In this document: piece by piece, positions 1-64,000 of the stretch | Layout: each line of letters begins with the position of its first letter | Position numbering within the stretch: position 1 is the first letter of the stretch | Assembly (NCBI RefSeq): GCF_019972135.1 | Contig: NZ_BPFI01000001.1 | Location: forward strand, 107,106-171,105 | Origin: Sulfurovum sp. TSL1 | GTDB taxonomy: Bacteria; Campylobacterota; Campylobacteria; Campylobacterales; Sulfurovaceae | Direction of reading: 5' to 3' | DNA length: 64,000 bases | Made by a program: the position numbers and the translations under genes | The notes under the pieces: model-generated | Told to the model about the DNA's origin: nothing | Databases searched by the model: none | The model's input: the letters and a program-made list of their open reading frames with translations, nothing else

Positions 1-1
1 C

Positions 2-283
2 AGACTTTTCAAAGTGGTACTTTCAGATATGTCAACCCTTGAAGAGAACTATAGACTGGAAAGTAATATTTTTGATTTTGAACACCAGGTACGAGGCAGA
101 GACTCTTATGCCGTGGTCTCCATACAATTTACCCTCATCGATGCAGACAGGGGCAGACTGGTAAAAAGTAAAAGATTTTCTTACAAAGAACCTACACCAA
201 CGACAGATGCCAAAGGTTATGCGAACGCAACCAATAGAGTGATCGCCAAACTCAGTCAAGATCTCTTGAAATGGCTTAAATAA
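2..283 (+). CDS. ABC-type transport auxiliary lipoprotein, C-terminal part (5' end outside window)
   Basis: The open frame runs in from before the first base, so this is the C-terminal ~93 residues of a longer protein. The visible part (start RLFKVVLSD, then YRLESNIFDFEHQV, VSIQFTLID, KRFSYKEP and an amphipathic end after NRVIAKLSQDL) matches the general pattern of the auxiliary lipoproteins of MlaD/PqiB-type lipid-transport ABC systems (PqiC/DUF330-like). These have a repeated 'phi-x-G/S-x-L-x-D-F-E' strand followed by a long C-terminal helix. If right, it would be anchored in a membrane and help move lipids between the two membranes; the partner permease and MCE genes would lie upstream. 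A GTG at 14 is an internal codon, not a likely start. The call rests on pattern only. Confidence 0.55.
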   Translation, partial: RLFKVVLSDMSTLEENYRLESNIFDFEHQVRGRDSYAVVSIQFTLIDADRGRLVKSKRFSYKEPTPTTDAKGYANATNRVIAKLSQDLLKWLK

Positions 284-454
284 TATTGATATATCTCATG
301 TATTTTATTGAGGGCAAAAGTGAAAAATTTGAAAAGTATCAGGAAATTTGATTAAAAACCACTTTTTATGCAGTAAAAATTGTTTATTTAAGTAAATAGT
401 CATTAGTATTTATGATATTAATTATTTGATAGTATTCAAAAAAAGGAAAAACAG

Positions 455-1072
455 ATGAAAAAAGCATTAGTGGCAGCTGCACTTTCAGCACACCTGACAA
501 CACAACTTTTTGCCGGAGGGGATATCGCTCCTGTTGAGGTAAATGAACCCGTTTTAGAAGAAGTATCGCATGCACAAGGAGATCATGAAGAGTCGAAGTT
601 CTATGTGGTAGTAGCGGGTATGACGCTACTGGGAGATGAGATCCGACACGGTGAGGCCCTTCTTGACGGTAATGATGAATATGGCTACGGTTTTGGTATC
701 GATATAGGGTACAGACTGGGTAATGGATTTGCACTTGAGTATGACTATACCTATGGAAGAAATACGGTGTATGAGATCACTGCAGATGAAAAGATAAAAG
801 CTAGATCGACATACCACACATCCGCACTGGACATTGTCTACACGTATGAAGCGACACATAAGCTGGGTATTTTCGGTAAAGTAGGATATGAGTTCGAGTG
901 GGAAAAGATCTCAGAACTTGACATCGATGAGAGAGAAGATGATTTTGTATTTGGTGCAGGTATTGAATATGCACTCAATACAAAGTATAAACTGCTCGCT
1001 GAGTATGAACATTCACTGATAGAAGGACCACACGGTGACGCTATCCTTGCAGGTATCATGTATAACTTCTAA
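455..1072 (+). CDS. Outer-membrane beta-barrel protein, porin-like fold
   Basis: A 205-residue protein with a typical Sec signal peptide (Lys-Lys, hydrophobic core, probable cut after LFA near residue 20). After a short acidic linker the mature part has alternating hydrophobic/polar strands (FGIDIGYRLGNGFALEYDY, ALDIVYTYEA, GIFGKVGYEFEW, FGAGIEYAL, YKLLAEYEHSL) and ends in MYNF, the terminal aromatic signature recognised by the BAM complex. This is the pattern of small 8-stranded barrels (OmpA/OprF or opacity-protein type). AAAGGA lies upstream of the ATG. It stands alone, with AT-rich promoter-like DNA upstream and a hairpin downstream. The ligand or role cannot be read from sequence. Confidence 0.8.
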   Translation: MKKALVAAALSAHLTTQLFAGGDIAPVEVNEPVLEEVSHAQGDHEESKFYVVVAGMTLLGDEIRHGEALLDGNDEYGYGFGIDIGYRLGNGFALEYDYTYGRNTVYEITADEKIKARSTYHTSALDIVYTYEATHKLGIFGKVGYEFEWEKISELDIDEREDDFVFGAGIEYALNTKYKLLAEYEHSLIEGPHGDAILAGIMYNF

Positions 1073-1084
1073 CCCTTAAAAATG

Positions 1085-1110
1085 GATACGAAACCTATGG
1101 GTTTCGTATC
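1085..1110. terminator. Bidirectional terminator between the OMP gene and hisS
   Basis: Perfect 11-bp inverted repeat (GATACGAAACC / GGTTTCGTATC) with a 4-nt loop between two convergent genes. Read on the minus strand it is followed by a run of five T, so it should end the ubiX-coaD-tmk-hisS transcript. On the plus strand the tail is weaker. Confidence 0.8.
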
Positions 1111-1115
1111 ATCAT

Positions 1116-2327
1116 TTAGAGTTCATTGATAGCAATGACCCGCTCTTCTTTACTTTCAAGATCTTTTATCCATACGGTACCATTTTTCAGTTCATCTTCA
1201 CCGATGAGAACAGCATATTTGGCATTGGATTTATCTACACCTTTCATATGGCTTTTGAAGCCTTTTGAGCTGTATTCAACTGTGACTTTATCCGTAAGAC
1301 GTTTTTTTGTTGCAAGTTTGAGCAGTGATGGGATGGCATCTGGAATCATCGCACCCATATAGTAACCCTCAGCCTCTTTTTCAGGCATTTTCACAAGTTC
1401 CATAATACGCTCGATACCTAGAGCAAATCCTACTGCAGGAGTCGGTTTTCCATCTAGGAACTCAACAAGCCTGTCATAACGTCCACCACCTGCGATAGCA
1501 CTTTGTGCACCGATCTCACTGCTTACAAATTCAAATGCTGTTTTTGAGTAGTAGTCCAAACCTCTTACAAGATTGTCATTCACTGTGTATTGAATACCTT
1601 CTTGATCGAGCAGCTCTTTAAGCTTTTTAAAGTCAGGGTCACACGCTTCACAAAGGTAGTCTTTAAGTTTAGGAGACTCTACAAGCAATGTTTGACATTT
1701 ATCATTTTTACAGTCAAGTACACGGATAGGGTTGGTTCCTATTCTTCTGTTACAATCTTCACAAAGTTCCTCTTTGATTTCAGTGAACGAGTTCACCAGC
1801 GTCTCTTTATACTTTGGCATACATATTTTACAACCAAGTGAATTGATCTGCAGTTCATAGCCGATACCGAGTGCATCGAAGATCTGTGCGATCATGGTGA
1901 TGATAGTAAAATCTTCATAGACAGATGCTTCACCGAAGCTCTCACATCCGAACTGGTGAAACTCTCTGAGCCTTCCTTTTTGCGGTTTTTCATAACGGAA
2001 CATCGGGCCGTAATAGTAGAATTTTTGTTTGACCGGTTGGCGGTCAAGCTTTGCAGAGATAAAGGCGCGAACCACACCTGCTGTACCTTCAGGACGCATA
2101 CAGACATCATTTTCACCTTTATCGGTGAACTGGTACATCTCCTTTCCTACGATATCAGAGCTTTCTCCTACAGAACGCTTAAAGAGTGCGGTCTCCTCAA
2201 GAATAGGCGTTTCGATATATCCATAGCCGTAACGCTTTGCAATACTTGAAGCAGTGTTGATGATATGTTCAAAACGTTCGCTCTCTTCAAAAGTGAGGTC
2301 TTTCATTCCACGTAGCGGGTTGATCAT
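1116..2327 (-). CDS. hisS: Histidine--tRNA ligase
   Basis: A 403-residue class II synthetase that charges tRNA-His in the cytoplasm. Motif 1 region (INPLRGMKDLTFEE, GYGYIETPILEE), motif 2 (FRYEKPQKGRLREFHQFGCE) and the histidine-binding signature (LVRGLDYYSKTAFEF, near residue 260) are all present. Motif 3 appears as AVGFALGIERI, and a C-terminal anticodon-binding domain follows (KVTVEYSSKGFKSHMKGVDKS). It is the last gene of a minus-strand operon. Its ATG overlaps the tmk stop codon as ATGA, indicating translational coupling. Length is normal for bacterial HisS. Confidence 0.97.
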   Translation of the reverse strand: MINPLRGMKDLTFEESERFEHIINTASSIAKRYGYGYIETPILEETALFKRSVGESSDIVGKEMYQFTDKGENDVCMRPEGTAGVVRAFISAKLDRQPVKQKFYYYGPMFRYEKPQKGRLREFHQFGCESFGEASVYEDFTIITMIAQIFDALGIGYELQINSLGCKICMPKYKETLVNSFTEIKEELCEDCNRRIGTNPIRVLDCKNDKCQTLLVESPKLKDYLCEACDPDFKKLKELLDQEGIQYTVNDNLVRGLDYYSKTAFEFVSSEIGAQSAIAGGGRYDRLVEFLDGKPTPAVGFALGIERIMELVKMPEKEAEGYYMGAMIPDAIPSLLKLATKKRLTDKVTVEYSSKGFKSHMKGVDKSNAKYAVLIGEDELKNGTVWIKDLESKEERVIAINEL

Positions 2328-2905
2328 AGTGTGTTCCTTAAATAGTCTGTTATTTGTGTGTGTATGGTTTCTATCTCTTCTGTCGCATCGACAAAAAGAT
2401 GGGGGATACCCAGTTTGAGGATACTCTGTTTCATATGTTCTTGTACCTTTAAAAGATATTTCAAGCCCCTGAGTTCAATGCCATCCAGAGATTTCACAGA
2501 AGTGCGCTCTTCCAGTGTCTTCATATCGGTCAAGAACAGGATGACCTTGTCCGGGAAATGGCCTTCAAGTGCAAAGCGGTTGAGACTGACAAGTTCATCA
2601 AAATCAAAATCACCGTTTGCCAGAGCATACCCTATGCCGGAGAGAAATCCCCTGTCAGAGATGATGACCTTATGTTGATTTGGCAAGATCACTTCCCGGT
2701 AATGTTCCGCTCTGTCTGCCAGGAAGAGCAAAAGTTCCGCACGTTTGGAGGTCAATGAATCAGAAAGGAGTATCTCTCTGGCCTTTTGACCGAATGCAGT
2801 ACCGCCGGGTTCATGTGTGACTATGATCTCAGGGTGTTTCTGTGAGATCAGTTCGATCTGTGTACTCTTTCCACACGTGTCTATGCCTTCAAAAAGTACA
2901 TACAT
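2324..2905 (-). CDS. tmk: Thymidylate (dTMP) kinase
   Basis: Phosphorylates dTMP to dTDP for DNA synthesis. With the start at [15 protein letters not shown] the protein has 193 residues. It carries the P-loop (EGIDTCGKST), the DRx-type motif (ISDRGFLSGIGYA) and a lid region (KSLDGIELRGLKYL). An ATG four codons upstream is possible, but MYVLFEGID is the conserved family beginning, and this ATG overlaps the coaD stop as TAATG. Operon order is ubiX-coaD-tmk-hisS, all overlapping. Confidence 0.95.
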   Translation of the reverse strand: MYVLFEGIDTCGKSTQIELISQKHPEIIVTHEPGGTAFGQKAREILLSDSLTSKRAELLLFLADRAEHYREVILPNQHKVIISDRGFLSGIGYALANGDFDFDELVSLNRFALEGHFPDKVILFLTDMKTLEERTSVKSLDGIELRGLKYLLKVQEHMKQSILKLGIPHLFVDATEEIETIHTQITDYLRNTL

Positions 2906-3387
2906 TAAAGGACACACTTTATGAGTTTAAATGCTTCAGCAGGCACAAGATGTGCTATCTTTCCATCGAAGTTTAGAATGGAACGCACCACAGATGAACT
3001 GACAAAAGCATGCTCCAGGCTCGGCATCAGATAAACGGTCTCCAACTCTTTTTTCAAAGAAGCATTCGCATATCCCATCTGAAGTTCATACTCGAAGTCA
3101 CTGACGGCTCTAAGACCTCTTACAAGGATATTCGCTTCTAACTCATCTGAAAGATCCACAAGCAAACCCCGAAATCCTATGACTTTTACTGTAGGAAAGT
3201 TTTTCGTGGCAGCTTTGACCATATTGATGCGTTGTTCAAGTGTGAACATCGGTTTTTTGGCCTCTGAGTCTGCTACGGCGACGATGATCTCATCAAACAT
3301 GTGAGATGCCCGGCTGATAATATCTATATGTCCATTGGTTATAGGGTCAAACGTTCCGGGGTATATTGCACGTCTATTTTCACTCAT
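2905..3387 (-). CDS. coaD: Pantetheine-phosphate adenylyltransferase (CoA biosynthesis)
   Basis: Transfers AMP from ATP to 4'-phosphopantetheine, the penultimate step of CoA synthesis. At 160 residues, the normal family length, it shows the nucleotidyltransferase motif [14 protein letters not shown], the phosphopantetheine region [17 protein letters not shown] and the ISSS-like motif VSSSVVRSI. The start [11 protein letters not shown] is chosen because a GGAG sits just upstream inside ubiX. Longer in-frame starts would add residues not found in the family. It overlaps ubiX by 8 bp and tmk by 1 bp. Confidence 0.95.
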
Positions 3388-3910
3388 GTTCACTCCATCT
3401 TTCATATAGATTATTGTCAATACCTAACACATCATACCACTTTCCAATGATAAACTTTTCCATATCTTCCAGAGAAGATGATTCAGAATAGTATCCCATT
3501 ACAGGCGGTGCGATGATGACTCCCAGTGTGGCTAATTTTTGCATATTCTCCAACGCTATGGCAGAAAAAGGTAACTCTCTGGGTGCTAGGAGCAGTTTTT
3601 TCTGCTCTTTTATCGCTACCGCAGCAACACGTGTGGCAAGGTTATCACTGATCCCGCAGGCCACCTTTGCTAAGGTATTCATACTGCAAGGGATGATCGC
3701 TGTTGCATCCACTCTAAACGAACCCGAAGAGACAGACGCTGCGATATTCTCACTGGAGTGTAAAGTGACATTTTTATTTTCAAAAGACTCTACAGTGAGG
3801 GCGTTATCGGAAACGATCACGTGGACATCGATGTGCTCAGGTAAAAAGTCAACAAACTTCTTACCCAGCTGAACACCACTTGCACCGGTAATTGCCACAA
3901 CGAGTTTCAT
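3380..3910 (-). CDS. ubiX: Flavin prenyltransferase UbiX
   Basis: A 176-residue flavoprotein that prenylates FMN to make the cofactor of UbiD-type decarboxylases. The N-terminus [19 protein letters not shown] is the classic flavin-binding start, followed by [20 protein letters not shown] with the conserved SMNTLA stretch, and [17 protein letters not shown] plus the conserved PP motif ([11 protein letters not shown]). It is the first gene of the ubiX-coaD-tmk-hisS operon. A UbiX gene fits a menaquinone or modified-quinone pathway, but no UbiD partner is in this window. Confidence 0.95.
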
Positions 3911-3989
3911 GCTATGCCTTATGTTTTATAAAAGGGATTATAGCAAAAGAAATTAAGAGTTGGGATTTGGTTGAAAGATCACATATGTA

Positions 3990-4064
3990 TGGAGCGGGCG
4001 AACGGGTTCGAACCGTCGACCCCAACCTTGGCAAGGTTATGCTCTACCACTGAGCTACGCCCGC
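3990..4064 (-). tRNA. tRNA-Gly (anticodon GCC)
   Basis: A full cloverleaf on the minus strand with acceptor stem GCGGGCG/CGCCCGC. The D-arm has AGCTCAGTGGTAGAGC, the anticodon stem-loop has the loop TTGCCAA, and the T-arm has GGTTCGAACCC. The 3' CCA is encoded. The anticodon is at 4030-4032 on the plus strand as GGC. Confidence 0.97.
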
Positions 4065-4098
4065 ATATTGATCATGTGTATAAATTAGTTTGTTAAAG

Positions 4099-4174
4099 TG
4101 GAGCGGGCGAAGGGATTCGAACCCTCGACAGCCTGCTTGGAAGGCAGGAACTCTAGCCACTGAGCTACGCCCGC
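4099..4174 (-). tRNA. tRNA-Gly (anticodon TCC)
   Basis: A second glycine tRNA 34 bp from the first and with the same acceptor stem (GCGGGCG). Its anticodon stem is CCTGC/GCAGG around loop CTTCCAA. The T-arm contains GGTTCGAATCC and CCA is encoded. The two genes are transcribed in the same direction, probably together, and together read all four glycine codons. Confidence 0.97.
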
Positions 4175-4323
4175 ATATTTTATAAAAATACGGACATATT
4201 ATAGCAAACGACTGTTATATGTAGCTTATTGGGCTATAATATGATTCTCCTAAAAGAAAAATAATTAAACTTTCTGGCAGTACAGGAGAGCATTGAAATA
4301 CAATTCTCTTCTCTTTGAAAAAA

Positions 4324-5193
4324 TCAATCTTTAGGCACATAAACCAACACATCACATGGAGATGTGTTTAAGATATATGAAGCAACGCTCCCCAATAGTG
4401 CTTGAAGTCCTGCAGTGCCCTGTGAACCTATAACTACAAGATCGAAAGAGTTTTTTTCTATGTATTGAAGTATTACTTTTTTACTATCTAGCTTTCCATC
4501 AATCACTTTTCCTTTTTCAGCAGAGACCTCTTTTATGAAATCCTTCATGTTTTTTTTAGCACAAACTTTCGCCAATCTATTATAGTGTGAAAAATCATAT
4601 CCAACTACAGTGTAGGGACCTTCGATATAGATTGTTTCGGAGGCATGAATTGCACTTATTTTTGCTTTTGGAAAAATATTTTTTGCAAACAGGACACTCT
4701 GTTTTGATTGGATTTCAAAATCTGTTGGAGCTAAAATATTTTGATAGTCGCCTTTGACACGCTTCTTGACAATTAAAACCGGTAAATTGCTTTGATGTGC
4801 TACTTTTTGTGCGGTTGTCCCCAGTAAACGTTTTCTGTCTTTTGAGTTACTGTGTGCCCCGATAATAATCATATCTGCTTTATGTGATTTTGCTGCATAA
4901 AGTATCACATCGTCGGCATCACCTTCTTTTACAGAGACTGAACATGTTATCTTGCCATCTGTATTCAACCTTTTTATCTTTTTTTCTATCTTTTTTTTGA
5001 TACCGCTCTTATCGATAGATATTTCACCTGTATCAAAATAGTTTGGCATAGCCAACCAAGGTATTTGTACAGCTTGAACAACAAACAACTGCGCCTTATT
5101 TTCTTTTGCCAGCATAAATGCTCTTTTTAAAACATTATTTGATCTTTCAAAAACATCTATTCCTACAACAATTCTTTTTAGCTTTTTCATCAT
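4324..5193 (-). CDS. Tandem universal stress protein (UspA family)
   Basis: A 289-residue protein made of two UspA domains, about 1-145 and 150-289. Each starts with a Val-Gly-Ile/Ala-Pro-type strand (RIVVGIDVFERSNN and NILAPTDFEIQSKQ). The C-terminal half keeps the ATP-binding pattern G-x2-G-x9-G-S/T (GSQGTAGLQALLGSVAS). The N-terminal half has a similar but looser GAHSNSKDRKRLLGTTA. Such proteins are cytoplasmic stress or energy-status factors. It sits just downstream of the SLC13 permease gene on the same strand (47-bp gap), so the two may be cotranscribed. The base composition is AT-rich like the chromosome, unlike that neighbour. Confidence 0.88.
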   Translation of the reverse strand: MMKKLKRIVVGIDVFERSNNVLKRAFMLAKENKAQLFVVQAVQIPWLAMPNYFDTGEISIDKSGIKKKIEKKIKRLNTDGKITCSVSVKEGDADDVILYAAKSHKADMIIIGAHSNSKDRKRLLGTTAQKVAHQSNLPVLIVKKRVKGDYQNILAPTDFEIQSKQSVLFAKNIFPKAKISAIHASETIYIEGPYTVVGYDFSHYNRLAKVCAKKNMKDFIKEVSAEKGKVIDGKLDSKKVILQYIEKNSFDLVVIGSQGTAGLQALLGSVASYILNTSPCDVLVYVPKD

Positions 5194-5240
5194 ATACCTT
5201 TTTTTTCTACTTTATATTTTGTTATACGCTTTTCATAACA

Positions 5241-7103
5241 TTACAGTGGCCAGACCCATAGTATCGTAGGTACACTTATCCCTATTACAATGATTTCCAG
5301 GAGTATTCCCAAGCGCCAGTAATCGCCAAATTGAAAGCCGCTTGGCCCAAGGATAAGGGTATTGTTCTGGTGGCCGATAGGTGTCAAAAAAGCAGACGAA
5401 GCTCCCACTGCTACAGCCATTAAAAAGGCATCGGCATTTACCTCAAGTTGCGCAGCGGTACTGATTGCAATGGGGCACATTATCGCTGCGGTGGCAGCAT
5501 TGTTGGCCAGGTCAGAAAGAAACATTGTAACCACTAGCAGTGTTATCAGCCCAAAAATAGCATCCCCTTGTGTCACCTTATCCAACAAAAAATGTGCAAT
5601 CATGTCAGCCGTACCGGTAGAGGCGATAGCACCGGCGACCGGGAGCATTGCCGCTAACAACACAATCACTGGCCAATCGATAGCTGTATAAACTGATCTA
5701 AGCGGCACGATGTGCAGCACGATATAGGCAAACATTGCGATGGCGAACAACACGGGCACGGGGAATAGACCTAATGCTGCAGCGCCAATTGTAACAGCCA
5801 TGATAAACGCGGCAGTAAAAGCCTGTCCTTTTTTGGGAACCCGTATATCACGCGGAGCAAGCGGCAGACAGCCGAATGAGGAGGAAAAACTAGCAATCGC
5901 CTCAGGTGTGCCTTGCATAAGCAGCACATCACCAGCCTTGATGGGAATAGACCTTAAGCGTTGAATCGAACGATGACCCTCTCGCGATATAGCCAAGAGG
6001 CTAATACCGTAGCTGGCTCGCAAGTCAAGAGTTAAGGCCGAGCGGCCGATCAAAATTGCGTTTGGTTTTACTACCAGTTCTTGGATCACCACCTCTGACG
6101 ATTTTTGCCTGTCATTATCGCTTTTCTCATTATTAACCTCACTGATTGTTCCCGACTCAGTTTCCAGCGGCTCCGCCTTTCCTTCGGTGTCACCCTTCCG
6201 AGCATCCTCTGACACTAACTCCTCTTCCAGTTTGAGACCCAGGCTTGTAAGCGCGGATGATAATGACTTTGGTTCGACTTCAACAACCAGGATGTCGCCT
6301 TCCTTTAATACCCGCCAAGGATTTGGTGCAGAAATATGGACGTCTTGGCGTATCATGCTGACAATCTGGGCATCGGCTTCATCCAACATTTGTTCAGCCT
6401 CATACAGGTGCTTATTCACTGCTTTACTGCCTTCAACAATACGAACTTCACTAAGGTATTTAGCACTGTCAAAACTGTCGGTATCTGCCTGTTTTCGCGT
6501 GGGTACCAATCGCCAGCCGATAAAGCCGACGAAAATAATGCCAAAGACAGCAACAGCAAGGCCGACAGGAGTGAAATCAAACATACTGAAGCTCTCCATT
6601 CCCGTGCTCGCTCGAAACTCGGAAACGATCAGGTTGGTCGGCGTCCCGATGAGTGTGGTCATGCCACCCAGAATTGAGCCAAAGGCCAGTGGCATAAGAA
6701 TTTTACCAGGCGGCAGGTTCTGCTTGGCAGCCATCTGAATAGCCAGAGGCATCAGCACTGCTAAAGCACCAACATTGTTCATAAAAGCTGAAAGCAGGGC
6801 GGCCAAACTGATGAGTGCAAAAATGCTAACAGTTGGTCCTGCCGATGTTGGAATGAATCGCTGGGATAGTATATCCATCGCACCGGAGTTCAACAGGCCA
6901 TAACCGAGCACGAGCACACAGGCCACTGTAATTACCGCCGGGTGAGCAAACCCGGAAAAAGCTTCATTGCCAGGCACCAGACCCGTGACTACACAAACCA
7001 GCAAAGCGCCCAAGGCAACCAGGTCATGGCGCCAACGCCCCCAAAGGAACATGACCATAGTTGCAAATAGCACAGTAATAATTATAACTTGATCGCTTGT
7101 CAT
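5241..7103 (-). CDS. SLC13/DASS-type permease with two RCK_C (TrkA-C) domains
   Basis: A 620-residue inner-membrane transporter of the anion:Na+ symporter clan. About five N-terminal membrane helices contain FMNNVGALAVLMPLAIQMA and GGMTTLIGTPTNLIV, the duplicated clan signature. Two RCK_C regulatory domains follow (about 205-285 and 335-415), joined by a charged linker rich in Glu/Asp/Ser. A second helix bundle then contains LSDLANNAATAAIMCPIAIS and LTPIGHQNNTLILGP. The substrate cannot be told: sulfate, dicarboxylates or another anion are possible. The gene is clearly richer in G and C than its neighbours and its protein style resembles gammaproteobacterial relatives, suggesting lateral transfer. 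Confidence 0.88.
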   Translation of the reverse strand: MTSDQVIIITVLFATMVMFLWGRWRHDLVALGALLVCVVTGLVPGNEAFSGFAHPAVITVACVLVLGYGLLNSGAMDILSQRFIPTSAGPTVSIFALISLAALLSAFMNNVGALAVLMPLAIQMAAKQNLPPGKILMPLAFGSILGGMTTLIGTPTNLIVSEFRASTGMESFSMFDFTPVGLAVAVFGIIFVGFIGWRLVPTRKQADTDSFDSAKYLSEVRIVEGSKAVNKHLYEAEQMLDEADAQIVSMIRQDVHISAPNPWRVLKEGDILVVEVEPKSLSSALTSLGLKLEEELVSEDARKGDTEGKAEPLETESGTISEVNNEKSDNDRQKSSEVVIQELVVKPNAILIGRSALTLDLRASYGISLLAISREGHRSIQRLRSIPIKAGDVLLMQGTPEAIASFSSSFGCLPLAPRDIRVPKKGQAFTAAFIMAVTIGAAALGLFPVPVLFAIAMFAYIVLHIVPLRSVYTAIDWPVIVLLAAMLPVAGAIASTGTADMIAHFLLDKVTQGDAIFGLITLLVVTMFLSDLANNAATAAIMCPIAISTAAQLEVNADAFLMAVAVGASSAFLTPIGHQNNTLILGPSGFQFGDYWRLGILLEIIVIGISVPTILWVWPL

Positions 7104-7696
7104 ATAAAATCTCTTTTATTCATTAAAAGTGTTGTGATCAGCAGAGTACTATCCCAGCTCTTTACATTCTTTAACGTGCGTATAACTATTTAATAGTGTA
7201 ACATAATAATGTTCCACTATTACTATATTTTATATTATCAGTATATCGAATATGTAATGCTATTTCTTAAAAATATACCAATTTTCTATACAATTTTTAA
7301 CTTTTCCCATCATCTTAAGCCAGTCGTGATTCAAATTACTGAGTATATAATCTTCGGCATGAGGTACAGTACATTCAGAGCAGTCTTGGTGCATTTGTGC
7401 ATCTGTAAAAGATCGTTTTCCGCGTTTTGTGTTTAAACTCGGGTAATCATTTTGACAGCTGTTTGACGGTACTATTTATACAATTGGGTATCGGAGTACG
7501 CTACTTTACACAGTAGATTTTATGCAAGAAAACTCAATAGTTCGAGAAAATCCCTATATTACGTCTCTTAGTTTATTTCTTAAAGGGAAAAGTCTGAGAA
7601 CAGATATGTAGATAACCATAGATAAGATAGTGTTAGGGTGGAAATATATTTTTTATTTTGTCTTGTTTGAAGGTATATCGTGGTTTTAAGAGATTG
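7104..7696. other. Non-coding gap upstream of the permease gene
   Basis: 593 bp between the SLC13 permease start and the tRNA-Leu 3' end. Short open frames here look random (for example 7209-7436, rich in Tyr/Ile/Phe with no family pattern). It probably holds the permease promoter; I see no clear RNA gene or repeat. Confidence 0.5.
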
Positions 7697-7781
7697 TGGT
7701 ACCGCAGGTCGGATTCGAACCGACACGCCCGAAGGCAGAAGATTTTGAGTCTACCAAGTCTACCAGTTCCATCACTGCGGC
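7697..7781 (-). tRNA. tRNA-Leu (anticodon CAA), with unusual stems
   Basis: A minus-strand class II tRNA of 85 nt with encoded CCA. The acceptor is GCCGCAG/CTGCGGT, the anticodon loop is CTCAAAA, the variable arm is TGCCTTCGGGCG and the T-arm is GTCGGTTCGAATCCGAC. The D-stem and the anticodon stem each contain an apparent T-T mismatch. The D-stem 3' side and anticodon stem 5' side form a tandem 9-bp repeat (TGGTAGACT twice). It could be functional or drifting. Confidence 0.88.
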
Positions 7782-7949
7782 ATAGGTACATTGTAAAATG
7801 TAGATGGGATTTTACTCCTAGGGAGCTTAAAGAAGGGTTAGTAGACGACAAATAAAATCTTATAAAATGTGTATCCATAGTCCAATCAAACCATTAGATT
7901 TATCTTAACAGAGTAAAATGGAGTATAAAGCAACGCTTGGAGATGTACA

Positions 7950-9149
7950 GTGATGAAAAAAGTATTGGTGATCGGTGGAGGTTATGGTGGTCTCAGAGCT
8001 ATCGAAACGCTCTCTAAATATCCGGATATCGATATCACGCTGATCGATAAAAACCCCTACCATTATTTACAAACCGAGGCGTACGGTTATATTGCAGGTC
8101 AATTTGATATGCATGACATTGCGATCGACCTGTATAACTGGTGTGAAGGATTTAAAGAGAGGGTAGCGTTCATCCATAAAGAGGTTACTTCGATCGATTT
8201 TGAGCGCAAAAGCGTACATTTGGATGGGAGAGATCTCTTTTATGATTATCTCATCATCGCTACAGGTGCACAAACAAACTTCCTTTCATGTATCGAAGGA
8301 CTGATAGAGTACAGTCATGGTGTGAAAAATCTGGAAAGAGCACACAATTTCAGAATAAAGTTTGAAAACCTTATCTACAAAAAATTGCAGCATCAAGAGG
8401 GTGCTATAGATGGTGAACTGAATATTGTTGTGGGAGGAGCAGGACTCAGCGGTGTAGAAGTGGCTGCCGAGATGGCGTATGTGCTCGAGAATTACAGTAA
8501 AACGATCGGAGATACAGCAAAAGAGATACATATCTATCTTATCGATGCGAGTGATACCATACTTCCCGGTATGGGGCAATACAGTATTGACAATACAAAG
8601 AAGAGATTGGAAGCACTGGGTGTCAAGATCCTCACAAGTACGTTTATCCACACGGTTGATACTACACATGTACACTTTAAAAATGGCGAAAAACTCCCCT
8701 ACAGTTTCATGATCTTTACGGGTGGGATCAAAGCATCATCACTCACTGATACGATCGAGAATGAGAAAAACCGTATCAATCAGCTCATTGCCAGCCCGGA
8801 GCTTAACGTGCAAGGCAAAAAAGAGGTCTTTGCCATAGGTGATTGTGTGGAGATCAGAGACGCAGAAGGTAACATTTTGCCTCCCACCGCACAAATTGCC
8901 GAAAAAAGTGCAGAGTATGTGGCCAAAACCATCAGACAAAGAATGGACGGTGTGCCATCTCAGCCTTTTGATGCGGGTGTTTCGGGTGTATTTATCGCCT
9001 TGGGCGGTAAGTATGCGGTAGGTGAAATGTTCCAGTATATCAAAGTGAAAGGGTATATTGCGTATGTCGTTAAAAAAGCGATCACACATGCATATTATCT
9101 GGGGCTGCGTTTGCGTATCAATACAGGATTTAAAAATCGTATCCGGTAG
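7950..9149 (+). CDS. NAD(P)/FAD-dependent oxidoreductase, type II NADH dehydrogenase-like
   Basis: A 399-residue two-dinucleotide-binding-domain flavoprotein. The FAD-binding GxGxxG (VLVIGGGYGGLRAIETL) is at the N-terminus, an ATG motif (YLIIATGAQTNF) lies near residue 105, a second NAD(P)H-binding Rossmann motif (IVVGGAGLSGVEVAAEM) near 162, and the second FAD signature (VFAIGDCVE) near 295. The C-terminus is basic and amphipathic, as in monotopic NDH-2 enzymes that pass electrons from NADH to quinone. Sulfide:quinone oxidoreductases share this fold, but the expected conserved cysteine pair is not evident. The start could be this ATG or the one directly after it. Confidence 0.85.
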   Translation: MMKKVLVIGGGYGGLRAIETLSKYPDIDITLIDKNPYHYLQTEAYGYIAGQFDMHDIAIDLYNWCEGFKERVAFIHKEVTSIDFERKSVHLDGRDLFYDYLIIATGAQTNFLSCIEGLIEYSHGVKNLERAHNFRIKFENLIYKKLQHQEGAIDGELNIVVGGAGLSGVEVAAEMAYVLENYSKTIGDTAKEIHIYLIDASDTILPGMGQYSIDNTKKRLEALGVKILTSTFIHTVDTTHVHFKNGEKLPYSFMIFTGGIKASSLTDTIENEKNRINQLIASPELNVQGKKEVFAIGDCVEIRDAEGNILPPTAQIAEKSAEYVAKTIRQRMDGVPSQPFDAGVSGVFIALGGKYAVGEMFQYIKVKGYIAYVVKKAITHAYYLGLRLRINTGFKNRIR

Positions 9150-9208
9150 AGGTCGTTTATATAGAAGATCAAAACGTATTTAGCGCTGCAATAAAATATG
9201 TCAATTTG

Positions 9209-9236
9209 ACCCTTCTTTATAGGGTTTTATTTTAAT
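9209..9236 (+). terminator. Rho-independent terminator after the NDH-2-like gene
   Basis: Short stem ACCCT/AGGGT with a 7-nt loop, followed directly by a T-rich tract. It lies between the oxidoreductase gene and ftsK. Confidence 0.6.
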
Positions 9237-9240
9237 TTGT

Positions 9241-9246
9241 TATAAT
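9241..9246 (+). promoter_or_regulatory. Probable -10 element for ftsK
   Basis: A consensus TATAAT 35 bp upstream of the ftsK start in very AT-rich DNA. There is no convincing -35 box at 17 bp, which is normal for Campylobacterota sigma-70 promoters. Confidence 0.5.
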
Positions 9247-9280
9247 ATCTTCATTATTTAATATTAATTTAGGATTTACA

Positions 9281-11512
9281 TTGAAAATCACAATTATTGT
9301 CACGGCTATACTTTTTATCTATGCTGCATTTTCTACTATCTTCCATGAAACAGCATTGGTGGGTGATATCGGGAAAAAAATAGGAGATACCAATCTCTAT
9401 CTGTTTGGCTACCTTGCGTATATCAATTTTTTTGTTCTATTTTATCCTCTTTACAAACTTTACAGTGATGCCCGTGTAAGAAAAAATATCGATTTTTATT
9501 TAGGATGGATACTCTTTTTTATCTCATTGATACTCTTTAGCGCCTTGGTACTGGAGGGTCAAGAGAGAGGTTTCATAGGTACACAGATCGTGGAATTCCT
9601 CTACCCGCTCATCGGAAAAGCGGGGCTCTGGCTCTTTTGGTTGATGATCATGGCACTCTCTTTGGTGTTCATTATCGATGATGACTTTGACTTCTCCAGA
9701 TTTAAGATGAACAGACCTGAGGCTTCACTCTCTTTTAGATGGGTAGGAAGCACTTTTTCTGTATTGGGAAAAGTATTAAAAAAGATATTTACAAACCCTT
9801 TTGCTTCACCTTCTCTTGAAGATGAAATGATGCCTGTACTGGATGCTGCTGAAGAAAATCCTAAGAGAACACGCGTGAAAAGAAAGCCTGATGCAAAAAA
9901 AGTTGTAACTAAAACAGAAGCAGAGACAGTGCAGGCACTGGATGAATCGGATGATCCTGTGCTCAATGAAATACTCGAACTTGAACATGAGATGGAAATG
10001 CATATTTCTGCAGAAAAAAGGGCTGCAGGTAAGTCCCATGTAGAGTTCATCAATGAGTTGGAAGAAAACTCTAAACTCATGGAGCAGATAGATAAAGGGC
10101 AAGTCGTCAAACCTAAAAATTTCAAACTGCCTAAGCTGGATTTTTTACAAAAAGCACCTAAAACGACAAAAAAGGTCAATGAGGCAGAAATTGACAGAAA
10201 GATAGAAGAGCTGCTCGCAAAACTGCAGCAATTTAACGTAGATGGGGATGTCGTACGTACCTACAGCGGTCCTTTGGTCACAACCTTTGAGTTCAAACCT
10301 GCACCCAATGTCAAAGTTTCTAAGATCTTAAACCTCCAGGATGACCTTGCAATGGCACTTTCGGCGGAAACGATACGTATACAGGCACCGATACCCGGAC
10401 GTGATGTTGTGGGGATAGAGATACCAAACGAAACGGTAGATACGATCTACCTTCGTGAGATACTTGAGAGTGATCTCTTTAAAAACTCCAGTTCTCCTTT
10501 AACGGTAGCTTTAGGTAAAGATATCGTAGGTAAACCGTTCATTACAGACATTAAAAAACTTCCGCACCTGCTCATAGCAGGAACCACGGGTTCGGGTAAA
10601 TCCGTAGGTATCAATGCGATGATCCTCTCTTTGCTTTACAGGAATGATCCTGATCAGTTGAAACTGATGCTTATTGACCCCAAGATGCTGGAGTTTTCGA
10701 TCTATAATGATATACCGCATTTGATCACACCGGTCATCACTGAACCTAAAAAGGCCATCGCAGCCCTTGCCAATATGGTAGGAGAGATGGAGCGGCGTTA
10801 TAAACTGATGGCAGAGAACCGTACAAAAAATATAGACAACTACAATGAGAAAGTAAAAGCTGACGGTTCTGCAGAGCCTTTCCCTTTCGTTGTGATCGTC
10901 ATAGATGAGCTGGCCGACTTGATGATGAACGGCGGTAAGGAGGTAGAGTATTCTATTGCAAGACTTGCGCAGATGGCAAGAGCGAGCGGGATACACCTTA
11001 TCGTAGCGACACAGAGGCCAAGTGTGGATGTCGTGACAGGACTCATCAAAGCCAATCTCCCCTCTAGACTGAGTTACCGTGTGGGACAACGTATAGACTC
11101 AAAAGTGATCTTGGATGCCATGGGAGCAGAGAGTCTGCTTGGACGTGGTGACGGCCTCTTCACGCCTCCTGGTGCGACAGGACTGGTACGTTTACATGCC
11201 CCATGGAATAAAGAAGAAGAGATAGAAGAGATCGTTGAGTTCCTTAAAGCACAGCGTACGCCGGAATATGATGAAAGCTATCTTGTGGCAGGGGGAGTCA
11301 GCGCAAGTGAAGGAGAAGAGGGCGATATGGAACTTGATCCTCTCTATGAAGATGCGAAGGCAGTCGTATTGACAGACAAAAAAACCTCTATCTCCTACCT
11401 GCAGCGAAAACTTCAGATAGGATATAACCGTTCTGCAAACATTATAGAACAGCTGGAAGCAATGGGCGTATTGAGTGCACCAAACGCAAAAGGTAACAGA
11501 GAAATCGTCTAA
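9281..11512 (+). CDS. ftsK: DNA translocase FtsK (short form)
   Basis: Septal DNA pump that clears the chromosome from the division plane. This 743-residue form has four N-terminal membrane helices (to about residue 125), a charged linker with acidic and Lys-rich stretches, and the motor. The motor has the FtsK alpha-domain start (TYSGPLVTTFEFKPAPNVKVSKI), Walker A (LIAGTTGSGKSVGINAM) and Walker B (FVVIVIDELADLMM). It also has the VATQRPSVDVVTG motif and a C-terminal gamma winged-helix domain (KKTSISYLQRKLQIGYNRSA) that reads KOPS-like sites. The start is TTG, preceded by TTAGGA. Shorter than E. coli FtsK but normal for the SpoIIIE/FtsK size class. Confidence 0.95.
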   Translation: MKITIIVTAILFIYAAFSTIFHETALVGDIGKKIGDTNLYLFGYLAYINFFVLFYPLYKLYSDARVRKNIDFYLGWILFFISLILFSALVLEGQERGFIGTQIVEFLYPLIGKAGLWLFWLMIMALSLVFIIDDDFDFSRFKMNRPEASLSFRWVGSTFSVLGKVLKKIFTNPFASPSLEDEMMPVLDAAEENPKRTRVKRKPDAKKVVTKTEAETVQALDESDDPVLNEILELEHEMEMHISAEKRAAGKSHVEFINELEENSKLMEQIDKGQVVKPKNFKLPKLDFLQKAPKTTKKVNEAEIDRKIEELLAKLQQFNVDGDVVRTYSGPLVTTFEFKPAPNVKVSKILNLQDDLAMALSAETIRIQAPIPGRDVVGIEIPNETVDTIYLREILESDLFKNSSSPLTVALGKDIVGKPFITDIKKLPHLLIAGTTGSGKSVGINAMILSLLYRNDPDQLKLMLIDPKMLEFSIYNDIPHLITPVITEPKKAIAALANMVGEMERRYKLMAENRTKNIDNYNEKVKADGSAEPFPFVVIVIDELADLMMNGGKEVEYSIARLAQMARASGIHLIVATQRPSVDVVTGLIKANLPSRLSYRVGQRIDSKVILDAMGAESLLGRGDGLFTPPGATGLVRLHAPWNKEEEIEEIVEFLKAQRTPEYDESYLVAGGVSASEGEEGDMELDPLYEDAKAVVLTDKKTSISYLQRKLQIGYNRSANIIEQLEAMGVLSAPNAKGNREIV

Positions 11513-11528
11513 TTTTATCCTTGAAGCT

Positions 11529-11554
11529 AAAAAGAGACTTAAATGGTCTCTTTT
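11529..11554 (+). terminator. Terminator after ftsK
   Basis: Hairpin AAAAGAGAC / GTCTCTTTT with a 7-nt loop, the 3' arm ending in four T, 17 bp after the ftsK stop. Confidence 0.75.
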
Positions 11555-11667
11555 CATGTAACCATACGATACAAATAAATTATCTGATTCATATCTTCCT
11601 CTTATAGAACACTAAATCTGCTATTTTTTTGTTAATATACAGCACAAAAATTACACAGGAGACCATA

Positions 11668-14235
11668 ATGGCCTTATTAGAAGAGTATAAAGCACATACG
11701 GCTGAGCGTGCTGAGTTAGGTGTTCCGCCACTCGCACTTACAGCTGATCAAACGGCACAGCTTGTTGAATTATTAAAAGCAAGCCCGATCGCTGATGTCG
11801 ATTACGCAATGGATATGTTCCAAAATAAAGTACCTGCGGGTGTAGATGATGCCGCTTACGTAAAAGCAGCATTCCTAAACGATATCGTACAAGGTAATGC
11901 AACTTGTGATGCTATCGATGCAGTAAAAGCATGTGAGATCCTCGGATCTATGCTAGGTGGATTCAATGTGACTCCACTTGTTGAAGCACTTAAGATCGGT
12001 GGTGAAGTGACAGATGCAGCTGCTGAGCAACTTAAAAATACTATCCTTGTATATGATGCATTTAACGATGTGAAAGCAATGATGGATGCAGGTAATGCAA
12101 AAGCAAAAGAGATCGTAGAGTCTTGGGCAAATGCAGAGTGGTTCTACAACAAGCCAGAGATGGAAAAAGAGATCACACTGACAGTTTATAAGATCCCTGG
12201 TGAAACAAACACTGATGACCTTTCTCCGGCGTCAGAAGCATTTACAAGAGCAGATATCCCGCTTCACGCAAACTCATTCCTCGTGAACAGAATGGAGAAT
12301 CCGCTTGAGACTATGGATGAGCTTAGAAAGAAAGGTAACCCGCTAGCATACGTTGGTGATGTTGTAGGTACAGGTTCTTCAAGAAAATCAGGTATCAACT
12401 CTGTTCAATGGCACATGGGTACAGATATTCCTGGGATCCCAGGAAAAAGAACCGGTGGTGTAGTTATCGGTGGTATCATTGCCCCGATCTTCTTCAATAC
12501 TGCAGAAGATTCAGGATGTATACCAATTCAAGCACCGGTAGGTGAATTAGAGACCGGTGATGTGATCACACTTAAGCCTTTTGACGGTGTGATCGAGAAA
12601 AACGGTGCAGTTGTATCTGAATTCAAACTTGAGCCAAATACGCTTCCAGACGAGATGAGAGCTGGTGGACGTGTACCACTTATTATCGGTAAAGGTCTTA
12701 CGGCTAAAGCTAGAGAAGCGCTTGGTCTTGGTGCATCAGATGCATTCATGGCACCTGAGCAACCGGCTGACAACGGTAAAGGGTTTACCCTTGCTCAAAA
12801 GATGGTTGGTAAAGCATGTGGACTTGAAGGTGTAAAACCAGGTGTTTACTGTGAGCCGGTTTGTACCACTGTCGGTTCTCAAGATACAACTGGAGCAATG
12901 ACAAGAGATGAAGTAAAAGACCTTGCAGCACTTAGTTTTGGTGCGGACTTTGTTCTTCAGTCATTCTGTCACACATCTGCATACCCTAAACCAGCAGATA
13001 TCAAGTTACACCACACACTTCCACAGTTTATGACTGAGAGAAAAGGGTTCACACTTAGACCAGGTGACGGTGTTATCCACTCATGGCTGAACAGAATGTG
13101 TCTTCCAGATACAGTTGGTACTGGTGCGGATTCACACACAAGATTCCCGATCGGTATCTCATTCCCGGCAGGTTCTGGACTTGTTGCGTTTGCAGCGGTA
13201 ACAGGTATGATGCCACTTACTATGCCTGAGTCTGTACTTGTAAGATTTACAGGTGAAATGCAACCAGGTATCACGCTTAGAGATATGGTTAATGCTATTC
13301 CTTACCAAGCGATCAAAGACGGTCTTTTGACGGTTGAAAAAGCTGGTAAGAAAAACATCTTCTCAGGACGTGTACTTGAGATCGAAGGTCTTGAGCAACT
13401 TAAGTGTGAGCAGGCATTTGAGCTTTCTGATGCGTCTGCTGAGCGTTCAGCTGCTGCTTGTACAGTGAAGCTTGACAAAGAGCCTATCATTGAGTACCTA
13501 GAGTCTAACATTGCATTGATCGAAGAGTTGATCGCTCAAGGTTACGAAGATAAAGCGACACTTGAAAGACGTGCGCAAAAAATGAGAGACTGGATCGCTA
13601 ATCCAGTGTTATTGGATGCAGATGCAGATGCTGATTATGCAGCAGTGATCGAGATCAACATGTCTGAGATCAAAGAGCCGATCGTAGCATGTCCAAACGA
13701 TCCGGATGATGTTAAAACACTTTCTGAAGTACATGCAGCAGGTCTAAGAACAGATATCGATGAAGTATTCGTTGGTTCTTGTATGACAAACATCGGTCTT
13801 TTCAGAGCGAATGCAGAAGTACTTAGAGGCGAAGGTCAAGTAGATACTAAACTTTGGATCTGTCCTCCAACAAAAATGGATGAGAAGACATTGACAGAAG
13901 AGGGGTACTACTCAGTCTTCGGAATGGCTGGAGCACGTATCGAGCCTCCAGGATGTTCTCTATGTATGGGTAACCAGGCAGCTGTGAAGCAAAATGCATG
14001 GGTATTCTCTACATCAACAAGAAACTTCGACAACAGACTTGGTAAAGGTTCTCAAGTATACCTTGGTTCTGCTGAACTTGCTGCGGTGGTTGCACTGAAA
14101 GGTAAGATCCCGACAGCTGAAGAGTACTTGGAAATAGTTTCAAATAAGATCAAGCCGGAAATGACTGATAGTATCTACAAATACCTAAACTTCAACAAGG
14201 TTTCTAAAGCAGACCTTGAAGCGATGGTTGAGTAG
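11668..14235 (+). CDS. acnB: Aconitate hydratase B (bifunctional with 2-methylisocitrate dehydratase)
   Basis: An 855-residue TCA-cycle enzyme that interconverts citrate and isocitrate; in an autotroph it would also serve the reductive cycle. It has the AcnB domain order: an N-terminal HEAT-like domain ([20 protein letters not shown]), the swivel domain ([19 protein letters not shown]), then the catalytic domains. Iron-sulfur ligands appear in GSCMTNIG and [11 protein letters not shown]. The start MALLEEYK is chosen because CAGGAGA lies 7-8 bp upstream. In-frame TTG/ATG codons further up add residues foreign to the family. It stands alone, with a strong hairpin downstream. Confidence 0.97.
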
Positions 14236-14257
14236 TCAACTTCACGATTCTCTTCAC

Positions 14258-14282
14258 TTTCCTACCTTTTACAGGTAGGAAA
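14258..14282 (+). terminator. Hairpin after acnB
   Basis: Perfect 10-bp stem TTTCCTACCT / AGGTAGGAAA with a 5-nt loop, 23 bp after the stop. No T-run follows, so it may act as an mRNA stabiliser as much as a terminator. Confidence 0.6.
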
Positions 14283-14442
14283 CTTACACTCTACATTTTA
14301 TAGCCACCTCTTTATTTCTCTCAAATGTCAGGTACTTGTGATATCCACAATATTTTATTAACTTATTATATAATTAAAATTAATGTTATATTATTTTTGT
14401 TACAATGAAATGAGTCAAAAATCATAATACAAAGGATTGAAA

Positions 14443-14868
14443 ATGGGTATGTTAATGATTGCGATCGCTATAGGTTACTTTGGCAGTATTCTTGCTTTTC
14501 TTATCATGGAAGAGATGTCGTTAAAAGACTCTGATTTTTCTGATATTAAGGACGCTTTTACAAAAGAGCTTAGTTTGGATGAAAGTTTATCAAAATACGG
14601 TACCGTTAAATATATGGCCATGTATGTTGCTGTGGTAAGTATTATTGGATTGGTTGTCTCTACACAGATCCTTATACCAAGCGGTTTTGGTTTAGGATTT
14701 AACATGGCCTATGTGTTTTTACCATCTCTGATCGGATCTCTGATTATTTTATTGGTCAAATGGAGATTTCAACCTCTGCTAAAACTCATTTCTTCATTTA
14801 TGTTCGGCGCAGGATATATAGGTGCTTCTGCATTTGCTGTGGCTGCTTCACATCTTTTTTTGACTTAA
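14443..14868 (+). CDS. Small integral membrane protein of unknown function
   Basis: A 141-residue protein with about four predicted membrane helices (residues ~3-23, ~63-83, ~88-108 and ~117-139) and a charged loop between the first two (EEMSLKDSDFSDIKDAFTKE). The ATG at 14443 has AAGGA 6 bp upstream. A TTG two codons earlier is a less likely start. It converges with the thioesterase gene and the two stop regions overlap by 4 bp. Family not recognised. Confidence 0.7.
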   Translation: MGMLMIAIAIGYFGSILAFLIMEEMSLKDSDFSDIKDAFTKELSLDESLSKYGTVKYMAMYVAVVSIIGLVVSTQILIPSGFGLGFNMAYVFLPSLIGSLIILLVKWRFQPLLKLISSFMFGAGYIGASAFAVAASHLFLT

Positions 14869-15236
14869 AATGATTTAAAGATATCCTCGAATACTTCGGG
14901 GATACGACAAGGTTTTCCTTCCTCTACATAGACCAATACCACTTCCATGCTAAAGAGTTTCACCTCTTCTTTCCATACTTCCTGTAAGAGTACCAAAGAT
15001 GAACGCTTCCTCGTCAAGATCTTTGTTGTGACCTCGAGTATATCTCCCAGTACAGCAGTGGCTAAAAAACCGGCTTTAATGTCACGTACCACAAACCCGC
15101 TCTGATCGCCCAGTGTAGGTTTCATTCCTCTTTGAAAAAAGATCTCTGAGCGGGCACGTTCACAATACTTGATGTAATTCGTATGGTAGACGATGCCACC
15201 GGCATCGGTATCTTCGTAATAGACCCGTACCTTCAT
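14865..15236 (-). CDS. Acyl-CoA thioesterase, YbgC/4-hydroxybenzoyl-CoA family
   Basis: A 123-residue single hot-dog-fold protein beginning MKVRVYYEDTDAGGIVYHTNY. This carries the catalytic Asp and the family signature Y-x-D-T-D-x-x-G-x-V-x-x-x-x-Y. Further matches are ARSEIF and the strand pattern LGDILEVTTKI. Such enzymes hydrolyse short or aromatic acyl-CoAs and often associate with Tol-Pal in other bacteria; no tol genes are near. The start used lies 1 bp after the stop of the upstream gene. A start four codons earlier would overlap it. Confidence 0.9.
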   Translation of the reverse strand: MKVRVYYEDTDAGGIVYHTNYIKYCERARSEIFFQRGMKPTLGDQSGFVVRDIKAGFLATAVLGDILEVTTKILTRKRSSLVLLQEVWKEEVKLFSMEVVLVYVEEGKPCRIPEVFEDIFKSF

Positions 15237-15237
15237 A

Positions 15238-15693
15238 CTAAAACTCAATATCTATTTCTTTTGATCTTTGAACATGGAGTAAGACATTTGCAAAAGCATA
15301 TTGATCCACCTCCTCTATACCATCATGTTGATATCCCAATAAAAAGTCAACTCCGTCTAATTCAATGTCTTTAATTTTTTTGAGGTGTACAACGTAGACC
15401 AGTAGATCAGCCAGATCACTCACCGGGATTATTTCCCGAAAATTCTTACCGAATTCATCGATATACTCCTCACATATATCTTCATTGGACATCAAAAGTA
15501 TCCAAAGTATGATATTGTCTATCTTTTGGGGCGCGTTGACTTTGTTTAAAAAGCTATTGTATATCTCTTTGTTTTGAGATATTTCATCAAGCTGTTCATT
15601 CGCCTGTCCGATCAAGAAATTGATTCTTTCTTCACTGAGTTTATTATTTCTATAGTCATCCAGTACTGACTCTGCAATTTGAAGTGTATGCAT
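15238..15693 (-). CDS. Conserved-looking acidic protein, unknown function
   Basis: 151 residues, strongly acidic and helical (FLIGQANEQLDEISQNKEIY, EEYIDEFGKNFREII), with no signal peptide or membrane segment. It is directly upstream of and probably coupled to the thioesterase gene. The helix-rich pattern resembles alpha-solenoid proteins but no family is recognised. Confidence 0.65.
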   Translation of the reverse strand: MHTLQIAESVLDDYRNNKLSEERINFLIGQANEQLDEISQNKEIYNSFLNKVNAPQKIDNIILWILLMSNEDICEEYIDEFGKNFREIIPVSDLADLLVYVVHLKKIKDIELDGVDFLLGYQHDGIEEVDQYAFANVLLHVQRSKEIDIEF

Positions 15694-15778
15694 TCTCTCT
15701 CTTTTTATTTGATATGTAATTATTGCAGGATATTCTGAAAATTCCTAAAAGATAAGAAAACAAGGAGTTTAAAACCCT

Positions 15779-16552
15779 TTAATGATCACTGTTTTTCATG
15801 CCTATCATGCTCATAAACCTTCCGGAGCACCCTTGCTCTTTCCTGTAAGAGAAAAACCGCTCTACATTGCATGCCGTACACACATGGCTCATCTCGATGT
15901 TCTCTTCTTGAAGCCCTGCATCCAAGAGCTGTTGTCTGTTGATAAAAGGCAAGTCCAGCATAAATTTTTCACCTACAGGGGTGAACCCTTTGGGAATATC
16001 AAAAAAATGCTCTGCAACCTCTTCTCCTACTTCATAACAGCAACGTCCTATGGACGGTGCGACACCTGCAATGATCTCTTTTGGGTCACAGCCATACATT
16101 TCTGTCATCCTCTGCACCGTTTTAGATACGATCTGTGCTTTGGTGCCTTTCCATCCCGCATGCACAGCGGCGACCACTTCTTTTTTCTTGTCATAGAGGA
16201 GTATGGGAACACAGTCTGCAGTCAGTATAGTGAGCACGACTCCTTTCACGTCTGTGATCAGGGCATCACAGTTTTCTATGGCATCGGAAAGACTCTCCCA
16301 CCCCTTGGTCTCTTTTTGGGTAATAAGCTTGATGTTGTCACTGTGGGTTTGATCGGCAACGATGTAATGCATAGGTTCGCTGCTTTGGAGCAGGTGGGAG
16401 AGTCTGTTTCTGTTGGCTATGATGTTTTCAGGATCTTCACCGGTATGTAAAGCAAGACTGAAAGCATAAGGAAGATCATTTGACTTTGTGGTCACTGCAT
16501 GGAGCAGGGAAGGGGATCTTTTAAAGTGCGTAAATGTGAAAAATTCCAGCAT
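15779..16552 (-). CDS. pgeF: Purine nucleoside phosphorylase / peptidoglycan editing factor (PgeF, YfiH, laccase-domain)
   Basis: A 257-residue member of the Cu-oxidase_4 (DUF152) family. Key zinc-site residues are visible in ADQTHSDNI, LTADCVPILLYD, AVHAGWKGTKAQIV and APSIGRCCYEVGEEV. Members cleave purine nucleosides, and the E. coli protein prevents wrong residues in the peptidoglycan stem peptide. It lies divergent from rodA, a cell-wall gene, which fits the editing role. Length is normal. Confidence 0.9.
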   Translation of the reverse strand: MLEFFTFTHFKRSPSLLHAVTTKSNDLPYAFSLALHTGEDPENIIANRNRLSHLLQSSEPMHYIVADQTHSDNIKLITQKETKGWESLSDAIENCDALITDVKGVVLTILTADCVPILLYDKKKEVVAAVHAGWKGTKAQIVSKTVQRMTEMYGCDPKEIIAGVAPSIGRCCYEVGEEVAEHFFDIPKGFTPVGEKFMLDLPFINRQQLLDAGLQEENIEMSHVCTACNVERFFSYRKEQGCSGRFMSMIGMKNSDH

Positions 16553-16622
16553 GATGCTACCTTATATCCTTTTTGATATAATACCCTAAAAATAGAGGGA
16601 AACTCTAATAATAGGATCTTGC

Positions 16623-17759
16623 ATGGAATCTTGGTTGGACTTTGATAAACGTATCTTTAAACATTTTTCCTACCTTCTCATGTTACAGATCCTGCCACTT
16701 CTTGTGATCTCATCGTATCTGGTGAATGAGATCAACCCGTATCTGTTCACAAAACAGATGGTCTATTACTTCATTGCAGGTATTGCTTTTCTTGTCTCTG
16801 CTTTTATCCCATGGAGACAGATCATTTGGTGGTTCGTACCTATTTTCTATCTGGGTAACCTGGGGCTGCTTATCGCTGTGGAATTTGTAGGAAAGACGAT
16901 CCTGGGTGCACAAAGATGGATCGAGATCCCCGGCATAGGCATCACCATCCAGCCTTCAGAGTTCATTAAAGTCAGTGTGATCATGATGCTTGGGTACCTT
17001 ATAGGCAGAAACCCACCAGGTGAAAAAGGGTATGGCATATTAAACTTTATCAAACTTTCCATCGTGATCGTCATTCCTTTTTTACTCATCGCCAAAGAAC
17101 CGGACCTCGGTACGGCACTGGTATTGCTTATTACCGGGTATGGCGTTTTATTTGTCGTAGGGATCAACTGGAAGATATGGGTTTCTATCGTCATCATTCT
17201 CGGGTTCAGTGCACCGCTGCTTTACAGTCAGTTGAAGCCCTATCAAAAAAAGCGTGTGACGGACTTTATAGGGAAACCAAGTTACCATGTCAGACAGGCA
17301 CTGATCGCCATTGGTTCAGGTGGTGTTGAAGGGAAAAGCAAAGAAGAGGCAACACAGACACAACTGAAGTTCCTTCCGGTCTCTTCGACGGATTTTATCT
17401 TTGCTTACCTGGGGGAAAGATTCGGGTTTAAAGGGATGATCACTGTCATCGTGCTTTATATGTTACTCATCTTTAATCTGCTCTATATTTCAGCCAAGCA
17501 TGCCAACGATTATCTGATCAAGGCATTTGCCTCCGGATTGGCATTTTTGTTCTTTGTGTATATGGGTGTCAATATCTATATGGTTATCGGTCTGGCCCCT
17601 GTAGTAGGGCTCCCTCTGCCTATGTTCAGCCATGGAGGGACCTCGTTTATCATATTTTCTGTAATTTTTGGGATTTTGCAAAATTTAATTGCATTTAAAG
17701 ACTACAGTAGATATAATTCTGACGCGAAAATCAGTATGATTTCCAAAGACCAGCCATAG
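16623..17759 (+). CDS. rodA: Rod-shape peptidoglycan glycosyltransferase RodA (SEDS family)
   Basis: A 378-residue polytopic inner-membrane protein with about ten helices. SEDS signatures are GAQRWIEIPG, IQPSEFIK, KEPDLGTALVL (catalytic Asp), LPVSSTDFIFAYLGERFGF and GLPLPMFSHGGTSFI. It polymerises glycan strands during elongation together with a class B PBP, not present here. FtsW is the close alternative, but the length and the LPVSSTDFIFA motif favour RodA. A TATAAT-like element lies about 45 bp upstream. tRNA-Met follows at once. Confidence 0.92.
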   Translation: MESWLDFDKRIFKHFSYLLMLQILPLLVISSYLVNEINPYLFTKQMVYYFIAGIAFLVSAFIPWRQIIWWFVPIFYLGNLGLLIAVEFVGKTILGAQRWIEIPGIGITIQPSEFIKVSVIMMLGYLIGRNPPGEKGYGILNFIKLSIVIVIPFLLIAKEPDLGTALVLLITGYGVLFVVGINWKIWVSIVIILGFSAPLLYSQLKPYQKKRVTDFIGKPSYHVRQALIAIGSGGVEGKSKEEATQTQLKFLPVSSTDFIFAYLGERFGFKGMITVIVLYMLLIFNLLYISAKHANDYLIKAFASGLAFLFFVYMGVNIYMVIGLAPVVGLPLPMFSHGGTSFIIFSVIFGILQNLIAFKDYSRYNSDAKISMISKDQP

Positions 17760-17768
17760 CGCTCTTAC

Positions 17769-17845
17769 GGGTCGGTAGCTCAGTTGGTTAGAGCACTCGG
17801 CTCATAACCGAGTGGTCGGGAGTTCGAGTCTCCCCCGACCCACCA
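17769..17845 (+). tRNA. tRNA-Met (anticodon CAT, elongator type)
   Basis: 77-nt cloverleaf with acceptor GGGTCGG/CCGACCC, D-arm AGCTCAGTTGGTTAGAGC, anticodon stem CTCGG/CCGAG with loop CTCATAA, and T-arm GGGAGTTCGAGTCTCCC. CCA is encoded. A tRNA-Ile2 with lysidine-modified CAT anticodon cannot be excluded. It begins 9 bp after rodA and forms the left edge of the AT-rich accessory patch. Confidence 0.93.
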
Positions 17846-18016
17846 CTATATAAATCCCAGCACATCGTTATTTAAGAAGCCTACCAATTATTTAAATAGA
17901 ATCCTATAATTCTTTAGGTGTCCATTTAGGTGTCGCTTTTGACTAATTTCAATTATCGCTTCTAAAGAAAATGACAAACTTACATAGATATTTAAGTAAT
18001 TGTAATGTTACGTTGA

Positions 18017-18463
18017 TTACCAGTATTTAGGGTCTGTATTAAAATTAGTATTTTTAACTTTTCTTAGTTCTTCAAAAATATCATTTAATTCATCGAAAAT
18101 ATTTATAGATATTTCATTAAATATAGGTAGTGCAAAATTCATTTTCATACCACTTTGCCAATTTTGCCATGTATCTTTTCTTATTCGTCCTTGTTTACGT
18201 AAATATATCTGTTCATTGCAGAAATCCATGTAATTATATATTTCATTATATACTTTGTCTTTTTCTATTTCTGTCAATTCAGCACCAATTAGGGCATTAT
18301 AAGGAATGGCTCTAATAATTTCACGGTATTCTTTTGATATTGAATCTTCGAATGTAGTAATTGATTGTGAGGTGTTTTTCCATATTTGAGTCATGGCAAC
18401 AATTACACCACCCATGATACCATAAGGAGCTAGAAACGCATATGCTTTTAAAAATTCTATCAT
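18017..18463 (-). CDS. Membrane-anchored protein of unknown function (DUF4760-like pattern)
   Basis: 148 residues with one N-terminal hydrophobic segment (YAFLAPYGIMGGVIVAM) followed by a helical soluble domain containing YNYMDFCNEQIYLRKQGRI and TWQNWQSGM. That order (one membrane helix, then a helical domain with a '[N/F]-F-x-E-Q-[I/L]-x-x-x-x-K-x-G' motif) resembles the DUF4760 group, a tentative match. It lies 18 bp downstream of the HEPN-motif gene on the same strand, so the two may form an operon. Very AT-rich. Confidence 0.55.
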   Translation of the reverse strand: MIEFLKAYAFLAPYGIMGGVIVAMTQIWKNTSQSITTFEDSISKEYREIIRAIPYNALIGAELTEIEKDKVYNEIYNYMDFCNEQIYLRKQGRIRKDTWQNWQSGMKMNFALPIFNEISINIFDELNDIFEELRKVKNTNFNTDPKYW

Positions 18464-18481
18464 TTTATATTTTCCTCATTA

Positions 18482-18973
18482 CTATAGCGACATTAGACGC
18501 ATTAAAAATTTGCTGGCGTTATCAAAGTTAGACTTCTGATTGGCTAGTTCATATTGCCATTTCTCACCATGAAATAGATTATTTCTCAAACGAAAAACAA
18601 TACCTAAACAACCAATTAACTTTGTTTTTTCTGATAGAGTGTCACTACATAATGATTCAGTTATTTCAGGTGGATTTCCACTTCTACCAATGTGCAGTTT
18701 TTGAAATTTATCATTTAAACTTCCTTCTACATAATAGCGATCTATTAGATATGGAAGATACTCATCTAGTCCACAATTTGATAATTGATTTGCTTCTGTT
18801 AGTTCATCTGCATATTCTCTAATTTTTCTCATATTGCAGTAACCGCTTAATTTTTCACCTTCAAACATACTCCATAGTAATGTAAAATCATATATAGAGT
18901 TTTGTTCATCAGTATCTAAATTTGTAAATGTAGGAACTCTTGCAGATAACCATTCTTTAGTCTCAGGACTCAT
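18482..18973 (-). CDS. HEPN-motif protein, possible toxin or abortive-infection RNase
   Basis: 163 helical residues ending with FRLRNNLFHGEKW, a good R-N-x3-H match to the R-x4-6-H catalytic motif of HEPN RNases, in the usual place within the last helical pair. There is no signal peptide. The ATG at 18973 is preferred because AAGGA lies 8 bp upstream. Another ATG two codons earlier is too close to it. HEPN proteins act in toxin-antitoxin, abortive-infection and CRISPR-linked systems. The partner here would be the membrane protein gene just downstream. No MNT-type nucleotidyltransferase is adjacent. Confidence 0.6.
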   Translation of the reverse strand: MSPETKEWLSARVPTFTNLDTDEQNSIYDFTLLWSMFEGEKLSGYCNMRKIREYADELTEANQLSNCGLDEYLPYLIDRYYVEGSLNDKFQKLHIGRSGNPPEITESLCSDTLSEKTKLIGCLGIVFRLRNNLFHGEKWQYELANQKSNFDNASKFLMRLMSL

Positions 18974-19285
18974 ATTCATATTCCTTGTACACGATTATTT
19001 ATTGTGTAAAACGTATGTCCCTATATTATGTCTGTATCTTTCTGAGAATATGGTAATGAAAGATATTATTTATAATGAATGACCCTTATGGGGGGGTAAT
19101 AGTATAGAATCAGGTGTGGGAATACCCATCTCTAAATATCTTAACTGAAAATAGAAAAAAGTTTCTTTAGTGCAAAATTTTAGAAGCAAAAATGATGCAT
19201 TGTAATTAGTCTTAAAATAAGTGAGTATATAGGGGGAGAATAATAGAATAATAAAACAATTAGTCAAGACTGAAAGAAGAGGGAT
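18974..19285. other. AT-rich gap between divergent accessory genes
   Basis: About 310 bp with no credible gene on either strand. It should hold promoters for the HEPN gene (leftward) and the membrane protein gene (rightward). A run of seven G near 19090-19097 is the only striking local feature. Confidence 0.4.
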
Positions 19286-20218
19286 ATGAAACAAAGTAAA
19301 CGGTACTCTGATTATTTAGATTCAAAAAGAAATATAAGAAAAGAAAAAAACATTTCACCAAAAATTAAAAAATTTAAAGATTATGTAGAAATAATAAAAT
19401 TTTACTTACCTATAATTCTTATAGTTCCACCACTAATTGGTGGAATGTGGCAAACGCTTGAATTAGCTAATATGTCATTATCATTTATCAGATTTTTTTC
19501 TACTACACAGTTATTACCGGATGGTATTTTAGTATTATATATATTACTAGTATTTTTTATAAGTTACAAACTATCTAATAAACTTAGACCTGATAAAATA
19601 AATCTTCAAGATAAAGTATTTATACTTACTAATACTGATCTAACAGATGAAGAGATTAGTAAAAAAATACCTATAGCTCAGGAAAACAAACATTTACTTA
19701 TTTATTTTTTCTTTCTAAATTTCATTTTTGGTTTTTTTAGTTACGGAATATACCCTGAAGTAGAAAAAAATGTTTCTATGTTTATATTAACAGTTTGGTT
19801 AACGGTTTCTTTTATGTTTCTTAAATCAATTTTTGAAACACTCTTTGCAATTTATTTTCTTTATCCTAAACCTATCAATAGTTTTGTAGAAAAAATAACA
19901 AATAGGGACAAGAAAGAAAAGTATAAAAATAAAACGATAGATCATATTTTAGTAATAATTTTTATATTGGTTTTTTTTACTACGATAGGCTTAGTTACTA
20001 AAGCAATATCGGTTTTTCATCACAATTCTATTTTACCAAATGACTTAAAAAATACTACTAATATTCAAGATAAACTAGAAAACAATGATTACAATAAAAG
20101 TAAAATTTTATATCTAAATGACAAGTTTATTTTTATAGAACATACTCAGCATGATAAAAATACTTCGATTGAAGTAATTAAGTTTGATAAACTTTTTGAA
20201 GAACTGAATAATAAGTAG
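19286..20218 (+). CDS. Multi-pass membrane protein of unknown function in the AT-rich patch
   Basis: 310 residues. A basic N-terminus (~40 residues rich in Lys/Arg) is followed by about five membrane helices (for example FYLPIILIVPPLIGGM, GILVLYILLVFFISY, LLIYFFFLNFIFGFF, FILTVWLTVSFMFL, ILVIIFILVFFTTIG). A soluble C-terminus of ~80 residues follows. GAGGG precedes the ATG. Codon use is strongly A/T-biased compared with the flanking housekeeping genes, indicating foreign origin. Family not recognised; membrane effectors of defence systems can look like this, but nothing shows it directly. Confidence 0.6.
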   Translation: MKQSKRYSDYLDSKRNIRKEKNISPKIKKFKDYVEIIKFYLPIILIVPPLIGGMWQTLELANMSLSFIRFFSTTQLLPDGILVLYILLVFFISYKLSNKLRPDKINLQDKVFILTNTDLTDEEISKKIPIAQENKHLLIYFFFLNFIFGFFSYGIYPEVEKNVSMFILTVWLTVSFMFLKSIFETLFAIYFLYPKPINSFVEKITNRDKKEKYKNKTIDHILVIIFILVFFTTIGLVTKAISVFHHNSILPNDLKNTTNIQDKLENNDYNKSKILYLNDKFIFIEHTQHDKNTSIEVIKFDKLFEELNNK

Positions 20219-20810
20219 ATTTGGTGAGTAAAGACTGAATAGAAAAAAGTTCAATAAGTGAAATAAATTCTGTAATGGATTGTCCTATTTTGGCTACAAT
20301 TAAGTATCTAAAAAAGGATGGTGATATGGTAGTTCCATATAATGAAGAAGGTTATACTCTTTTTAGTATTTCTACTGCTGAAATGAATGAGTCTATAAGT
20401 AGGTATCAGAGTAAACTGTTGTTTCAACATCATACAAAAAAGTTTTACCATTTAGTGGATAGATTAACTCGTTCCCACGTTGCACGTGGGAATGCATATG
20501 AAAACACAAACTACCAAAAACACTCAATATCTAAAAGTCCAACTGCCCCTTCATACAGCACTAGAACTAGAGTAACACCAATATGATGGATCATTTCCAC
20601 AGCCAGTACACGAATCTTTTTACTATACTAAAGAGAAGTGACATATGTGGTTGAATAGGGTGGGTAACTCTACCATTGGTACACTTGTTTTATGTTTCAT
20701 CTGATATAGTGCAGAATAAAGATGAAGATTACTCTGTGCAACTCGATGATATAGTAAAATGGTTGTTGTAATTTTCAAATATATGTACGTTTTTTAAATA
20801 AGGAAGATCT
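20219..20810. other. Degraded intergenic stretch with short broken frames
   Basis: About 590 bp at the right edge of the accessory patch. A 103-codon frame at 20275-20586 runs through the REP-like palindrome and has no family pattern. A further short frame ends at about 20770 (...DEDYSVQLDDIVKWLL). They look like pieces of one or more decayed genes. The selO ribosome-binding site (AAGGAAG) is at the right end. Confidence 0.45.
20470..20494. repeat. REP-like palindrome
   Basis: Near-perfect inverted repeat with arms TTCCCACGT and ACGTGGGAA around a 3-nt loop, extendable by one G-T and one C-G pair. The stretch CTCGTTCCCACGTT (20468-20481) is repeated exactly at 62716-62729. The sequence resembles the palindromic REP-type repeats common in many proteobacteria, which are moved by RAYT transposases. 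Confidence 0.65.
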
Positions 20811-22544
20811 ATGAATTCAACAAATAAAACCTCTGTAGAGGTAAAGACGCTAGACGATCTTGCGGCGTTGGCAGATTATTCACTCATGGAGACGCTAAGC
20901 GCTGATCCTGAAGCTACTGCAGACGGTGTTGACCACGCTCCGCGACAAGTCTTCAGCGGACATTTTGTCCCTGTAAAGCCCACACCGATCGAAAACCCTG
21001 TGTACATCGCACACAGTGAGAACTTCTTTCGTGAACTTGGCTTTGATGATAGTTTGGCAACATCAGAGGATTTTATGCGGATGTTCTCCGGCGATACTTC
21101 AAGGCTGCCAGAGCCACTTAAAAAGTTTGGTTGGGCGACAGGCTATGCACTTTCCATCTACGGGTCGGAGTACTACGAGCAGTGTCCATTTCGTACGGGC
21201 AACGGGTATGGTGACGGTCGAGCCGTTTCCATCTTTGAGGGAGTCATCAACGGAAAGCGCTGGGAGATGCAGCTGAAAGGTGGCGGTAGAACGCCATACT
21301 GCCGGGGTGCTGACGGTCGTGCCGTCTTGCGTTCAAGTATCCGTGAGTTTTTAGCACAAGAGCATATGCATGCGCTGGGCGTACCGACATCACGCTCTTT
21401 GACTCTCTACACCTCAAAAACAGAGAAGGTCAAGCGTCCATGGTTTACAAAAGGATCGTACTCAAGAGACCCCGAAGTGATGATCGATGAGGCCGTGGCT
21501 ATCACCACCCGGGTTGCACCTTCGTTTATAAGGGTGGGTCAACTTGAACTTTTCGGTCGCCGTGCTCGTAAAAATGAGCATCCAAAAGCGATGGAGGAGC
21601 TTGAGACAATGGTGCTGCACTTGATCGATCGTGAGTATAGTGAGGTCATCGATGCGCATCTGCCTACGCAGGAAAAAGTACTTGTACTTGCACGCGAGTT
21701 TCGAAAACGCCTCACCTCGCTGGTGGCAAACTGGATACGCGTGGGCTACTGCCAGGGGAATTTCAACAGCGACAACTGTGCCGCAGGCGGCTTCACCCTT
21801 GATTACGGACCATTTGGGTTTATAGATATGTTTGACCCGAGATATCAGCCGTGGACGGGTGGCGGCGTGCACTTTTCATTTCTCAATCAACCTCAAGCTG
21901 CCGAGCGTAACTTTCATATGTTCTGCATGGCGTTAAAACCGCTACTGGAGTCAGATCAGGATGCTCTGGACCAGTTGGATGAGATAAGACAGGGCTTCCC
22001 TAAAGTCATGCAGGGGGAAATGATCAAGATGTGGGCTTCCAAGCTTGGACTACAAACGTTTAATGCCGCACTCTTCAATGAACTTGTCACGCTTATGGTA
22101 GAAACCTCTGTTGACTACACGATCTTCTTTCGCGAGCTCTCTACGGTACCGGAGGATATCGCTCCGCTGACTAAAAGCTTTTACGGGGACGCAGTACTCA
22201 ATGAAAAGATCTTAAACAGATGGACAGAGTGGCTGGAGAAATGGAGATCACTTGTCCATACGACAAACTCTGCGGACATCAATGCTACTTCGGCTGAATC
22301 CCGTGAAAAGCTTTCTAACCAAATGAAAAGTATAAACCCAAAATACACCTTGCGAGAGTGGTTCCTTGTCCCTGCCTATAAACAAGCTACCAATGGAGAC
22401 TATACCCTTATTAAAGAGTTACAGGAAGTGATGACACACCCCTATGCCGAGCAATCTAAAGCAATAGAGGAGAAATACTACAGAGAAAAGCCTTCCGAGT
22501 TCTTTGAAATCGCCGGTATATCCCATGTTACCTGTTCATCGTGA
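20811..22544 (+). CDS. selO: Protein adenylyltransferase SelO (YdiU/UPF0061)
   Basis: A 577-residue pseudokinase that transfers AMP to Ser/Thr/Tyr of target proteins, linked to redox stress. Family motifs include [51 protein letters not shown], the active-site stretch [19 protein letters not shown] (Asn and Asp metal ligands) and [12 protein letters not shown]. It ends in CSS, the position that holds selenocysteine in animal SelO. Higher GC than the patch before it. Start ATG has AAGGAAG 6-7 bp upstream. Confidence 0.95.
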
Positions 22545-22600
22545 TCTTCGATGGACTATTGCATGAGTCCAGTGTCTGTGTCTCAAGGTATGGAATGAGA

Positions 22601-23482
22601 CTAAGCGTTACTGATACGAAATGCTTTTGGGCTTTGCCCCATTTTCAGTTTAAAGAATTTGGTAAACTGGGAGGCATCCTGAAAGTTGAGGGTCAGGGCA
22701 ATCTCATAGATCGTTTTGTCTGTAAAAACCAAAAGATACTCGGCTTCCTTAATAATGCGCTTGTGGATGAAATGTAACGCACTTTTTCCCAGTTTTTCTT
22801 TGACCGTTTCACTCAAATATTTTGGGGTCAGGTCTAATAAGGATGCATAATCACTGACATGTTTCATACTTTTGAAATGCTCTTCGAGCAGAGAGAGAAA
22901 CTGGCTGCAGATGACATCAGCTCTTGTTTTATGTGTATCATTTTTTATTTCCAGTTTCTCTCTTTTTAAGATCAGGAGCAGCTGATTTAATAGATATTTT
23001 GCATAGAGATATTTATCTTCATTGTCCTTTTTCAGTTCACTTTCGATCTCTTCAAAGATATCTTTGACTTTCGTAAAGAGTGAGGGCTCCAGATCAACAC
23101 TTTCAAGATGTCTGTTGTGGAAAGACAAAAGCTCTGTCTCTTGGGAGAAATACTTTTCAAACAGAATGACATAATATTCTGTCTTGTCAAATGTATCTTT
23201 AAAGGAGTGGATGCTCTCTGGCGGCAGAAGGTGCAAAGAGTGTGCATTGATCGTATATTCGAACTGATTGACATACCGGATGGAACCACCTGTTAAACAA
23301 AAGACCATCGTATAAAAATCACATCGAACGGGTACACCCTCTTTTTTCTGGCTATTACTCTGGAGTATGACAATGTCATGGGGTCGGAAATCATTGGAGA
23401 GAACGTTCATACCGAATTTCGGTTCTTTCACATGTATTTGATTATAAAGTTCCAGTGTTTGAGACATTGACAAGAGTTCCAT
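22601..23482 (-). CDS. AraC-family transcriptional regulator
   Basis: 293 residues with an N-terminal cupin-like ligand-binding half (MVFCLTGGSIRYVNQFEY, HLLPPESIHSF) and a C-terminal double helix-turn-helix. The latter shows HVSDYASLLDLTPKYLSETVKEKLGKSA and EIALTLNFQDASQFTKFFKLKMGQSPKAFR, the AraC signature. It is divergent from the SDR-RND efflux genes and is the obvious candidate regulator of them. The start may be this ATG or one five codons later. Confidence 0.92.
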   Translation of the reverse strand: MELLSMSQTLELYNQIHVKEPKFGMNVLSNDFRPHDIVILQSNSQKKEGVPVRCDFYTMVFCLTGGSIRYVNQFEYTINAHSLHLLPPESIHSFKDTFDKTEYYVILFEKYFSQETELLSFHNRHLESVDLEPSLFTKVKDIFEEIESELKKDNEDKYLYAKYLLNQLLLILKREKLEIKNDTHKTRADVICSQFLSLLEEHFKSMKHVSDYASLLDLTPKYLSETVKEKLGKSALHFIHKRIIKEAEYLLVFTDKTIYEIALTLNFQDASQFTKFFKLKMGQSPKAFRISNA

Positions 23483-23700
23483 GCTAACCTCTGACTATAC
23501 ATTTTTTACTATTTTAATACAAATATTCTCTTTTTACGTATTTTTATCCATAAATTTGAAAAAAACTCTATATTATACCTGTATATTGGCGGTTTATTTT
23601 TTTATAATAGGTAAAATTGACAATTAATAAGCGTTTTTACTCTTACAAAAACATTTCATATCCGTTACAATCATGGCAATAAATTAGCATGAAAGGACGT

Positions 23701-24447
23701 ATGATGTCAAAAAAGAATGTATTGATCACAGGCGGAGCAAGAGGAATTGGAGCTGCAACTGCAAAGGCACTGGCGGCGAATGGCCATAGAGTATTTATCA
23801 ACTATGTCAACAGTACCCAAGTGGCGAATGACTTGGCGACAGAGATCAACAGTGAAGGTGGAGAAGCCTATACGATTCAAGCCGATGTCAGGGACGAATC
23901 TCAGATCAAAGCAATGTTTGAAGAAGTGAAGAACCAACATGGCGGGGTTGATATCCTTGTTTCCAATGCCAATATGAATTTTACGCCAAAGCCTTTTGTC
24001 GAACAGACCTGGGGTGAATTTTCACAAAAACTTAATGATGAAATGCGTGCATCTTATCTTTGTGCACAGTTTGCAGCAGCTTCCATGGTAGAAAAGAAGT
24101 TTGGTCGTCTGATCTTTATCTCCAGTACGCTCTCAGAGAGCCCAATGCCTAGTTTCATTGCCCATGGTTCTGCCAAAGGCGCACTTGATTCTTTCAGTAA
24201 GTATCTGGCACAAGAGTTAGGCGCGTATGGGATCACTTCCAATATCGTAGCACCCGGACTGGTATTAACCGATGCAACCGCAGGCGCTCCTGATGAATTT
24301 AAAGAGTTTATTCGGTCCACGACACCAACACAGACCATTTCAAACCCTGAGGATGTTGCCAATGCAGTGAGTTTCTTGGCAAGAGAAGAGAGTGGACAGA
24401 TCACCGGGAGCTATCTGCCTGTCAGTGGTGGGGCCTATCTTTCGTAG
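23701..24447 (+). CDS. Short-chain dehydrogenase/reductase (FabG-like)
   Basis: 248 residues with the NAD(P)-binding TGGARGIGAATAKAL and the NNAG-equivalent SNANMNF. The catalytic Ser is in IFISSTLSES. In the usual YxxxK position the sequence reads HGSAKGALDSF, where Tyr is replaced by His, so activity is uncertain. The end VSGGAYLS is typical. The start at 23701 is chosen because AAAGGA sits just before it; an ATG four codons upstream would place that site inside the gene. It lies 89 bp before the RND genes and may detoxify or modify a compound handled by the pump. Confidence 0.88.
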   Translation: MMSKKNVLITGGARGIGAATAKALAANGHRVFINYVNSTQVANDLATEINSEGGEAYTIQADVRDESQIKAMFEEVKNQHGGVDILVSNANMNFTPKPFVEQTWGEFSQKLNDEMRASYLCAQFAAASMVEKKFGRLIFISSTLSESPMPSFIAHGSAKGALDSFSKYLAQELGAYGITSNIVAPGLVLTDATAGAPDEFKEFIRSTTPTQTISNPEDVANAVSFLAREESGQITGSYLPVSGGAYLS

Positions 24448-24536
24448 AGATTCCTGGGAAAACCATTTTTCATCATGCAGGGTGTCAGTATAGACTGAAA
24501 CTTATGACATAACATATATCAAAGGAGAACCATTTT

Positions 24537-25664
24537 ATGAGAATGGATATAAGAAATCTTTTCGTCACTACTTTAATTCTGTGTGCCTCTTCTGCTGCGT
24601 TACTGGCAGAAGCACCCAAACCAACGCAGAAGATGGCTTTGCCAAAAGTCGACGTCTTTAATGTACGTCTCACTGCAGAGCTTCCCCTTGAACTGGAATA
24701 TCCCGCACGGCTTAAGAGTGTACAAAGCGCTATGGTCGTTGCCCGTGTGACAGGTGTACTTGAGCAGAAGCATTACACCGAAGGGGCCTATGTCGAAAAA
24801 GGTACGCTTCTGTACAGCATCGAACCGGATATCTATCAAGCGGTGGTCCATGAACGCAAAGCGGAACATGCCGTTGCAAAGGCAGTTTTTATCAATGCGG
24901 AACGTGATTGGAAACGTGTGAAAGGACTTTTTAAAGACAATGCATTGAGCAGGAAAGAGTATGATGCGGCTTTAGCCGTTTTTGAACGTTCTAAAGCAGA
25001 ACTTGCGTCTGCGAAGGCCCAACTGGAATCCGCCGAGATAGACTTGGGATATACAGAAGTAGAAGCACCTTTTAGTGGCATTATCGGGAAGAAAGAAACG
25101 GATATAGGCAATGTGGTTGAACCGGGTACGCCATTGGTAAGTATTACCCAGACCGATCCGGTATATGCTGAATTTTCCATTCCCGACACAGACTTTTTCA
25201 AGATCAACAAGGTACTTGGCAATGGCCGCTGGGCTGAGGATGGAGAGTTAAACGTTTCTATCAGTGTCGACGGGATCACTGCGGGGGGAACCATCAATTA
25301 TATCGCTCCGGAAATTAATGAAAAAACAGCCAGTATCGAAGCGCGTGCGGCATTTGGCAACAGTCACAGATCTCTGATGCCTGGAGGTTTCGGACGATTG
25401 AAGATCATGGGCCTTAAACGCACCAACGTGCTGATGGTACCGCAAAAAGCAGTACTGCAAAACCCTAAGGGCACCATCGTGTTCATCTTGGAGAAGGGAA
25501 AAGTGGCTGTACGTCCTGTAACATTGAATGGGACTGAAGGTGAAAACTATATCGTTGAGGGGCCTCTTAAAGCCGGTGATCAGGTGATCGTCAACAATTT
25601 CTTCCACATCAAGCCCGGTATGGACGTTGCTGTGGATAAAACGATCAATGCCGACGGGGAATAA
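24537..25664 (+). CDS. RND efflux periplasmic adaptor subunit (AcrA/MexA type)
   Basis: 375 residues with a signal peptide (ILCASSAALLAEA), then the split lipoyl/barrel-sandwich halves (ARVTGVLEQKHYTEGAYVEKG and EVEAPFSGIIGKKETDIGNVV). The alpha-helical hairpin lies between them (~95-165), followed by the beta-barrel and a membrane-proximal domain ending LKAGDQVIVNNFFHIKPGM. It bridges the inner-membrane pump and the outer-membrane channel. AGGAG lies upstream of the chosen ATG. First gene of the three-gene pump operon; 2 bp before the permease gene. GC-rich relative to the chromosome. Confidence 0.95.
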   Translation: MRMDIRNLFVTTLILCASSAALLAEAPKPTQKMALPKVDVFNVRLTAELPLELEYPARLKSVQSAMVVARVTGVLEQKHYTEGAYVEKGTLLYSIEPDIYQAVVHERKAEHAVAKAVFINAERDWKRVKGLFKDNALSRKEYDAALAVFERSKAELASAKAQLESAEIDLGYTEVEAPFSGIIGKKETDIGNVVEPGTPLVSITQTDPVYAEFSIPDTDFFKINKVLGNGRWAEDGELNVSISVDGITAGGTINYIAPEINEKTASIEARAAFGNSHRSLMPGGFGRLKIMGLKRTNVLMVPQKAVLQNPKGTIVFILEKGKVAVRPVTLNGTEGENYIVEGPLKAGDQVIVNNFFHIKPGMDVAVDKTINADGE

Positions 25665-25666
25665 AT

Positions 25667-28600
25667 ATGCTGTCAAAGTTTTTTATTAGCCGTCCTATCT
25701 TCGCATCTGTTCTGTCGATCATCGTTCTGCTCTCGGGTATGATCGCGATCAAGGGATTGCCTATCCAGGAGTACCCAAGTATCGTTCCTCCGCAGATCAC
25801 TGTAGAGGCGACCTATCCGGGTGCGGATGCAGAGACACTGGCCAAGACTGTAGCTGCACCGCTTGAAGAAGCGATCAACGGTGCCAAAAACATGATCTAC
25901 ATGACATCAACGGCATCGCCGAGCGGTATCCTCAGAATGAGCGTTACTTTCGAGACAGGGACCAATCCTGCGGATGCCAATGTGGATGTCAGTAACCGTG
26001 TCCAGGTCGCTTTGAACAAACTGCCAGAAGCCGTGCGTCGGCAGGGAGTGAGTATCCGCGAACGCTCTCCTGACATGCTGCGTGTGATCGCTTTTACCTC
26101 TGAGGGACGGAAGCATGATTCGCTATGGCTCAACAACTACACATTGATCAACGTACTTGATGATATCAAGCGTATCAGCGGGGTGGGTGACGCTTTTCTT
26201 TTCGGAAGCAAAGAGTATGCCATCCGTGTCTGGATAAAACCTGATGCGCTCGCTGCCTATGATCTGACCGTCAATGACATTATCAGTGCGATATCTTCGC
26301 AAAACGTGCAGATCGGGGCAGGGCAGATCGGTGATAAACCTTCAGCAGACAAACAGGTCTTCACCTATACGGTGACAACAGAGGGACGTCTCCAAACCAC
26401 AGAGGAGTTCGGCAATATCATCATCCGCTCCAATCCGGACGGGTCTGCACTGCACCTGAAGGATGTTGCAGGGGTGGAACTGGGAGCAGAACGGTATATG
26501 CTCAACGCGATCTATAACAAGGAACCTATGGCAGTAGCCGGGATCTTTTTGGCCCCTGGCGCCAATGCGCTGGAGGTCTCTGAAGCCCTGGACAAGGTAC
26601 TTGAAAAAGCCGCTGAGAAATATCCTGAAGATATGCGCCAACACACCTTATATGATACGACGAAGTTCGTCAAGGCTTCTATCGAAGAAGTACTAAAAAC
26701 CTTGGCCGAAGCGATCTTTCTGGTCATCGTGATCATCTACTTTTTTCTGGGGAACTTCCGGGCGACGATCATCCCGGTACTGGCGATACCTGTTTCCATC
26801 GTCGGTGCTTTTGCAGGACTCTATATCGCAGGCTACTCCATTAATCTTCTGACGCTTTTTGCGTTGATCCTGGCCATCGGACTGGTAGTGGATGATGCCA
26901 TCGTCGTGATCGAAAACGTCGAGCGTATCCTCCGTGAACGTGAAGGCATCACGGTCAAAGAAGCGACCATCGAAGCGATGCGTGAAATCACCGGTCCGGT
27001 CATTGCCATCGTTCTGGTACTCTCGGCCGTATTTATCCCGACTGCATTAGTGGGAGGCTTTAGCGGACTGATGTACCAGCAGTTTGCGATGACGATCGTG
27101 ATCTCCGTTGTGATCTCCGGTATCGTTGCATTGACACTCACTCCGGCATTGTGTGCAGTCTTCTTGCGTGAAGATGAAAGCGAACCCTTCTGGTTGGTGC
27201 GCAAGTTCAACGCCTTTTTCGAACGGATCACCCGTGGGTTTACCGCTGGAGTACGTAAGGTATTGCGTTATGCCATGTTGAATGTTCTGATCTTCGGTGT
27301 CATGATCGGTGCGGCGGTCTGGACCTTGCAGAAGCTTCCCACCAGCCTTGTTCCAGGAGAGGACAAAGGGGTGATCATGGTGCTTTCTTACCTGATGCCG
27401 GGCGCTTCACTTGAACGCACGACCGAAGTGATGCATGAGGTGACCGATACGATCGCCAAACACCCTGATACAGCCGACTTTGGAGGTATGGCCGGGATCG
27501 ATCTGGTGACCTTTGCCTTCAAATCCGATGCGGGTATCGGATTTACGCACCTCAAGGACTGGTCAGAGCGTCCGGGTGCACAGCAAAGTGCTGATGCGAT
27601 CTCGGGCGCTTTGATGGGACAGCTCTCTCAGAACAAAGAAGCGTTTGTACTTGCGGTAAATCCCCCTCCGATCCGTGGTATGAGTACAACGGGCGGCTTT
27701 GAGATGTATGTACAGGACAGAACCGGAGGAGATATAGCGAAGCTCGACGGTTATATTAAAGAGATCGTTCAAAAAGCCAACGCACGGCCTGAGCTTAGTA
27801 TGGTGCGGTCAACCCTTCAAACGGGAGTACCGCAGTACCGTCTGACGATCGACCGTGACAAGGCAAAGGCATACGGTGTGGAGATCGACGATATTTATAC
27901 GACTTTGGGAACGACGTTCGGTACCGGTTATGTCAATGATTTCAACCTCTACGGTCGGGTCTACCATGTCAATGTCCAGGTCGACTCGAAGTTTCGTGAC
28001 AATGTCGAGGATTACCGTTATATCTTCGTACGGTCCGACACAGGAGATATGATACCCGTCAGTTCTCTGATCAAAGCTGAACGTATTGTCGGTCCAAGCG
28101 TGATCCAACGGTTCAATATGTTCACGGCCGGCCAAATTTCCGGGCAGCCTTCACCGGGCTACAGTTCCGGGGACGCCATGCGTGTCATCCAGGAGGTGTC
28201 GGAAGAGGTGCTTCCCGAGGGATATACGACAGCGTGGGCCGGTACAGCCTATCAGGAACAGAAAGTCGCCGAAAAAGGCAATAATACCTTTGTCTTTGCG
28301 ATCCTCTTCACTTTCCTGGTCCTTGCGGCCCTGTATGAGAGCTGGACGATACCGTTTTCAGTCCTGATGACCGTACCTTTTGCTCTTTTGGGAGCAGCAC
28401 TGGGTGTGATGATGCGGGGACTTGAGAATGATATCTATTTCCAGGTCGGGCTTATTACACTGGTCGGGCTTGCGGCGAAAAACGCCATTCTTATCGTCGA
28501 GTTTGCCCAGCAGAAATTGCGTGAAGGGATGTCGCTTTATGATGCGACCGTTGCAGGAGCACGGATCCGTTTCAGACCGATCGTGATGACCTCTTTGGCA

Positions 28601-28795
28601 TTTATCGGTGGTACTTTACCTTTGGCACTGAGTAGCGGAGCCGGAGCCAACAGCCGACATATCATCGGTACGACTGTGGTCAGCGGTATGGTTGTTCTGA
28701 CCATTGTTGCGGTGTTCTTTATACCGCTCTTCTACTATTTGATCATGCGAGGGAAAGAGAGATTTTCCAAGAAAGGAGTGGCAGATGAAAACTAA
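25667..28795 (+). CDS. RND multidrug efflux permease (HAE1, AcrB/MexB type)
   Basis: A 1042-residue inner-membrane proton-driven exporter. The N-terminus MLSKFFISRPIFASVLSI and the pore helix start PIQEYPSIVPPQITV are typical. The proton relay carries Asp-Asp in FALILAIGLVVDDAIVVIEN (about residue 405), and the second membrane bundle includes LVGLAAKNAILIVEFAQ. Two large periplasmic loops and twelve membrane helices match the family. Length is standard. It starts 2 bp after the adaptor gene and overlaps the outer-membrane gene by 11 bp. Confidence 0.97.
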   Translation: MLSKFFISRPIFASVLSIIVLLSGMIAIKGLPIQEYPSIVPPQITVEATYPGADAETLAKTVAAPLEEAINGAKNMIYMTSTASPSGILRMSVTFETGTNPADANVDVSNRVQVALNKLPEAVRRQGVSIRERSPDMLRVIAFTSEGRKHDSLWLNNYTLINVLDDIKRISGVGDAFLFGSKEYAIRVWIKPDALAAYDLTVNDIISAISSQNVQIGAGQIGDKPSADKQVFTYTVTTEGRLQTTEEFGNIIIRSNPDGSALHLKDVAGVELGAERYMLNAIYNKEPMAVAGIFLAPGANALEVSEALDKVLEKAAEKYPEDMRQHTLYDTTKFVKASIEEVLKTLAEAIFLVIVIIYFFLGNFRATIIPVLAIPVSIVGAFAGLYIAGYSINLLTLFALILAIGLVVDDAIVVIENVERILREREGITVKEATIEAMREITGPVIAIVLVLSAVFIPTALVGGFSGLMYQQFAMTIVISVVISGIVALTLTPALCAVFLREDESEPFWLVRKFNAFFERITRGFTAGVRKVLRYAMLNVLIFGVMIGAAVWTLQKLPTSLVPGEDKGVIMVLSYLMPGASLERTTEVMHEVTDTIAKHPDTADFGGMAGIDLVTFAFKSDAGIGFTHLKDWSERPGAQQSADAISGALMGQLSQNKEAFVLAVNPPPIRGMSTTGGFEMYVQDRTGGDIAKLDGYIKEIVQKANARPELSMVRSTLQTGVPQYRLTIDRDKAKAYGVEIDDIYTTLGTTFGTGYVNDFNLYGRVYHVNVQVDSKFRDNVEDYRYIFVRSDTGDMIPVSSLIKAERIVGPSVIQRFNMFTAGQISGQPSPGYSSGDAMRVIQEVSEEVLPEGYTTAWAGTAYQEQKVAEKGNNTFVFAILFTFLVLAALYESWTIPFSVLMTVPFALLGAALGVMMRGLENDIYFQVGLITLVGLAAKNAILIVEFAQQKLREGMSLYDATVAGARIRFRPIVMTSLAFIGGTLPLALSSGAGANSRHIIGTTVVSGMVVLTIVAVFFIPLFYYLIMRGKERFSKKGVADEN

Positions 28796-30179
28796 TATTG
28801 CCCTTTCTCTAGCTGTGGGCATGCTGCTGGGAGGCTGTTCTATGGCTCCGGAACTTGAAGTCAAGAATCCTGAGCTGCCAAAAAACATGCACACGTCATC
28901 TGAGAAGATAGATAAGCAATGGTGGCGGGGATTTAATGACCCGACATTGAACAGAGTGATCGATGATGCACTGGAACAAAGTGATGACCTGAAACTTGCC
29001 ATGGCCAATGTCAGTCTGGCCAAAGCAACTTTGGGATTGGCGAATGCAGAACGTTACCCGGATATCACGGGATCTGCAGATGCCTATCGTCAACGTACCA
29101 GTGCCGAGAGCCTTTCACCTTTCTCAGGTGTCACCTACAATAATTTTGGACTCTCTTCGACCATTGGATATGAATTTGATTTCTGGGGTAAGTTTGCCAA
29201 TGCTGAAAAAGGGGCATGGTCGCGTTTACTGGCCAGTGAAGCAGATAAAGAGACCGCACGTATCAGTCTGGTTTCCGGGGTTGCAGAACTCTATATCCAG
29301 CAGATCGCTCTGAAACAGAAAATGACGCTGCTTGAAGAGATGGTCAAAGCATACAAAGAGAGCTATGAGTATAGAAAGCGTGAGTTCCGTCATGGCCAGA
29401 TCAATGAATTGGTCGTCGGGCAGTCCCATGCACTTTATGCCAATGCGCAAGTGACACTTGCCTCCCTTAAAAAAGCTGCAGCATTAAATGAAAATGCCTT
29501 GGCATTGACGATCGGTTATGCCCCGAAACAGCAGTTTGAAGGACAGATCGATGTTCCACTTCAATTACCTGAGGTACAAAAGGTACCAGCAGGGATCGGT
29601 TCGGAGTTATTGCAGCGCCGTCCGGATATCCTCGCTGCCGAAGAGCGCTTGCGTGCCGCCAATGCAGATATCGGCGTGGTAAAAGCGAACTATTTCCCCT
29701 CTATCTCATTGACCAGTACGGCAGGTTTGCAAAGTATTGAGTTGGACAAGCTGTTGACGTCATCCGCCAAAACCTGGGGAGTCGGCCCTTCGTTGAATCT
29801 CCCTCTGCTGGATTTTGGTCGTGTGAAACGTTCGGTGCAGCGTACCGAAGCAGAAAAAGAGATCGCCATGATCACGTATACCAAAACAGTGAAAAAAGCA
29901 TTTACCGAGGTCTATGATGCATTGGCCCAGATCAAACATTCACAGGTACAGATTGCGGCACAAAATCGGGAGGTCAAAGCACTGAAGCAGGTACTTGAAC
30001 TTTCCGAGAAACAGTTCAAAAGCGGCTACGGGATATATTTGGATCTCTTGACCGCCAAACGGGAGCTACTGAGTACACGTATAGCAATGATCGATCTGAA
30101 TGCTGAATTGATCGTCAACCAGATCGTCCTTTTTAAAGCACTTGGCGGAGGTTGGAAACGGACACAGCGTCTACCCTGA
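28785..30179 (+). CDS. RND efflux outer-membrane factor (OprM/NodT-type lipoprotein)
   Basis: 464 residues with a lipobox (LLGGCSM, Cys ~18), so the channel is likely lipid-anchored. The two TolC-like repeats appear as NADIGVVKANYFPSISLTST and the paired long helices (RTEAEKEIAMITYTKTVKKA; LELSEKQFKSGYGIYLDLLTA). ELLQRRPDILAAEERLRAANADIG is the diagnostic OprM-family block. It completes the tripartite pump and overlaps the permease gene. A complex hairpin follows. Confidence 0.95.
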   Translation: MKTNIALSLAVGMLLGGCSMAPELEVKNPELPKNMHTSSEKIDKQWWRGFNDPTLNRVIDDALEQSDDLKLAMANVSLAKATLGLANAERYPDITGSADAYRQRTSAESLSPFSGVTYNNFGLSSTIGYEFDFWGKFANAEKGAWSRLLASEADKETARISLVSGVAELYIQQIALKQKMTLLEEMVKAYKESYEYRKREFRHGQINELVVGQSHALYANAQVTLASLKKAAALNENALALTIGYAPKQQFEGQIDVPLQLPEVQKVPAGIGSELLQRRPDILAAEERLRAANADIGVVKANYFPSISLTSTAGLQSIELDKLLTSSAKTWGVGPSLNLPLLDFGRVKRSVQRTEAEKEIAMITYTKTVKKAFTEVYDALAQIKHSQVQIAAQNREVKALKQVLELSEKQFKSGYGIYLDLLTAKRELLSTRIAMIDLNAELIVNQIVLFKALGGGWKRTQRLP

Positions 30180-30206
30180 TAGCTGCCGTTTCATGGCACA
30201 GAAGAG

Positions 30207-30244
30207 GAAGCATTCTACAAAGATCTTTGTAGTGCAAGTGCTTC
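30207..30244 (+). terminator. Compound hairpin ending the RND operon
   Basis: An 18-bp perfect palindrome (CTACAAAGATCTTTGTAG, 30215-30232) nested inside GAAGCA/TGCTTC arms and followed by TTT. A second small hairpin (CATTAAA/TTTAATG) lies at 30253-30270. Confidence 0.65.
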
Positions 30245-30315
30245 TTTAGAGCCATTAAATCCCTTTAATGTCTAATTTATATACAATATGTTTACGCTAA
30301 GCATTAAATTTCTGA

Positions 30316-30321
30316 TTATAA
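30316..30321 (+). promoter_or_regulatory. -10 element placed for a leaderless antiporter transcript
   Basis: A consensus TATAAT ends 6 bp before the ATG of the KefB-like gene, with no Shine-Dalgarno between them. A transcript starting at the usual distance would begin at or next to the A of the start codon. Confidence 0.4.
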
Positions 30322-30327
30322 TTGCGC

Positions 30328-31944
30328 ATGGACACTTTATTATTAGCAATTTTTGCAACGATTTTTATTGCAACACTACTCAATATCATTTTCAAAAAAC
30401 AGAATATTTCGCATATTCTCGGATATATCTTTACGGGTACCATCATAAGTTATCTTTTTGATTTTAACTCACTGAAAATCGATTCTCTGGAATTGGTAGG
30501 GGAGTTCGGTATCGTCTTTTTAATGTTCACTATCGGTCTGGAACTCAGTTTTGAGAAGATCAAAAAAATGAAAGAGACCTTGCTCATTAATGGTGCCTTG
30601 CAACTTTTTTTAAGTGCACTCTTCTTTTTTCCTTTGGCCTTTTATGCGTTTCATTTAGATGTTACAGGTTCTATTATCATCGCGCTGGCATTCTCTTTAT
30701 CTTCAACGGCGATCGTGCTTCCGTATCTGAAAGAGTCTAAAGATATCTATACGCCGTATGGGAAAAAATCGGTCGGTATTTTGATCTTTCAAGACATATC
30801 GGTCATCCCTATTTTGCTGCTCATCACCTTTTTATCCTACGGGGCATCCGGAACCGATATCTCCATTATGGAGGTCATGCTCAAAACGGTGTTGGCATTG
30901 GTTTTCATCGTGCTGTTTATTCGCTATGTCGGTGATAAGATCGTTGATACGATGCTGAAGTTCGCAGCAAGAACACAACTCGAAGAGATCTTTCTTGGCG
31001 CTATTTTTACCATTGTACTGGGTATGGCAGTTTTGATGCATTCCATAGGCTTTACATACTCCCTGGGAGCCTTTATAGCCGGTGTTCTGATCGCCGATAC
31101 GAAATACGCCATTAAAGTAGAATCGGATATCCTGAGCTATAAGGATCTGCTTTTAAGTGTCTTCTTTTTCAGTGTGGGAACAAAAATCGATATCGTCTAT
31201 CTCTTTTCCAATCTTCATACGGTTTTCTTGATTTTCGCCTTGGTTTCGCTGGTAAAGATGGGGGTGATCTATCTGATCATAAAGAGAAAGGGAGATACCA
31301 ATACCTCTATGAAAACAGCGCTTGCTTTGGCGCAGATAGGAGGTTTTTCTTTTGTTATATTTGATCTGGCTTCGGTCAATCATCTGATCACACAGGATAT
31401 GGCAAATTTTTTATTTTTAATCACCTTCGTATCCATGATCGTCACCCCGTTCGTACTGAACAATATCTATAAACTCTCTTCCTATTTTGAAAAAGAGTTT
31501 TATGAATCTGACGTGATCACCCCGATCGATAAAAAAAATCATATTATCATCGTGGGATTTGGTACCCTGGGAAGAGCCGTTGCCAAAGAGCTTTATGCAA
31601 AAAACATTGATTTTATTATCATTTCGGACAATTTACAACATGTCTTGTTGGCAAGAAGAATTAATTTCCTTGCATATTTCGGACACCTGAACAAACGCCC
31701 CGTTATGGAGTCACTGAAGGTTGAAGAGAGTTCGGGGATTATTATTACTATGCAGGATGAACACACCAAAGATCTTATCAGCCAAGCCGTCATGGAGTAC
31801 TACAGTGATGCAAATATCATTATAAAAGTCGATACCGATGAAGAGAGACACCACTTCCAGGTGATGCGTAACATTGATTTTGTTGACTCGAACCATGAGT
31901 TATCCTCACGTCTTGTGGAGCTTTCATTAAAACATCACAAATAG
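30328..31944 (+). CDS. Cation:proton antiporter, CPA2/KefB type with RCK (TrkA-N) domain
   Basis: 538 residues. Eleven to twelve membrane helices contain HILGYIFTGTIISYLF, GEFGIVFLMFTIGLELSFEKI and FSLSSTAIVLPYL, the CPA2 fold. A cytosolic RCK nucleotide-binding domain follows from about residue 410 (HIIIVGFGTLGRAVAKELYAK). It should exchange K+ or Na+ for protons, gated by bound nucleotide. The ATG at 30328 is preferred to a TTG two codons earlier. It lacks the extended C-terminus of E. coli KefC. Confidence 0.9.
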   Translation: MDTLLLAIFATIFIATLLNIIFKKQNISHILGYIFTGTIISYLFDFNSLKIDSLELVGEFGIVFLMFTIGLELSFEKIKKMKETLLINGALQLFLSALFFFPLAFYAFHLDVTGSIIIALAFSLSSTAIVLPYLKESKDIYTPYGKKSVGILIFQDISVIPILLLITFLSYGASGTDISIMEVMLKTVLALVFIVLFIRYVGDKIVDTMLKFAARTQLEEIFLGAIFTIVLGMAVLMHSIGFTYSLGAFIAGVLIADTKYAIKVESDILSYKDLLLSVFFFSVGTKIDIVYLFSNLHTVFLIFALVSLVKMGVIYLIIKRKGDTNTSMKTALALAQIGGFSFVIFDLASVNHLITQDMANFLFLITFVSMIVTPFVLNNIYKLSSYFEKEFYESDVITPIDKKNHIIIVGFGTLGRAVAKELYAKNIDFIIISDNLQHVLLARRINFLAYFGHLNKRPVMESLKVEESSGIIITMQDEHTKDLISQAVMEYYSDANIIIKVDTDEERHHFQVMRNIDFVDSNHELSSRLVELSLKHHK

Positions 31945-32132
31945 TCCTCCAATAAGACACTACATAGTGTTCTGACGGTAAAGAGGGTGGATTTTATGAT
32001 GGGTCCATCCTTGGAAAGACACTGCAAATTTATGTTCTTTGTATGCCAATCGCTTATGATTTTATGAGATTACAGATAAATTATGCTAGTATCACACAAA
32101 ATTAGTATGATTTATGTAAAAAAGGATAAAAG

Positions 32133-32582
32133 ATGACAAGTGGAAAAGTATTATCATTATATATCACTATGCCAGATATGATGCGTTCAGGTCACCGTAT
32201 GAGAGTTGAAGACATAGAGTGTGACGAAAATGGTATCATGGGAAGCAGAGACTATGAAAATGGAACCGAACATACGATGGTGTTGGTTTCAAAAAAGAGT
32301 TATGACATCATAGAAGAAGCAGAACTTGTTTTTGAACGGGGTCTTTTAATGGAAGACATTTATGTCGATGTAGACCTCTATCATCTGAAAAAAGGATCTA
32401 TCATTGAGATAGGCGAAATGATCTTTGAAGTGACTGGGGCGTGTGAAGATTATCGGTATCTTTATGCCTTTGCACCCGAGCTTCCTGAACTTATTCAAGG
32501 AAACCGTGGTCTTTTTATTACCCCAATAGAGTACGGAAGAATCGAAGTTGGTGATGAAGTAAACGTGATAAAAGAGGCCTAA
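32133..32582 (+). CDS. MOSC-domain protein
   Basis: 149 residues resembling small MOSC proteins related to the C-terminal domain of molybdenum-cofactor sulfurase. Matching features are FERGLLMEDIYVDVDLYHLKKGSIIEIG (as in 'R-G-x-x-[TV]-x-x-[IV]-D-[LV]-x-x-L-x-x-G') and FEVTGACEDYRYL. The latter carries the conserved TG-x-C cysteine that can hold persulfide sulfur. Such proteins act in Moco or sulfur transfer. AAAGGA lies upstream. It is 1 bp before the next gene, so the two are coupled. Confidence 0.75.
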   Translation: MTSGKVLSLYITMPDMMRSGHRMRVEDIECDENGIMGSRDYENGTEHTMVLVSKKSYDIIEEAELVFERGLLMEDIYVDVDLYHLKKGSIIEIGEMIFEVTGACEDYRYLYAFAPELPELIQGNRGLFITPIEYGRIEVGDEVNVIKEA

Positions 32583-32583
32583 T

Positions 32584-33051
32584 ATGAAAAAAATAGGTAT
32601 CGGTATAGACTACAGCAACATCTGTAAAGACTATAATACTTCCTATTTGGATCGAGATAATAAAGACCCTGCAACCACGAAATGTATGAAACAAGTACTT
32701 ACTTGGACTCAGGGTTTTTTATCTGAACTTTTAGAGCACTTTGGTTATACCATACATCATCTGCATTCTGTTACGCCAGTAAAGATAGAGGATGTCGCTT
32801 CAAAAAGATTTCTTTTTTACTCTTTGGAGAAAGAGATCACGCTGCAAAGCTATGTGATACAAAAAGCGTATGTGGAATATGGATCTTTGAGTGCCTGGGA
32901 GTTGGAAAGCGAGGAGGGCATACTAATACAGAATGAAGAAGATGGGGGAGGGATATTTCTCTATTTCAATGAAAACTCCAGTGAACATCAATGGATCCTC
33001 GATAAGCTCAAAGCGTTCTCTTTAGATGAAGTTCCCTTTCATGCAAAGTAA
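32584..33051 (+). CDS. Unknown protein coupled to the MOSC gene
   Basis: 155 residues, soluble. Notable are two early cysteines (NICKDY, TKCMKQV), an aromatic middle (YVIQKAYVEYGSLSAWELE) and a Gly/Glu-rich loop (QNEEDGGGIFLYFNEN). It follows the MOSC gene by 1 bp. Its last ~10 codons (DEVPFHAK) are copied, with changes, downstream of the first duplicated gene at 33731, marking the left edge of a tandem duplication. Function not recognised. Confidence 0.7.
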   Translation: MKKIGIGIDYSNICKDYNTSYLDRDNKDPATTKCMKQVLTWTQGFLSELLEHFGYTIHHLHSVTPVKIEDVASKRFLFYSLEKEITLQSYVIQKAYVEYGSLSAWELESEEGILIQNEEDGGGIFLYFNENSSEHQWILDKLKAFSLDEVPFHAK

Positions 33052-33730
33052 AAAAGATGCAATGGTGAGATAATATATTTATTTTTTATTATAAGTTATA
33101 ATTATTATTACCATGAAGAATTCTGCTGATAATCCACCTTTTTTAGAGAAGTTCTTATCATTTTTGTGCATACTTCTGTTTTATTATGATACAATTAAAA
33201 TAGTTGATTTGATAGATATCTCGAAGAAAAACATACTATCAGATCTTTAGGCTTTTCATTGAAAATGATCAGCAATATTACTTTAGGAGAAAATGTAATG
33301 AAAGTAATTAAAGAAAAACTGGAAGAAATTGTAGCACTGATGAACGATCCGGAAGCAACGGTATCGGAAAAAGAAGTGAAAGAGAAACTTGAATCAGTGA
33401 TGTCTCTTCTGAATAATCCTGAAAAAATTGAAATGAGCGAAAAAGAAACCAAAGAAAAATTAGAAGAGATCGTAGCACTTGTGAACAATGTGATGGTAGA
33501 CCCGGATATCGATATTGAATATTGTATACCTGATGTAGCGACAACATTAGACACTTGTGATGTTTCCGGAGATCCGTATATCTTGGTGACATATATTGTG
33601 AGTGACTATGCAAGACCGACACGTAAGATCCGTTTATCCGGTTCAAATATGCAAAATACACCAAAAGTAATAGCTGACCTGATTACTTTCTCTATTGAAC
33701 AATTTAAAAGTGAGATAGACACTGTAGAGA
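33022..33730 (+). repeat. Tandem duplication, unit 1 (~709 bp)
   Basis: The unit runs from the last codons of the preceding gene (TTTAGATGAAG, then CCCTTTCATGCAA) through a long leader and the first duplicated gene. The same series of blocks begins again at 33731. Blocks shared in order are the TTAGATGAAG junction, AATGGTGAGATAA, CTTCTGTTTTATTATGATAC, CTTTTCATTGAAAATGATCA and the gene itself. Confidence 0.85.
33190..33195 (+). promoter_or_regulatory. -10 element of duplicated gene 1
   Basis: TACAAT within the block CTTCTGTTTTATTATGATAC that is conserved in both duplication units. It implies a leader of about 95 nt containing a small conserved hairpin (TTTTC-ATT-GAAAA) before the ribosome-binding site. 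Confidence 0.45.
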
Positions 33731-33738
33731 TTAGATGA
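33298..33738 (+). CDS. Duplicated unknown protein, copy 1 (three helical repeats plus a mixed domain)
   Basis: 146 residues. Residues 1-70 are three imperfect ~24-residue acidic helical repeats: KLEEIVALMNDPEATVSEKE, KLESVMSLLNNPEKIEMSEK and KLEEIVALVNNVMVDPDIDI. The second half is a mixed alpha/beta domain (EYCIPDVATT, YILVTYIVSDYARPTRKIRL, GSNMQNTPKVIADLITFSI). AGGAGA lies 8 bp before the ATG. An ATG 13 codons upstream lies before that site and is rejected. No signal peptide. Family not recognised. It is paralogous to the gene at 34013 at ~85% identity by eye. Confidence 0.75.
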   Translation: MKVIKEKLEEIVALMNDPEATVSEKEVKEKLESVMSLLNNPEKIEMSEKETKEKLEEIVALVNNVMVDPDIDIEYCIPDVATTLDTCDVSGDPYILVTYIVSDYARPTRKIRLSGSNMQNTPKVIADLITFSIEQFKSEIDTVEIR

Positions 33739-33902
33739 AGCTCCCTTTCATGCAAGGTAAAAAAATGAAATGGTGAGATAAGATATTTCTTTATTCGTCA
33801 TCATCATTCATCTTAATCCCCTCATGAAACGTTTTGCTGATAATTCCCCTTTTTTAGAGGAATTTTTGTCATTTTTTGTCGCATACTTCTGTTTTATTAT
33901 GA

Positions 33903-33908
33903 TACAAT
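33903..33908 (+). promoter_or_regulatory. -10 element of duplicated gene 2
   Basis: TACAAT in the conserved block GTTTTATTATGATACAATTA, matching the element at 33190. Each copy therefore has its own promoter. Confidence 0.45.
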
Positions 33909-34012
33909 TATCATAAGGGGTTTGGTAGATATCCCTTAAGAAAAAGATACTATCATATCTTCATGCTTTTCATTGAAAATGATCAGCTAACTTATTTTAG
34001 GAGAAAATTGTT

Positions 34013-34453
34013 ATGAAAGAAATTAAAGAAAAATTGGAAGAAATTGTAGCACTGATGAACGATCCGGAAGCAACGGTAATGGAAAAAGAAGTGAAAGAGA
34101 AACTTGAATCAGTGATGTCTCTTCTGAATAATCCTGAAGAAATTGAAATGAATGAAAAAGAAACCAAAGCGAAACTCGAAGAGATTGTTGCACTTGTGAA
34201 TAATGTGATGGTAGACCCGGATATCGATATTGAATATTGTATACCTGATGTAGCGACAACAGCAGAAAGTTGTGATGTTACAGGAGATCCTTATATTTTA
34301 GCGACTTATGTTGTGAGCGAATACACTAGACCAACACGTAAGATACGTTTATCCGGTTCAAACATGCAAAACACACCAAGAGTGATAGCTGATCTGGTTA
34401 CTTTCTCTATTGAACAATTTAAAAGTGAGATAGACTCTGTAGAGATGGGTTAA
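34013..34453 (+). CDS. Duplicated unknown protein, copy 2
   Basis: 146 residues, the same length as copy 1, with the same three helical repeats and C-terminal domain. Most differences are conservative (for example NPEKIEMSEK versus NPEEIEMNEK; TLDTCDVSGD versus TAESCDVTGD). TAGGAGA lies upstream of the ATG. That both copies stay intact, with their own promoters, suggests both are used, perhaps for dosage or as a heteromer. Confidence 0.75.
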   Translation: MKEIKEKLEEIVALMNDPEATVMEKEVKEKLESVMSLLNNPEEIEMNEKETKAKLEEIVALVNNVMVDPDIDIEYCIPDVATTAESCDVTGDPYILATYVVSEYTRPTRKIRLSGSNMQNTPRVIADLVTFSIEQFKSEIDSVEMG

Positions 34454-34520
34454 ACCCTCTCTTGAAAGAAGATTTTATCTAGGCTAAAAAAGTTTTATCT
34501 TTAGCCTGAAAATTTACTGC

Positions 34521-35111
34521 CTATTTAACAATTTCATGGAATTGTTCATAGACCCTTTTGACGTATTTTGGTTTCAGACCTGTAGTTTTGATCTCTGCAA
34601 GCTCTTGTTTAATATGCTCCTGTGTAATGGCGATGAGATTTTCCCATCTTTTTACCAAAAAGTTTCTTATATCTGCTTCAAAATCACCGTTATACTCAGG
34701 ATATGCAGCATTTAATTTCTCTACAATATCAGCAAACTCTGTCTCTTTAATCATCTCTAACTGCTCTTTTGGATGTGTTTTTTCGACATCTACAAGGTGT
34801 GCCCAGCCAGTTTCTACTATGACCTTTAACTCTTGTGCATAATCTCTCTCTTCGTTCGGAAACTTTTGGATCAATGCTGCAGCGATATCTTTGAGTGCAT
34901 TGGAATTGACGATCTCTAACTCTTCTTCAAACCCTTTTAGGTTTGCTTCATACTCTGCTGCATCTTCATACATTTTTGCGATCTCAGCATTTTTACTGTT
35001 CACTTTATCGTTTTTTTTGGGAACAGTATTATCTTTCGCTGCATCTGCATGCGCAGCTTTAAGTTCTTCCATTTGTAATTCTAAATAGAGCTTTTCTTTC
35101 TTTTCAGCCAT
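34521..35111 (-). CDS. Helical, possibly coiled-coil protein of unknown function
   Basis: 196 residues, highly charged and almost wholly helical (LYLELQMEELKAAHADAAKD, EIAKMYEDAAEYEANLKGFE, ITQEHIKQELAEIK), without a signal peptide, membrane segment or cysteines. It is convergent with the duplicated gene. A perfect 21-bp palindrome lies 45 bp upstream of its start and could control it. Family not recognised. Confidence 0.65.
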   Translation of the reverse strand: MAEKKEKLYLELQMEELKAAHADAAKDNTVPKKNDKVNSKNAEIAKMYEDAAEYEANLKGFEEELEIVNSNALKDIAAALIQKFPNEERDYAQELKVIVETGWAHLVDVEKTHPKEQLEMIKETEFADIVEKLNAAYPEYNGDFEADIRNFLVKRWENLIAITQEHIKQELAEIKTTGLKPKYVKRVYEQFHEIVK

Positions 35112-35155
35112 CGTATCAATACCCCATAATGATTTTTTTGTATTCTAGCATTAGT

Positions 35156-35176
35156 TGTTTAATTATTAATTAAACA
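35156..35176. promoter_or_regulatory. 21-bp perfect palindrome, candidate operator
   Basis: TGTTTAATTA and TAATTAAACA around a single central T, between the helical protein gene (minus) and the GNAT gene (plus). Perfect symmetry of this length suits a dimeric regulator. Confidence 0.5.
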
Positions 35177-35326
35177 CCCGACCTCAGGAATAAGATAAAC
35201 AATAAACAGGCTTTATATTGCCTCATTTAGGCTCTAAGACATCGATATAAATGTAAGTTCAAACCTATTTAATAAATTGCAGAGAAAAAAAATGATAAAA
35301 TACACAAAAAATAAAAGGAAGATATC

Positions 35327-35602
35327 ATGTCCAATACACTAATTCACAATGAAGATGAATGTAAATATGAATACCATATAGATGACCATGTAGCCTATAT
35401 TACATATGAGGATCAAAATGGGAACATGCTTTTGACAGAGACCCAGGTACCAGATGCGTTGGCAGGACAAGGTCTTGCTAAGACGCTTTTGGAAGATGTA
35501 CTTGAAGAGATCAGAAAAGCAAATAAAAAAGCTGTAGCTAAATGTTCATATATAGAAAAATATCAAGAAAAAAACCCAGAAAAAAGTGATCTGTTTGCAT
35601 AG
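35327..35602 (+). CDS. Small GNAT-like N-acetyltransferase (YjdJ/Gtn_acetyltr_2 type)
   Basis: 91 residues covering the core of the short GNAT subfamily (PF14542-like). A beta-strand pair (HVAYITYEDQNGNMLLTETQ) is followed by the acetyl-CoA loop VPDALAGQGLAKTLLEDVLEE (equivalent to VP..LRGQGIA..L) and KAVAKCSYIEKYQEKNPE (equivalent to 'P.C.Y...Y...NPE.'). Substrate unknown; plant and human homologues are equally short. AAGGAAG precedes the ATG. Single gene with a hairpin downstream. Confidence 0.88.
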   Translation: MSNTLIHNEDECKYEYHIDDHVAYITYEDQNGNMLLTETQVPDALAGQGLAKTLLEDVLEEIRKANKKAVAKCSYIEKYQEKNPEKSDLFA

Positions 35603-35614
35603 ATCTATCCAATT

Positions 35615-35644
35615 GAATAAGTCTAAAGAGATTTAGATTTATTC
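35615..35644 (+). terminator. Hairpin after the GNAT gene
   Basis: Inverted repeat GAATAAGTCTAAA / TTTAGATTTATTC (one mismatch) with a 4-nt loop. Confidence 0.6.
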
Positions 35645-35838
35645 ACTACCATATCCTTCATATATCGGATATGCTCAACAACAATAGTTGAATCTTTCTA
35701 TCATACCTCTATTACCACATGGTAAAACATAACATTGCTTACTATATATAAGTGAGAAGAGTATAACCATTAAACGATGCAGATTTCACTATTTGCTTTA
35801 TTTTATACATGACTTTTATCAGTTTTTCCTATGATTTA

Positions 35839-35893
35839 TGCAACATTTAGTAACTATTTGACTGATATCTGCAACATTTAGTAACTATTTGAC
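35839..35893. repeat. Pair of exact 24-bp direct repeats upstream of cluster 1
   Basis: TGCAACATTTAGTAACTATT followed by TGAC occurs at 35839-35862 and again, identical, at 35870-35893. Repeat start to repeat start is 31 bp, about three helical turns. It lies 230-285 bp before the first gene of oxidoreductase cluster 1, so two protein dimers could bind the same DNA face. Confidence 0.85.
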
Positions 35894-36074
35894 ATAAGTC
35901 TATCGTATAATAGGGGTCTTGTCTTCTATATTTAAATTATATTCGATACTATTAGACACAAATTCATGTTTTTCAAAGATGTGAAGGTACCTAGTTGTAC
36001 TTTCTATTTGAGAACTTTATATCTACTGATAATGAATTTTAAATGTTAAATACACTGGAATTTAAAAATGTTTT

Positions 36075-36092
36075 AATACACTTTAGTGTATT
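36075..36092. promoter_or_regulatory. 18-bp palindrome in the cluster 1 leader
   Basis: AATACAC-TTTA-GTGTATT, 33 bp upstream of the first start codon. An extra half-site (AATACAC) lies at about 36050. It could be an operator or a small hairpin in the 5' leader. Confidence 0.5.
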
Positions 36093-36124
36093 TTTCAAAA
36101 CTTCATACATATAAGGAGTCAACT

Positions 36125-36838
36125 ATGACGAAAATCGTAACAGAAGGTCCTGCTGGGTATATGCCACAGTCAGCACCGGCAATGGGGGTAGAGCTTGCGC
36201 CAGAAGGTTCAGCTTTGCTTTATGGTAATGTTGTCACACCTGAAGAGGCAATGAGAGATGCTGCTAGAGCACTACTCACAAGAGACAACCCAACAATCTT
36301 CCCTGGTCCACAAGTTTTATGGGACTGGAAAGATGATGTTGCGGAAAAAGCTGCAGCAATTTTAGATCTTGCATCTGAGATTCCAAACTGTAAAATCATT
36401 CCAATGCCAGATTACAGACCAAAATATCCGAAGATCGATGTTAAGGCTGAAATCAATCCAAATCACCCAAATCTAACAATCTTGGATAACAGAATCAAAG
36501 CTTGTGTTTTTGTCGGTGTGCATTGTCACTATGCAAATCTTTCTCTTAGAATGATCCGTGCAGGTACTGATTGTTATACAACTGCATTATGTGCTTATAT
36601 GGGACATGAAGAAGCAATGGCATCAATTAGAGATCTCCATGCATCAGACATTCAAAAGTTCAAAGAGATAGTAATTGAAGAAAGAAACAAATTAGGCATT
36701 GAGTGGGAAACTACTCTACCACCTGAAAATCCGTCTTTAGAAAAAGAAGATTACAGTACATTATCACCGGCTGATTATGGCGAGTATAGAAGTCTCATCA
36801 TGACCAAAAAAGGTGAGCATGTTACTGAAGTCGAATAA
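36125..36838 (+). CDS. 2-oxoacid:ferredoxin oxidoreductase cluster 1, fifth (E-type) subunit, CODH-beta/ACS-epsilon-like
   Basis: 237 residues starting MTKIVTEGPAGYMP after AAGGAG. It is related to the subunit at 58199 through IFPGPQVL, YRPKYPKID, EINPNHPNLTI and GVHCHYAN. The fold pattern is that of the CO-dehydrogenase beta / acetyl-CoA synthase epsilon family (PF02552-like), found as the extra E subunit in five-subunit pyruvate and 2-oxoglutarate:ferredoxin oxidoreductases of Hydrogenobacter. Its exact job is not established. The conserved His-Cys-His and Asp-Cys-Tyr could bind metal or nucleotide; that is inference. It has a ~50-residue C-terminal extension that the cluster 2 copy lacks. 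First gene of the E-A-B-G-D operon. Confidence 0.8.
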   Translation: MTKIVTEGPAGYMPQSAPAMGVELAPEGSALLYGNVVTPEEAMRDAARALLTRDNPTIFPGPQVLWDWKDDVAEKAAAILDLASEIPNCKIIPMPDYRPKYPKIDVKAEINPNHPNLTILDNRIKACVFVGVHCHYANLSLRMIRAGTDCYTTALCAYMGHEEAMASIRDLHASDIQKFKEIVIEERNKLGIEWETTLPPENPSLEKEDYSTLSPADYGEYRSLIMTKKGEHVTEVE

Positions 36839-44116: not shown

Positions 44117-46741
44117 ATGACAGAAACAGAAGCATTAGTCAAAGCAAATATTGAAAAATACAAGAAACTAGATAAAGGTGAGTGGGATGATGAAGCACTT
44201 ATAGAGGCGCAGAACAATATAGAATTTGTAAAACAATTCAAAGAAGAACTCTCTAAAGAACTTTTTGGACAAGATCAAGCGATCAATGTGGTGGCCAACA
44301 GTATGAAAACCACAGTCAAGGATCAAAAAGGACCTAAGGCCACCTATCTTTTTTTAGGACCTCCGGCTACCGGTAAGACCTACCTTGCAGAACTGATGGC
44401 AGAACATATACCTAAGTATAAGATCATGAAGTTCGACATGACACAGTACCATCAGCAAAACGGTGGAGAGCTGTATGGATATCCTGCCGGATGGAAAGGG
44501 TATGGTGTCGGTCAACTGACTGGTTTTGTACATAGAAACCCCAAGGCGGTTATCGTACTTGATTCATTTGAAAAGTGTGACAATGTCATCCAGAACAACC
44601 TTTTCTCCATCTTTGAAGGTGGTAAGATGCGTGATGCATGTGGTTGGGACAAGATCACCGATGAGCCGTGTAATGAAGATCCTGATATCATCTATAACGA
44701 TGAAAATGCAAACTACCTAGTGGATTTTACAGAGGCGATTTTTATTATTACAACGAGTGTAGGTAAAGAGCTTTACCAAGACTACAGGTTTCAAGATCTG
44801 GTTGAGAAAGATTATGTACAAGCTGAATCTATGATCCTTGAAGCGATCAAGAGAGAGAAGAAAAGAGAAAGTAGAAGCGGCGGTATCCAGGAGGCTATCG
44901 TACCAGAGCTTGTTTCCAGATTCTCCAAAGCACATATTGTCCTCTTCAATAAGCTGGAGTATGATGCCTTTGAAAAAATATCCAAAAGGGTGTTTTTAGG
45001 CTATAAAGATGAGTTCTATGACCAGTATAAGATCGAGTTTGTTGTAGGTAACAACTTTGACAACTTTTTGAAAATTCAGATGCTTAATTTTGCTCCGGAA
45101 CTGGATGCAAGACGACTTAAAGAGAAAGTGAGTACCTTCTTTTTTAACAGGATCACACAATTCATGCAAGACTCAGATAAGCCGATCATGTATTTCAAGC
45201 AGATCAAAGTATCTCTCTCCAAAGAGTCTGTAGCATTTTTAAAGGAACGGGTACTCCCACTGATTGAAAATGAAACACTCGTAAGGGAAATGTTCAGAAA
45301 AAATACGACCCTTGATGTCAATGATAGCATCATGGAGAAGCATGGCATCATTACCTATAAGGTCAACGCTTGTAAATTTTCACAAGTAGTAAGGATCAAA
45401 GACTTTAGCGAAGATGGTCTGGTCTTTGATATCCCTAATGTTTCTTTTAATGATATTGCGGGCCATCATAAGGCAAAGCAGAGATTGAGAGAGGTCATTA
45501 ACTTTTTTAAAGAGCCAAAACTCCTGGAAAGTTTTAAGATCGTACCACCAAAGGGTATGCTATTGTATGGACCTCCGGGTACAGGAAAAACGATGCTGGC
45601 AAAAGCCTTTGCCAAAGAGGCGGAACTTCCTTTTATCTCAACTACTGGACTTGAACTGCTCCAACCTGAAAAGACCAAATCGATCTTTACCAGGGCAAAA
45701 GCGTATGCACCTGCGATCATCTTCATTGACGAAATCGATACCCTCGGAAGACGTGATGGAGAAAATGGTCGAGAAGTACCTATTAATAAACTCTTATCAG
45801 AGATGGATGGTTTTGCAGGGAGAAAAGGTGAAGATATCTTTGTGATCGCTGCAACCAACTACAAAGAAAATATCGATCCGGCCATTATCAGACCGGGAAG
45901 GGTAGAGATCCATATAGAGATCAATAATCTTGATAAAGATGCAAGACAGTACTTTCTGGAGAAAGTGATCAATGAAAAGCCTACAATCGGCACATTTGAC
46001 ATGAAAAAACTGCTGATGTATACCACAGGATTTACAGGTTCTCAACTTGAAATGCTGGGGAAAGAAGCTTCATACTACTGTCTACGTCATGGTTTGCCTG
46101 CGATCACTCAGGATATTCTCATTGATCAGATCAATACGATCAAATACGGTGAGAGACAATCTTACCTCTCTCTTGAACAGATGTTTGAAGAGACAGCGAT
46201 CTATGAAGCGGGACGTGCGGTCATCTCTAAGGTCTTAATGCCTCATATTCATATAGAGCATGTAAGCATTACGCCTAAAGACAATAATGAGCATTTCATT
46301 TCACATAATTACAGTGATGTGCAAGAGAACATGACTGTCAAAGATTTTAAAGACAAAATCTGTGTATCACTGGCGGGAAGAGCAGCTCAGATCAAACAGT
46401 TCGGGGATGTAGAAGGTATGGATTCTGGTGCTTCAAATGACCTACAGCAGGCCACGCGTGATGCCTACGTGGCTATTGCACATTATGGAATGGATAAAGA
46501 GGTCGGGTATATCAATATCAATGGTGTGATGGATGCACAACAAAAATCTGTTTCCAATAAAGATACAGAACACTATCATGAGAAAATAGACTCAGCACTT
46601 GAACGCTGGATGGCTGAAGGTGAACAGAGAGTGGTTGATCTAGTCAATAAGCATTGGAGTACGATAGAAAAACTCTCTAAAATACTTCTTAAAAAAGAGA
46701 TCATTTATGCAGATGAACTGGATGAGATTCTAACTAGATAA
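44117..46741 (+). CDS. Fused ClpB-D2/ClpX-like AAA+ and FtsH-like AAA+ protein with degenerate M41 peptidase
   Basis: 874 residues, no membrane segment. Module 1 (~45-345) resembles the second AAA+ domain of Hsp100 proteins: ELFGQDQAINVV, Walker A GPPATGKT (81-88), an arginine-finger region PELVSRFS (~263-270) and sensor 2 LDARRLKEK (~329-336). Its Walker B reads VIVLDSFEK, with Ser150 where Glu is expected. Module 2 (~442-680) is FtsH-type with Walker A GPPGTGKT (485-492), Walker B IIFIDE (534-539), sensor IAATN and RPGR finger. Module 3 (~690-870) matches peptidase M41, but the HEXXH motif is YEAGR (696-700), so both zinc histidines are lost. The third-ligand stretch GASNDLQQAT (771-780) remains. 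FtsH's membrane anchor is replaced by module 1. It should be an ATP-driven unfoldase or remodeller, not a protease. Confidence 0.85.
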   Translation: MTETEALVKANIEKYKKLDKGEWDDEALIEAQNNIEFVKQFKEELSKELFGQDQAINVVANSMKTTVKDQKGPKATYLFLGPPATGKTYLAELMAEHIPKYKIMKFDMTQYHQQNGGELYGYPAGWKGYGVGQLTGFVHRNPKAVIVLDSFEKCDNVIQNNLFSIFEGGKMRDACGWDKITDEPCNEDPDIIYNDENANYLVDFTEAIFIITTSVGKELYQDYRFQDLVEKDYVQAESMILEAIKREKKRESRSGGIQEAIVPELVSRFSKAHIVLFNKLEYDAFEKISKRVFLGYKDEFYDQYKIEFVVGNNFDNFLKIQMLNFAPELDARRLKEKVSTFFFNRITQFMQDSDKPIMYFKQIKVSLSKESVAFLKERVLPLIENETLVREMFRKNTTLDVNDSIMEKHGIITYKVNACKFSQVVRIKDFSEDGLVFDIPNVSFNDIAGHHKAKQRLREVINFFKEPKLLESFKIVPPKGMLLYGPPGTGKTMLAKAFAKEAELPFISTTGLELLQPEKTKSIFTRAKAYAPAIIFIDEIDTLGRRDGENGREVPINKLLSEMDGFAGRKGEDIFVIAATNYKENIDPAIIRPGRVEIHIEINNLDKDARQYFLEKVINEKPTIGTFDMKKLLMYTTGFTGSQLEMLGKEASYYCLRHGLPAITQDILIDQINTIKYGERQSYLSLEQMFEETAIYEAGRAVISKVLMPHIHIEHVSITPKDNNEHFISHNYSDVQENMTVKDFKDKICVSLAGRAAQIKQFGDVEGMDSGASNDLQQATRDAYVAIAHYGMDKEVGYININGVMDAQQKSVSNKDTEHYHEKIDSALERWMAEGEQRVVDLVNKHWSTIEKLSKILLKKEIIYADELDEILTR

Positions 46742-46996
46742 CATTTTATGATCGTAGGTAAGTCTTGATTACTATCTAGGCTTGGCTATGTTTCTCTATG
46801 TTATGTTTTATATATATTGACATTTTACAACCCTCACACATCTTTAATATACTCTTTTTAGAACATTCCATTTAACCTATTGTAATATACATATTAAATA
46901 TATTGAGAAGCAAAGAAAGCTTTTTTTGAGCTAAAAAAGTATAAAATATTATTATTATAATAATAAGGTTAGTTAATATATGAAAAAGAACGTGGT

Positions 46997-47314
46997 ATGT
47001 TAAAAGATCAACTCGAAAAAGAGCTTAATATAGCCAATGCCCAAATAGAAGAATTGGAATTGACGACTTATGTTGTTGCACCAGAAAATACTCTAAGTGA
47101 CATAATATCTTTCGAGAACGCTAGTGAAGATGAACTCAATCAAAGAAAACTAAAACGTGTTTATATGAAAAAAAGAAAAATCCTTTTCTTCAAAGAAGAG
47201 ATGAAAAATAATATTTCATTTTTGTGTCATCTATGTGGGAAAGAGATTGATTTAGAACGTCTTCTTATTATGTCTAGAGCAAGGCTTTGTAAAACTTGTG
47301 CAAATGGTTCTTAA
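46997..47314 (+). CDS. DksA/TraR-type C4 zinc-finger protein
   Basis: 105 residues. The C-terminus CHLCGKEIDLERLLIMSRAR followed by LCKTC matches the DksA zinc finger C-x2-C-x17-C-x2-C with the typical G-x-x-I-x-x-x-R-L spacing. The N-terminal part is a charged coiled-coil (LKDQLEKELNIANAQIEELE), but the acidic DxxDxA tip of DksA is not evident. It could bind RNA polymerase and tune transcription, like short TraR proteins. The ribosome-binding site is weak. Confidence 0.75.
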   Translation: MLKDQLEKELNIANAQIEELELTTYVVAPENTLSDIISFENASEDELNQRKLKRVYMKKRKILFFKEEMKNNISFLCHLCGKEIDLERLLIMSRARLCKTCANGS

Positions 47315-47362
47315 TCATACAATTTCTTTTTTATATATTATCAAGCCTTTACACCATAAAAT

Positions 47363-48181
47363 TTATTCAAAAAGCGAGTGAAGATTTAATATTTCACTAT
47401 CGTCCAAAACTATATCAAAACTCTCTAAATCACTTTGCATATGTTCTATGTTTGTTGTCCCTGTCAAAGGTGTGATACCGGTTTGATGAAGATAGGCAAA
47501 AAATAGTTGAATGACATTTTTGTTATATTTTTTACTTAGCTCAACAAGCTCTGTACTTTGAAGTATATGAGGATTTGCCGTGAGCGTCCAGAAACTTTGG
47601 TAGATGATATTGTGTGTTTTGCAAAAGTGACGTATCTCTTTATCATAACCGCTGCCTGCATAAAACCTGTTTTGAACCACTGAGGGTTTTATCTTAGCCA
47701 TTTTATAAAGATCTTGCAGAGTATGAAGGTCATAGATGTTTGAAATACCAAGCTGTTTTACTTCGCCTCTTTGAGCTATCTCTTCCATCGCTCTCCATAC
47801 TGTTTCAAGGTCTTTAAAAGAAGAGAGCGGAGAGTGCAGAAGCAGTGAGTCGATATAATCCGTCTGAAGGTTTTCCTTTGAGACCTCAAAGGATTCTGCA
47901 ACTTGAGTACTTAGATCGGCCTTTTTAGCATAAGGGACGTTGAGAGGGTCCTGTCCTGCAAGTGGGGTAAATTTGGTCTGTAAAAAAATATCTTCACGCC
48001 TAAAACCCTCTTGTGCCATCGCAGCAAGAGCTTCTCCCACACCTGCTTCATTATAATGCTTGGGCTGACAGGCCGTATCAATACCCTTGAATCCTGCTTT
48101 TATTGCTTGGATCACAAGTTCTTTAGTACGCTCTTTTTTCCAGGCGGTACCGTAGATAAGCGTAAGATTGTGTGTATACAT
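47363..48181 (-). CDS. Aldo/keto reductase
   Basis: 272 residues of the AKR TIM-barrel family. Catalytic residues are visible: Asp in GFKGIDTAC, Tyr in PKHYNEAGVGEAL, Lys in IFLQTKFTP and His in DSLLLHSPLSSF. Cofactor-side motifs are VKQLGISNIYDL and VVQNRFYAG. It reduces aldehydes or ketones with NAD(P)H; the substrate is unknown. Length is normal. Confidence 0.92.
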   Translation of the reverse strand: MYTHNLTLIYGTAWKKERTKELVIQAIKAGFKGIDTACQPKHYNEAGVGEALAAMAQEGFRREDIFLQTKFTPLAGQDPLNVPYAKKADLSTQVAESFEVSKENLQTDYIDSLLLHSPLSSFKDLETVWRAMEEIAQRGEVKQLGISNIYDLHTLQDLYKMAKIKPSVVQNRFYAGSGYDKEIRHFCKTHNIIYQSFWTLTANPHILQSTELVELSKKYNKNVIQLFFAYLHQTGITPLTGTTNIEHMQSDLESFDIVLDDSEILNLHSLFE

Positions 48182-48263
48182 TTTCTACCTTTTGCTTTCT
48201 AAGAACTTGTTCATTGTACCATTTACAACAGAAAATTTTATATTTTGATACTAATAGTTCTAA

Positions 48264-48656
48264 TTAACCAACGTTCGGAGCAGTTTGTGCATCCCATTTT
48301 GAGATATGCTGCGTGTACCACTTCTTAAAATCTTTTTCCAAAAAACCTTGTAGCTCTTTTGGCCCTTTCAGTACTTCCCATCGTTTATGAAACTTTTCCA
48401 ATTTTTTTCTTATGAGATCATGATCGCTTTTGTGCATCTGCATATCAGAGTAGGCACTTTGCTCCATCATATCTTCTTCTGTTTTAAAGTGGGTTTCAAT
48501 TTCCGTTAAAAATCCAGGGAAAAGTTCATCCACTTTTTCTACATCTTTGGCTTTCACCGCATCATAAAAGGCATTGATCACTTCCATCTCATCTTCATGC
48601 AGCATATTCATCATGGCATTTGCCACTTGTTGTACATCTTGTTGTTGAATTAGCAT
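48264..48656 (-). CDS. Bacteriohemerythrin-like O2-binding protein
   Basis: 130 residues with the hemerythrin iron ligands in order: MLHEDEMEV, THFKTEEDMM, MHKSDHDLI and HISKWD. The di-iron four-helix bundle binds O2 reversibly for sensing, storage or delivery. The ATG at 48656 is chosen because GGAG lies just upstream. The ATG five codons earlier lacks one. Confidence 0.9.
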   Translation of the reverse strand: MLIQQQDVQQVANAMMNMLHEDEMEVINAFYDAVKAKDVEKVDELFPGFLTEIETHFKTEEDMMEQSAYSDMQMHKSDHDLIRKKLEKFHKRWEVLKGPKELQGFLEKDFKKWYTQHISKWDAQTAPNVG

Positions 48657-48788
48657 TTTATCTCCATACACTTGGTTTATAAAAAAGATTATAGCTACAA
48701 AAGTTTATAGTTACTGAAAGATAGCAATATGTTTCAATATTTAAAGTCTAAATGAGGATATAAAAATGTGAGATACGATAGATTAAGA

Positions 48789-49100
48789 TTACACTTCTTC
48801 AATCAAGCATACTAGATCAAAACCTTCTTTTTTCGCTTTTTCTTCGATCATTTCTGCTTTGGTTTGCGCTATTTCAAACATATACCCGCCACAAAACCCT
48901 TCACCATTGGTTACGATCTCATGGGCAATAGCTTCTGCTTCTTCCTGATCTTTATGAAACACTTCTTTGAGCATTGTCATACAAAATTCCCATGAAACAT
49001 ACTTATCATTGATGATTGAAACAAGGCAGAACTTAGGTGTATCGAACTCTGTTTTCAAGTAAGCTTTGAGTGTTTTGGGCTTTTTAATCGTTACTGGCAT
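48789..49100 (-). CDS. ClpS-like adaptor with altered N-degron pocket
   Basis: 103 residues, the usual ClpS length. It aligns with ClpS along the core: LVSIINDKYVSWEFCMTMLK (ClpS: V-x-L-V-N-D-D-Y-T-P-M-E-F), GEGFCGGYMFEIAQTKAEMI ([20 protein letters not shown]) and a C-terminus FDLVCLIEEV. The Asn-Asp-Asp triad that holds the N-degron amino group is N31-D32-K33, and the conserved His of the pocket is a Thr (V63-T64). AGGA lies 5-6 bp before the chosen ATG; a longer start 16 codons earlier is less likely. It may carry other cargo to an AAA+ unfoldase. Confidence 0.8.
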   Translation of the reverse strand: MPVTIKKPKTLKAYLKTEFDTPKFCLVSIINDKYVSWEFCMTMLKEVFHKDQEEAEAIAHEIVTNGEGFCGGYMFEIAQTKAEMIEEKAKKEGFDLVCLIEEV

Positions 49101-49314
49101 ACTGTTCCTAACTGCTCTAGATAATTTATCGTTTACTATTATACCCAAAAAACCTATAGGTTACTTCGAAGGGGGTGTGATGCTATCTATTGGATACAGC
49201 AGATAGAGAGGAGAGAAGTGTTCCGGTTTTTGATAAATCCTGCTATAATTCCATTTCAAAAAAACATCTTATTAGCGTGAGTGTTTACAGACGGTTTGTA
49301 TACAAGGATCAAGC

Positions 49315-49698
49315 ATAGAACTTCAAAGCAGTATTAACAGAGCTAACCTTAGGATCTTAATGACGATATTTTATGAGAAAGCGTTAGAAGATGAAGTGTT
49401 GGCCCCTTTTTTTATAGATGAGATCGGTGAGGATCTAAGCAGTGAGGATTGGTTTGAACACATAGATCTTTTAGCAGATTTCTGGCTGGCTAAAATACTG
49501 GGAGAAAACACGTATTATGGCAATTTTGTGGGTGCACATGTCAAGATGCCTCATTTAAAAAGAGAAACATTTACGAGATGGCTGGAACTTTTCTCAGTGA
49601 CGGCTGATGAAGTATATGTAGCTGATATCGCTGATGCGTTCAAGAAAAAAGGAGAGCAGTTCGCTAAACAGTTTCTCAACACGAGGAAAAAGATTTAG
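49315..49698 (+). CDS. Group III truncated haemoglobin, probable ATA start
   Basis: 127 residues if translation starts at ATA 49315. The globin pattern covers the whole frame: LMTIFYEKALEDEVLAPFF (B9-B10 Phe-Tyr), LLADFWLAKILG and HVKMPHLKRETFTRWLELF with the proximal His. The first ATG (49360) would remove most of helix A. Upstream of it there is no ATG, GTG or TTG before the in-frame stop at 49273. AAGGA at 49304-49308 lies 6 bp before ATA, and the homologues' first residue aligns at the next codon. A mutated start is the alternative. Confidence 0.75.
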   Translation: MELQSSINRANLRILMTIFYEKALEDEVLAPFFIDEIGEDLSSEDWFEHIDLLADFWLAKILGENTYYGNFVGAHVKMPHLKRETFTRWLELFSVTADEVYVADIADAFKKKGEQFAKQFLNTRKKI

Positions 49699-49742
49699 AT
49701 CACTCTCTTCATACATGATATATTTTGAATTAAAGGAAAAGA

Positions 49743-50123
49743 ATGAGTAGAGATAAAAAATGGGATTTGCTTTTCATCCAGGATGAGAGATCGATGTTCG
49801 ATACAGAGACTAAAATGTTCGAATCATTGTTTAACCGGGTCGATAAAGTTTTAGGAAAGGAAGAGGCATTAAGACTTATCGATGCAAACCACTATGATAT
49901 TGTACTTAGTGATCTTAGTGTTGAACCTGAGGGTGTAGGCCTTTTAAAACAGATCAAGGACATGAAATCCGAACAGACCATATTTGCCCTCGTTTCACCC
50001 AAAGATACAGATAAGCTTTTTGGGATCGCCGATCTGGGGATCAATGCCTTTGAATTGACACCAGAGTACTTTGATCAGGCCCTGGAGCAAATTGCAATAT
50101 TCGATCCCTCTGTACAGCAATAA
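49743..50123 (+). CDS. Stand-alone receiver-domain protein, partly degenerate
   Basis: 126 residues with the two-component receiver fold: DLLFIQDERSMFD (acidic pair reduced), DANHYDIVLSDLSVEPEGVG with a likely phospho-acceptor Asp, and FALVSPKDTDKLFGIADLGINAFE. The conserved C-terminal Lys-Pro appears as LTPE, so the Lys is missing and phosphorylation is uncertain. No output domain. AAAGGAAAAG upstream. It follows the globin gene by 44 bp and may be cotranscribed with it. Confidence 0.75.
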   Translation: MSRDKKWDLLFIQDERSMFDTETKMFESLFNRVDKVLGKEEALRLIDANHYDIVLSDLSVEPEGVGLLKQIKDMKSEQTIFALVSPKDTDKLFGIADLGINAFELTPEYFDQALEQIAIFDPSVQQ

Positions 50124-50145
50124 CATTCATTCCATTGTGAAGATA

Positions 50146-50170
50146 AGGCTCAAGTTTTTAACTTGAGCCT
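50146..50170. terminator. Terminator between convergent genes
   Basis: Stem AGGCTCAAGTT / AACTTGAGCCT with a 3-nt T loop, between the receiver gene (plus) and the Cys-tail protein gene (minus). Confidence 0.75.
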
Positions 50171-50178
50171 ATCATGTA

Positions 50179-50385
50179 TTATCTGCAACCACACCTGCAA
50201 CCGTGTATTTTTACTTGGTCTTCTTTAAAAATTTCGCGCCAGATCTCTAAATCGGACTCCATTAGTTTTGAGCTATCTCTATGTGATGGATTCATCAATG
50301 TATCATTAACATCTATCAACTCTTTGTTCATCTTATTGAGCTCAGGCCATACTTCTCCGGTCAGTGTTAAATCTAATTTACTCAT
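50179..50385 (-). CDS. Small protein with a C-terminal cysteine tail
   Basis: 68 residues (MSKLDLTLTGEVWPELNKMN...) ending HGCRCGCR. The body is helical and charged; the tail has three cysteines and a His in eight residues and looks like a metal-binding end. AAGGA lies upstream of the chosen ATG (50385). An upstream ATG lacks a good site. It was too short to be clear by length alone, but the RBS, terminator and coding pattern support it. Function unknown. Confidence 0.65.
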   Translation of the reverse strand: MSKLDLTLTGEVWPELNKMNKELIDVNDTLMNPSHRDSSKLMESDLEIWREIFKEDQVKIHGCRCGCR

Positions 50386-50592
50386 CTTTAATCCTTTCTT
50401 AATAGTTCTAAAATATAGCATAGCATATTATTCTTTATTAAAAATTATATCGTTTGTTTATAGCTGAATATCTGCTGCCATTCTACTGGTACATGTCATC
50501 AACCCAAACAACTTGATACCCTACAAACTTCTATCAAAGGGTATAAGTAAGTCTTCTTTCGCTAAGATGTCACATTTAGATAAAGGCAAAAA

Positions 50593-50934
50593 ATGGAACA
50601 GATAAATAGCTTGTTAGAGAAATATAATCACTTTAAAGATGCTCAGATCCGCTCAATTCAAACACTATCAGATACCTCAAAAGTCGTTACTCTTGTAGTA
50701 CAGGATGATGATGGTGAAGATCTTCATACGATCAGTATAGAGTTTAAAGATATTAAAGAATCAAAAATACTGCAAAACAGCGTACTTGCTTTTATGGATA
50801 TGGGGAGTGGCATTAGCATAGTCAAAGAACATGATCTCTATGGTTTTGCATTAGGAAGCGGTACTGCTATGTTACATGTGCATAATGCACCGATGTACAT
50901 TATAGCTTCAGATATCAGTATTGAAGAAAAATAA
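50593..50934 (+). CDS. Unknown soluble protein
   Basis: 113 residues of mixed alpha/beta pattern (MEQINSLLEKYNHFKDAQIR, VVTLVVQDDDGEDLHTISIE, FALGSGTAMLHVHNAPMYII), no signal peptide. The layout (charged N-terminal helix, then long beta strands) resembles small immunity-type or DUF proteins, without a clear match. AAAGGCAAAA precedes the ATG. Confidence 0.6.
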   Translation: MEQINSLLEKYNHFKDAQIRSIQTLSDTSKVVTLVVQDDDGEDLHTISIEFKDIKESKILQNSVLAFMDMGSGISIVKEHDLYGFALGSGTAMLHVHNAPMYIIASDISIEEK

Positions 50935-51016
50935 AAGAGGGTGAAGAGGAGAGACCTCTACCCGGTGATGAAGAGTGCTGCTTCTGCATAGATATACCTT
51001 CAAATAAGCGAAGCGG

Positions 51017-51301
51017 CTATGAACAGCCGCATGAACCGCCACTCTCAGTGCTGCAGCTTCCTGCACTGCTTGTTCCGCATGATCCGCCTGCATTAGGGTT
51101 CTCAGATACTCTGATTACAAACATGTTATCAGCAGTCTTTTGTGCAAAGAACAGGTGTTTTGTACAAAAATCCTCATTCATGAATTCTGCTACGATATTT
51201 GAATAATTGTATGCATCTTGCTGATTATCAAATGTTTTTTCACTTGCATATTCACTTCTTTTAAAACATCCACATTCGTGTTCCATTTGTACTGTATACA
51301 T
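51017..51301 (-). CDS. Small cysteine-rich protein, copy A (MYT...CxCFK family)
   Basis: 94 residues. The N-terminal half (MYTVQMEHECGCFKRSEY, then NEDFCTKHLFFAQ) is shared with the protein at 51587 (MYTLEIEKECSCFKKSGF, NQQFCMTHFFEAV). The conserved C-x-C and F-C-x-x-H suggest a metal or cluster site. The tail (GSCGTSSAGSCSTESGGSCG, then CS) holds further cysteines in Gly/Ser, like a metal-binding or disulfide-rich end. Family not recognised. Confidence 0.7.
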   Translation of the reverse strand: MYTVQMEHECGCFKRSEYASEKTFDNQQDAYNYSNIVAEFMNEDFCTKHLFFAQKTADNMFVIRVSENPNAGGSCGTSSAGSCSTESGGSCGCS

Positions 51302-51395
51302 AAACTTTTTTCCTTTTGGTCATTTATTTACGGGAGTATAGTTAGTAAAACTTTAAATAAGATAAAATTACTCCTAAAAGTAATATTCATTAGAA

Positions 51396-51576
51396 ATGTT
51401 GCTTGATTTTCAAGATACTTTAGATGATGTGTTCAAGTATGGGATGATTTTGTATGGGCAAGATGGAATTTGGAGATCGTTATATATGGTGATCTCAATG
51501 ATGTAAAATCGGTTTTAAGGTACGTTCAAGGCAGATTCATGATCTAGCCTTGATTGAAAGCATAAGGGTTTATTGA
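51396..51576 (+). pseudogene. Small gene broken by two single-base frameshifts
   Basis: Three consecutive frames together read as one protein: MLLDFQDTLDDVFKYGMILY (then GQDGIW) in the first, IYGDLNDVKSVLRYVQGRF in the second and DLALIESIRVY plus stop in the third. Adding one G near 51472 (TGG-GAG) and one C near 51538 (TTC-CAT) restores a ~60-residue frame. Both lesions are one-base losses from short runs. It lies between the paralogous Cys genes. The original function is unknown. Confidence 0.6.
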
Positions 51577-51586
51577 GGGATGGGGC

Positions 51587-51904
51587 TTAATTACCTCCAT
51601 CGCCTTTTGGAGCGGATTTACTAGCGTCAAACCCAATGGTAACACCACTTTTATTTACCAGCGTATTCGCATCTTCAATATCATCATCGTCCTCATCATC
51701 AGGTCTCACACTGCTATGAATGACTATTTTGTCACCATAATCTACGGCTTCAAAAAAGTGTGTCATACAAAACTGCTGATTCATAAGGCACTCCAAAACA
51801 CGTGCTTTGTTATACATATCTTCTCTTGATTCGAATGTCATAGTTTTTTCAAACCCGCTCTTTTTAAAGCAGCTACACTCTTTTTCAATCTCTAGGGTAT
51901 ACAT
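51587..51904 (-). CDS. Small cysteine-containing protein, copy B (MYT...CxCFK family)
   Basis: 105 residues. The N-terminal ~60 match copy A at 51017, including C-x-C-F-K-K-S and F-C-x-x-H. The C-terminal tail differs: acidic (DDEDDDDIEDAN), then Gly/Lys/Ser-rich without cysteines. The shared half is probably the functional domain. AAAGGAA precedes the ATG. The two genes read the same way on either side of the pseudogene. Confidence 0.7.
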   Translation of the reverse strand: MYTLEIEKECSCFKKSGFEKTMTFESREDMYNKARVLECLMNQQFCMTHFFEAVDYGDKIVIHSSVRPDDEDDDDIEDANTLVNKSGVTIGFDASKSAPKGDGGN

Positions 51905-51976
51905 ACTATTTCCTTTTTTTATACTATTTATAAGAGGTTTATATCATTTAAAACTTAAGATGCCATAAAAAGAGAG

Positions 51977-54859
51977 CTATGAAAGCTCTTTGATGACTTT
52001 AAAATCACCTGACTCATAGGAGTAGACTTTCTTAGCCTCTTTATCAATGATCACCGGACGTATCCACTCATTTAAAATAAACTCTTTGGCTATAGAGTTT
52101 TCGACAGCTTTTCCTACTTTTTCCAAAGGTGCTTCCATAAATGTCAGCAGTCTTACCGGTTCATGATAGGCTTCACCTTCCAACTGGACTGATTGTGTAG
52201 GAAGACCGATCTTTAGATCACTGTAATTACCATTATAAACACCGACTTTTGCCACCACATTGTGATAGACCTTAGAACCAGCACCATAAATGGCATTATC
52301 TACCGTAGAAAAATAGTGCTCCATATTGATCCATTCACCTACGATGAGCGGCCCGTCAAAGATACGCGTGAGGATATCGGCATTGTCATTATCTACACGC
52401 CAGTCATAAGAGTGCATAAAGAACCTATTGTGTAAATTGACATGTTTGGTTGTACTTCGAGGTCCTGCAAAGGCCCCCATATTACCTGCCAGTCCCCATT
52501 CAGGTCTAGGCTCGGACCAGTCCATCGATTTGATCATCACATCTTCTTGTGTATGTGTATACGGAAGCGCCTTTATTCTTTCTTCTCTGGACATTTGTGA
52601 TGCTTTGTTAAAGTCATGCATGATCTGGAAAAATTTGGGCATCTCTTCCGCTGTGAGGATATCTGTATCATAGTATTTGATCTCATCCGTGGTAGTGATG
52701 TGCATCCCTGGTATGAATTTTGTACTGTCAGGAATGACAATGCCTTTTTCTTTCAGTGCTTCACGTACCTCTTTGGTATTGGCTATCATACAAAGTGCTC
52801 TTGTGTTTGGAAGAGAGATGTTCCCTCCGCATGCACCACAATCCAGTGCTGATTCAAATGGATTGTTGTCAGAGATACTTCCGTGCCCGATGATCGTGAC
52901 AAATTGAGGAAAATCATCCACTTGACCTATCATTGTCAGGTAGTTATGAAGATAGTGCACTTTCTCTTCAAGTGTGAACCCGACCATGGAGAGCTTGTGT
53001 TTTTGGAAGGTATAGTCCTCTTCTGTGATCTTGTACTCATTTTTGAGTTTTTCTACGAGTTCATCGGACAACGCTGTCTTTAATTCCTTACCTAAAACAA
53101 GGTGATCTCTGATCGCCTGGATCTCTTCTGTTGAATACTCTTTTGGGCCGTTGCCCGACAAGACTTCACTGATGATGTGTGTATGAAGTTTATTGACATA
53201 CATCTCTATCTCTTCGGGTGAAAGCTTATCCAGTGTATAGGTCGTTTTTGGTTTTTGAGGTTTGAGCTTTGAAAAAAGCTTCTGTGTTCTTCTCGGTGAA
53301 AACGTTTTTCCAAAAAGGTTGATACCGAAGATCCATCCGATCGCCTCAACCATAATATAGGGTGTATATGGGTTGTTCTTGAGATCACTGAGTACTTTTT
53401 TGGTCGTTTTGTTCATCCCTTTTTTGGAACTGTAATCTTCATAAAGCTCTTTTGGAATTTCAAATACTATATTTCCCGCTTTTACGATCGCCGGAGATAA
53501 AAAGAGTTCATGCGATTTATCAAACTCTACAAATGCGATCGGAAGACCCAAAAAGCCGCCGGCACCATAGGTTTCGTATGGACCAGAACTTTCGATCTGT
53601 CTTCGAATCACTTCAGATCTTACATCCAAACAGAATGTAGCAGACGCTACCGCTTTTTCATTTTCTTCCTGTGGTACAGTGGTGAACTCATCGACATAAC
53701 AGCGGATATAACTGTCTTCAAGTGATTTCAGCCAGACATATCCTTCTTCTTCTCTCAGTGTCTCCATGATCTTCGCAAGTTCCGTAAGCGGTATATCTGT
53801 GTTGCCAAGATGATCACTCGCAAGATGTACTTGTTTTGCATCCAGTTGAAGTACGTATTGTGTATAGCTTTCCAGGATCTCATCATAGTTCTGCTGATCT
53901 TCCATCGCATCGATGAATTTTCCGGGTAAGCTCCCTTTATACTTAAGTATTTTGAGTAGAACATAAGCACTGTTGTCCTGAATATAATTCGCTAGTTCTT
54001 GATAGTTACTGATCTTTCTGTTCTTCAGATACTTCAGTTCATAGTAGAACCTGATCGCCAAATAATCCATTAAGGATGAAGGGTACTGCTGTTGCGAATA
54101 ATAGTTAGGATCTTCGGAACGATATTTGATAAATCCTGCCCAACCATGAAGTTTAAGAATGTGCTTAAGAAGGTTTCTTTCTATATCTTCCTCTGCAACC
54201 TGCAGCTTTTCAAGCGCCTCTTTCACAAAGGTCTCAGAATCATTGGCATAGTCAAGGTTCTCATAGAGTTTAAACGTTTCAAACATACCGAGATCTCTAT
54301 TGGACATCGTGAGTGTCGTCTGCTCTTCATCTAAGAAACGTGAGACGTATTCGATCACTTCTTTTTCTATCAACTCTTTATCATCCCTGTCAAAAAGGAT
54401 GTCATTGATCTCATATAGCGTCATGTGCTTTGTAAGTTTTCTGCGCCATTTCTCTTTGTTATGATAGAAGAATTTTTCATCCAGATATGCCAAAAGTTCT
54501 TCATCGATCTTGTGTTCTGTGATCGATGCAGGGCTTCTGAAACTGTTCCATTTCGGGTTGACTTCCAGGAGACATTTTTCAGCCAGATCGTAATATTCTG
54601 CCAGGCCGTCGATCTCGAGAATTTTTTCCAGATTGGATCTCAGAATGTCAGGATCGATCTTCCCTTCCTCATAGAGTTTCAGATAGTATGATGACTCCAT
54701 ATAGACTCTACCGCCAAAAATACTTTGGGCTTTATCGAGTCCCTCTTTGAAGTTAAGATGTTCAAATCCTTTCAATGGATTATGATGAATGAATGAACCG
54801 ATAGGCCAATAGTGCGGAACAGTATTTTTAACGGCATTCAGTTTTTCTAATATACTCAT
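51977..54859 (-). CDS. dabA: Inorganic-carbon transporter DabA (DUF2309)
   Basis: 960 residues of the DUF2309/UPF0753 family, the carbonic-anhydrase-like half of the DAB system. DAB converts CO2 to bicarbonate in the cytoplasm, driven by ion flow through DabB. The beta-CA-type zinc site is visible: C410 and D412 (FCLDVRSE), H659 (IIGHGSISD) and C674 (SALDCGACGG). The C-x-D and 15-residue His-Cys spacings match those of the studied Halothiobacillus DabA. It is the last gene of the dabB-membrane protein-dabA operon; its ATG overlaps the middle gene's stop (ATGA). Confidence 0.92.
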   Translation of the reverse strand: MSILEKLNAVKNTVPHYWPIGSFIHHNPLKGFEHLNFKEGLDKAQSIFGGRVYMESSYYLKLYEEGKIDPDILRSNLEKILEIDGLAEYYDLAEKCLLEVNPKWNSFRSPASITEHKIDEELLAYLDEKFFYHNKEKWRRKLTKHMTLYEINDILFDRDDKELIEKEVIEYVSRFLDEEQTTLTMSNRDLGMFETFKLYENLDYANDSETFVKEALEKLQVAEEDIERNLLKHILKLHGWAGFIKYRSEDPNYYSQQQYPSSLMDYLAIRFYYELKYLKNRKISNYQELANYIQDNSAYVLLKILKYKGSLPGKFIDAMEDQQNYDEILESYTQYVLQLDAKQVHLASDHLGNTDIPLTELAKIMETLREEEGYVWLKSLEDSYIRCYVDEFTTVPQEENEKAVASATFCLDVRSEVIRRQIESSGPYETYGAGGFLGLPIAFVEFDKSHELFLSPAIVKAGNIVFEIPKELYEDYSSKKGMNKTTKKVLSDLKNNPYTPYIMVEAIGWIFGINLFGKTFSPRRTQKLFSKLKPQKPKTTYTLDKLSPEEIEMYVNKLHTHIISEVLSGNGPKEYSTEEIQAIRDHLVLGKELKTALSDELVEKLKNEYKITEEDYTFQKHKLSMVGFTLEEKVHYLHNYLTMIGQVDDFPQFVTIIGHGSISDNNPFESALDCGACGGNISLPNTRALCMIANTKEVREALKEKGIVIPDSTKFIPGMHITTTDEIKYYDTDILTAEEMPKFFQIMHDFNKASQMSREERIKALPYTHTQEDVMIKSMDWSEPRPEWGLAGNMGAFAGPRSTTKHVNLHNRFFMHSYDWRVDNDNADILTRIFDGPLIVGEWINMEHYFSTVDNAIYGAGSKVYHNVVAKVGVYNGNYSDLKIGLPTQSVQLEGEAYHEPVRLLTFMEAPLEKVGKAVENSIAKEFILNEWIRPVIIDKEAKKVYSYESGDFKVIKELS

Positions 54860-55596
54860 GCGATAGCCCCTTTAAATCCAATGATACTTAAACCAAGTAG
54901 TGCGATTATAATCATAAAATGCATGATCTTCTCTTTTGATGTCAGATCCACATAATGCAGATTGGTATTCGGTGTGCCAAATACAGTCTTTGGCATCACT
55001 CTCATAGCCACCAAGAAGTTACCAAAAAATACTACCACAACCACGATATACCATAGCAGTGTCGTTTCCTCTTTGATCATATTGCTCAGTAAAAAGAGTG
55101 CATTGGGAAATGGTGGATAGAGTGCCAGGGTGATCAAATAGACGGTTAAAAAAGCACCTACATACGGCGTGGCCAAGGTTGTACCGCTGATACCATGATA
55201 ATTGGCACTTCCATAGTACTTGTCATAGTGTTTTGCTATGGAGTATACACCTGCAAGCGTGATCAATAGGGAGAGACTGTAAAGTACACCTTGCTCCCGT
55301 ATAAACAACATGAAAAACGGTGCATTGATAAAGAGTAAATAGTAACCAAACTTATAAAAATTGGTTGTTTTTGTTGCCTTATAGATAGAAAATATCGCAC
55401 TCAGCAATGCAAGGATCACCAACAGACCAGAGTATTGAGCCTCTACGAATGAAGCGATCACAATGGCACAAAGCAGTAAAAAACCGCTGATCAAAAAGAT
55501 CTTTTCGCTGTTCAGTTTTTGAGACCTCTCTAAAACGAGATAATAAGGTACGCCTGCAGCTAATAAGAATAAAATAATGTTCATTAACATACTCAA
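54856..55596 (-). CDS. Membrane protein between dabB and dabA, unknown
   Basis: 246 residues with about seven to eight membrane helices (IILFLLAAGVPYYLVLERSQ, LLVILALLSAIFSIY, LYSLSLLITLAGVYSI, LLWYIVVVVVFFGNFLVAM, FMIIIALLGLSIIGF). It overlaps dabB and dabA by 4 bp each, so translation of the three is coupled. The classic DAB system needs only DabA and DabB. This extra gene may be a third subunit, such as a further ion-channel piece or assembly factor. The helices at its N-terminus are weakly reminiscent of NuoJ/K-type or short Mrp subunits; not firmly assignable. Confidence 0.75.
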   Translation of the reverse strand: MSMLMNIILFLLAAGVPYYLVLERSQKLNSEKIFLISGFLLLCAIVIASFVEAQYSGLLVILALLSAIFSIYKATKTTNFYKFGYYLLFINAPFFMLFIREQGVLYSLSLLITLAGVYSIAKHYDKYYGSANYHGISGTTLATPYVGAFLTVYLITLALYPPFPNALFLLSNMIKEETTLLWYIVVVVVFFGNFLVAMRVMPKTVFGTPNTNLHYVDLTSKEKIMHFMIIIALLGLSIIGFKGAIA

Positions 55597-57206
55597 CCCT
55601 TCTTGAAAATTTTAATGTATTTGATAAAGAAGTCAGAGACGTAGGCCTCTTTTGCCAAGAGTTTATAAAATAACCATCTTGATCTTTTTGGCCTCTCACT
55701 TTTTTGTATATGTACGAAGTGTTGCTTATACATAAACAGCCACCCTATGATCATAATAGCAGCCAATGCAACCATTGACATGATGATGGTGACATTGAGT
55801 GTTGCCGCACCATAGAAAAGCAGAGCATGCTCACCATAGATAAAATGTTCCAATGCCAATCCGATAAACTCGTAAGTAAACAGGATAATGATAAAAGAAC
55901 TCACAAGTGCCAAGATCACTTTGATCGAGTCGGACCTTGAAACCTTAAAGAAGGACAAGAAGAGCTGGGTACCTGTCAGCCAACCAAATGCCAAGATCAC
56001 GATCGCTGCGTTAAACTCAAAGAACTCTTCACTAAGCACCATTTTCACTCCGATGAATATTAGAAGCGGCAGGATGGTAAAGAGTGCAATAAGATTGAAC
56101 GTTTTGTTACTTTTATGCTCTGTTTTTTCTTCCCAGAACAACTTGTAAGAAAGACGTTGTGGAATGTTAGGATCATGTCTTGCATAACGTATCAGTCCGC
56201 CTGACTCCAAAAAGAGTGTTGCCTTAAAGATACCGTGTACCATAAGGTGATAGATAGCCAGACTGAATGCACCAAGACCGACCTCCATGATCATATATCC
56301 CATTTGTCCCGCTGTGGAGTAACCAAGTGAACGTTTGATGTCCGGTACTACCAGCATTAACACTGATGCAAAAATAGCAGTAAAGAGTCCTATCACAAAT
56401 GCAATATTCAATACGGCCGGTGTCAGTAGAAGCAAGAAAGCCAATTTATTGAGCAAAATACCTCCAACATTGACCACACCCGCATGCATTAAAGCCGACA
56501 CAGGGGTAGGAGCTTCAGAGGTATAAGGCAGCCAGATATGAAAGGGCACGATCGCAGATTTCATCATGGCAGCCACTAAGAAAAGTAACCCGATCACAAA
56601 AATCGTGGGATTCTCCACAGGGTTTTTAGACATCTCCAGCCATGTTTGACTCAGTTGTCCCAAATCTACACTGCCGAACGTCTGATAGGTCAATATCACG
56701 GCAAGTATAAAGAGCAGATCGGCCGCTTTATGGATCAGCATGGTCCAACTACCGTTTTTTACCGCACTTTTTGATGCAACATTAAAGGATACCAAGAGGT
56801 ACAGACTGATACTCATAAGCTGCCAGGCAAGCGCAAGGATCACAAGGTTATTACTCATGACCAGCATATAGATGGCAGAGAAGATAAAATTCAAAAGGAT
56901 AAAAAACCTTTTGTATCCCGGTTCATCCCACATATATTTTGTAGCATATTTACGGATCACAAGACCTAAGATCGCTACATAAGGCACGAGTATGGCAGAG
57001 AGTTCATTGAAAACAAATAAACCGCCAAGTCCATGTATGGGTTCATCGGTAGTGATCACATGATAGGTCCCATAAAGCCCTAACAATGCGATCATGCTTG
57101 ACAACATAATACTCACTTTTGGAATGTGTTCCTTTTTGCTAACAAAAATGAGTATAAATGCTATAACAAGCGGTATACCTGGAATAAGCAATATAATTTT
57201 TTCCAC
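55593..57206 (-). CDS. dabB: Inorganic-carbon transporter DabB (NuoL/Mrp-type ion channel subunit)
   Basis: 537 residues of the proton-conducting membrane transporter family (NADH-quinone oxidoreductase subunit L-like). It has 13-14 helices and the proton-channel Lys/His motifs AAMMKSAIVPFHIWLPYTSE and PTPVSALMHAGVVNVGGILL. In the helix equivalent to NuoL TM5 the usual glutamate region reads ALAWQLMSISLYLL. Its position beside dabA and the absence of other nuo genes make it DabB rather than complex I. First gene of the operon; a ~720-bp intergenic region separates it from oxidoreductase cluster 2. Confidence 0.9.
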   Translation of the reverse strand: MEKIILLIPGIPLVIAFILIFVSKKEHIPKVSIMLSSMIALLGLYGTYHVITTDEPIHGLGGLFVFNELSAILVPYVAILGLVIRKYATKYMWDEPGYKRFFILLNFIFSAIYMLVMSNNLVILALAWQLMSISLYLLVSFNVASKSAVKNGSWTMLIHKAADLLFILAVILTYQTFGSVDLGQLSQTWLEMSKNPVENPTIFVIGLLFLVAAMMKSAIVPFHIWLPYTSEAPTPVSALMHAGVVNVGGILLNKLAFLLLLTPAVLNIAFVIGLFTAIFASVLMLVVPDIKRSLGYSTAGQMGYMIMEVGLGAFSLAIYHLMVHGIFKATLFLESGGLIRYARHDPNIPQRLSYKLFWEEKTEHKSNKTFNLIALFTILPLLIFIGVKMVLSEEFFEFNAAIVILAFGWLTGTQLFLSFFKVSRSDSIKVILALVSSFIIILFTYEFIGLALEHFIYGEHALLFYGAATLNVTIIMSMVALAAIMIIGWLFMYKQHFVHIQKSERPKRSRWLFYKLLAKEAYVSDFFIKYIKIFKKG

Positions 57207-57929
57207 TAAAAACTCCTATGATTCACTAAATTATTTCGTAAAAAATTCTGTTTACTGGGTTTACACCCCACCCATGCTTTATGGTGAGAAGACTAAATCC
57301 AAATATATTTGAACAAAGAAGGTTTTCAAAACCACCTTCTAAAACCTTAGCCATTATAGATGATTTTTTTAAAATATACTCTTTATTAAAAACAAACTTG
57401 TATTAAAATATAAATTTAACAGTATATTGTTACTATTTCACAATTTGACATTGATATCACTTATGAACCAATTGTATAACGTTTATCATAGAACCGCTTT
57501 TCCCTACTAAAGATATCAAAGACCATAGGTCATAAAATAAAGAAAGAATAGATAGAGATATAGAGTATATTTTCACCCTATATAATGTAATAGGGAAAAT
57601 CTCCTTATAGAGAAATAGATCCATAAATATAATCCAATAATGTGATAATAATAAATAATTACATATTATATTGCTTATATTTTCTATAAATTATAAGATA
57701 AGTCAAAGGTTTTTACAGTAAACTCCCATTTGAAAACATATGAATGAAGTTGATAAAGAATTTATCATAAATATGACCTGTATATAAATATTACTAATAT
57801 ATAATATTAAGGTTTTTTTGTGTAAAGTTTATTTGAAGTTCCATTTGCAATCTATTGGTTATGATGATTGAATGTAATCATTCTAATGCATAGATATATG
57901 TTTAAACATCATGGAGTAAAGGAGTTAAA
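57207..57929. other. Divergent control region between the DAB operon and oxidoreductase cluster 2
   Basis: 723 bp, very AT-rich, with no credible gene. It must carry promoters for both autotrophy operons. Symmetric elements near the right end are GAATG-TAAT-CATTC (57870-57883) and the 12-bp palindrome ATGTTTAAACAT (57898-57909), the latter just before the ferredoxin gene's ribosome-binding site (AAAGGAG). Confidence 0.6.
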
Positions 57930-58154
57930 ATGTATTATGTAGCAAAAGTCGATGCAGACAAATGTGCTGAATATAAATGTAACACGTGTACACTATATTG
58001 TCCAGAAGCGAATACGCTTATGTTCGATAAAGACAGAAACACATCTTGGGTAGATGAAAATAGATGTAAAGGGTGTGCACTTTGTGTGTACGTTTGTTCT
58101 GATATGCTAGATCGTAATTGTATTACGATGGAAATGGCTGGTCACGAAGAATAG
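57930..58154 (+). CDS. 2-oxoacid:ferredoxin oxidoreductase cluster 2, 2x[4Fe-4S] ferredoxin (delta) subunit
   Basis: 74 residues, identical to the protein at 39670, including the atypical first motif (C12-x4-C17-x2-C20-x3-C24) and the classic second motif. All DNA differences seen between the genes are synonymous. Here it is the first gene, not the last. AAAGGAG lies 7 bp before the ATG. It must dock on two different catalytic cores, which may explain the strict conservation; gene conversion is the alternative. Confidence 0.93.
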   Translation: MYYVAKVDADKCAEYKCNTCTLYCPEANTLMFDKDRNTSWVDENRCKGCALCVYVCSDMLDRNCITMEMAGHEE

Positions 58155-58198
58155 GTCTAGATTCTAGATTTAATTTAAATTTTTAATTAGGAGAAGTT

Positions 58199-58768
58199 AT
58201 GGCAAACCAAGGTCCTGCGTATTATTCACCGTATCCTGCGGCTACGTATGAAGGTGTAATCACACCACCAGAAGGAAAAGCACTTTTGTTGGAAGATGTG
58301 GTTGATGAAGAAATTGCAATGAGAGAAATTGCAAGAGTGATGTTGACAAGTGAAAATGCAACTATTTTCCCTGGTCCACAAGTATTATATGGTTGGAATG
58401 AAGAAGCTAAGAAGAAAGCTACTCTTATCAAAGAGATGGCAGAGGTTCTTAACGCTAAAATGATTCCAATGTATGATTACAGACCAAAGTATCCAAAAAT
58501 TGATGCTGAAGTTGAGATCAACCCAAATCACCCGAACTTAACAATTTGGCATAATAACATCAAAGCAGCAATTTTCATTGGTGTACACTGTCACTATGCG
58601 AATGTCGCATTAAAAATTGTAAGAGCAGAGACAGATTGTTATACGATCGCGATCTGTGGTTTGTCAGGGCATGAAGATGCAATGGCTACATTAAGAGACC
58701 AGCACTCTCACGAACTTGAAAAATTCATCAAGATCGCTAAAGAAGTTAAAGCTGAGCTTGGAAAATAG
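58199..58768 (+). CDS. 2-oxoacid:ferredoxin oxidoreductase cluster 2, fifth (E-type) subunit, CODH-beta/ACS-epsilon-like
   Basis: 189 residues, homologous to the cluster 1 protein at 36125 (shared IFPGPQVL, MIPMYDYRPKYPKID, INPNHPNLTI, GVHCHYAN, ETDCYTIAICGLSGHEDAMA) but without its C-terminal extension. A subunit of this kind belongs to the five-subunit enzymes known from Hydrogenobacter; its role is not established. GGAG upstream; 14 bp before the alpha gene. Confidence 0.8.
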   Translation: MANQGPAYYSPYPAATYEGVITPPEGKALLLEDVVDEEIAMREIARVMLTSENATIFPGPQVLYGWNEEAKKKATLIKEMAEVLNAKMIPMYDYRPKYPKIDAEVEINPNHPNLTIWHNNIKAAIFIGVHCHYANVALKIVRAETDCYTIAICGLSGHEDAMATLRDQHSHELEKFIKIAKEVKAELGK

Positions 58769-58781
58769 GTAGGAGATTATA

Positions 58782-59984
58782 ATGAGTAAAATAACTGATA
58801 TGACAGCAACACACAACTGGTCTGGACAGAAACTAGTTTCAACAGACTATATGCTTTTTGAAGCTCCTAGAACTAAACACTTTATGACAGGTTCTGAGGT
58901 TGTAAAAGAAGCGGTTAAACGTGCAACAGTAGATGCATCGGTTTCATATCCAATTACACCACAATCTGAAGCAGCTCACCTTATCGGTGAACTTTGGGCT
59001 GAAGGTTATGTTGGTGTTTATTTCCGTGGTGAAAATGAATTTGGTGTAATGTCTGAAGTTGCAGGTTGTTCAATGGCCGGTGCCAGAACAATTACAACTA
59101 CTTCAGGTCCTGGTACACTTAGAGCAATGGAAAACTTTGCACAGTGGTCAGGTACAAGAGCTCCAATGCAGCTTATCCTAATGGCACGTGGTATTAACTC
59201 CCCACTTACTATTCAACCAGACAACTTGGAAGTACAATATCTTCTAGAAACTGGATGTATGATCTGGTATGCAGAAAATGTTCAAGAACTATTTGATATG
59301 TCACTAGCAGCATTTACAGTTGCTGAAAAACCTGATGTCCATGTACCGATCATTACAGCAGTAGACGGATTCTTTGTATCTCACACTCGTGAGGCAGTTA
59401 TGTTGCCAGAGGATGATATCGCTCTTCAGCCATATAATCCATATGCAGCGCCACTACCTCCGATCGACTCTGAGATGCCTCCAGGACGTTTCCTGAGAGA
59501 TCCATTTGTAATGAAGTCTAACTATATCTCTTATGCTACACATGCATCTTGGCAGTGGGAGATCAGATCAGCAGTTGAAAGATCTAAACCATATGCAAGA
59601 CATTACTTAAACGGTCTAGTACATGTTACAGGTACAGAAGATGCAGAGATCGCATTTGTTACTTGTGGTACGGCTTCTAACCAAGCGAAAGAGGCAGAGA
59701 GAGAATTAAACAAATTGGGTGTTAAGAGTAAAGTAATTAAATTAAGAACTATTAGACCTTTCCCTGAAGATGAGCTTCTTGAAGCGCTAGAGGGTGTAAA
59801 ACATGTATTCGTACCTGAATTCAACGTTGTTGGTTGGTTATCAAATGAAGTAAAAGCTAAACTTTATGGAAAATCTGATGCTAACATTGTTGGTGCACCA
59901 AGAGTTGCTGGTGGTATGAGTATGCCTGCAGAAGCGATCATTAAAGAAGTGATGGAAAATATTAACCCTGGAAAAGGAGCATAA
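58782..59984 (+). CDS. 2-oxoacid:ferredoxin oxidoreductase cluster 2, alpha subunit
   Basis: 400 residues with YPITPQSEAAHLIGE (from residue 56), MAGARTITTTSGPGTLRAM and IRPFPEDELLEALEGVKHV. Paralogous to 36851. The cluster's gene order (D-E-A-B-G) is closer to the porEDABG operon of Hydrogenobacter than cluster 1 is, so pyruvate is a weak first guess for this copy and 2-oxoglutarate for the other. The reverse is possible. TAGGAG precedes the ATG. Confidence 0.88.
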   Translation: MSKITDMTATHNWSGQKLVSTDYMLFEAPRTKHFMTGSEVVKEAVKRATVDASVSYPITPQSEAAHLIGELWAEGYVGVYFRGENEFGVMSEVAGCSMAGARTITTTSGPGTLRAMENFAQWSGTRAPMQLILMARGINSPLTIQPDNLEVQYLLETGCMIWYAENVQELFDMSLAAFTVAEKPDVHVPIITAVDGFFVSHTREAVMLPEDDIALQPYNPYAAPLPPIDSEMPPGRFLRDPFVMKSNYISYATHASWQWEIRSAVERSKPYARHYLNGLVHVTGTEDAEIAFVTCGTASNQAKEAERELNKLGVKSKVIKLRTIRPFPEDELLEALEGVKHVFVPEFNVVGWLSNEVKAKLYGKSDANIVGAPRVAGGMSMPAEAIIKEVMENINPGKGA

Positions 59985-59985
59985 C

Positions 59986-60855
59986 ATGTCACATGATATA
60001 TATAAAATCAATCCTGAATTTAGAGAGATCATGCCTAAAGAGATCATTGAGCTTGAAGAAAATGCTACATGGGCTAAAAATATGGATAAGCCACGTGGTA
60101 TTAAAGAGCTTCCGGATACAAAAGAGTTACTTGAAGAACACTCACTATGTGCCGGATGTCCAGAGGCAGCTGCATTAAGATATGTACTCTCTGCATTGCC
60201 TAAGCCTGAGGATACAATCATTGTAAACTCAACAGGTTGTACATCTTTAATGTTCCCACATATTGCACTTCATACAGTACACTCACTCTTTGGTAACCAA
60301 AATGCTGTTGCATCTGGTATCAAAAGAGTATTGGACTGGAGATTCCCGGACACACAAAAAGATGTGGTTGTTCTAGCAGGTGACGGTGCGACTGTTGATA
60401 TCGGTCTTGACTATACACTTCAATCGTTCTTTAGACAAGAAAAGATCACAACGATCTGTTTTGATAACGAAGTATATGCAAACACAGGTGGTCAAGAGTC
60501 AGGTATGACGGCTAAAGGTCAAGTATTTAAAATGGCACCAACTGGTAAAAAGTTTGACAAGGTACCAATGTGGGAGCTTGCTAAAACTTCTGGTTGTCAC
60601 TACTCTGTAAACATGACTGCTTCTGCGCCAAAAGCAGTAGCTAAAGCAGTAAGAGAAGCGATTTTGGTTGCAAGAGAGATCGGACCAACTTATATCAACC
60701 TTTATACACCATGTATCCTTGAGATCGGTCTAAGTGCAAACGAAGGTCTTGGTGAGATGAAAGATCAAGATAAAGACAGATTTGCATCTTATAAACATGT
60801 TTCACCAGAAGCAGAAGAATACTTGAAAAAATGTAAAGCAGAAGGACTTTTATAA
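59986..60855 (+). CDS. 2-oxoacid:ferredoxin oxidoreductase cluster 2, beta (TPP-binding) subunit
   Basis: 289 residues. Cluster ligands are Cys 55 and 58 (HSLCAGCPEA), Cys 85 (NSTGCTSL) and a late Cys (YTPCILEIGL). The TPP motif GDGATVDIGLDY starts at 132 and continues in FDNEVYANTGGQESGM. The STGC and LFGNQNAVASG segments are closer to classic pyruvate enzymes than those of cluster 1, as far as can be judged by eye. It starts 1 bp after the alpha gene stop, and its stop overlaps the gamma start as TAATG. Confidence 0.9.
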   Translation: MSHDIYKINPEFREIMPKEIIELEENATWAKNMDKPRGIKELPDTKELLEEHSLCAGCPEAAALRYVLSALPKPEDTIIVNSTGCTSLMFPHIALHTVHSLFGNQNAVASGIKRVLDWRFPDTQKDVVVLAGDGATVDIGLDYTLQSFFRQEKITTICFDNEVYANTGGQESGMTAKGQVFKMAPTGKKFDKVPMWELAKTSGCHYSVNMTASAPKAVAKAVREAILVAREIGPTYINLYTPCILEIGLSANEGLGEMKDQDKDRFASYKHVSPEAEEYLKKCKAEGLL

Positions 60856-61556
60856 TGGCAAAAGATTCAATTAAAATCAGAATGCCCGCTCTAGGTGGGC
60901 AAGGGGCGGTTACTGCTGCCCATATTGCAGCAACTGCAGCGGATACAGAAGGTTACTACGCGGTATCTAACCCATTCTTTGGTGCTGAAAAACGTATGGC
61001 TCCATCTGAGAGTTATGTAAGAATAGGTACTGTGCCTATCTATGATAGAGGGGAAGTTATCTATCCTGATATCGTTATGATCTATCACCCACAAGTTATT
61101 ACTATGGGTAAATCATATACTATGCCTTTTTACGCTGGTATCAAAGAGAATGGTCTTGTTATCATCAACTCTGATATAGATCTTTTAACTGATGAAGATA
61201 AAAAAACATTAGATGACTTGAATGTAAAAGTTCTTACTAGAGACTTTACGCAATTTGCTATCGACCAGGCAGGTACTGAACTTGCTACAAACATGGCAAT
61301 GTTGGGTGCACTTTTTGGTGCTCTAGGTACTGTTAGCAAACCTGCTATTGAAGAAGGTATTAAAGACAGATTCCTTAAGAAATATACAGCTTCTGGTGGT
61401 ACAGCTACACTTGACTCTGTTATTGAGAAAAAGTTCAAAAAGAAAATGGACCTGATCCAGAAAAACCTTGACACTGCATCTGCAGCATTCGACTTGACTG
61501 CTGAATGGTGTAAAGAAGTAGGTTTCGAACAAATGTTGGAAGCTCCAAGCAAATAA
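60855..61556 (+). CDS. 2-oxoacid:ferredoxin oxidoreductase cluster 2, gamma subunit
   Basis: 233 residues, PorG family: IRMPALGGQGAVTAAHIAAT at the N-terminus, then FFGAEKRMAPSESYVR, YPDIVMIYHPQVITMGKSYT and GTELATNMAMLGALFGA. Clearly paralogous to 38946. Last gene of the cluster, followed by a strong hairpin. Confidence 0.92.
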   Translation: MAKDSIKIRMPALGGQGAVTAAHIAATAADTEGYYAVSNPFFGAEKRMAPSESYVRIGTVPIYDRGEVIYPDIVMIYHPQVITMGKSYTMPFYAGIKENGLVIINSDIDLLTDEDKKTLDDLNVKVLTRDFTQFAIDQAGTELATNMAMLGALFGALGTVSKPAIEEGIKDRFLKKYTASGGTATLDSVIEKKFKKKMDLIQKNLDTASAAFDLTAEWCKEVGFEQMLEAPSK

Positions 61557-61566
61557 TACCAAATAC

Positions 61567-61592
61567 AACAACTGTACTTTTGTACAGTTGTT
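61567..61592 (+). terminator. Terminator after oxidoreductase cluster 2
   Basis: Perfect 11-bp stem AACAACTGTAC / GTACAGTTGTT with a TTTT loop, 11 bp after the stop. Confidence 0.75.
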
Positions 61593-61669
61593 ACTTTAAC
61601 ACTACATACGATACATTACGTATTAAGAAACTCCACTCAATTTCAATTTAATTTTTAAGGTACACAGAC

Positions 61670-62641
61670 ATGATACAATCATTTATACTTACGGGATTTT
61701 TAGGTGTTGGTAAAACCACCATGCTCACAAATACAGTCAAAGAACATTTTACTGATAAAAAAGTAGCTATTATTGTAAATGAATTTGGTGATATTGGCGT
61801 AGATGGAAATATATTGAAGAATGTACACAGTGAAGTACTTGAAATTTCAGAAGGGTGTATCTGTTGTCAATTGGCCCAAGAGTTTGAAAGCGGTGTGATC
61901 GAGATCATGAACAAATATAATCCTGAGATCATATTTGTTGAGACTTCAGGGGCATCTGAGCCTTTTCCAATCTTTTTATCGCTTCAAAACCTGGGTATCT
62001 CTGTTGAGGGGGTTATTTGTGTGGTCGATGCAAAAAACTTTGATTCCTATAAAGAGAATTCAACGGCTAAATATCAAATTGGCGGTTCTAATATCATCCT
62101 CCTGAATAAGACCGATCTTGTGAATGAAGATGAATTGGAAGCTGTCAAGCAAGATGTCATTGAGATCAAAGAAAAGTACAATATCAAAAACACGCTTACA
62201 GGCAAAAAGATATTCAATCACTATGTGATCAATTATGCCCAGCAGGGTATTGTCCATAAAGAAGTCTTTGAAGGTGTCTATAAGGTCGATGAGATCATCG
62301 GAATGGCGAAAGAGTATGAACACCTTGATCATACGACACAAGATTCTATCACCCAAAAAGTGGTTTATCTTAAAGATGATGTTACATTTTCCGATGTCGA
62401 TGAAGTGTTAAAAACGCTTCCAAAAAGTATTTACAGGGTCAAAGGTGTCGTAAGAACCAAAGATGTTCCCAACCCTATCGTGATAAATTACTCATTCGGT
62501 AATGTCTCCTTTGAAGAGTTAGAGAACTATACTGAACGATCTATTATGATATTTATCGGTGAAGCCATAGATAATGATGTTAATCTGTTATGTGAAAAAT
62601 TTGATTTTTTAAACCTGCCTAGATTTAGAATGGCCAAATAG
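61670..62641 (+). CDS. COG0523 (CobW/YjiA/ZNG1-like) GTPase, metal chaperone type
   Basis: 323 residues of the G3E family. Walker A (GFLGVGKTTML) is at residues 8-18, the metal-binding C-x-C-C motif (ISEGCICCQLAQE) near 66, Walker B-like IIFVETSGASEP, and the guanine-specificity NKTD (ILLNKTDLV). A C-terminal CobW_C domain follows (VYRVKGVVRTKD). Members deliver zinc, cobalt, iron or nickel using GTP. The position just after an Fe-S/TPP enzyme cluster suggests metal supply, but the metal is not readable. AAGGTA is upstream. Confidence 0.88.
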   Translation: MIQSFILTGFLGVGKTTMLTNTVKEHFTDKKVAIIVNEFGDIGVDGNILKNVHSEVLEISEGCICCQLAQEFESGVIEIMNKYNPEIIFVETSGASEPFPIFLSLQNLGISVEGVICVVDAKNFDSYKENSTAKYQIGGSNIILLNKTDLVNEDELEAVKQDVIEIKEKYNIKNTLTGKKIFNHYVINYAQQGIVHKEVFEGVYKVDEIIGMAKEYEHLDHTTQDSITQKVVYLKDDVTFSDVDEVLKTLPKSIYRVKGVVRTKDVPNPIVINYSFGNVSFEELENYTERSIMIFIGEAIDNDVNLLCEKFDFLNLPRFRMAK

Positions 62642-62660
62642 CTTACGGTAGATCATTCTT

Positions 62661-62695
62661 CGTATACATTTGGCAGATTCTGCCAAAAGTATACG
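62661..62695 (+). terminator. Long hairpin after the COG0523 gene
   Basis: Arms CGTATAC...TTTGGCAGA and TCTGCCAAA...GTATACG, about 16 paired bases with a minor internal asymmetry. Confidence 0.7.
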
Positions 62696-62715
62696 TAAAT
62701 TCCCCTCAATACAGT

Positions 62716-62729
62716 CTCGTTCCCACGTT
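62716..62729. repeat. Half copy of the REP-like element
   Basis: CTCGTTCCCACGTT, identical to 20468-20481, but the right arm of the palindrome is missing here (TTTTCAATC follows). It looks like a decayed or truncated copy. Confidence 0.5.
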
Positions 62730-62828
62730 TTCAATCTAACTGTTTTTGGATATTCATACGGAACACCGGTTTGTAATTTGTGTCATAATACGCTAGAATG
62801 AGCGATACATTACATATTTGGAGTCACT

Positions 62829-62996
62829 ATGGACCTTTTGCCTGTTATAGCATTCTCTCTTATTATTTTGTTTGTCGTAGTAGGTGGATATGTCTTTATG
62901 TTTCTTCATGTGATGAGATCTGATCCGAGAGAATTGGAGTTTAGAAGAGATGTGGGGCAAGACGGAAGACTGGTACCGCATACTTACAAAGAATAA
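62829..62996 (+). CDS. Small single-span membrane protein
   Basis: 55 residues (MDLLPVIAFSLIILFVVVGG...), one N-terminal membrane helix (~5-27) followed by a short soluble tail (RSDPRELEFRRDVGQDGRLV) ending PHTYKE. TTGGAG lies 6 bp before the ATG. Too short for long-frame searches but with clear coding signs. Function unknown. Confidence 0.65.
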   Translation: MDLLPVIAFSLIILFVVVGGYVFMFLHVMRSDPRELEFRRDVGQDGRLVPHTYKE

Positions 62997-63034
62997 ATCA
63001 TCCATAGATGAATTAATTTAGAAAGGAATAGGTC

Positions 63035-63418
63035 ATGAAATATGTTTTAAAACTCTCTCTTTTTATGACGGCACTCTTGTTCATGCAGGGGTGTGCAACA
63101 CATCAGAATTTTGTCAACAAGTATAATGCCTGGGTCGGACAGGATATCAATGATCTTATTAAGAAAATAGGATATCCGGACACTACCTATATACTGCCAA
63201 ATAAGAATAAAGTCTATGTGTATGAAAGATCCAGGATCTACAGTTATCCTTCAATGTCCATGGGGTATGGACATTGGCCATATTATCATGGTGGTTACGG
63301 TATGTTTGGTTATGGTACAGATGTTGTTCAACGAACCTGCAAACTCTATCTTGAGACCAACAAACACGGCATCATTGTCCAGTGGGGTTCAAGGGGCAAT
63401 GCCTGTGTCTCCAACTAG
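63035..63418 (+). CDS. Putative lipoprotein
   Basis: 127 residues with a signal peptide and lipobox (LLFMQGCATHQ, Cys at ~21), so the mature protein is likely lipid-anchored. The body has WVGQDINDLIKKIGYPDTTY, a 'bacterial lipoprotein with G-x-P' motif as in SmpA/OmlA-like small proteins, a Tyr/Gly-rich stretch (YGHWPYYHGGYGMFGYG) and late cysteines (RTCKLYLET, NACVSN). GAAAGGAAT upstream. Role unknown. Confidence 0.8.
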   Translation: MKYVLKLSLFMTALLFMQGCATHQNFVNKYNAWVGQDINDLIKKIGYPDTTYILPNKNKVYVYERSRIYSYPSMSMGYGHWPYYHGGYGMFGYGTDVVQRTCKLYLETNKHGIIVQWGSRGNACVSN

Positions 63419-63456
63419 TAGAACGATCTTGAAATTGATAGAGCAGGCAGCACTGT

Positions 63457-64000
63457 ATGTTTGAGATCGCAGAGTATATCGGTATTATCGCTTTTGCAAG
63501 TTCCGGTTTTTTTGTGGCTACACGGAATCAGCTTGATTTTCTGGGTACTTTGATCTCTGTGTTTCTTACTGCCCTGGGTGGAGGGATCATCAGAGATGTC
63601 GTTGTGGATAAAATGCCTTATACCTTTACCCACAATATACCTGCACTCACCATTCTTATCGTCATGATCTTACTGATCGTCTTTAGATTCAACACAAGAG
63701 ACAGTATAGAGAACAAATCATTTTTTATCCTGAGCGACTCGATAGGGCTTATCTCTTTTAGCATTACGGGTGCACTCATAGCCATAGAAGCAGGGCTTAA
63801 TCTTACAGGTGTTTTGGCTTTAGCCTTTGTAACGGCAGTTGGAGGAGGGATCATCAGGGATGTCATCATCAATGAGATCCCTTTTGTACTGAAAACAGGA
63901 TTTTATGGAACGATCGCACTTCTGATAGGCCTGACGCTCTATGTGTTGGATCTTTACGAATTGATCTCTTATTATACGATGATCATGGTGTTTATAGCGG
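63457..64000 (+). CDS. Trimeric intracellular cation channel family protein (UPF0126), 3' end outside window
   Basis: At least 181 residues; the frame is open at the right edge. Membrane helices and two glycine-rich repeats (FLTALGGGIIRDVVVDKMPY and FVTAVGGGIIRDVIINEIPF) are the UPF0126/TRIC signature, one per half. Bacterial members form trimeric K+-permeable channels in the inner membrane. The ATG at 63457 gives MFEIAEYIGIIAFASSGFF, the typical beginning. Confidence 0.88.
   Translation, partial: MFEIAEYIGIIAFASSGFFVATRNQLDFLGTLISVFLTALGGGIIRDVVVDKMPYTFTHNIPALTILIVMILLIVFRFNTRDSIENKSFFILSDSIGLISFSITGALIAIEAGLNLTGVLALAFVTAVGGGIIRDVIINEIPFVLKTGFYGTIALLIGLTLYVLDLYELISYYTMIMVFIA

Follow-up and report, generated by a model that had tools for sequence, protein, structure and literature searches.

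A tandem duplication of a small orphan gene with its promoter, leader and the tail of its upstream neighbour in Sulfurovum sp. TSL1

Two closely similar copies of a small gene, A1 and A2, lie one behind the other in Sulfurovum sp. TSL1, which raises the question of whether the genes alone are paralogous or whether a larger segment, with the signals for its own expression, was copied. Bacteria are known to duplicate genes in tandem through illegitimate or short-homology joining. Here, we analyzed a stretch of 64,000 nucleotides (hereafter the window; contig NZ_BPFI01000001.1, positions 107,106 to 171,105 of the forward strand), in which an initial annotation had proposed a tandem duplication of the gene together with its promoter and the tail of the upstream gene, N155. 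The repeats themselves, their alignment and the existence of single-copy relatives bear this proposal out. We believe, with a probability of roughly 0.78, that one illegitimate tandem duplication of ~710 bp made a second complete A expression unit, and that both units were kept while the upstream part of unit 1 drifted.

Two head-to-tail units and the join between them

Unit 1 and unit 2 are direct copies arranged head to tail, and each contains, in the same order, the last codons of N155, intergenic DNA, a promoter carrying TGATACAAT, a leader and a 146-codon gene (Table 1). The motif TTAGATGAAG, previously proposed to mark the junction, is found at both 33022-33031 and 33731-33740. The second unit had been drawn to 34453 and ends instead at ~34445, within the last codons of A2. 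N155 itself is without a Pfam or NCBIfam match. Identity between the units varies by part: the copied tail matches at 28/30 positions, the coding sequence at 392/432 (90.7%), the distal leader at 119/154 (77.3%) and the stretch from the -10 element to the ATG at 82/101 (81.2%), while the 30-nt core promoter stretch with its TACAAT box and the 23-nt leader hairpin P2 show no difference between units.

Table 1. Positions of the duplicated units and their parts within the window
Feature	Position	Strand	Remarks
N155, upstream neighbour, 155 aa	32584..33051	+	tail copied
Unit 1 of tandem duplication	33022..33730	+	start-to-start spacing 709
Core promoter of copy 1, TGATACAAT, -10 TACAAT 33190-33195	33168..33197	+	predicted
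Leader hairpin P1, unit 1	33206..33245 (33206-33215 with 33236-33245)	+	weak alone
Leader hairpin P2, unit 1	33251..33273	+	covariation, covariance model
Gene A1, 146 aa, C-terminus ...VEIR	33298..33738	+	
Unit 2 of tandem duplication	33731..34445	+	
Copied N155 tail	33731..33760	+	28/30 identical, now mostly non-coding
Core promoter of copy 2, -10 TACAAT 33903-33908	33881..33910	+	predicted
Leader hairpin P2, unit 2	33965..33987	+	covariation, covariance model
Gene A2, 146 aa, C-terminus ...VEMG (as in G003, AR, G106, G012)	34013..34453	+	
Hairpin after A2	34480..34508	+	z -1.14, no U-run, modest stability

When extended to 34 nt, the tail copy matches at 32/34 positions, compared with 20/34 at the next best site on either strand of the whole window and best matches of 20-22 for 30 shuffled versions of the 34-mer. 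Likewise, base-by-base alignment of the leaders (33056-33297 against 33765-34012) scores 320, whereas the best of 200 dinucleotide-preserving shuffles reaches 121, and the leaders are therefore homologous. A reading in which paralogy is confined to the genes and the leaders resemble each other by chance could appeal to the lower identity of the leaders relative to the coding sequence; given these alignment scores and the matching tail, it has a negligible chance of being right. An assembly artefact is also very improbable, as 40/432 coding sites and a larger share of leader positions differ between the units, which lie inside a contig of 1.78 Mb.

The parental end points of the join can be read as CTCT-TTAGATGAAG inside N155 and GTAGAGA-TGGGTTAA at the end of A, and the new join as GTAGAGA-TTAGATGAAG. 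Compared in their present-day sequences, the two parental ends have at most 1 nt in common and carry no long repeats, although older homology could have eroded since. As a result of the join, A1 reads the copied N155 tail out of frame and ends in ATT AGA TGA in place of ATG GGT TAA, whereas A2 ends in M-G-stop, as do the single-copy genes in G003, AR and G106. The earlier description of the tail copy as non-coding thus holds for most of its length but not for its first 8 nt, which supply the last residues and the stop codon of A1, so that part of the copied tail is still in use. In addition, the hairpin found 3' of A2 is missing 3' of A1; a terminator scan returned no terminators and did not call this hairpin, and a promoter scan gave 8 matches against 7.1 expected. 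Because A1 lacks this downstream hairpin, messages started at A1 probably run on into A2.

These features suggest a mechanism in which a single illegitimate join, with one nucleotide or none shared, would have copied the last codons of N155, the promoter, the hairpin leader and gene A. The same join would have turned the end of A1 from MG-stop into IR-stop, with the stop taken from the copied tail, and would have left the downstream hairpin after A2 only, so that A1 transcripts probably reach A2. The locus resembles illegitimate tandem duplications in being a direct repeat of a whole transcription unit with a novel join that shares at most 1 nt. It differs from unstable amplifications in that A1 and A2 are fixed and diverged (91% identity in the coding sequence) and in that copy 1 owes its stop codon to the join. 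Further short repeats occur downstream, where a 31-bp unit is repeated once in tandem (35832-35893, copies 94% alike) in the gap that precedes the gene at 36086, and a 26-bp unit is present twice at 36034-36082, directly before the same gene.

Constraint, one-sided drift and an allele mosaic

Both gene copies have intact frames and are under purifying selection, as had been suspected from the likeness of their proteins. The pair has a dS of 0.281 and a dN of 0.065 (dN/dS 0.23), with 346 replacement against 92 synonymous sites, or ~3.8 times more replacement sites. When the changes are polarized with G003 alone, 11 synonymous and 10 replacement changes fall on A1 and 9 and 8 on A2, with 2 sites ambiguous. 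The similar constraint on both branches argues that neither copy was released.

The accompanying claim that the leaders have drifted more than the proteins is right as to the lower identity of the leaders, but nearly all of this drift belongs to unit 1. Compared with G003, AR and G106, the 59 differences upstream of the genes (33731-34012) comprise 37 assigned to unit 1, 7 to unit 2, 13 in which the units are shared with different relatives and 2 shared with none; the 40 coding differences divide into 17 for A1, 12 for A2 and 11 shared. In these counts each gap column is one change (4 of the 37 and 2 of the 7), and the gene rows of AR and G106 are without their start codon. The asymmetry between units is significant in the leader (p 5e-6) and not in the coding sequence (p 0.46), and the two regions differ from each other at p 0.028. 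We conclude that the far upstream region of unit 1 drifted. The core promoter and P2 remained unchanged despite this drift further upstream, and the leader of unit 2 stays near those of the single-copy relatives.

Relatives with a single copy are available for comparison: G003, AR (locus L025), G106 and G012 have one A gene each, in the order MOSC-like gene, N155, A, P196, GNAT, and G116 is near-identical to AR. In G354, the MOSC-like gene and N155 are followed by A, with a second, 38%-identical family member directly behind it. Comparison with G003 and AR reveals that the window is a mosaic of alleles at this locus. The leader of unit 2 is 91% identical to AR and 70-76% to G003 across 33731-33890 (two comparison windows), with mixed values in the next ones. 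The gene bodies are 91-96% identical to G003 and 71-86% to AR, with the exception of 34210-34310, where both reach 92%, and the 3' region is 86-89% identical to G003 and 65-80% to AR, so that identity switches near 33960 and 34600. Phylogenetic trees follow the same division. The gene-body tree unites A1, A2 and G003 (support 100/99) and grouping with AR/G106 is rejected (p-AU 2.2e-4), while the flank tree unites the window with AR and G106 (100/100) and grouping with G003 is rejected (p-AU 4e-5); the groups for these AU tests were picked after sight of the identity profile. Taken together, the two trees argue that DNA was exchanged between species at this gene, and, as far as sequence comparison goes, a G003-like allele, covering the gene bodies and 3' region (33960-34600), sits in a locus that is otherwise like that of AR/G106.

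This mosaic bears on how the array arose. A G003-like A allele from another species may have recombined beside or over the resident copy, with the array made or homogenized on that occasion, and both the split between gene-body and flank trees and the switches in identity fit such an import. However, the G003-like body is present in both copies, the leader of unit 2 is resident-like, the copied tail is the locus's own, and the trees leave the direction of transfer either way, so that we regard this origin as rather unlikely. The initial annotation had looked to single-copy relatives for a date. Such relatives exist, but they yield no clean one: A1, A2 and G003 form a trichotomy, the copies as sisters have a p-AU of 0.37, and the dS of 0.28 between A1 and A2 is close to that between each copy and G003 (0.25 and 0.23). 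Dating from dS is unsafe because G003-like gene bodies sit in an AR/G106-like locus. Moreover, dS between the copies is 0.08 in the first 48 codons and ~0.4 in the remainder, which suggests gene conversion or allele exchange.

The trichotomy implies that the duplication may be as old as the allele exchange, or older. In the extreme case, it would predate the parting of the lineages of the window, G003, AR and G106, and recombination between the repeats would have returned the others to a single copy. The near-equal distances among A1, A2 and G003 (dS 0.23-0.28) are compatible with such an age, as is the leader of unit 2, which is nearer to AR (88%) than to unit 1 (80%). An old duplication would nevertheless need a collapse in at least three single-copy relatives; the excess of changes on unit 1's own branch (37 against 7) accounts for its divergent leader, and the AU test does not reject a tree that groups the two leaders with each other (p-AU 0.31). 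We consider it unlikely, slightly more so than the import of an allele, and favor a single illegitimate duplication that left both copies under constraint.

A hairpin leader and an orphan protein family

Members of the A family occur in 19 of the 78 genomes of the genus, and 17 of these 19 genomes have two members, one (69% complete) has a single member, and the window's genome alone has three. The two members adjoin in 11/19 of these genomes, the A1-A2 pair of the window excluded. A class-wide sample contained members in 2 of 298 genomes (the window's own and G354), and a further member is present in a Sulfurimonas single-cell genome. A 16-row alignment clearly separates the members into sequence types A and B; by eye, a further type replaces B in G012 and G101. 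The type B member of the window's genome lies elsewhere (L111 2216-2719; G000:C1 ~40269-40709) and has a leader like that of A. It is 68% identical to the B of AR and 88-89% identical to those of G003 and G106, another allele pattern. The frame upstream of B, at L111 675-1982, is presumably an L,D-transpeptidase.

Searches for a name for the family in Pfam, NCBIfam, PHROGs and PDB sequences returned weak and scattered matches only. Neither A1 nor A2 scored over a curated cut-off in Pfam or NCBIfam, 13 family domains had no significant match in PHROGs or Pfam, and a tblastn search with A2 as query had no match among phages and plasmids at E <= 0.01. The best PDB profile match was to ApeA (E 0.0095, profile positions 15-56), which we rejected as kin. 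We describe A as a lineage-restricted small protein that forms an orphan pair with a partner-like paralogue, B. Tentatively, both copies of A may have been retained since they raise the dose of A over that of B, its partner-like paralogue, which a single gene elsewhere encodes.

Most leaders of A, and of the separately located B, carry two hairpins, P1 and P2, usually followed by AGGAG and the start codon; P2 ends ~45-95 nt 3' of the TACAAT box. P2 adjoins the ribosome site, and across 19 leaders 84.2% of its cells are paired. Changes on both sides are present in 6 of its 9 pairs, a number reached by 12/500 shuffles, and the cells with both-side changes amount to 19, compared with 8.3 in shuffles (0/500) and at most 5 in slid versions; these shuffles ignore the relatedness of the leaders. 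Within P2, 9/19 leaders leave 11-27 unpaired and 6/19 leave 12-26 unpaired. P2 appears in the minimum-energy fold of 17/19 leaders (exceptions AR_A and G106_B), and the consensus fold of the full leader alignment (18 rows) consists of P2 alone, with 7 pairs, 4 of them changed on both sides, and a covariation term of -0.09. The length of P1 is too variable for alignment in the 18-row set, and P1 thus rests on single-sequence folds and on four B leaders. In the latter (with the G000_B row shortened at both ends), both-side changes affect 3 of 12 pairs, which 16/500 shuffles reach and slid versions never show. Single-sequence folds of P1 and P2 together gave z <= -3 in 11/19 leaders; the window's own leaders were weakly more stable than shuffles, at -1.44 (unit 1) and -1.85 (unit 2), and G003_A, at +0.12, was no more stable than shuffles, which speaks against a leader structure at this locus. 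An early folding set had comprised 21 leaders with plain letter shuffles. G105 and G047 were omitted from the later alignments and folds and L028 from one, and the leader alignments are without G039, two L026 genes, the second member of G012, and G101; G116 was left out of the leader sets because its leaders equal those of AR.

A covariance model of P2 and the ribosome site recovered A1, A2 and B in the window's genome at E <= 1.1e-10, with the next match at 1.08. Across the 78 genomes of the genus, scanned with stricter filters at which weak matches are lost, 21 rows had E <= 3.7e-5, all 5' of family members and from 15 of the 19 family genomes. These strong rows are training rows or their duplicates and include no new leader, and four family genomes (G101, G105, G047, G039) lack a strong match. 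One weaker row, G031:C12 (E 5.4e-4), lies upstream of a frame read as lipoprotein-like. Rfam gave nothing credible in the window at gathering thresholds, in a separate scan of its positions 32950-34500 or in L003, L004, L006 and L013, the best E of 0.18 being to microRNA and snoRNA families far under their gathering scores. We give even odds to the view that the leader copied here represents a cis-acting RNA not described before, with two hairpins in succession from promoter to ribosome site, compensatory change, and a tie to the orphan A/B family of Sulfurovum and its close kin. A role of the 5' hairpins in mRNA stability or translation is slightly more likely than not.

In remote members of the third type (L017, L066), a hairpin of different sequence seems, by eye, to lie just 5' of the ribosome site. 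In AR (L025 2941-2991), the A frame is open upstream from an ATG, through P2; in A1 (33259-33297) it is open upstream as well, reading the hairpin in another frame, and in A2 it is not. Longer N-termini of A are thus possible in AR and A1 from the reading frames.

It is conceivable, but we think improbable, that the A protein binds the leader and thereby regulates the translation of its own message. The strong leader matches of the genus scan lie only 5' of this family, as such autoregulation would have it. Furthermore, the short form of the protein is predicted to consist of a helix, three strands and a helix (pLDDT 81.1, pTM 0.73). Helix-strand-strand-strand-helix is the order of elements in double-stranded RNA binding domains, which we considered for this reason, and chains of such domains, together with RaiA/pY, are among the weak fold matches. 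However, the short-domain model had no match at E <= 0.001 in the PDB (best 0.24) or in a viral library (best 0.032), nor did the full-length model against PDB folds (best 0.42), and the best VIA-align Z scores, 6.4 and 6.7, are both to the actin capping protein CapZ and under the tool's trust level. In addition, all 13 family domains are acidic, with 8-12 basic and 17-21 acidic residues each, a composition that speaks against their binding RNA directly. In the full-length model (pLDDT 74.9, pTM 0.57), extra helices in front look by eye like internal copies of the first helix. In sequence, too, the N-terminal part of A (34013-34210) appears by eye to be made of ~24-residue repeats with a KEKLE.. 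motif, which are absent from the 100-aa short forms.

Known systems and the meaning of the locus

As an event, the duplication is well supported but ordinary, and the greater novelty lies in the leader RNA. Our literature search found no paper on tandem duplication in Sulfurovum. Similar to riboswitches and other leaders collected in Rfam, the A leader is structured, shows compensatory changes and lies ahead of a gene. Metabolite riboswitches differ from a leader confined to one gene family, and the A leader, unlike those elements, is without a credible Rfam match in the window and the four loci scanned and, in the genus scan, has strong matches preceding one family only. Among the 5' UTRs of C. 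jejuni, the TPP riboswitch is reported to be the sole metabolite riboswitch (PMC3847290). The nearest working analogue of the A leader may be vacA of Helicobacter pylori, for which a stem-loop in the 5' UTR is reported to stabilize the mRNA (PMC4843948). Both are Campylobacterota genes with a hairpin in the 5' leader, which is predicted here and whose position is judged from the TACAAT box. Unlike vacA, the A and B genes have two hairpins in most leaders and belong to an unrelated, lineage-restricted family.

Finally, the locus offers a clean natural example of a duplication in which promoter and leader were copied with the gene and a stop codon was born at the join, and relatives that have one copy allow a comparison. 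Since the leader was copied with its gene as one module, the window may illustrate a step by which leader-bearing paralogues of this family arise. The leader marks a small orphan protein pair, A and B, and, if real, it would add a structured 5' element to a phylum that may have few of them.

Follow-up and report, generated by a model that had tools for sequence, protein, structure and literature searches.

The nearest described analogues of the protein analysed here are the plant FtsHi pseudo-proteases; FtsHi and Ycf2-FtsHi are ATP-binding FtsH-type proteins in which the M41 domain is inactivated and the role is non-proteolytic (PMC9020784, PMC8197885). The window, the 64,000-nucleotide stretch of Sulfurovum sp. 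TSL1 DNA that was analysed, encodes a protein that joins a Clp-type AAA+ module (module 1) to an FtsH-type AAA+ module (module 2) and an M41 domain that appears to be dead. This fusion resembles FtsHi in its inactivated M41 domain, in its complete AAA catalytic residues and in its retention by selection; however, FtsHi and Ycf2-FtsHi are membrane-bound subunits of organellar hetero-complexes with one AAA+ domain, whereas the fusion is soluble and bacterial and has an added Clp-type ring. Module 2 and the M41 domain are homologous to FtsH, i-AAA and m-AAA proteases and share with them the Walker and sensor residues, the arginine fingers and the Asp that is the third zinc ligand, but the fusion lacks the transmembrane anchor, the HEXXH motif and pore loop 1 of these proteases and carries a further AAA+ ring at its N-terminus. 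The alignment of module 1 with NBD2 of ClpB, ClpA and ClpC takes in Walker A, an aromatic pore loop, the arginine finger and the small domain, and the fusion and these proteins alike have two AAA+ modules per chain; unlike them, the fusion has no NBD1, M-domain or N-domain, its second ring is of the FtsH type and its module-1 catalytic Glu is lost. The same domain order occurs in soluble Clp-FtsH fusions with an intact HEXXH, which represent the parental state (DE, DE, HEAGH) and, in examples such as L190, L075, L079 and L083, have both the protease and the module-1 Walker B intact, unlike the dead fusion. In open PMC papers, with most subscription papers lying outside the search, we found no description of a bacterial Clp-FtsH fusion or of a trigger-factor paralogue free of the ribosome motif, such as the one described below.

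The fusion gene starts with ATG and is uninterrupted, and the strand opposite it contains many stops. Pfam placed AAA_2 at residues 73-270, AAA at 481-603 and Peptidase_M41 at 691-871, all well over the gathering cut-offs; searched apart, the first half matched AAA_2 and the second AAA plus M41, bearing out the fusion of an Hsp100-type and an FtsH-type module proposed in the initial annotation. In NCBIfam, residues 33-176 fell on the second ATPase domain of ClpA/ClpB and the FtsH match lay at residues 440-868, both well under the equivalog cut-offs, and the whole protein scored 305 bits against FtsH (TIGR01241), short of the equivalog cut-off of 600. Module 1 is preceded by only about 30 residues, and no membrane segment was found: the top 19-residue Kyte-Doolittle mean was 1.04, compared with 2.6 for the membrane FtsH of the same genome, in agreement with the earlier description of a soluble protein without a membrane anchor. 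The individual motifs that had been listed, namely two Walker A motifs (residues 81-88 and 485-492), Ser150, YEAGR and the retained GASNDLQQAT, were all confirmed. In an AlphaFold model built with 27 relatives (mean pLDDT 77.9, pTM 0.56), predicted residues 34-410 matched ClpB NBD2 (4fd2; VIA Z 23.6, 3.5 A over 294) and predicted residues 442-864 matched FtsH (7zbh; VIA Z 23.0, 4.2 A over 369); motor chains of Ycf2-FtsHi were also among the good structural matches (Foldseek, VIA).

Table 1. Features of the fusion gene and its surroundings (positions in the window; residues are those of the fusion protein)
Feature	Position	Strand	Evidence or remark
Clp-FtsH pseudo-protease fusion	44117..46741	+	874 aa; open ORF, Pfam/NCBIfam matches, predicted structure
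Module 1, ClpB/ClpC NBD2-like AAA+ domain and small domain, residues 31-410	44207..45346	+	Pfam AAA_2 E 2e-22; VIA 4fd2 Z 23.6
Module-1 Walker A GPPATGKT, residues 81-88	44357..44380	+	Lys87 in 42/42 dead-type sequences covering the site
Module-1 pore loop YGYPAGWKGYG, residues 120-130	44474..44506	+	Trp126 in 43/43
Module-1 Walker B AVIVLDSFEK, residues 144-153	44546..44575	+	Catalytic Glu replaced by Ser150
Module 2, FtsH-type AAA+ domain, residues 441-680	45437..46156	+	Pfam AAA E 1e-42; pore loop 1 deleted
M41 domain, predicted catalytically dead, residues 681-870	46157..46726	+	PF01434 E 2e-26; omega 0.014-0.128
YEAGR in the HEXXH position, residues 696-700	46202..46216	+	Sequence
Tandem NikA-like protein, 124 aa, two ribbon-helix-helix type repeats	43639..44013	+	Directly upstream of fusion
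Hemerythrin-domain protein	48264..48671	-	PF01814; commonest neighbour in other genera (21/50 compared loci)
ClpS-like protein	48789..49148	-	PF02617; frequent neighbour in 874-aa subtype
Bacterial-type globin	42130..42534	+	PF01152; frequent neighbour
Trigger-factor paralogue, 419 aa, no GFRxGK ribosome-docking motif	40111..41370	+	TIGR00115 281.8 bits, cut-off 180.2; PF00254, PF05698
c9, 146 aa, predicted alpha-beta-beta-beta-alpha domain	34013..34453	+	No Pfam family
Second c9 copy, 159 aa, 88% identical	33259..33738	+	Sequence
Oxidoreductase operon	36086-39656		
Oxidoreductase operon	58199-61556		

We found 43 distinct protease-dead relatives (dead-type sequences) in Sulfurovum, Sulfurimonas, Sulfuricurvum and related MAGs, and the same architecture and the same lesions in these 43 sequences from independent assemblies rule out an assembly fusion. 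In module 1, the Walker B Glu is present in none of them (Ala in 31, Ser in 12), whereas Arg268 is kept in all 43; the YGYPAGWKGYG loop is taken by us to be the counterpart of the GYVG loop of ClpB D2. The Walker A conservation, together with the replacement of the Walker B Glu by Ala or Ser in 43/43, supports the earlier proposal that module 1 is fitted to bind, and probably not to hydrolyse, ATP.

Module 2 presents a different picture. Its Walker A is GPPGTGKT, and Lys491, Asp538-Glu539, the sensor Asn581, Arg592 and Arg595 are kept in 43/43 dead-type sequences, so that every ATPase residue checked is in place and the module is probably complete as a catalyst, as had been supposed. Pore loop 1 (the aromatic FVGxG) is nevertheless absent, six residues being gone relative to MFVGVG of the same genome's FtsH. 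The deletion is common to the intact Campylobacterota and Alteromonas members examined, whereas the Clostridial one does not have it. Because module 2 is without pore loop 1 and it is module 1 that has the conserved aromatic loop, the initial claim that module 2 alone drives remodelling is not supported.

In the M41 domain, the first His of HEXXH is lost in all 43 dead-type sequences, with Tyr, Arg or Lys in its place, and the last His is kept in 15 and lost in 28. Glu697 is kept in 41/43 and lost in two; in the window's protein GASNDLQQAT is retained with D775, and this Asp is present in 42/42 sequences covering the site. The loss of HEXXH across the whole clade is in keeping with the dead peptidase originally suspected. 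Pairwise omega for this domain (0.014-0.128) is about 2-3 times looser than for the ATPase domains and far under 1, indicating that the apparently dead domain is still under purifying selection, which argues that some need other than proteolysis preserves it.

Within the window's genus the fusion was detected in 20/78 genomes, at 536-620 bits as opposed to at most 123 for ClpA/ClpB; one more match, at 223 bits, comes from a fragment of the fusion gene at a contig end in G010. Named relatives occur in Sulfurovum (including Sulfurovum sp. AR), Sulfurimonas, Sulfuricurvum and Arcobacter-labelled assemblies, and the subtypes include one of 874 aa and one of about 845 aa. Other families of the order have soluble M41 proteins with two AAA domains, about 780-1090 aa long; Alteromonas arenosi also has one, and Clostridia have versions of 1139-1188 aa. 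Fully intact fusions (DE, DE, HEAGH) are represented by L075, L079 and L083 from Campylobacterales and L190 from Alteromonas arenosi, and other lineages are in the reverse condition to the dead type, in that HEXXH is intact but the Walker B of module 1, and in several of them that of module 2 as well, is degenerate. The dead-type sequences form one clade (support 100/100). Because this clade is monophyletic and nested among soluble Clp-FtsH fusions with an intact HEXXH, the protease was, most simply, lost once. The position of the Clostridial proteins in the tree may reflect either an independent fusion or long branches, and the standalone AAA-M41 proteins of about 450 aa that occur in the genus belong to a different lineage of the tree. 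Separate genes for the two halves in relatives, or an intact HEXXH in homologues, had been regarded beforehand as signs against a rebuilt machine; the survey found that HEXXH is indeed retained in distant homologues, but that it is lost in the whole clade of the window, where the halves are never separate genes. A plasmid origin was rejected, with no relative in plasmid records at E 1e-60, as was a phage origin, a scan of viral contigs having given no tblastn-confirmed relative. Membership of a defence system was likewise rejected, PADLOC giving generic AAA matches only (IetA, 99.8 bits, on module 2).

The gene neighbourhood differs between the subtypes. Around the 874-aa subtype the commonest neighbours encode hemerythrin, receiver-like, globin, ClpS and LRV-repeat proteins, with SelO in some Sulfurimonas and Sulfuricurvum loci, and the tandem NikA-like protein is confined to this subtype (8/8 versus 0/70 other genomes in the genus). 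The subtype of about 845 aa often lies beside nitrite reductase, NarK-like and PP2C-kinase genes, names that were assigned by eye and not by HMM. Three members recur in these different settings, namely the fusion, the trigger-factor paralogue and the small protein c9, and they usually do not share a single operon. The initial annotation had pointed to an altered trigger factor and ClpS around the fusion; the trigger factor proved to be a genuine associate by co-occurrence, whereas ClpS is just a common neighbour of one subtype.

The paralogue resembles trigger factor (Tig) in its PPIase and C-terminal chaperone domains and exceeds the NCBIfam cut-off; unlike Tig, it lacks the ribosome-docking GFRxGK, a motif missing from all paralogue copies for which the N-terminus was read, whereas the housekeeping trigger factors examined have it, and the paralogue is probably off the ribosome. 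It was found in 16/20 fusion genomes of the genus versus 0/58 others and in 18/21 dead-fusion genomes outside the genus (34/41 in total); two of the four fusion genomes of the genus without it are G073 and G080 (97% and 87% complete). Across 19 genomes, fusion and paralogue distances are correlated at 0.93 and, given the housekeeping trigger factor, at 0.925 (0/2000 permutations as high), whereas their correlations with housekeeping trigger-factor distances are only 0.21 and 0.24. Compared with the window, the Sulfuricurvum genome G369 shares 82% identity in the fusion and 76% in the paralogue and only 52% in the housekeeping trigger factor, while the same-genus genome G026 shares 59%, 53% and 82%, respectively, a pattern indicating that the set moved between families together. 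On the tree of housekeeping trigger factors, the genus switches between having and lacking the fusion about six times, in at least four cases by well-supported branches, and because of these switches the co-occurrence goes beyond phylogeny alone.

The third member, c9, is an unclassified protein of about 100-146 aa. It was found in 19/20 fusion genomes of the genus versus 0/58 others (Fisher 3e-17) and in 17/21 dead-fusion genomes outside Sulfurovum, that is, in 36/41 fusion genomes compared with about 1 in 350 without the fusion. Among 299 genomes sampled across the order, c9 occurred in three: both genomes carrying the dead fusion, and G270 (84% complete), which has the trigger-factor paralogue and in which the fusion was not detected; the contig end beside c9 in G270, where the fusion was sought, encodes a ferredoxin, which leaves this genome an exception. 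HMM searches with c9 gave no Pfam match and only weak NCBIfam and PHROGs matches, and in fold searches the best Foldseek E was 0.6 and the best VIA Z was 6.4 (CapZ), within the noise band, so no family was assigned. That c9 is an adaptor or cofactor is a guess.

We consider a soluble, non-proteolytic, ATP-driven remodeller acting with a ribosome-free trigger factor and a small adaptor to be the probable, though by no means assured, nature of this set. From the architecture, the lesions, their conservation and the co-inheritance, all of them observed, we infer a hexamer, an ATP cycle, a hand-over to a chaperone and a class of clients; every statement on the activity of the fusion is a prediction. 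By analogy with the parent families, the fusion would probably be a hexamer with two stacked ATPase rings. Ring 1, of the ClpB-NBD2 type, would hold ATP and hydrolyse it poorly and has the sole canonical aromatic pore loop, so that it would act as a clamp; ring 2, of the FtsH type, would hydrolyse ATP and power the cycle. The M41 ring, being dead, would be retained as a structural support and as an outlet from which substrates would emerge intact, to be passed to, or having been brought by, the ribosome-freed trigger-factor-like chaperone, with c9 serving as adaptor or cofactor. The weak point is that the ring predicted to hydrolyse ATP lacks the usual gripping loop. Hemerythrin and the globins, which bind O2 and are encoded nearby, hint, though they do not prove, that the clients are proteins damaged by oxygen in sulfur oxidisers with a microaerobic life; these neighbours occur mainly in one subtype, and other subtypes adjoin nitrate-assimilation genes.

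The neighbours can also be read as the targets of an activase or maturase for metallo-enzymes, which would act in the manner of MoxR/CbbQ on, for example, the pyruvate/2-oxoacid:ferredoxin oxidoreductases or hemerythrins alongside and not as a general remodeller. One of the window's two oxidoreductase operons flanks the locus in several relatives, and a hemerythrin gene comes directly after the fusion gene in many Sulfurimonas and Sulfuricurvum loci. However, other subtypes have no adjoining oxidoreductase genes (in G026, G028, G061, G063 and G077 the fusion lies beside nitrite reductase and NarK-like genes), and the conserved partner set contains no MoxR-type vWA partners, which makes such an activase unlikely. 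It is quite unlikely, too, that the fusion is a regulatory dead subunit assembling with an active FtsH-type protein, either the soluble 450-aa AAA-M41 protein or membrane FtsH. Plant FtsHi pseudo-proteases do enter heteromeric complexes (PMC9020784), and the lesions of the 450-aa paralogue are complementary (HEAGH/HEAAH kept, Walker B LEDID, arginine-finger region altered); despite this complementarity, a hetero-hexamer with the 450-aa protein was rejected, since its gene co-occurs at chance (9/20 fusion genomes versus 24/58 others, Fisher p 0.80), and the AAA-M41 regions of the two proteins are only about 37-41% identical and fall in separate clades. Membrane FtsH is present in every genome, and occurrence data are hence uninformative on it as a partner.

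The structural matches to Ycf2-FtsHi chains, and the dead M41 domain in both, would fit a motor for protein translocation or pulling, comparable to the chloroplast Ycf2-FtsHi complex, but the fusion has no membrane anchor and no conserved translocon or membrane partner was found in the neighbourhoods examined, and we regard such a motor as very improbable. A peptidase still active through Glu697 and Asp775 with substituted metal ligands would make use of two residues that are largely conserved, and the last His is kept in a minority of sequences; set against this, the first zinc-ligand His is replaced in every dead-type sequence, the second is lost in most and Glu697 itself in two, leaving residual proteolysis only the slightest likelihood. 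Several motifs are degenerate, as a decaying functionless gene would require, but the gene is full-length in dozens of genomes, omega is below 0.13 in every domain, the module-2 catalytic set is invariant and the gene was co-transferred with two partners, so that decay has next to no probability.

The ATP-driven remodeller with its two partners is the reading that we prefer, and the fusion, the trigger-factor paralogue and c9 could be a system of their own. We can put forward only tentatively that they make up a third bacterial reshaping system beside ClpB-DnaK and Clp/FtsH proteolysis, in which a non-hydrolysing clamp ring and a motor without its pore loop would work with a dedicated, ribosome-free trigger factor and a small unclassified adaptor, the whole having spread as one unit through sulfur-oxidising bacteria of microaerobic habit. 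In the fusion, a single inactivation within the soluble Clp-FtsH fusions would have turned a bacterial FtsH-type protease into a machine that is probably non-proteolytic. Since a single bacterial order contains intact, ATPase-degenerate and protease-dead members, these make a natural series in which to study which ring does the gripping, which does the pulling and what purpose a dead protease ring serves. The paralogue, which is probably off the ribosome and has a co-inherited AAA+ partner, would in turn offer a direct test of a post-translation role of trigger factor.

In the tree, ATPase-degenerate fusions are the closest kin of a standalone soluble AAA-M41 protein of ~450 aa, the gene for which was found in 33 of the 78 genomes of the genus. 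This protein retains an intact HEXXH motif, has LEDID as its Walker B motif and is altered in the arginine-finger region; from these motifs, it is a protease whose ATPase is probably crippled.

The ~845-aa subtype of the protease-dead fusion is immediately preceded by a gene encoding a PP2C-phosphatase/protein-kinase-like protein, and nitrite reductase and NarK-like genes adjoin. The gene for SelO, a protein AMPylase, and the fusion gene both lie within the same 64-kb window of Sulfurovum sp. TSL1, and SelO recurs as a fusion neighbour in Sulfurimonas/Sulfuricurvum (L148, L150-L154 and L182). The small partner protein c9 is present in at least two copies in most fusion genomes.

The pair of small Cys-containing proteins recurs in relatives, adjoining the DUF2309/DabA-like gene. 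Separately, window positions 18001-20000 have a GC content of 27% versus about 39% in the surroundings and hold short unclassified ORFs; this stretch is perhaps a recent insertion.

Features and their locations (G, genome; L, compared locus or sequence)
Feature	Location	Remarks
Standalone AAA-M41 protein	G000:C1:597711-599054 (L046:6709-8055, L221); L011, L013-L020	~450 aa, soluble
PP2C-phosphatase/protein-kinase-like protein	L052:4468-6171	counterparts in G028, G061, G063, G077, G085
SelO	window 20811-22544	Pfam PF02696
Third c9 copy	G000:C1:40281-40709	outside window; 45% identical
Two small Cys-containing proteins	window 51017-51301, 51587-51904	
DUF2309/DabA-like gene	window 51977-54859	
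Clostridia Clp-FtsH proteins	L191-L194	rumen MAGs; 1139-1188 aa
Alteromonas arenosi Clp-FtsH protein	L190:5620-8406	929 aa; fully intact
Clp-FtsH fusions of the order	L067-L093	about 780-810 aa; families f4, f18, f20

Outside Campylobacterota, the Clostridia proteins keep every motif and pore loop 1 intact, with an extra segment separating their two ATPase modules, and possibly represent an independent fusion. The Alteromonas arenosi protein is the sole full-length gammaproteobacterial Clp-FtsH among those found, and horizontal transfer of its gene is likely. Within the order, the ~780-810-aa fusions keep HEXXH and have degenerate module-1 Walker motifs, and their module-2 Walker B is often degenerate too (ILEGVD, LLEDID); as predicted from sequence, the division of labour is reversed in these fusions.
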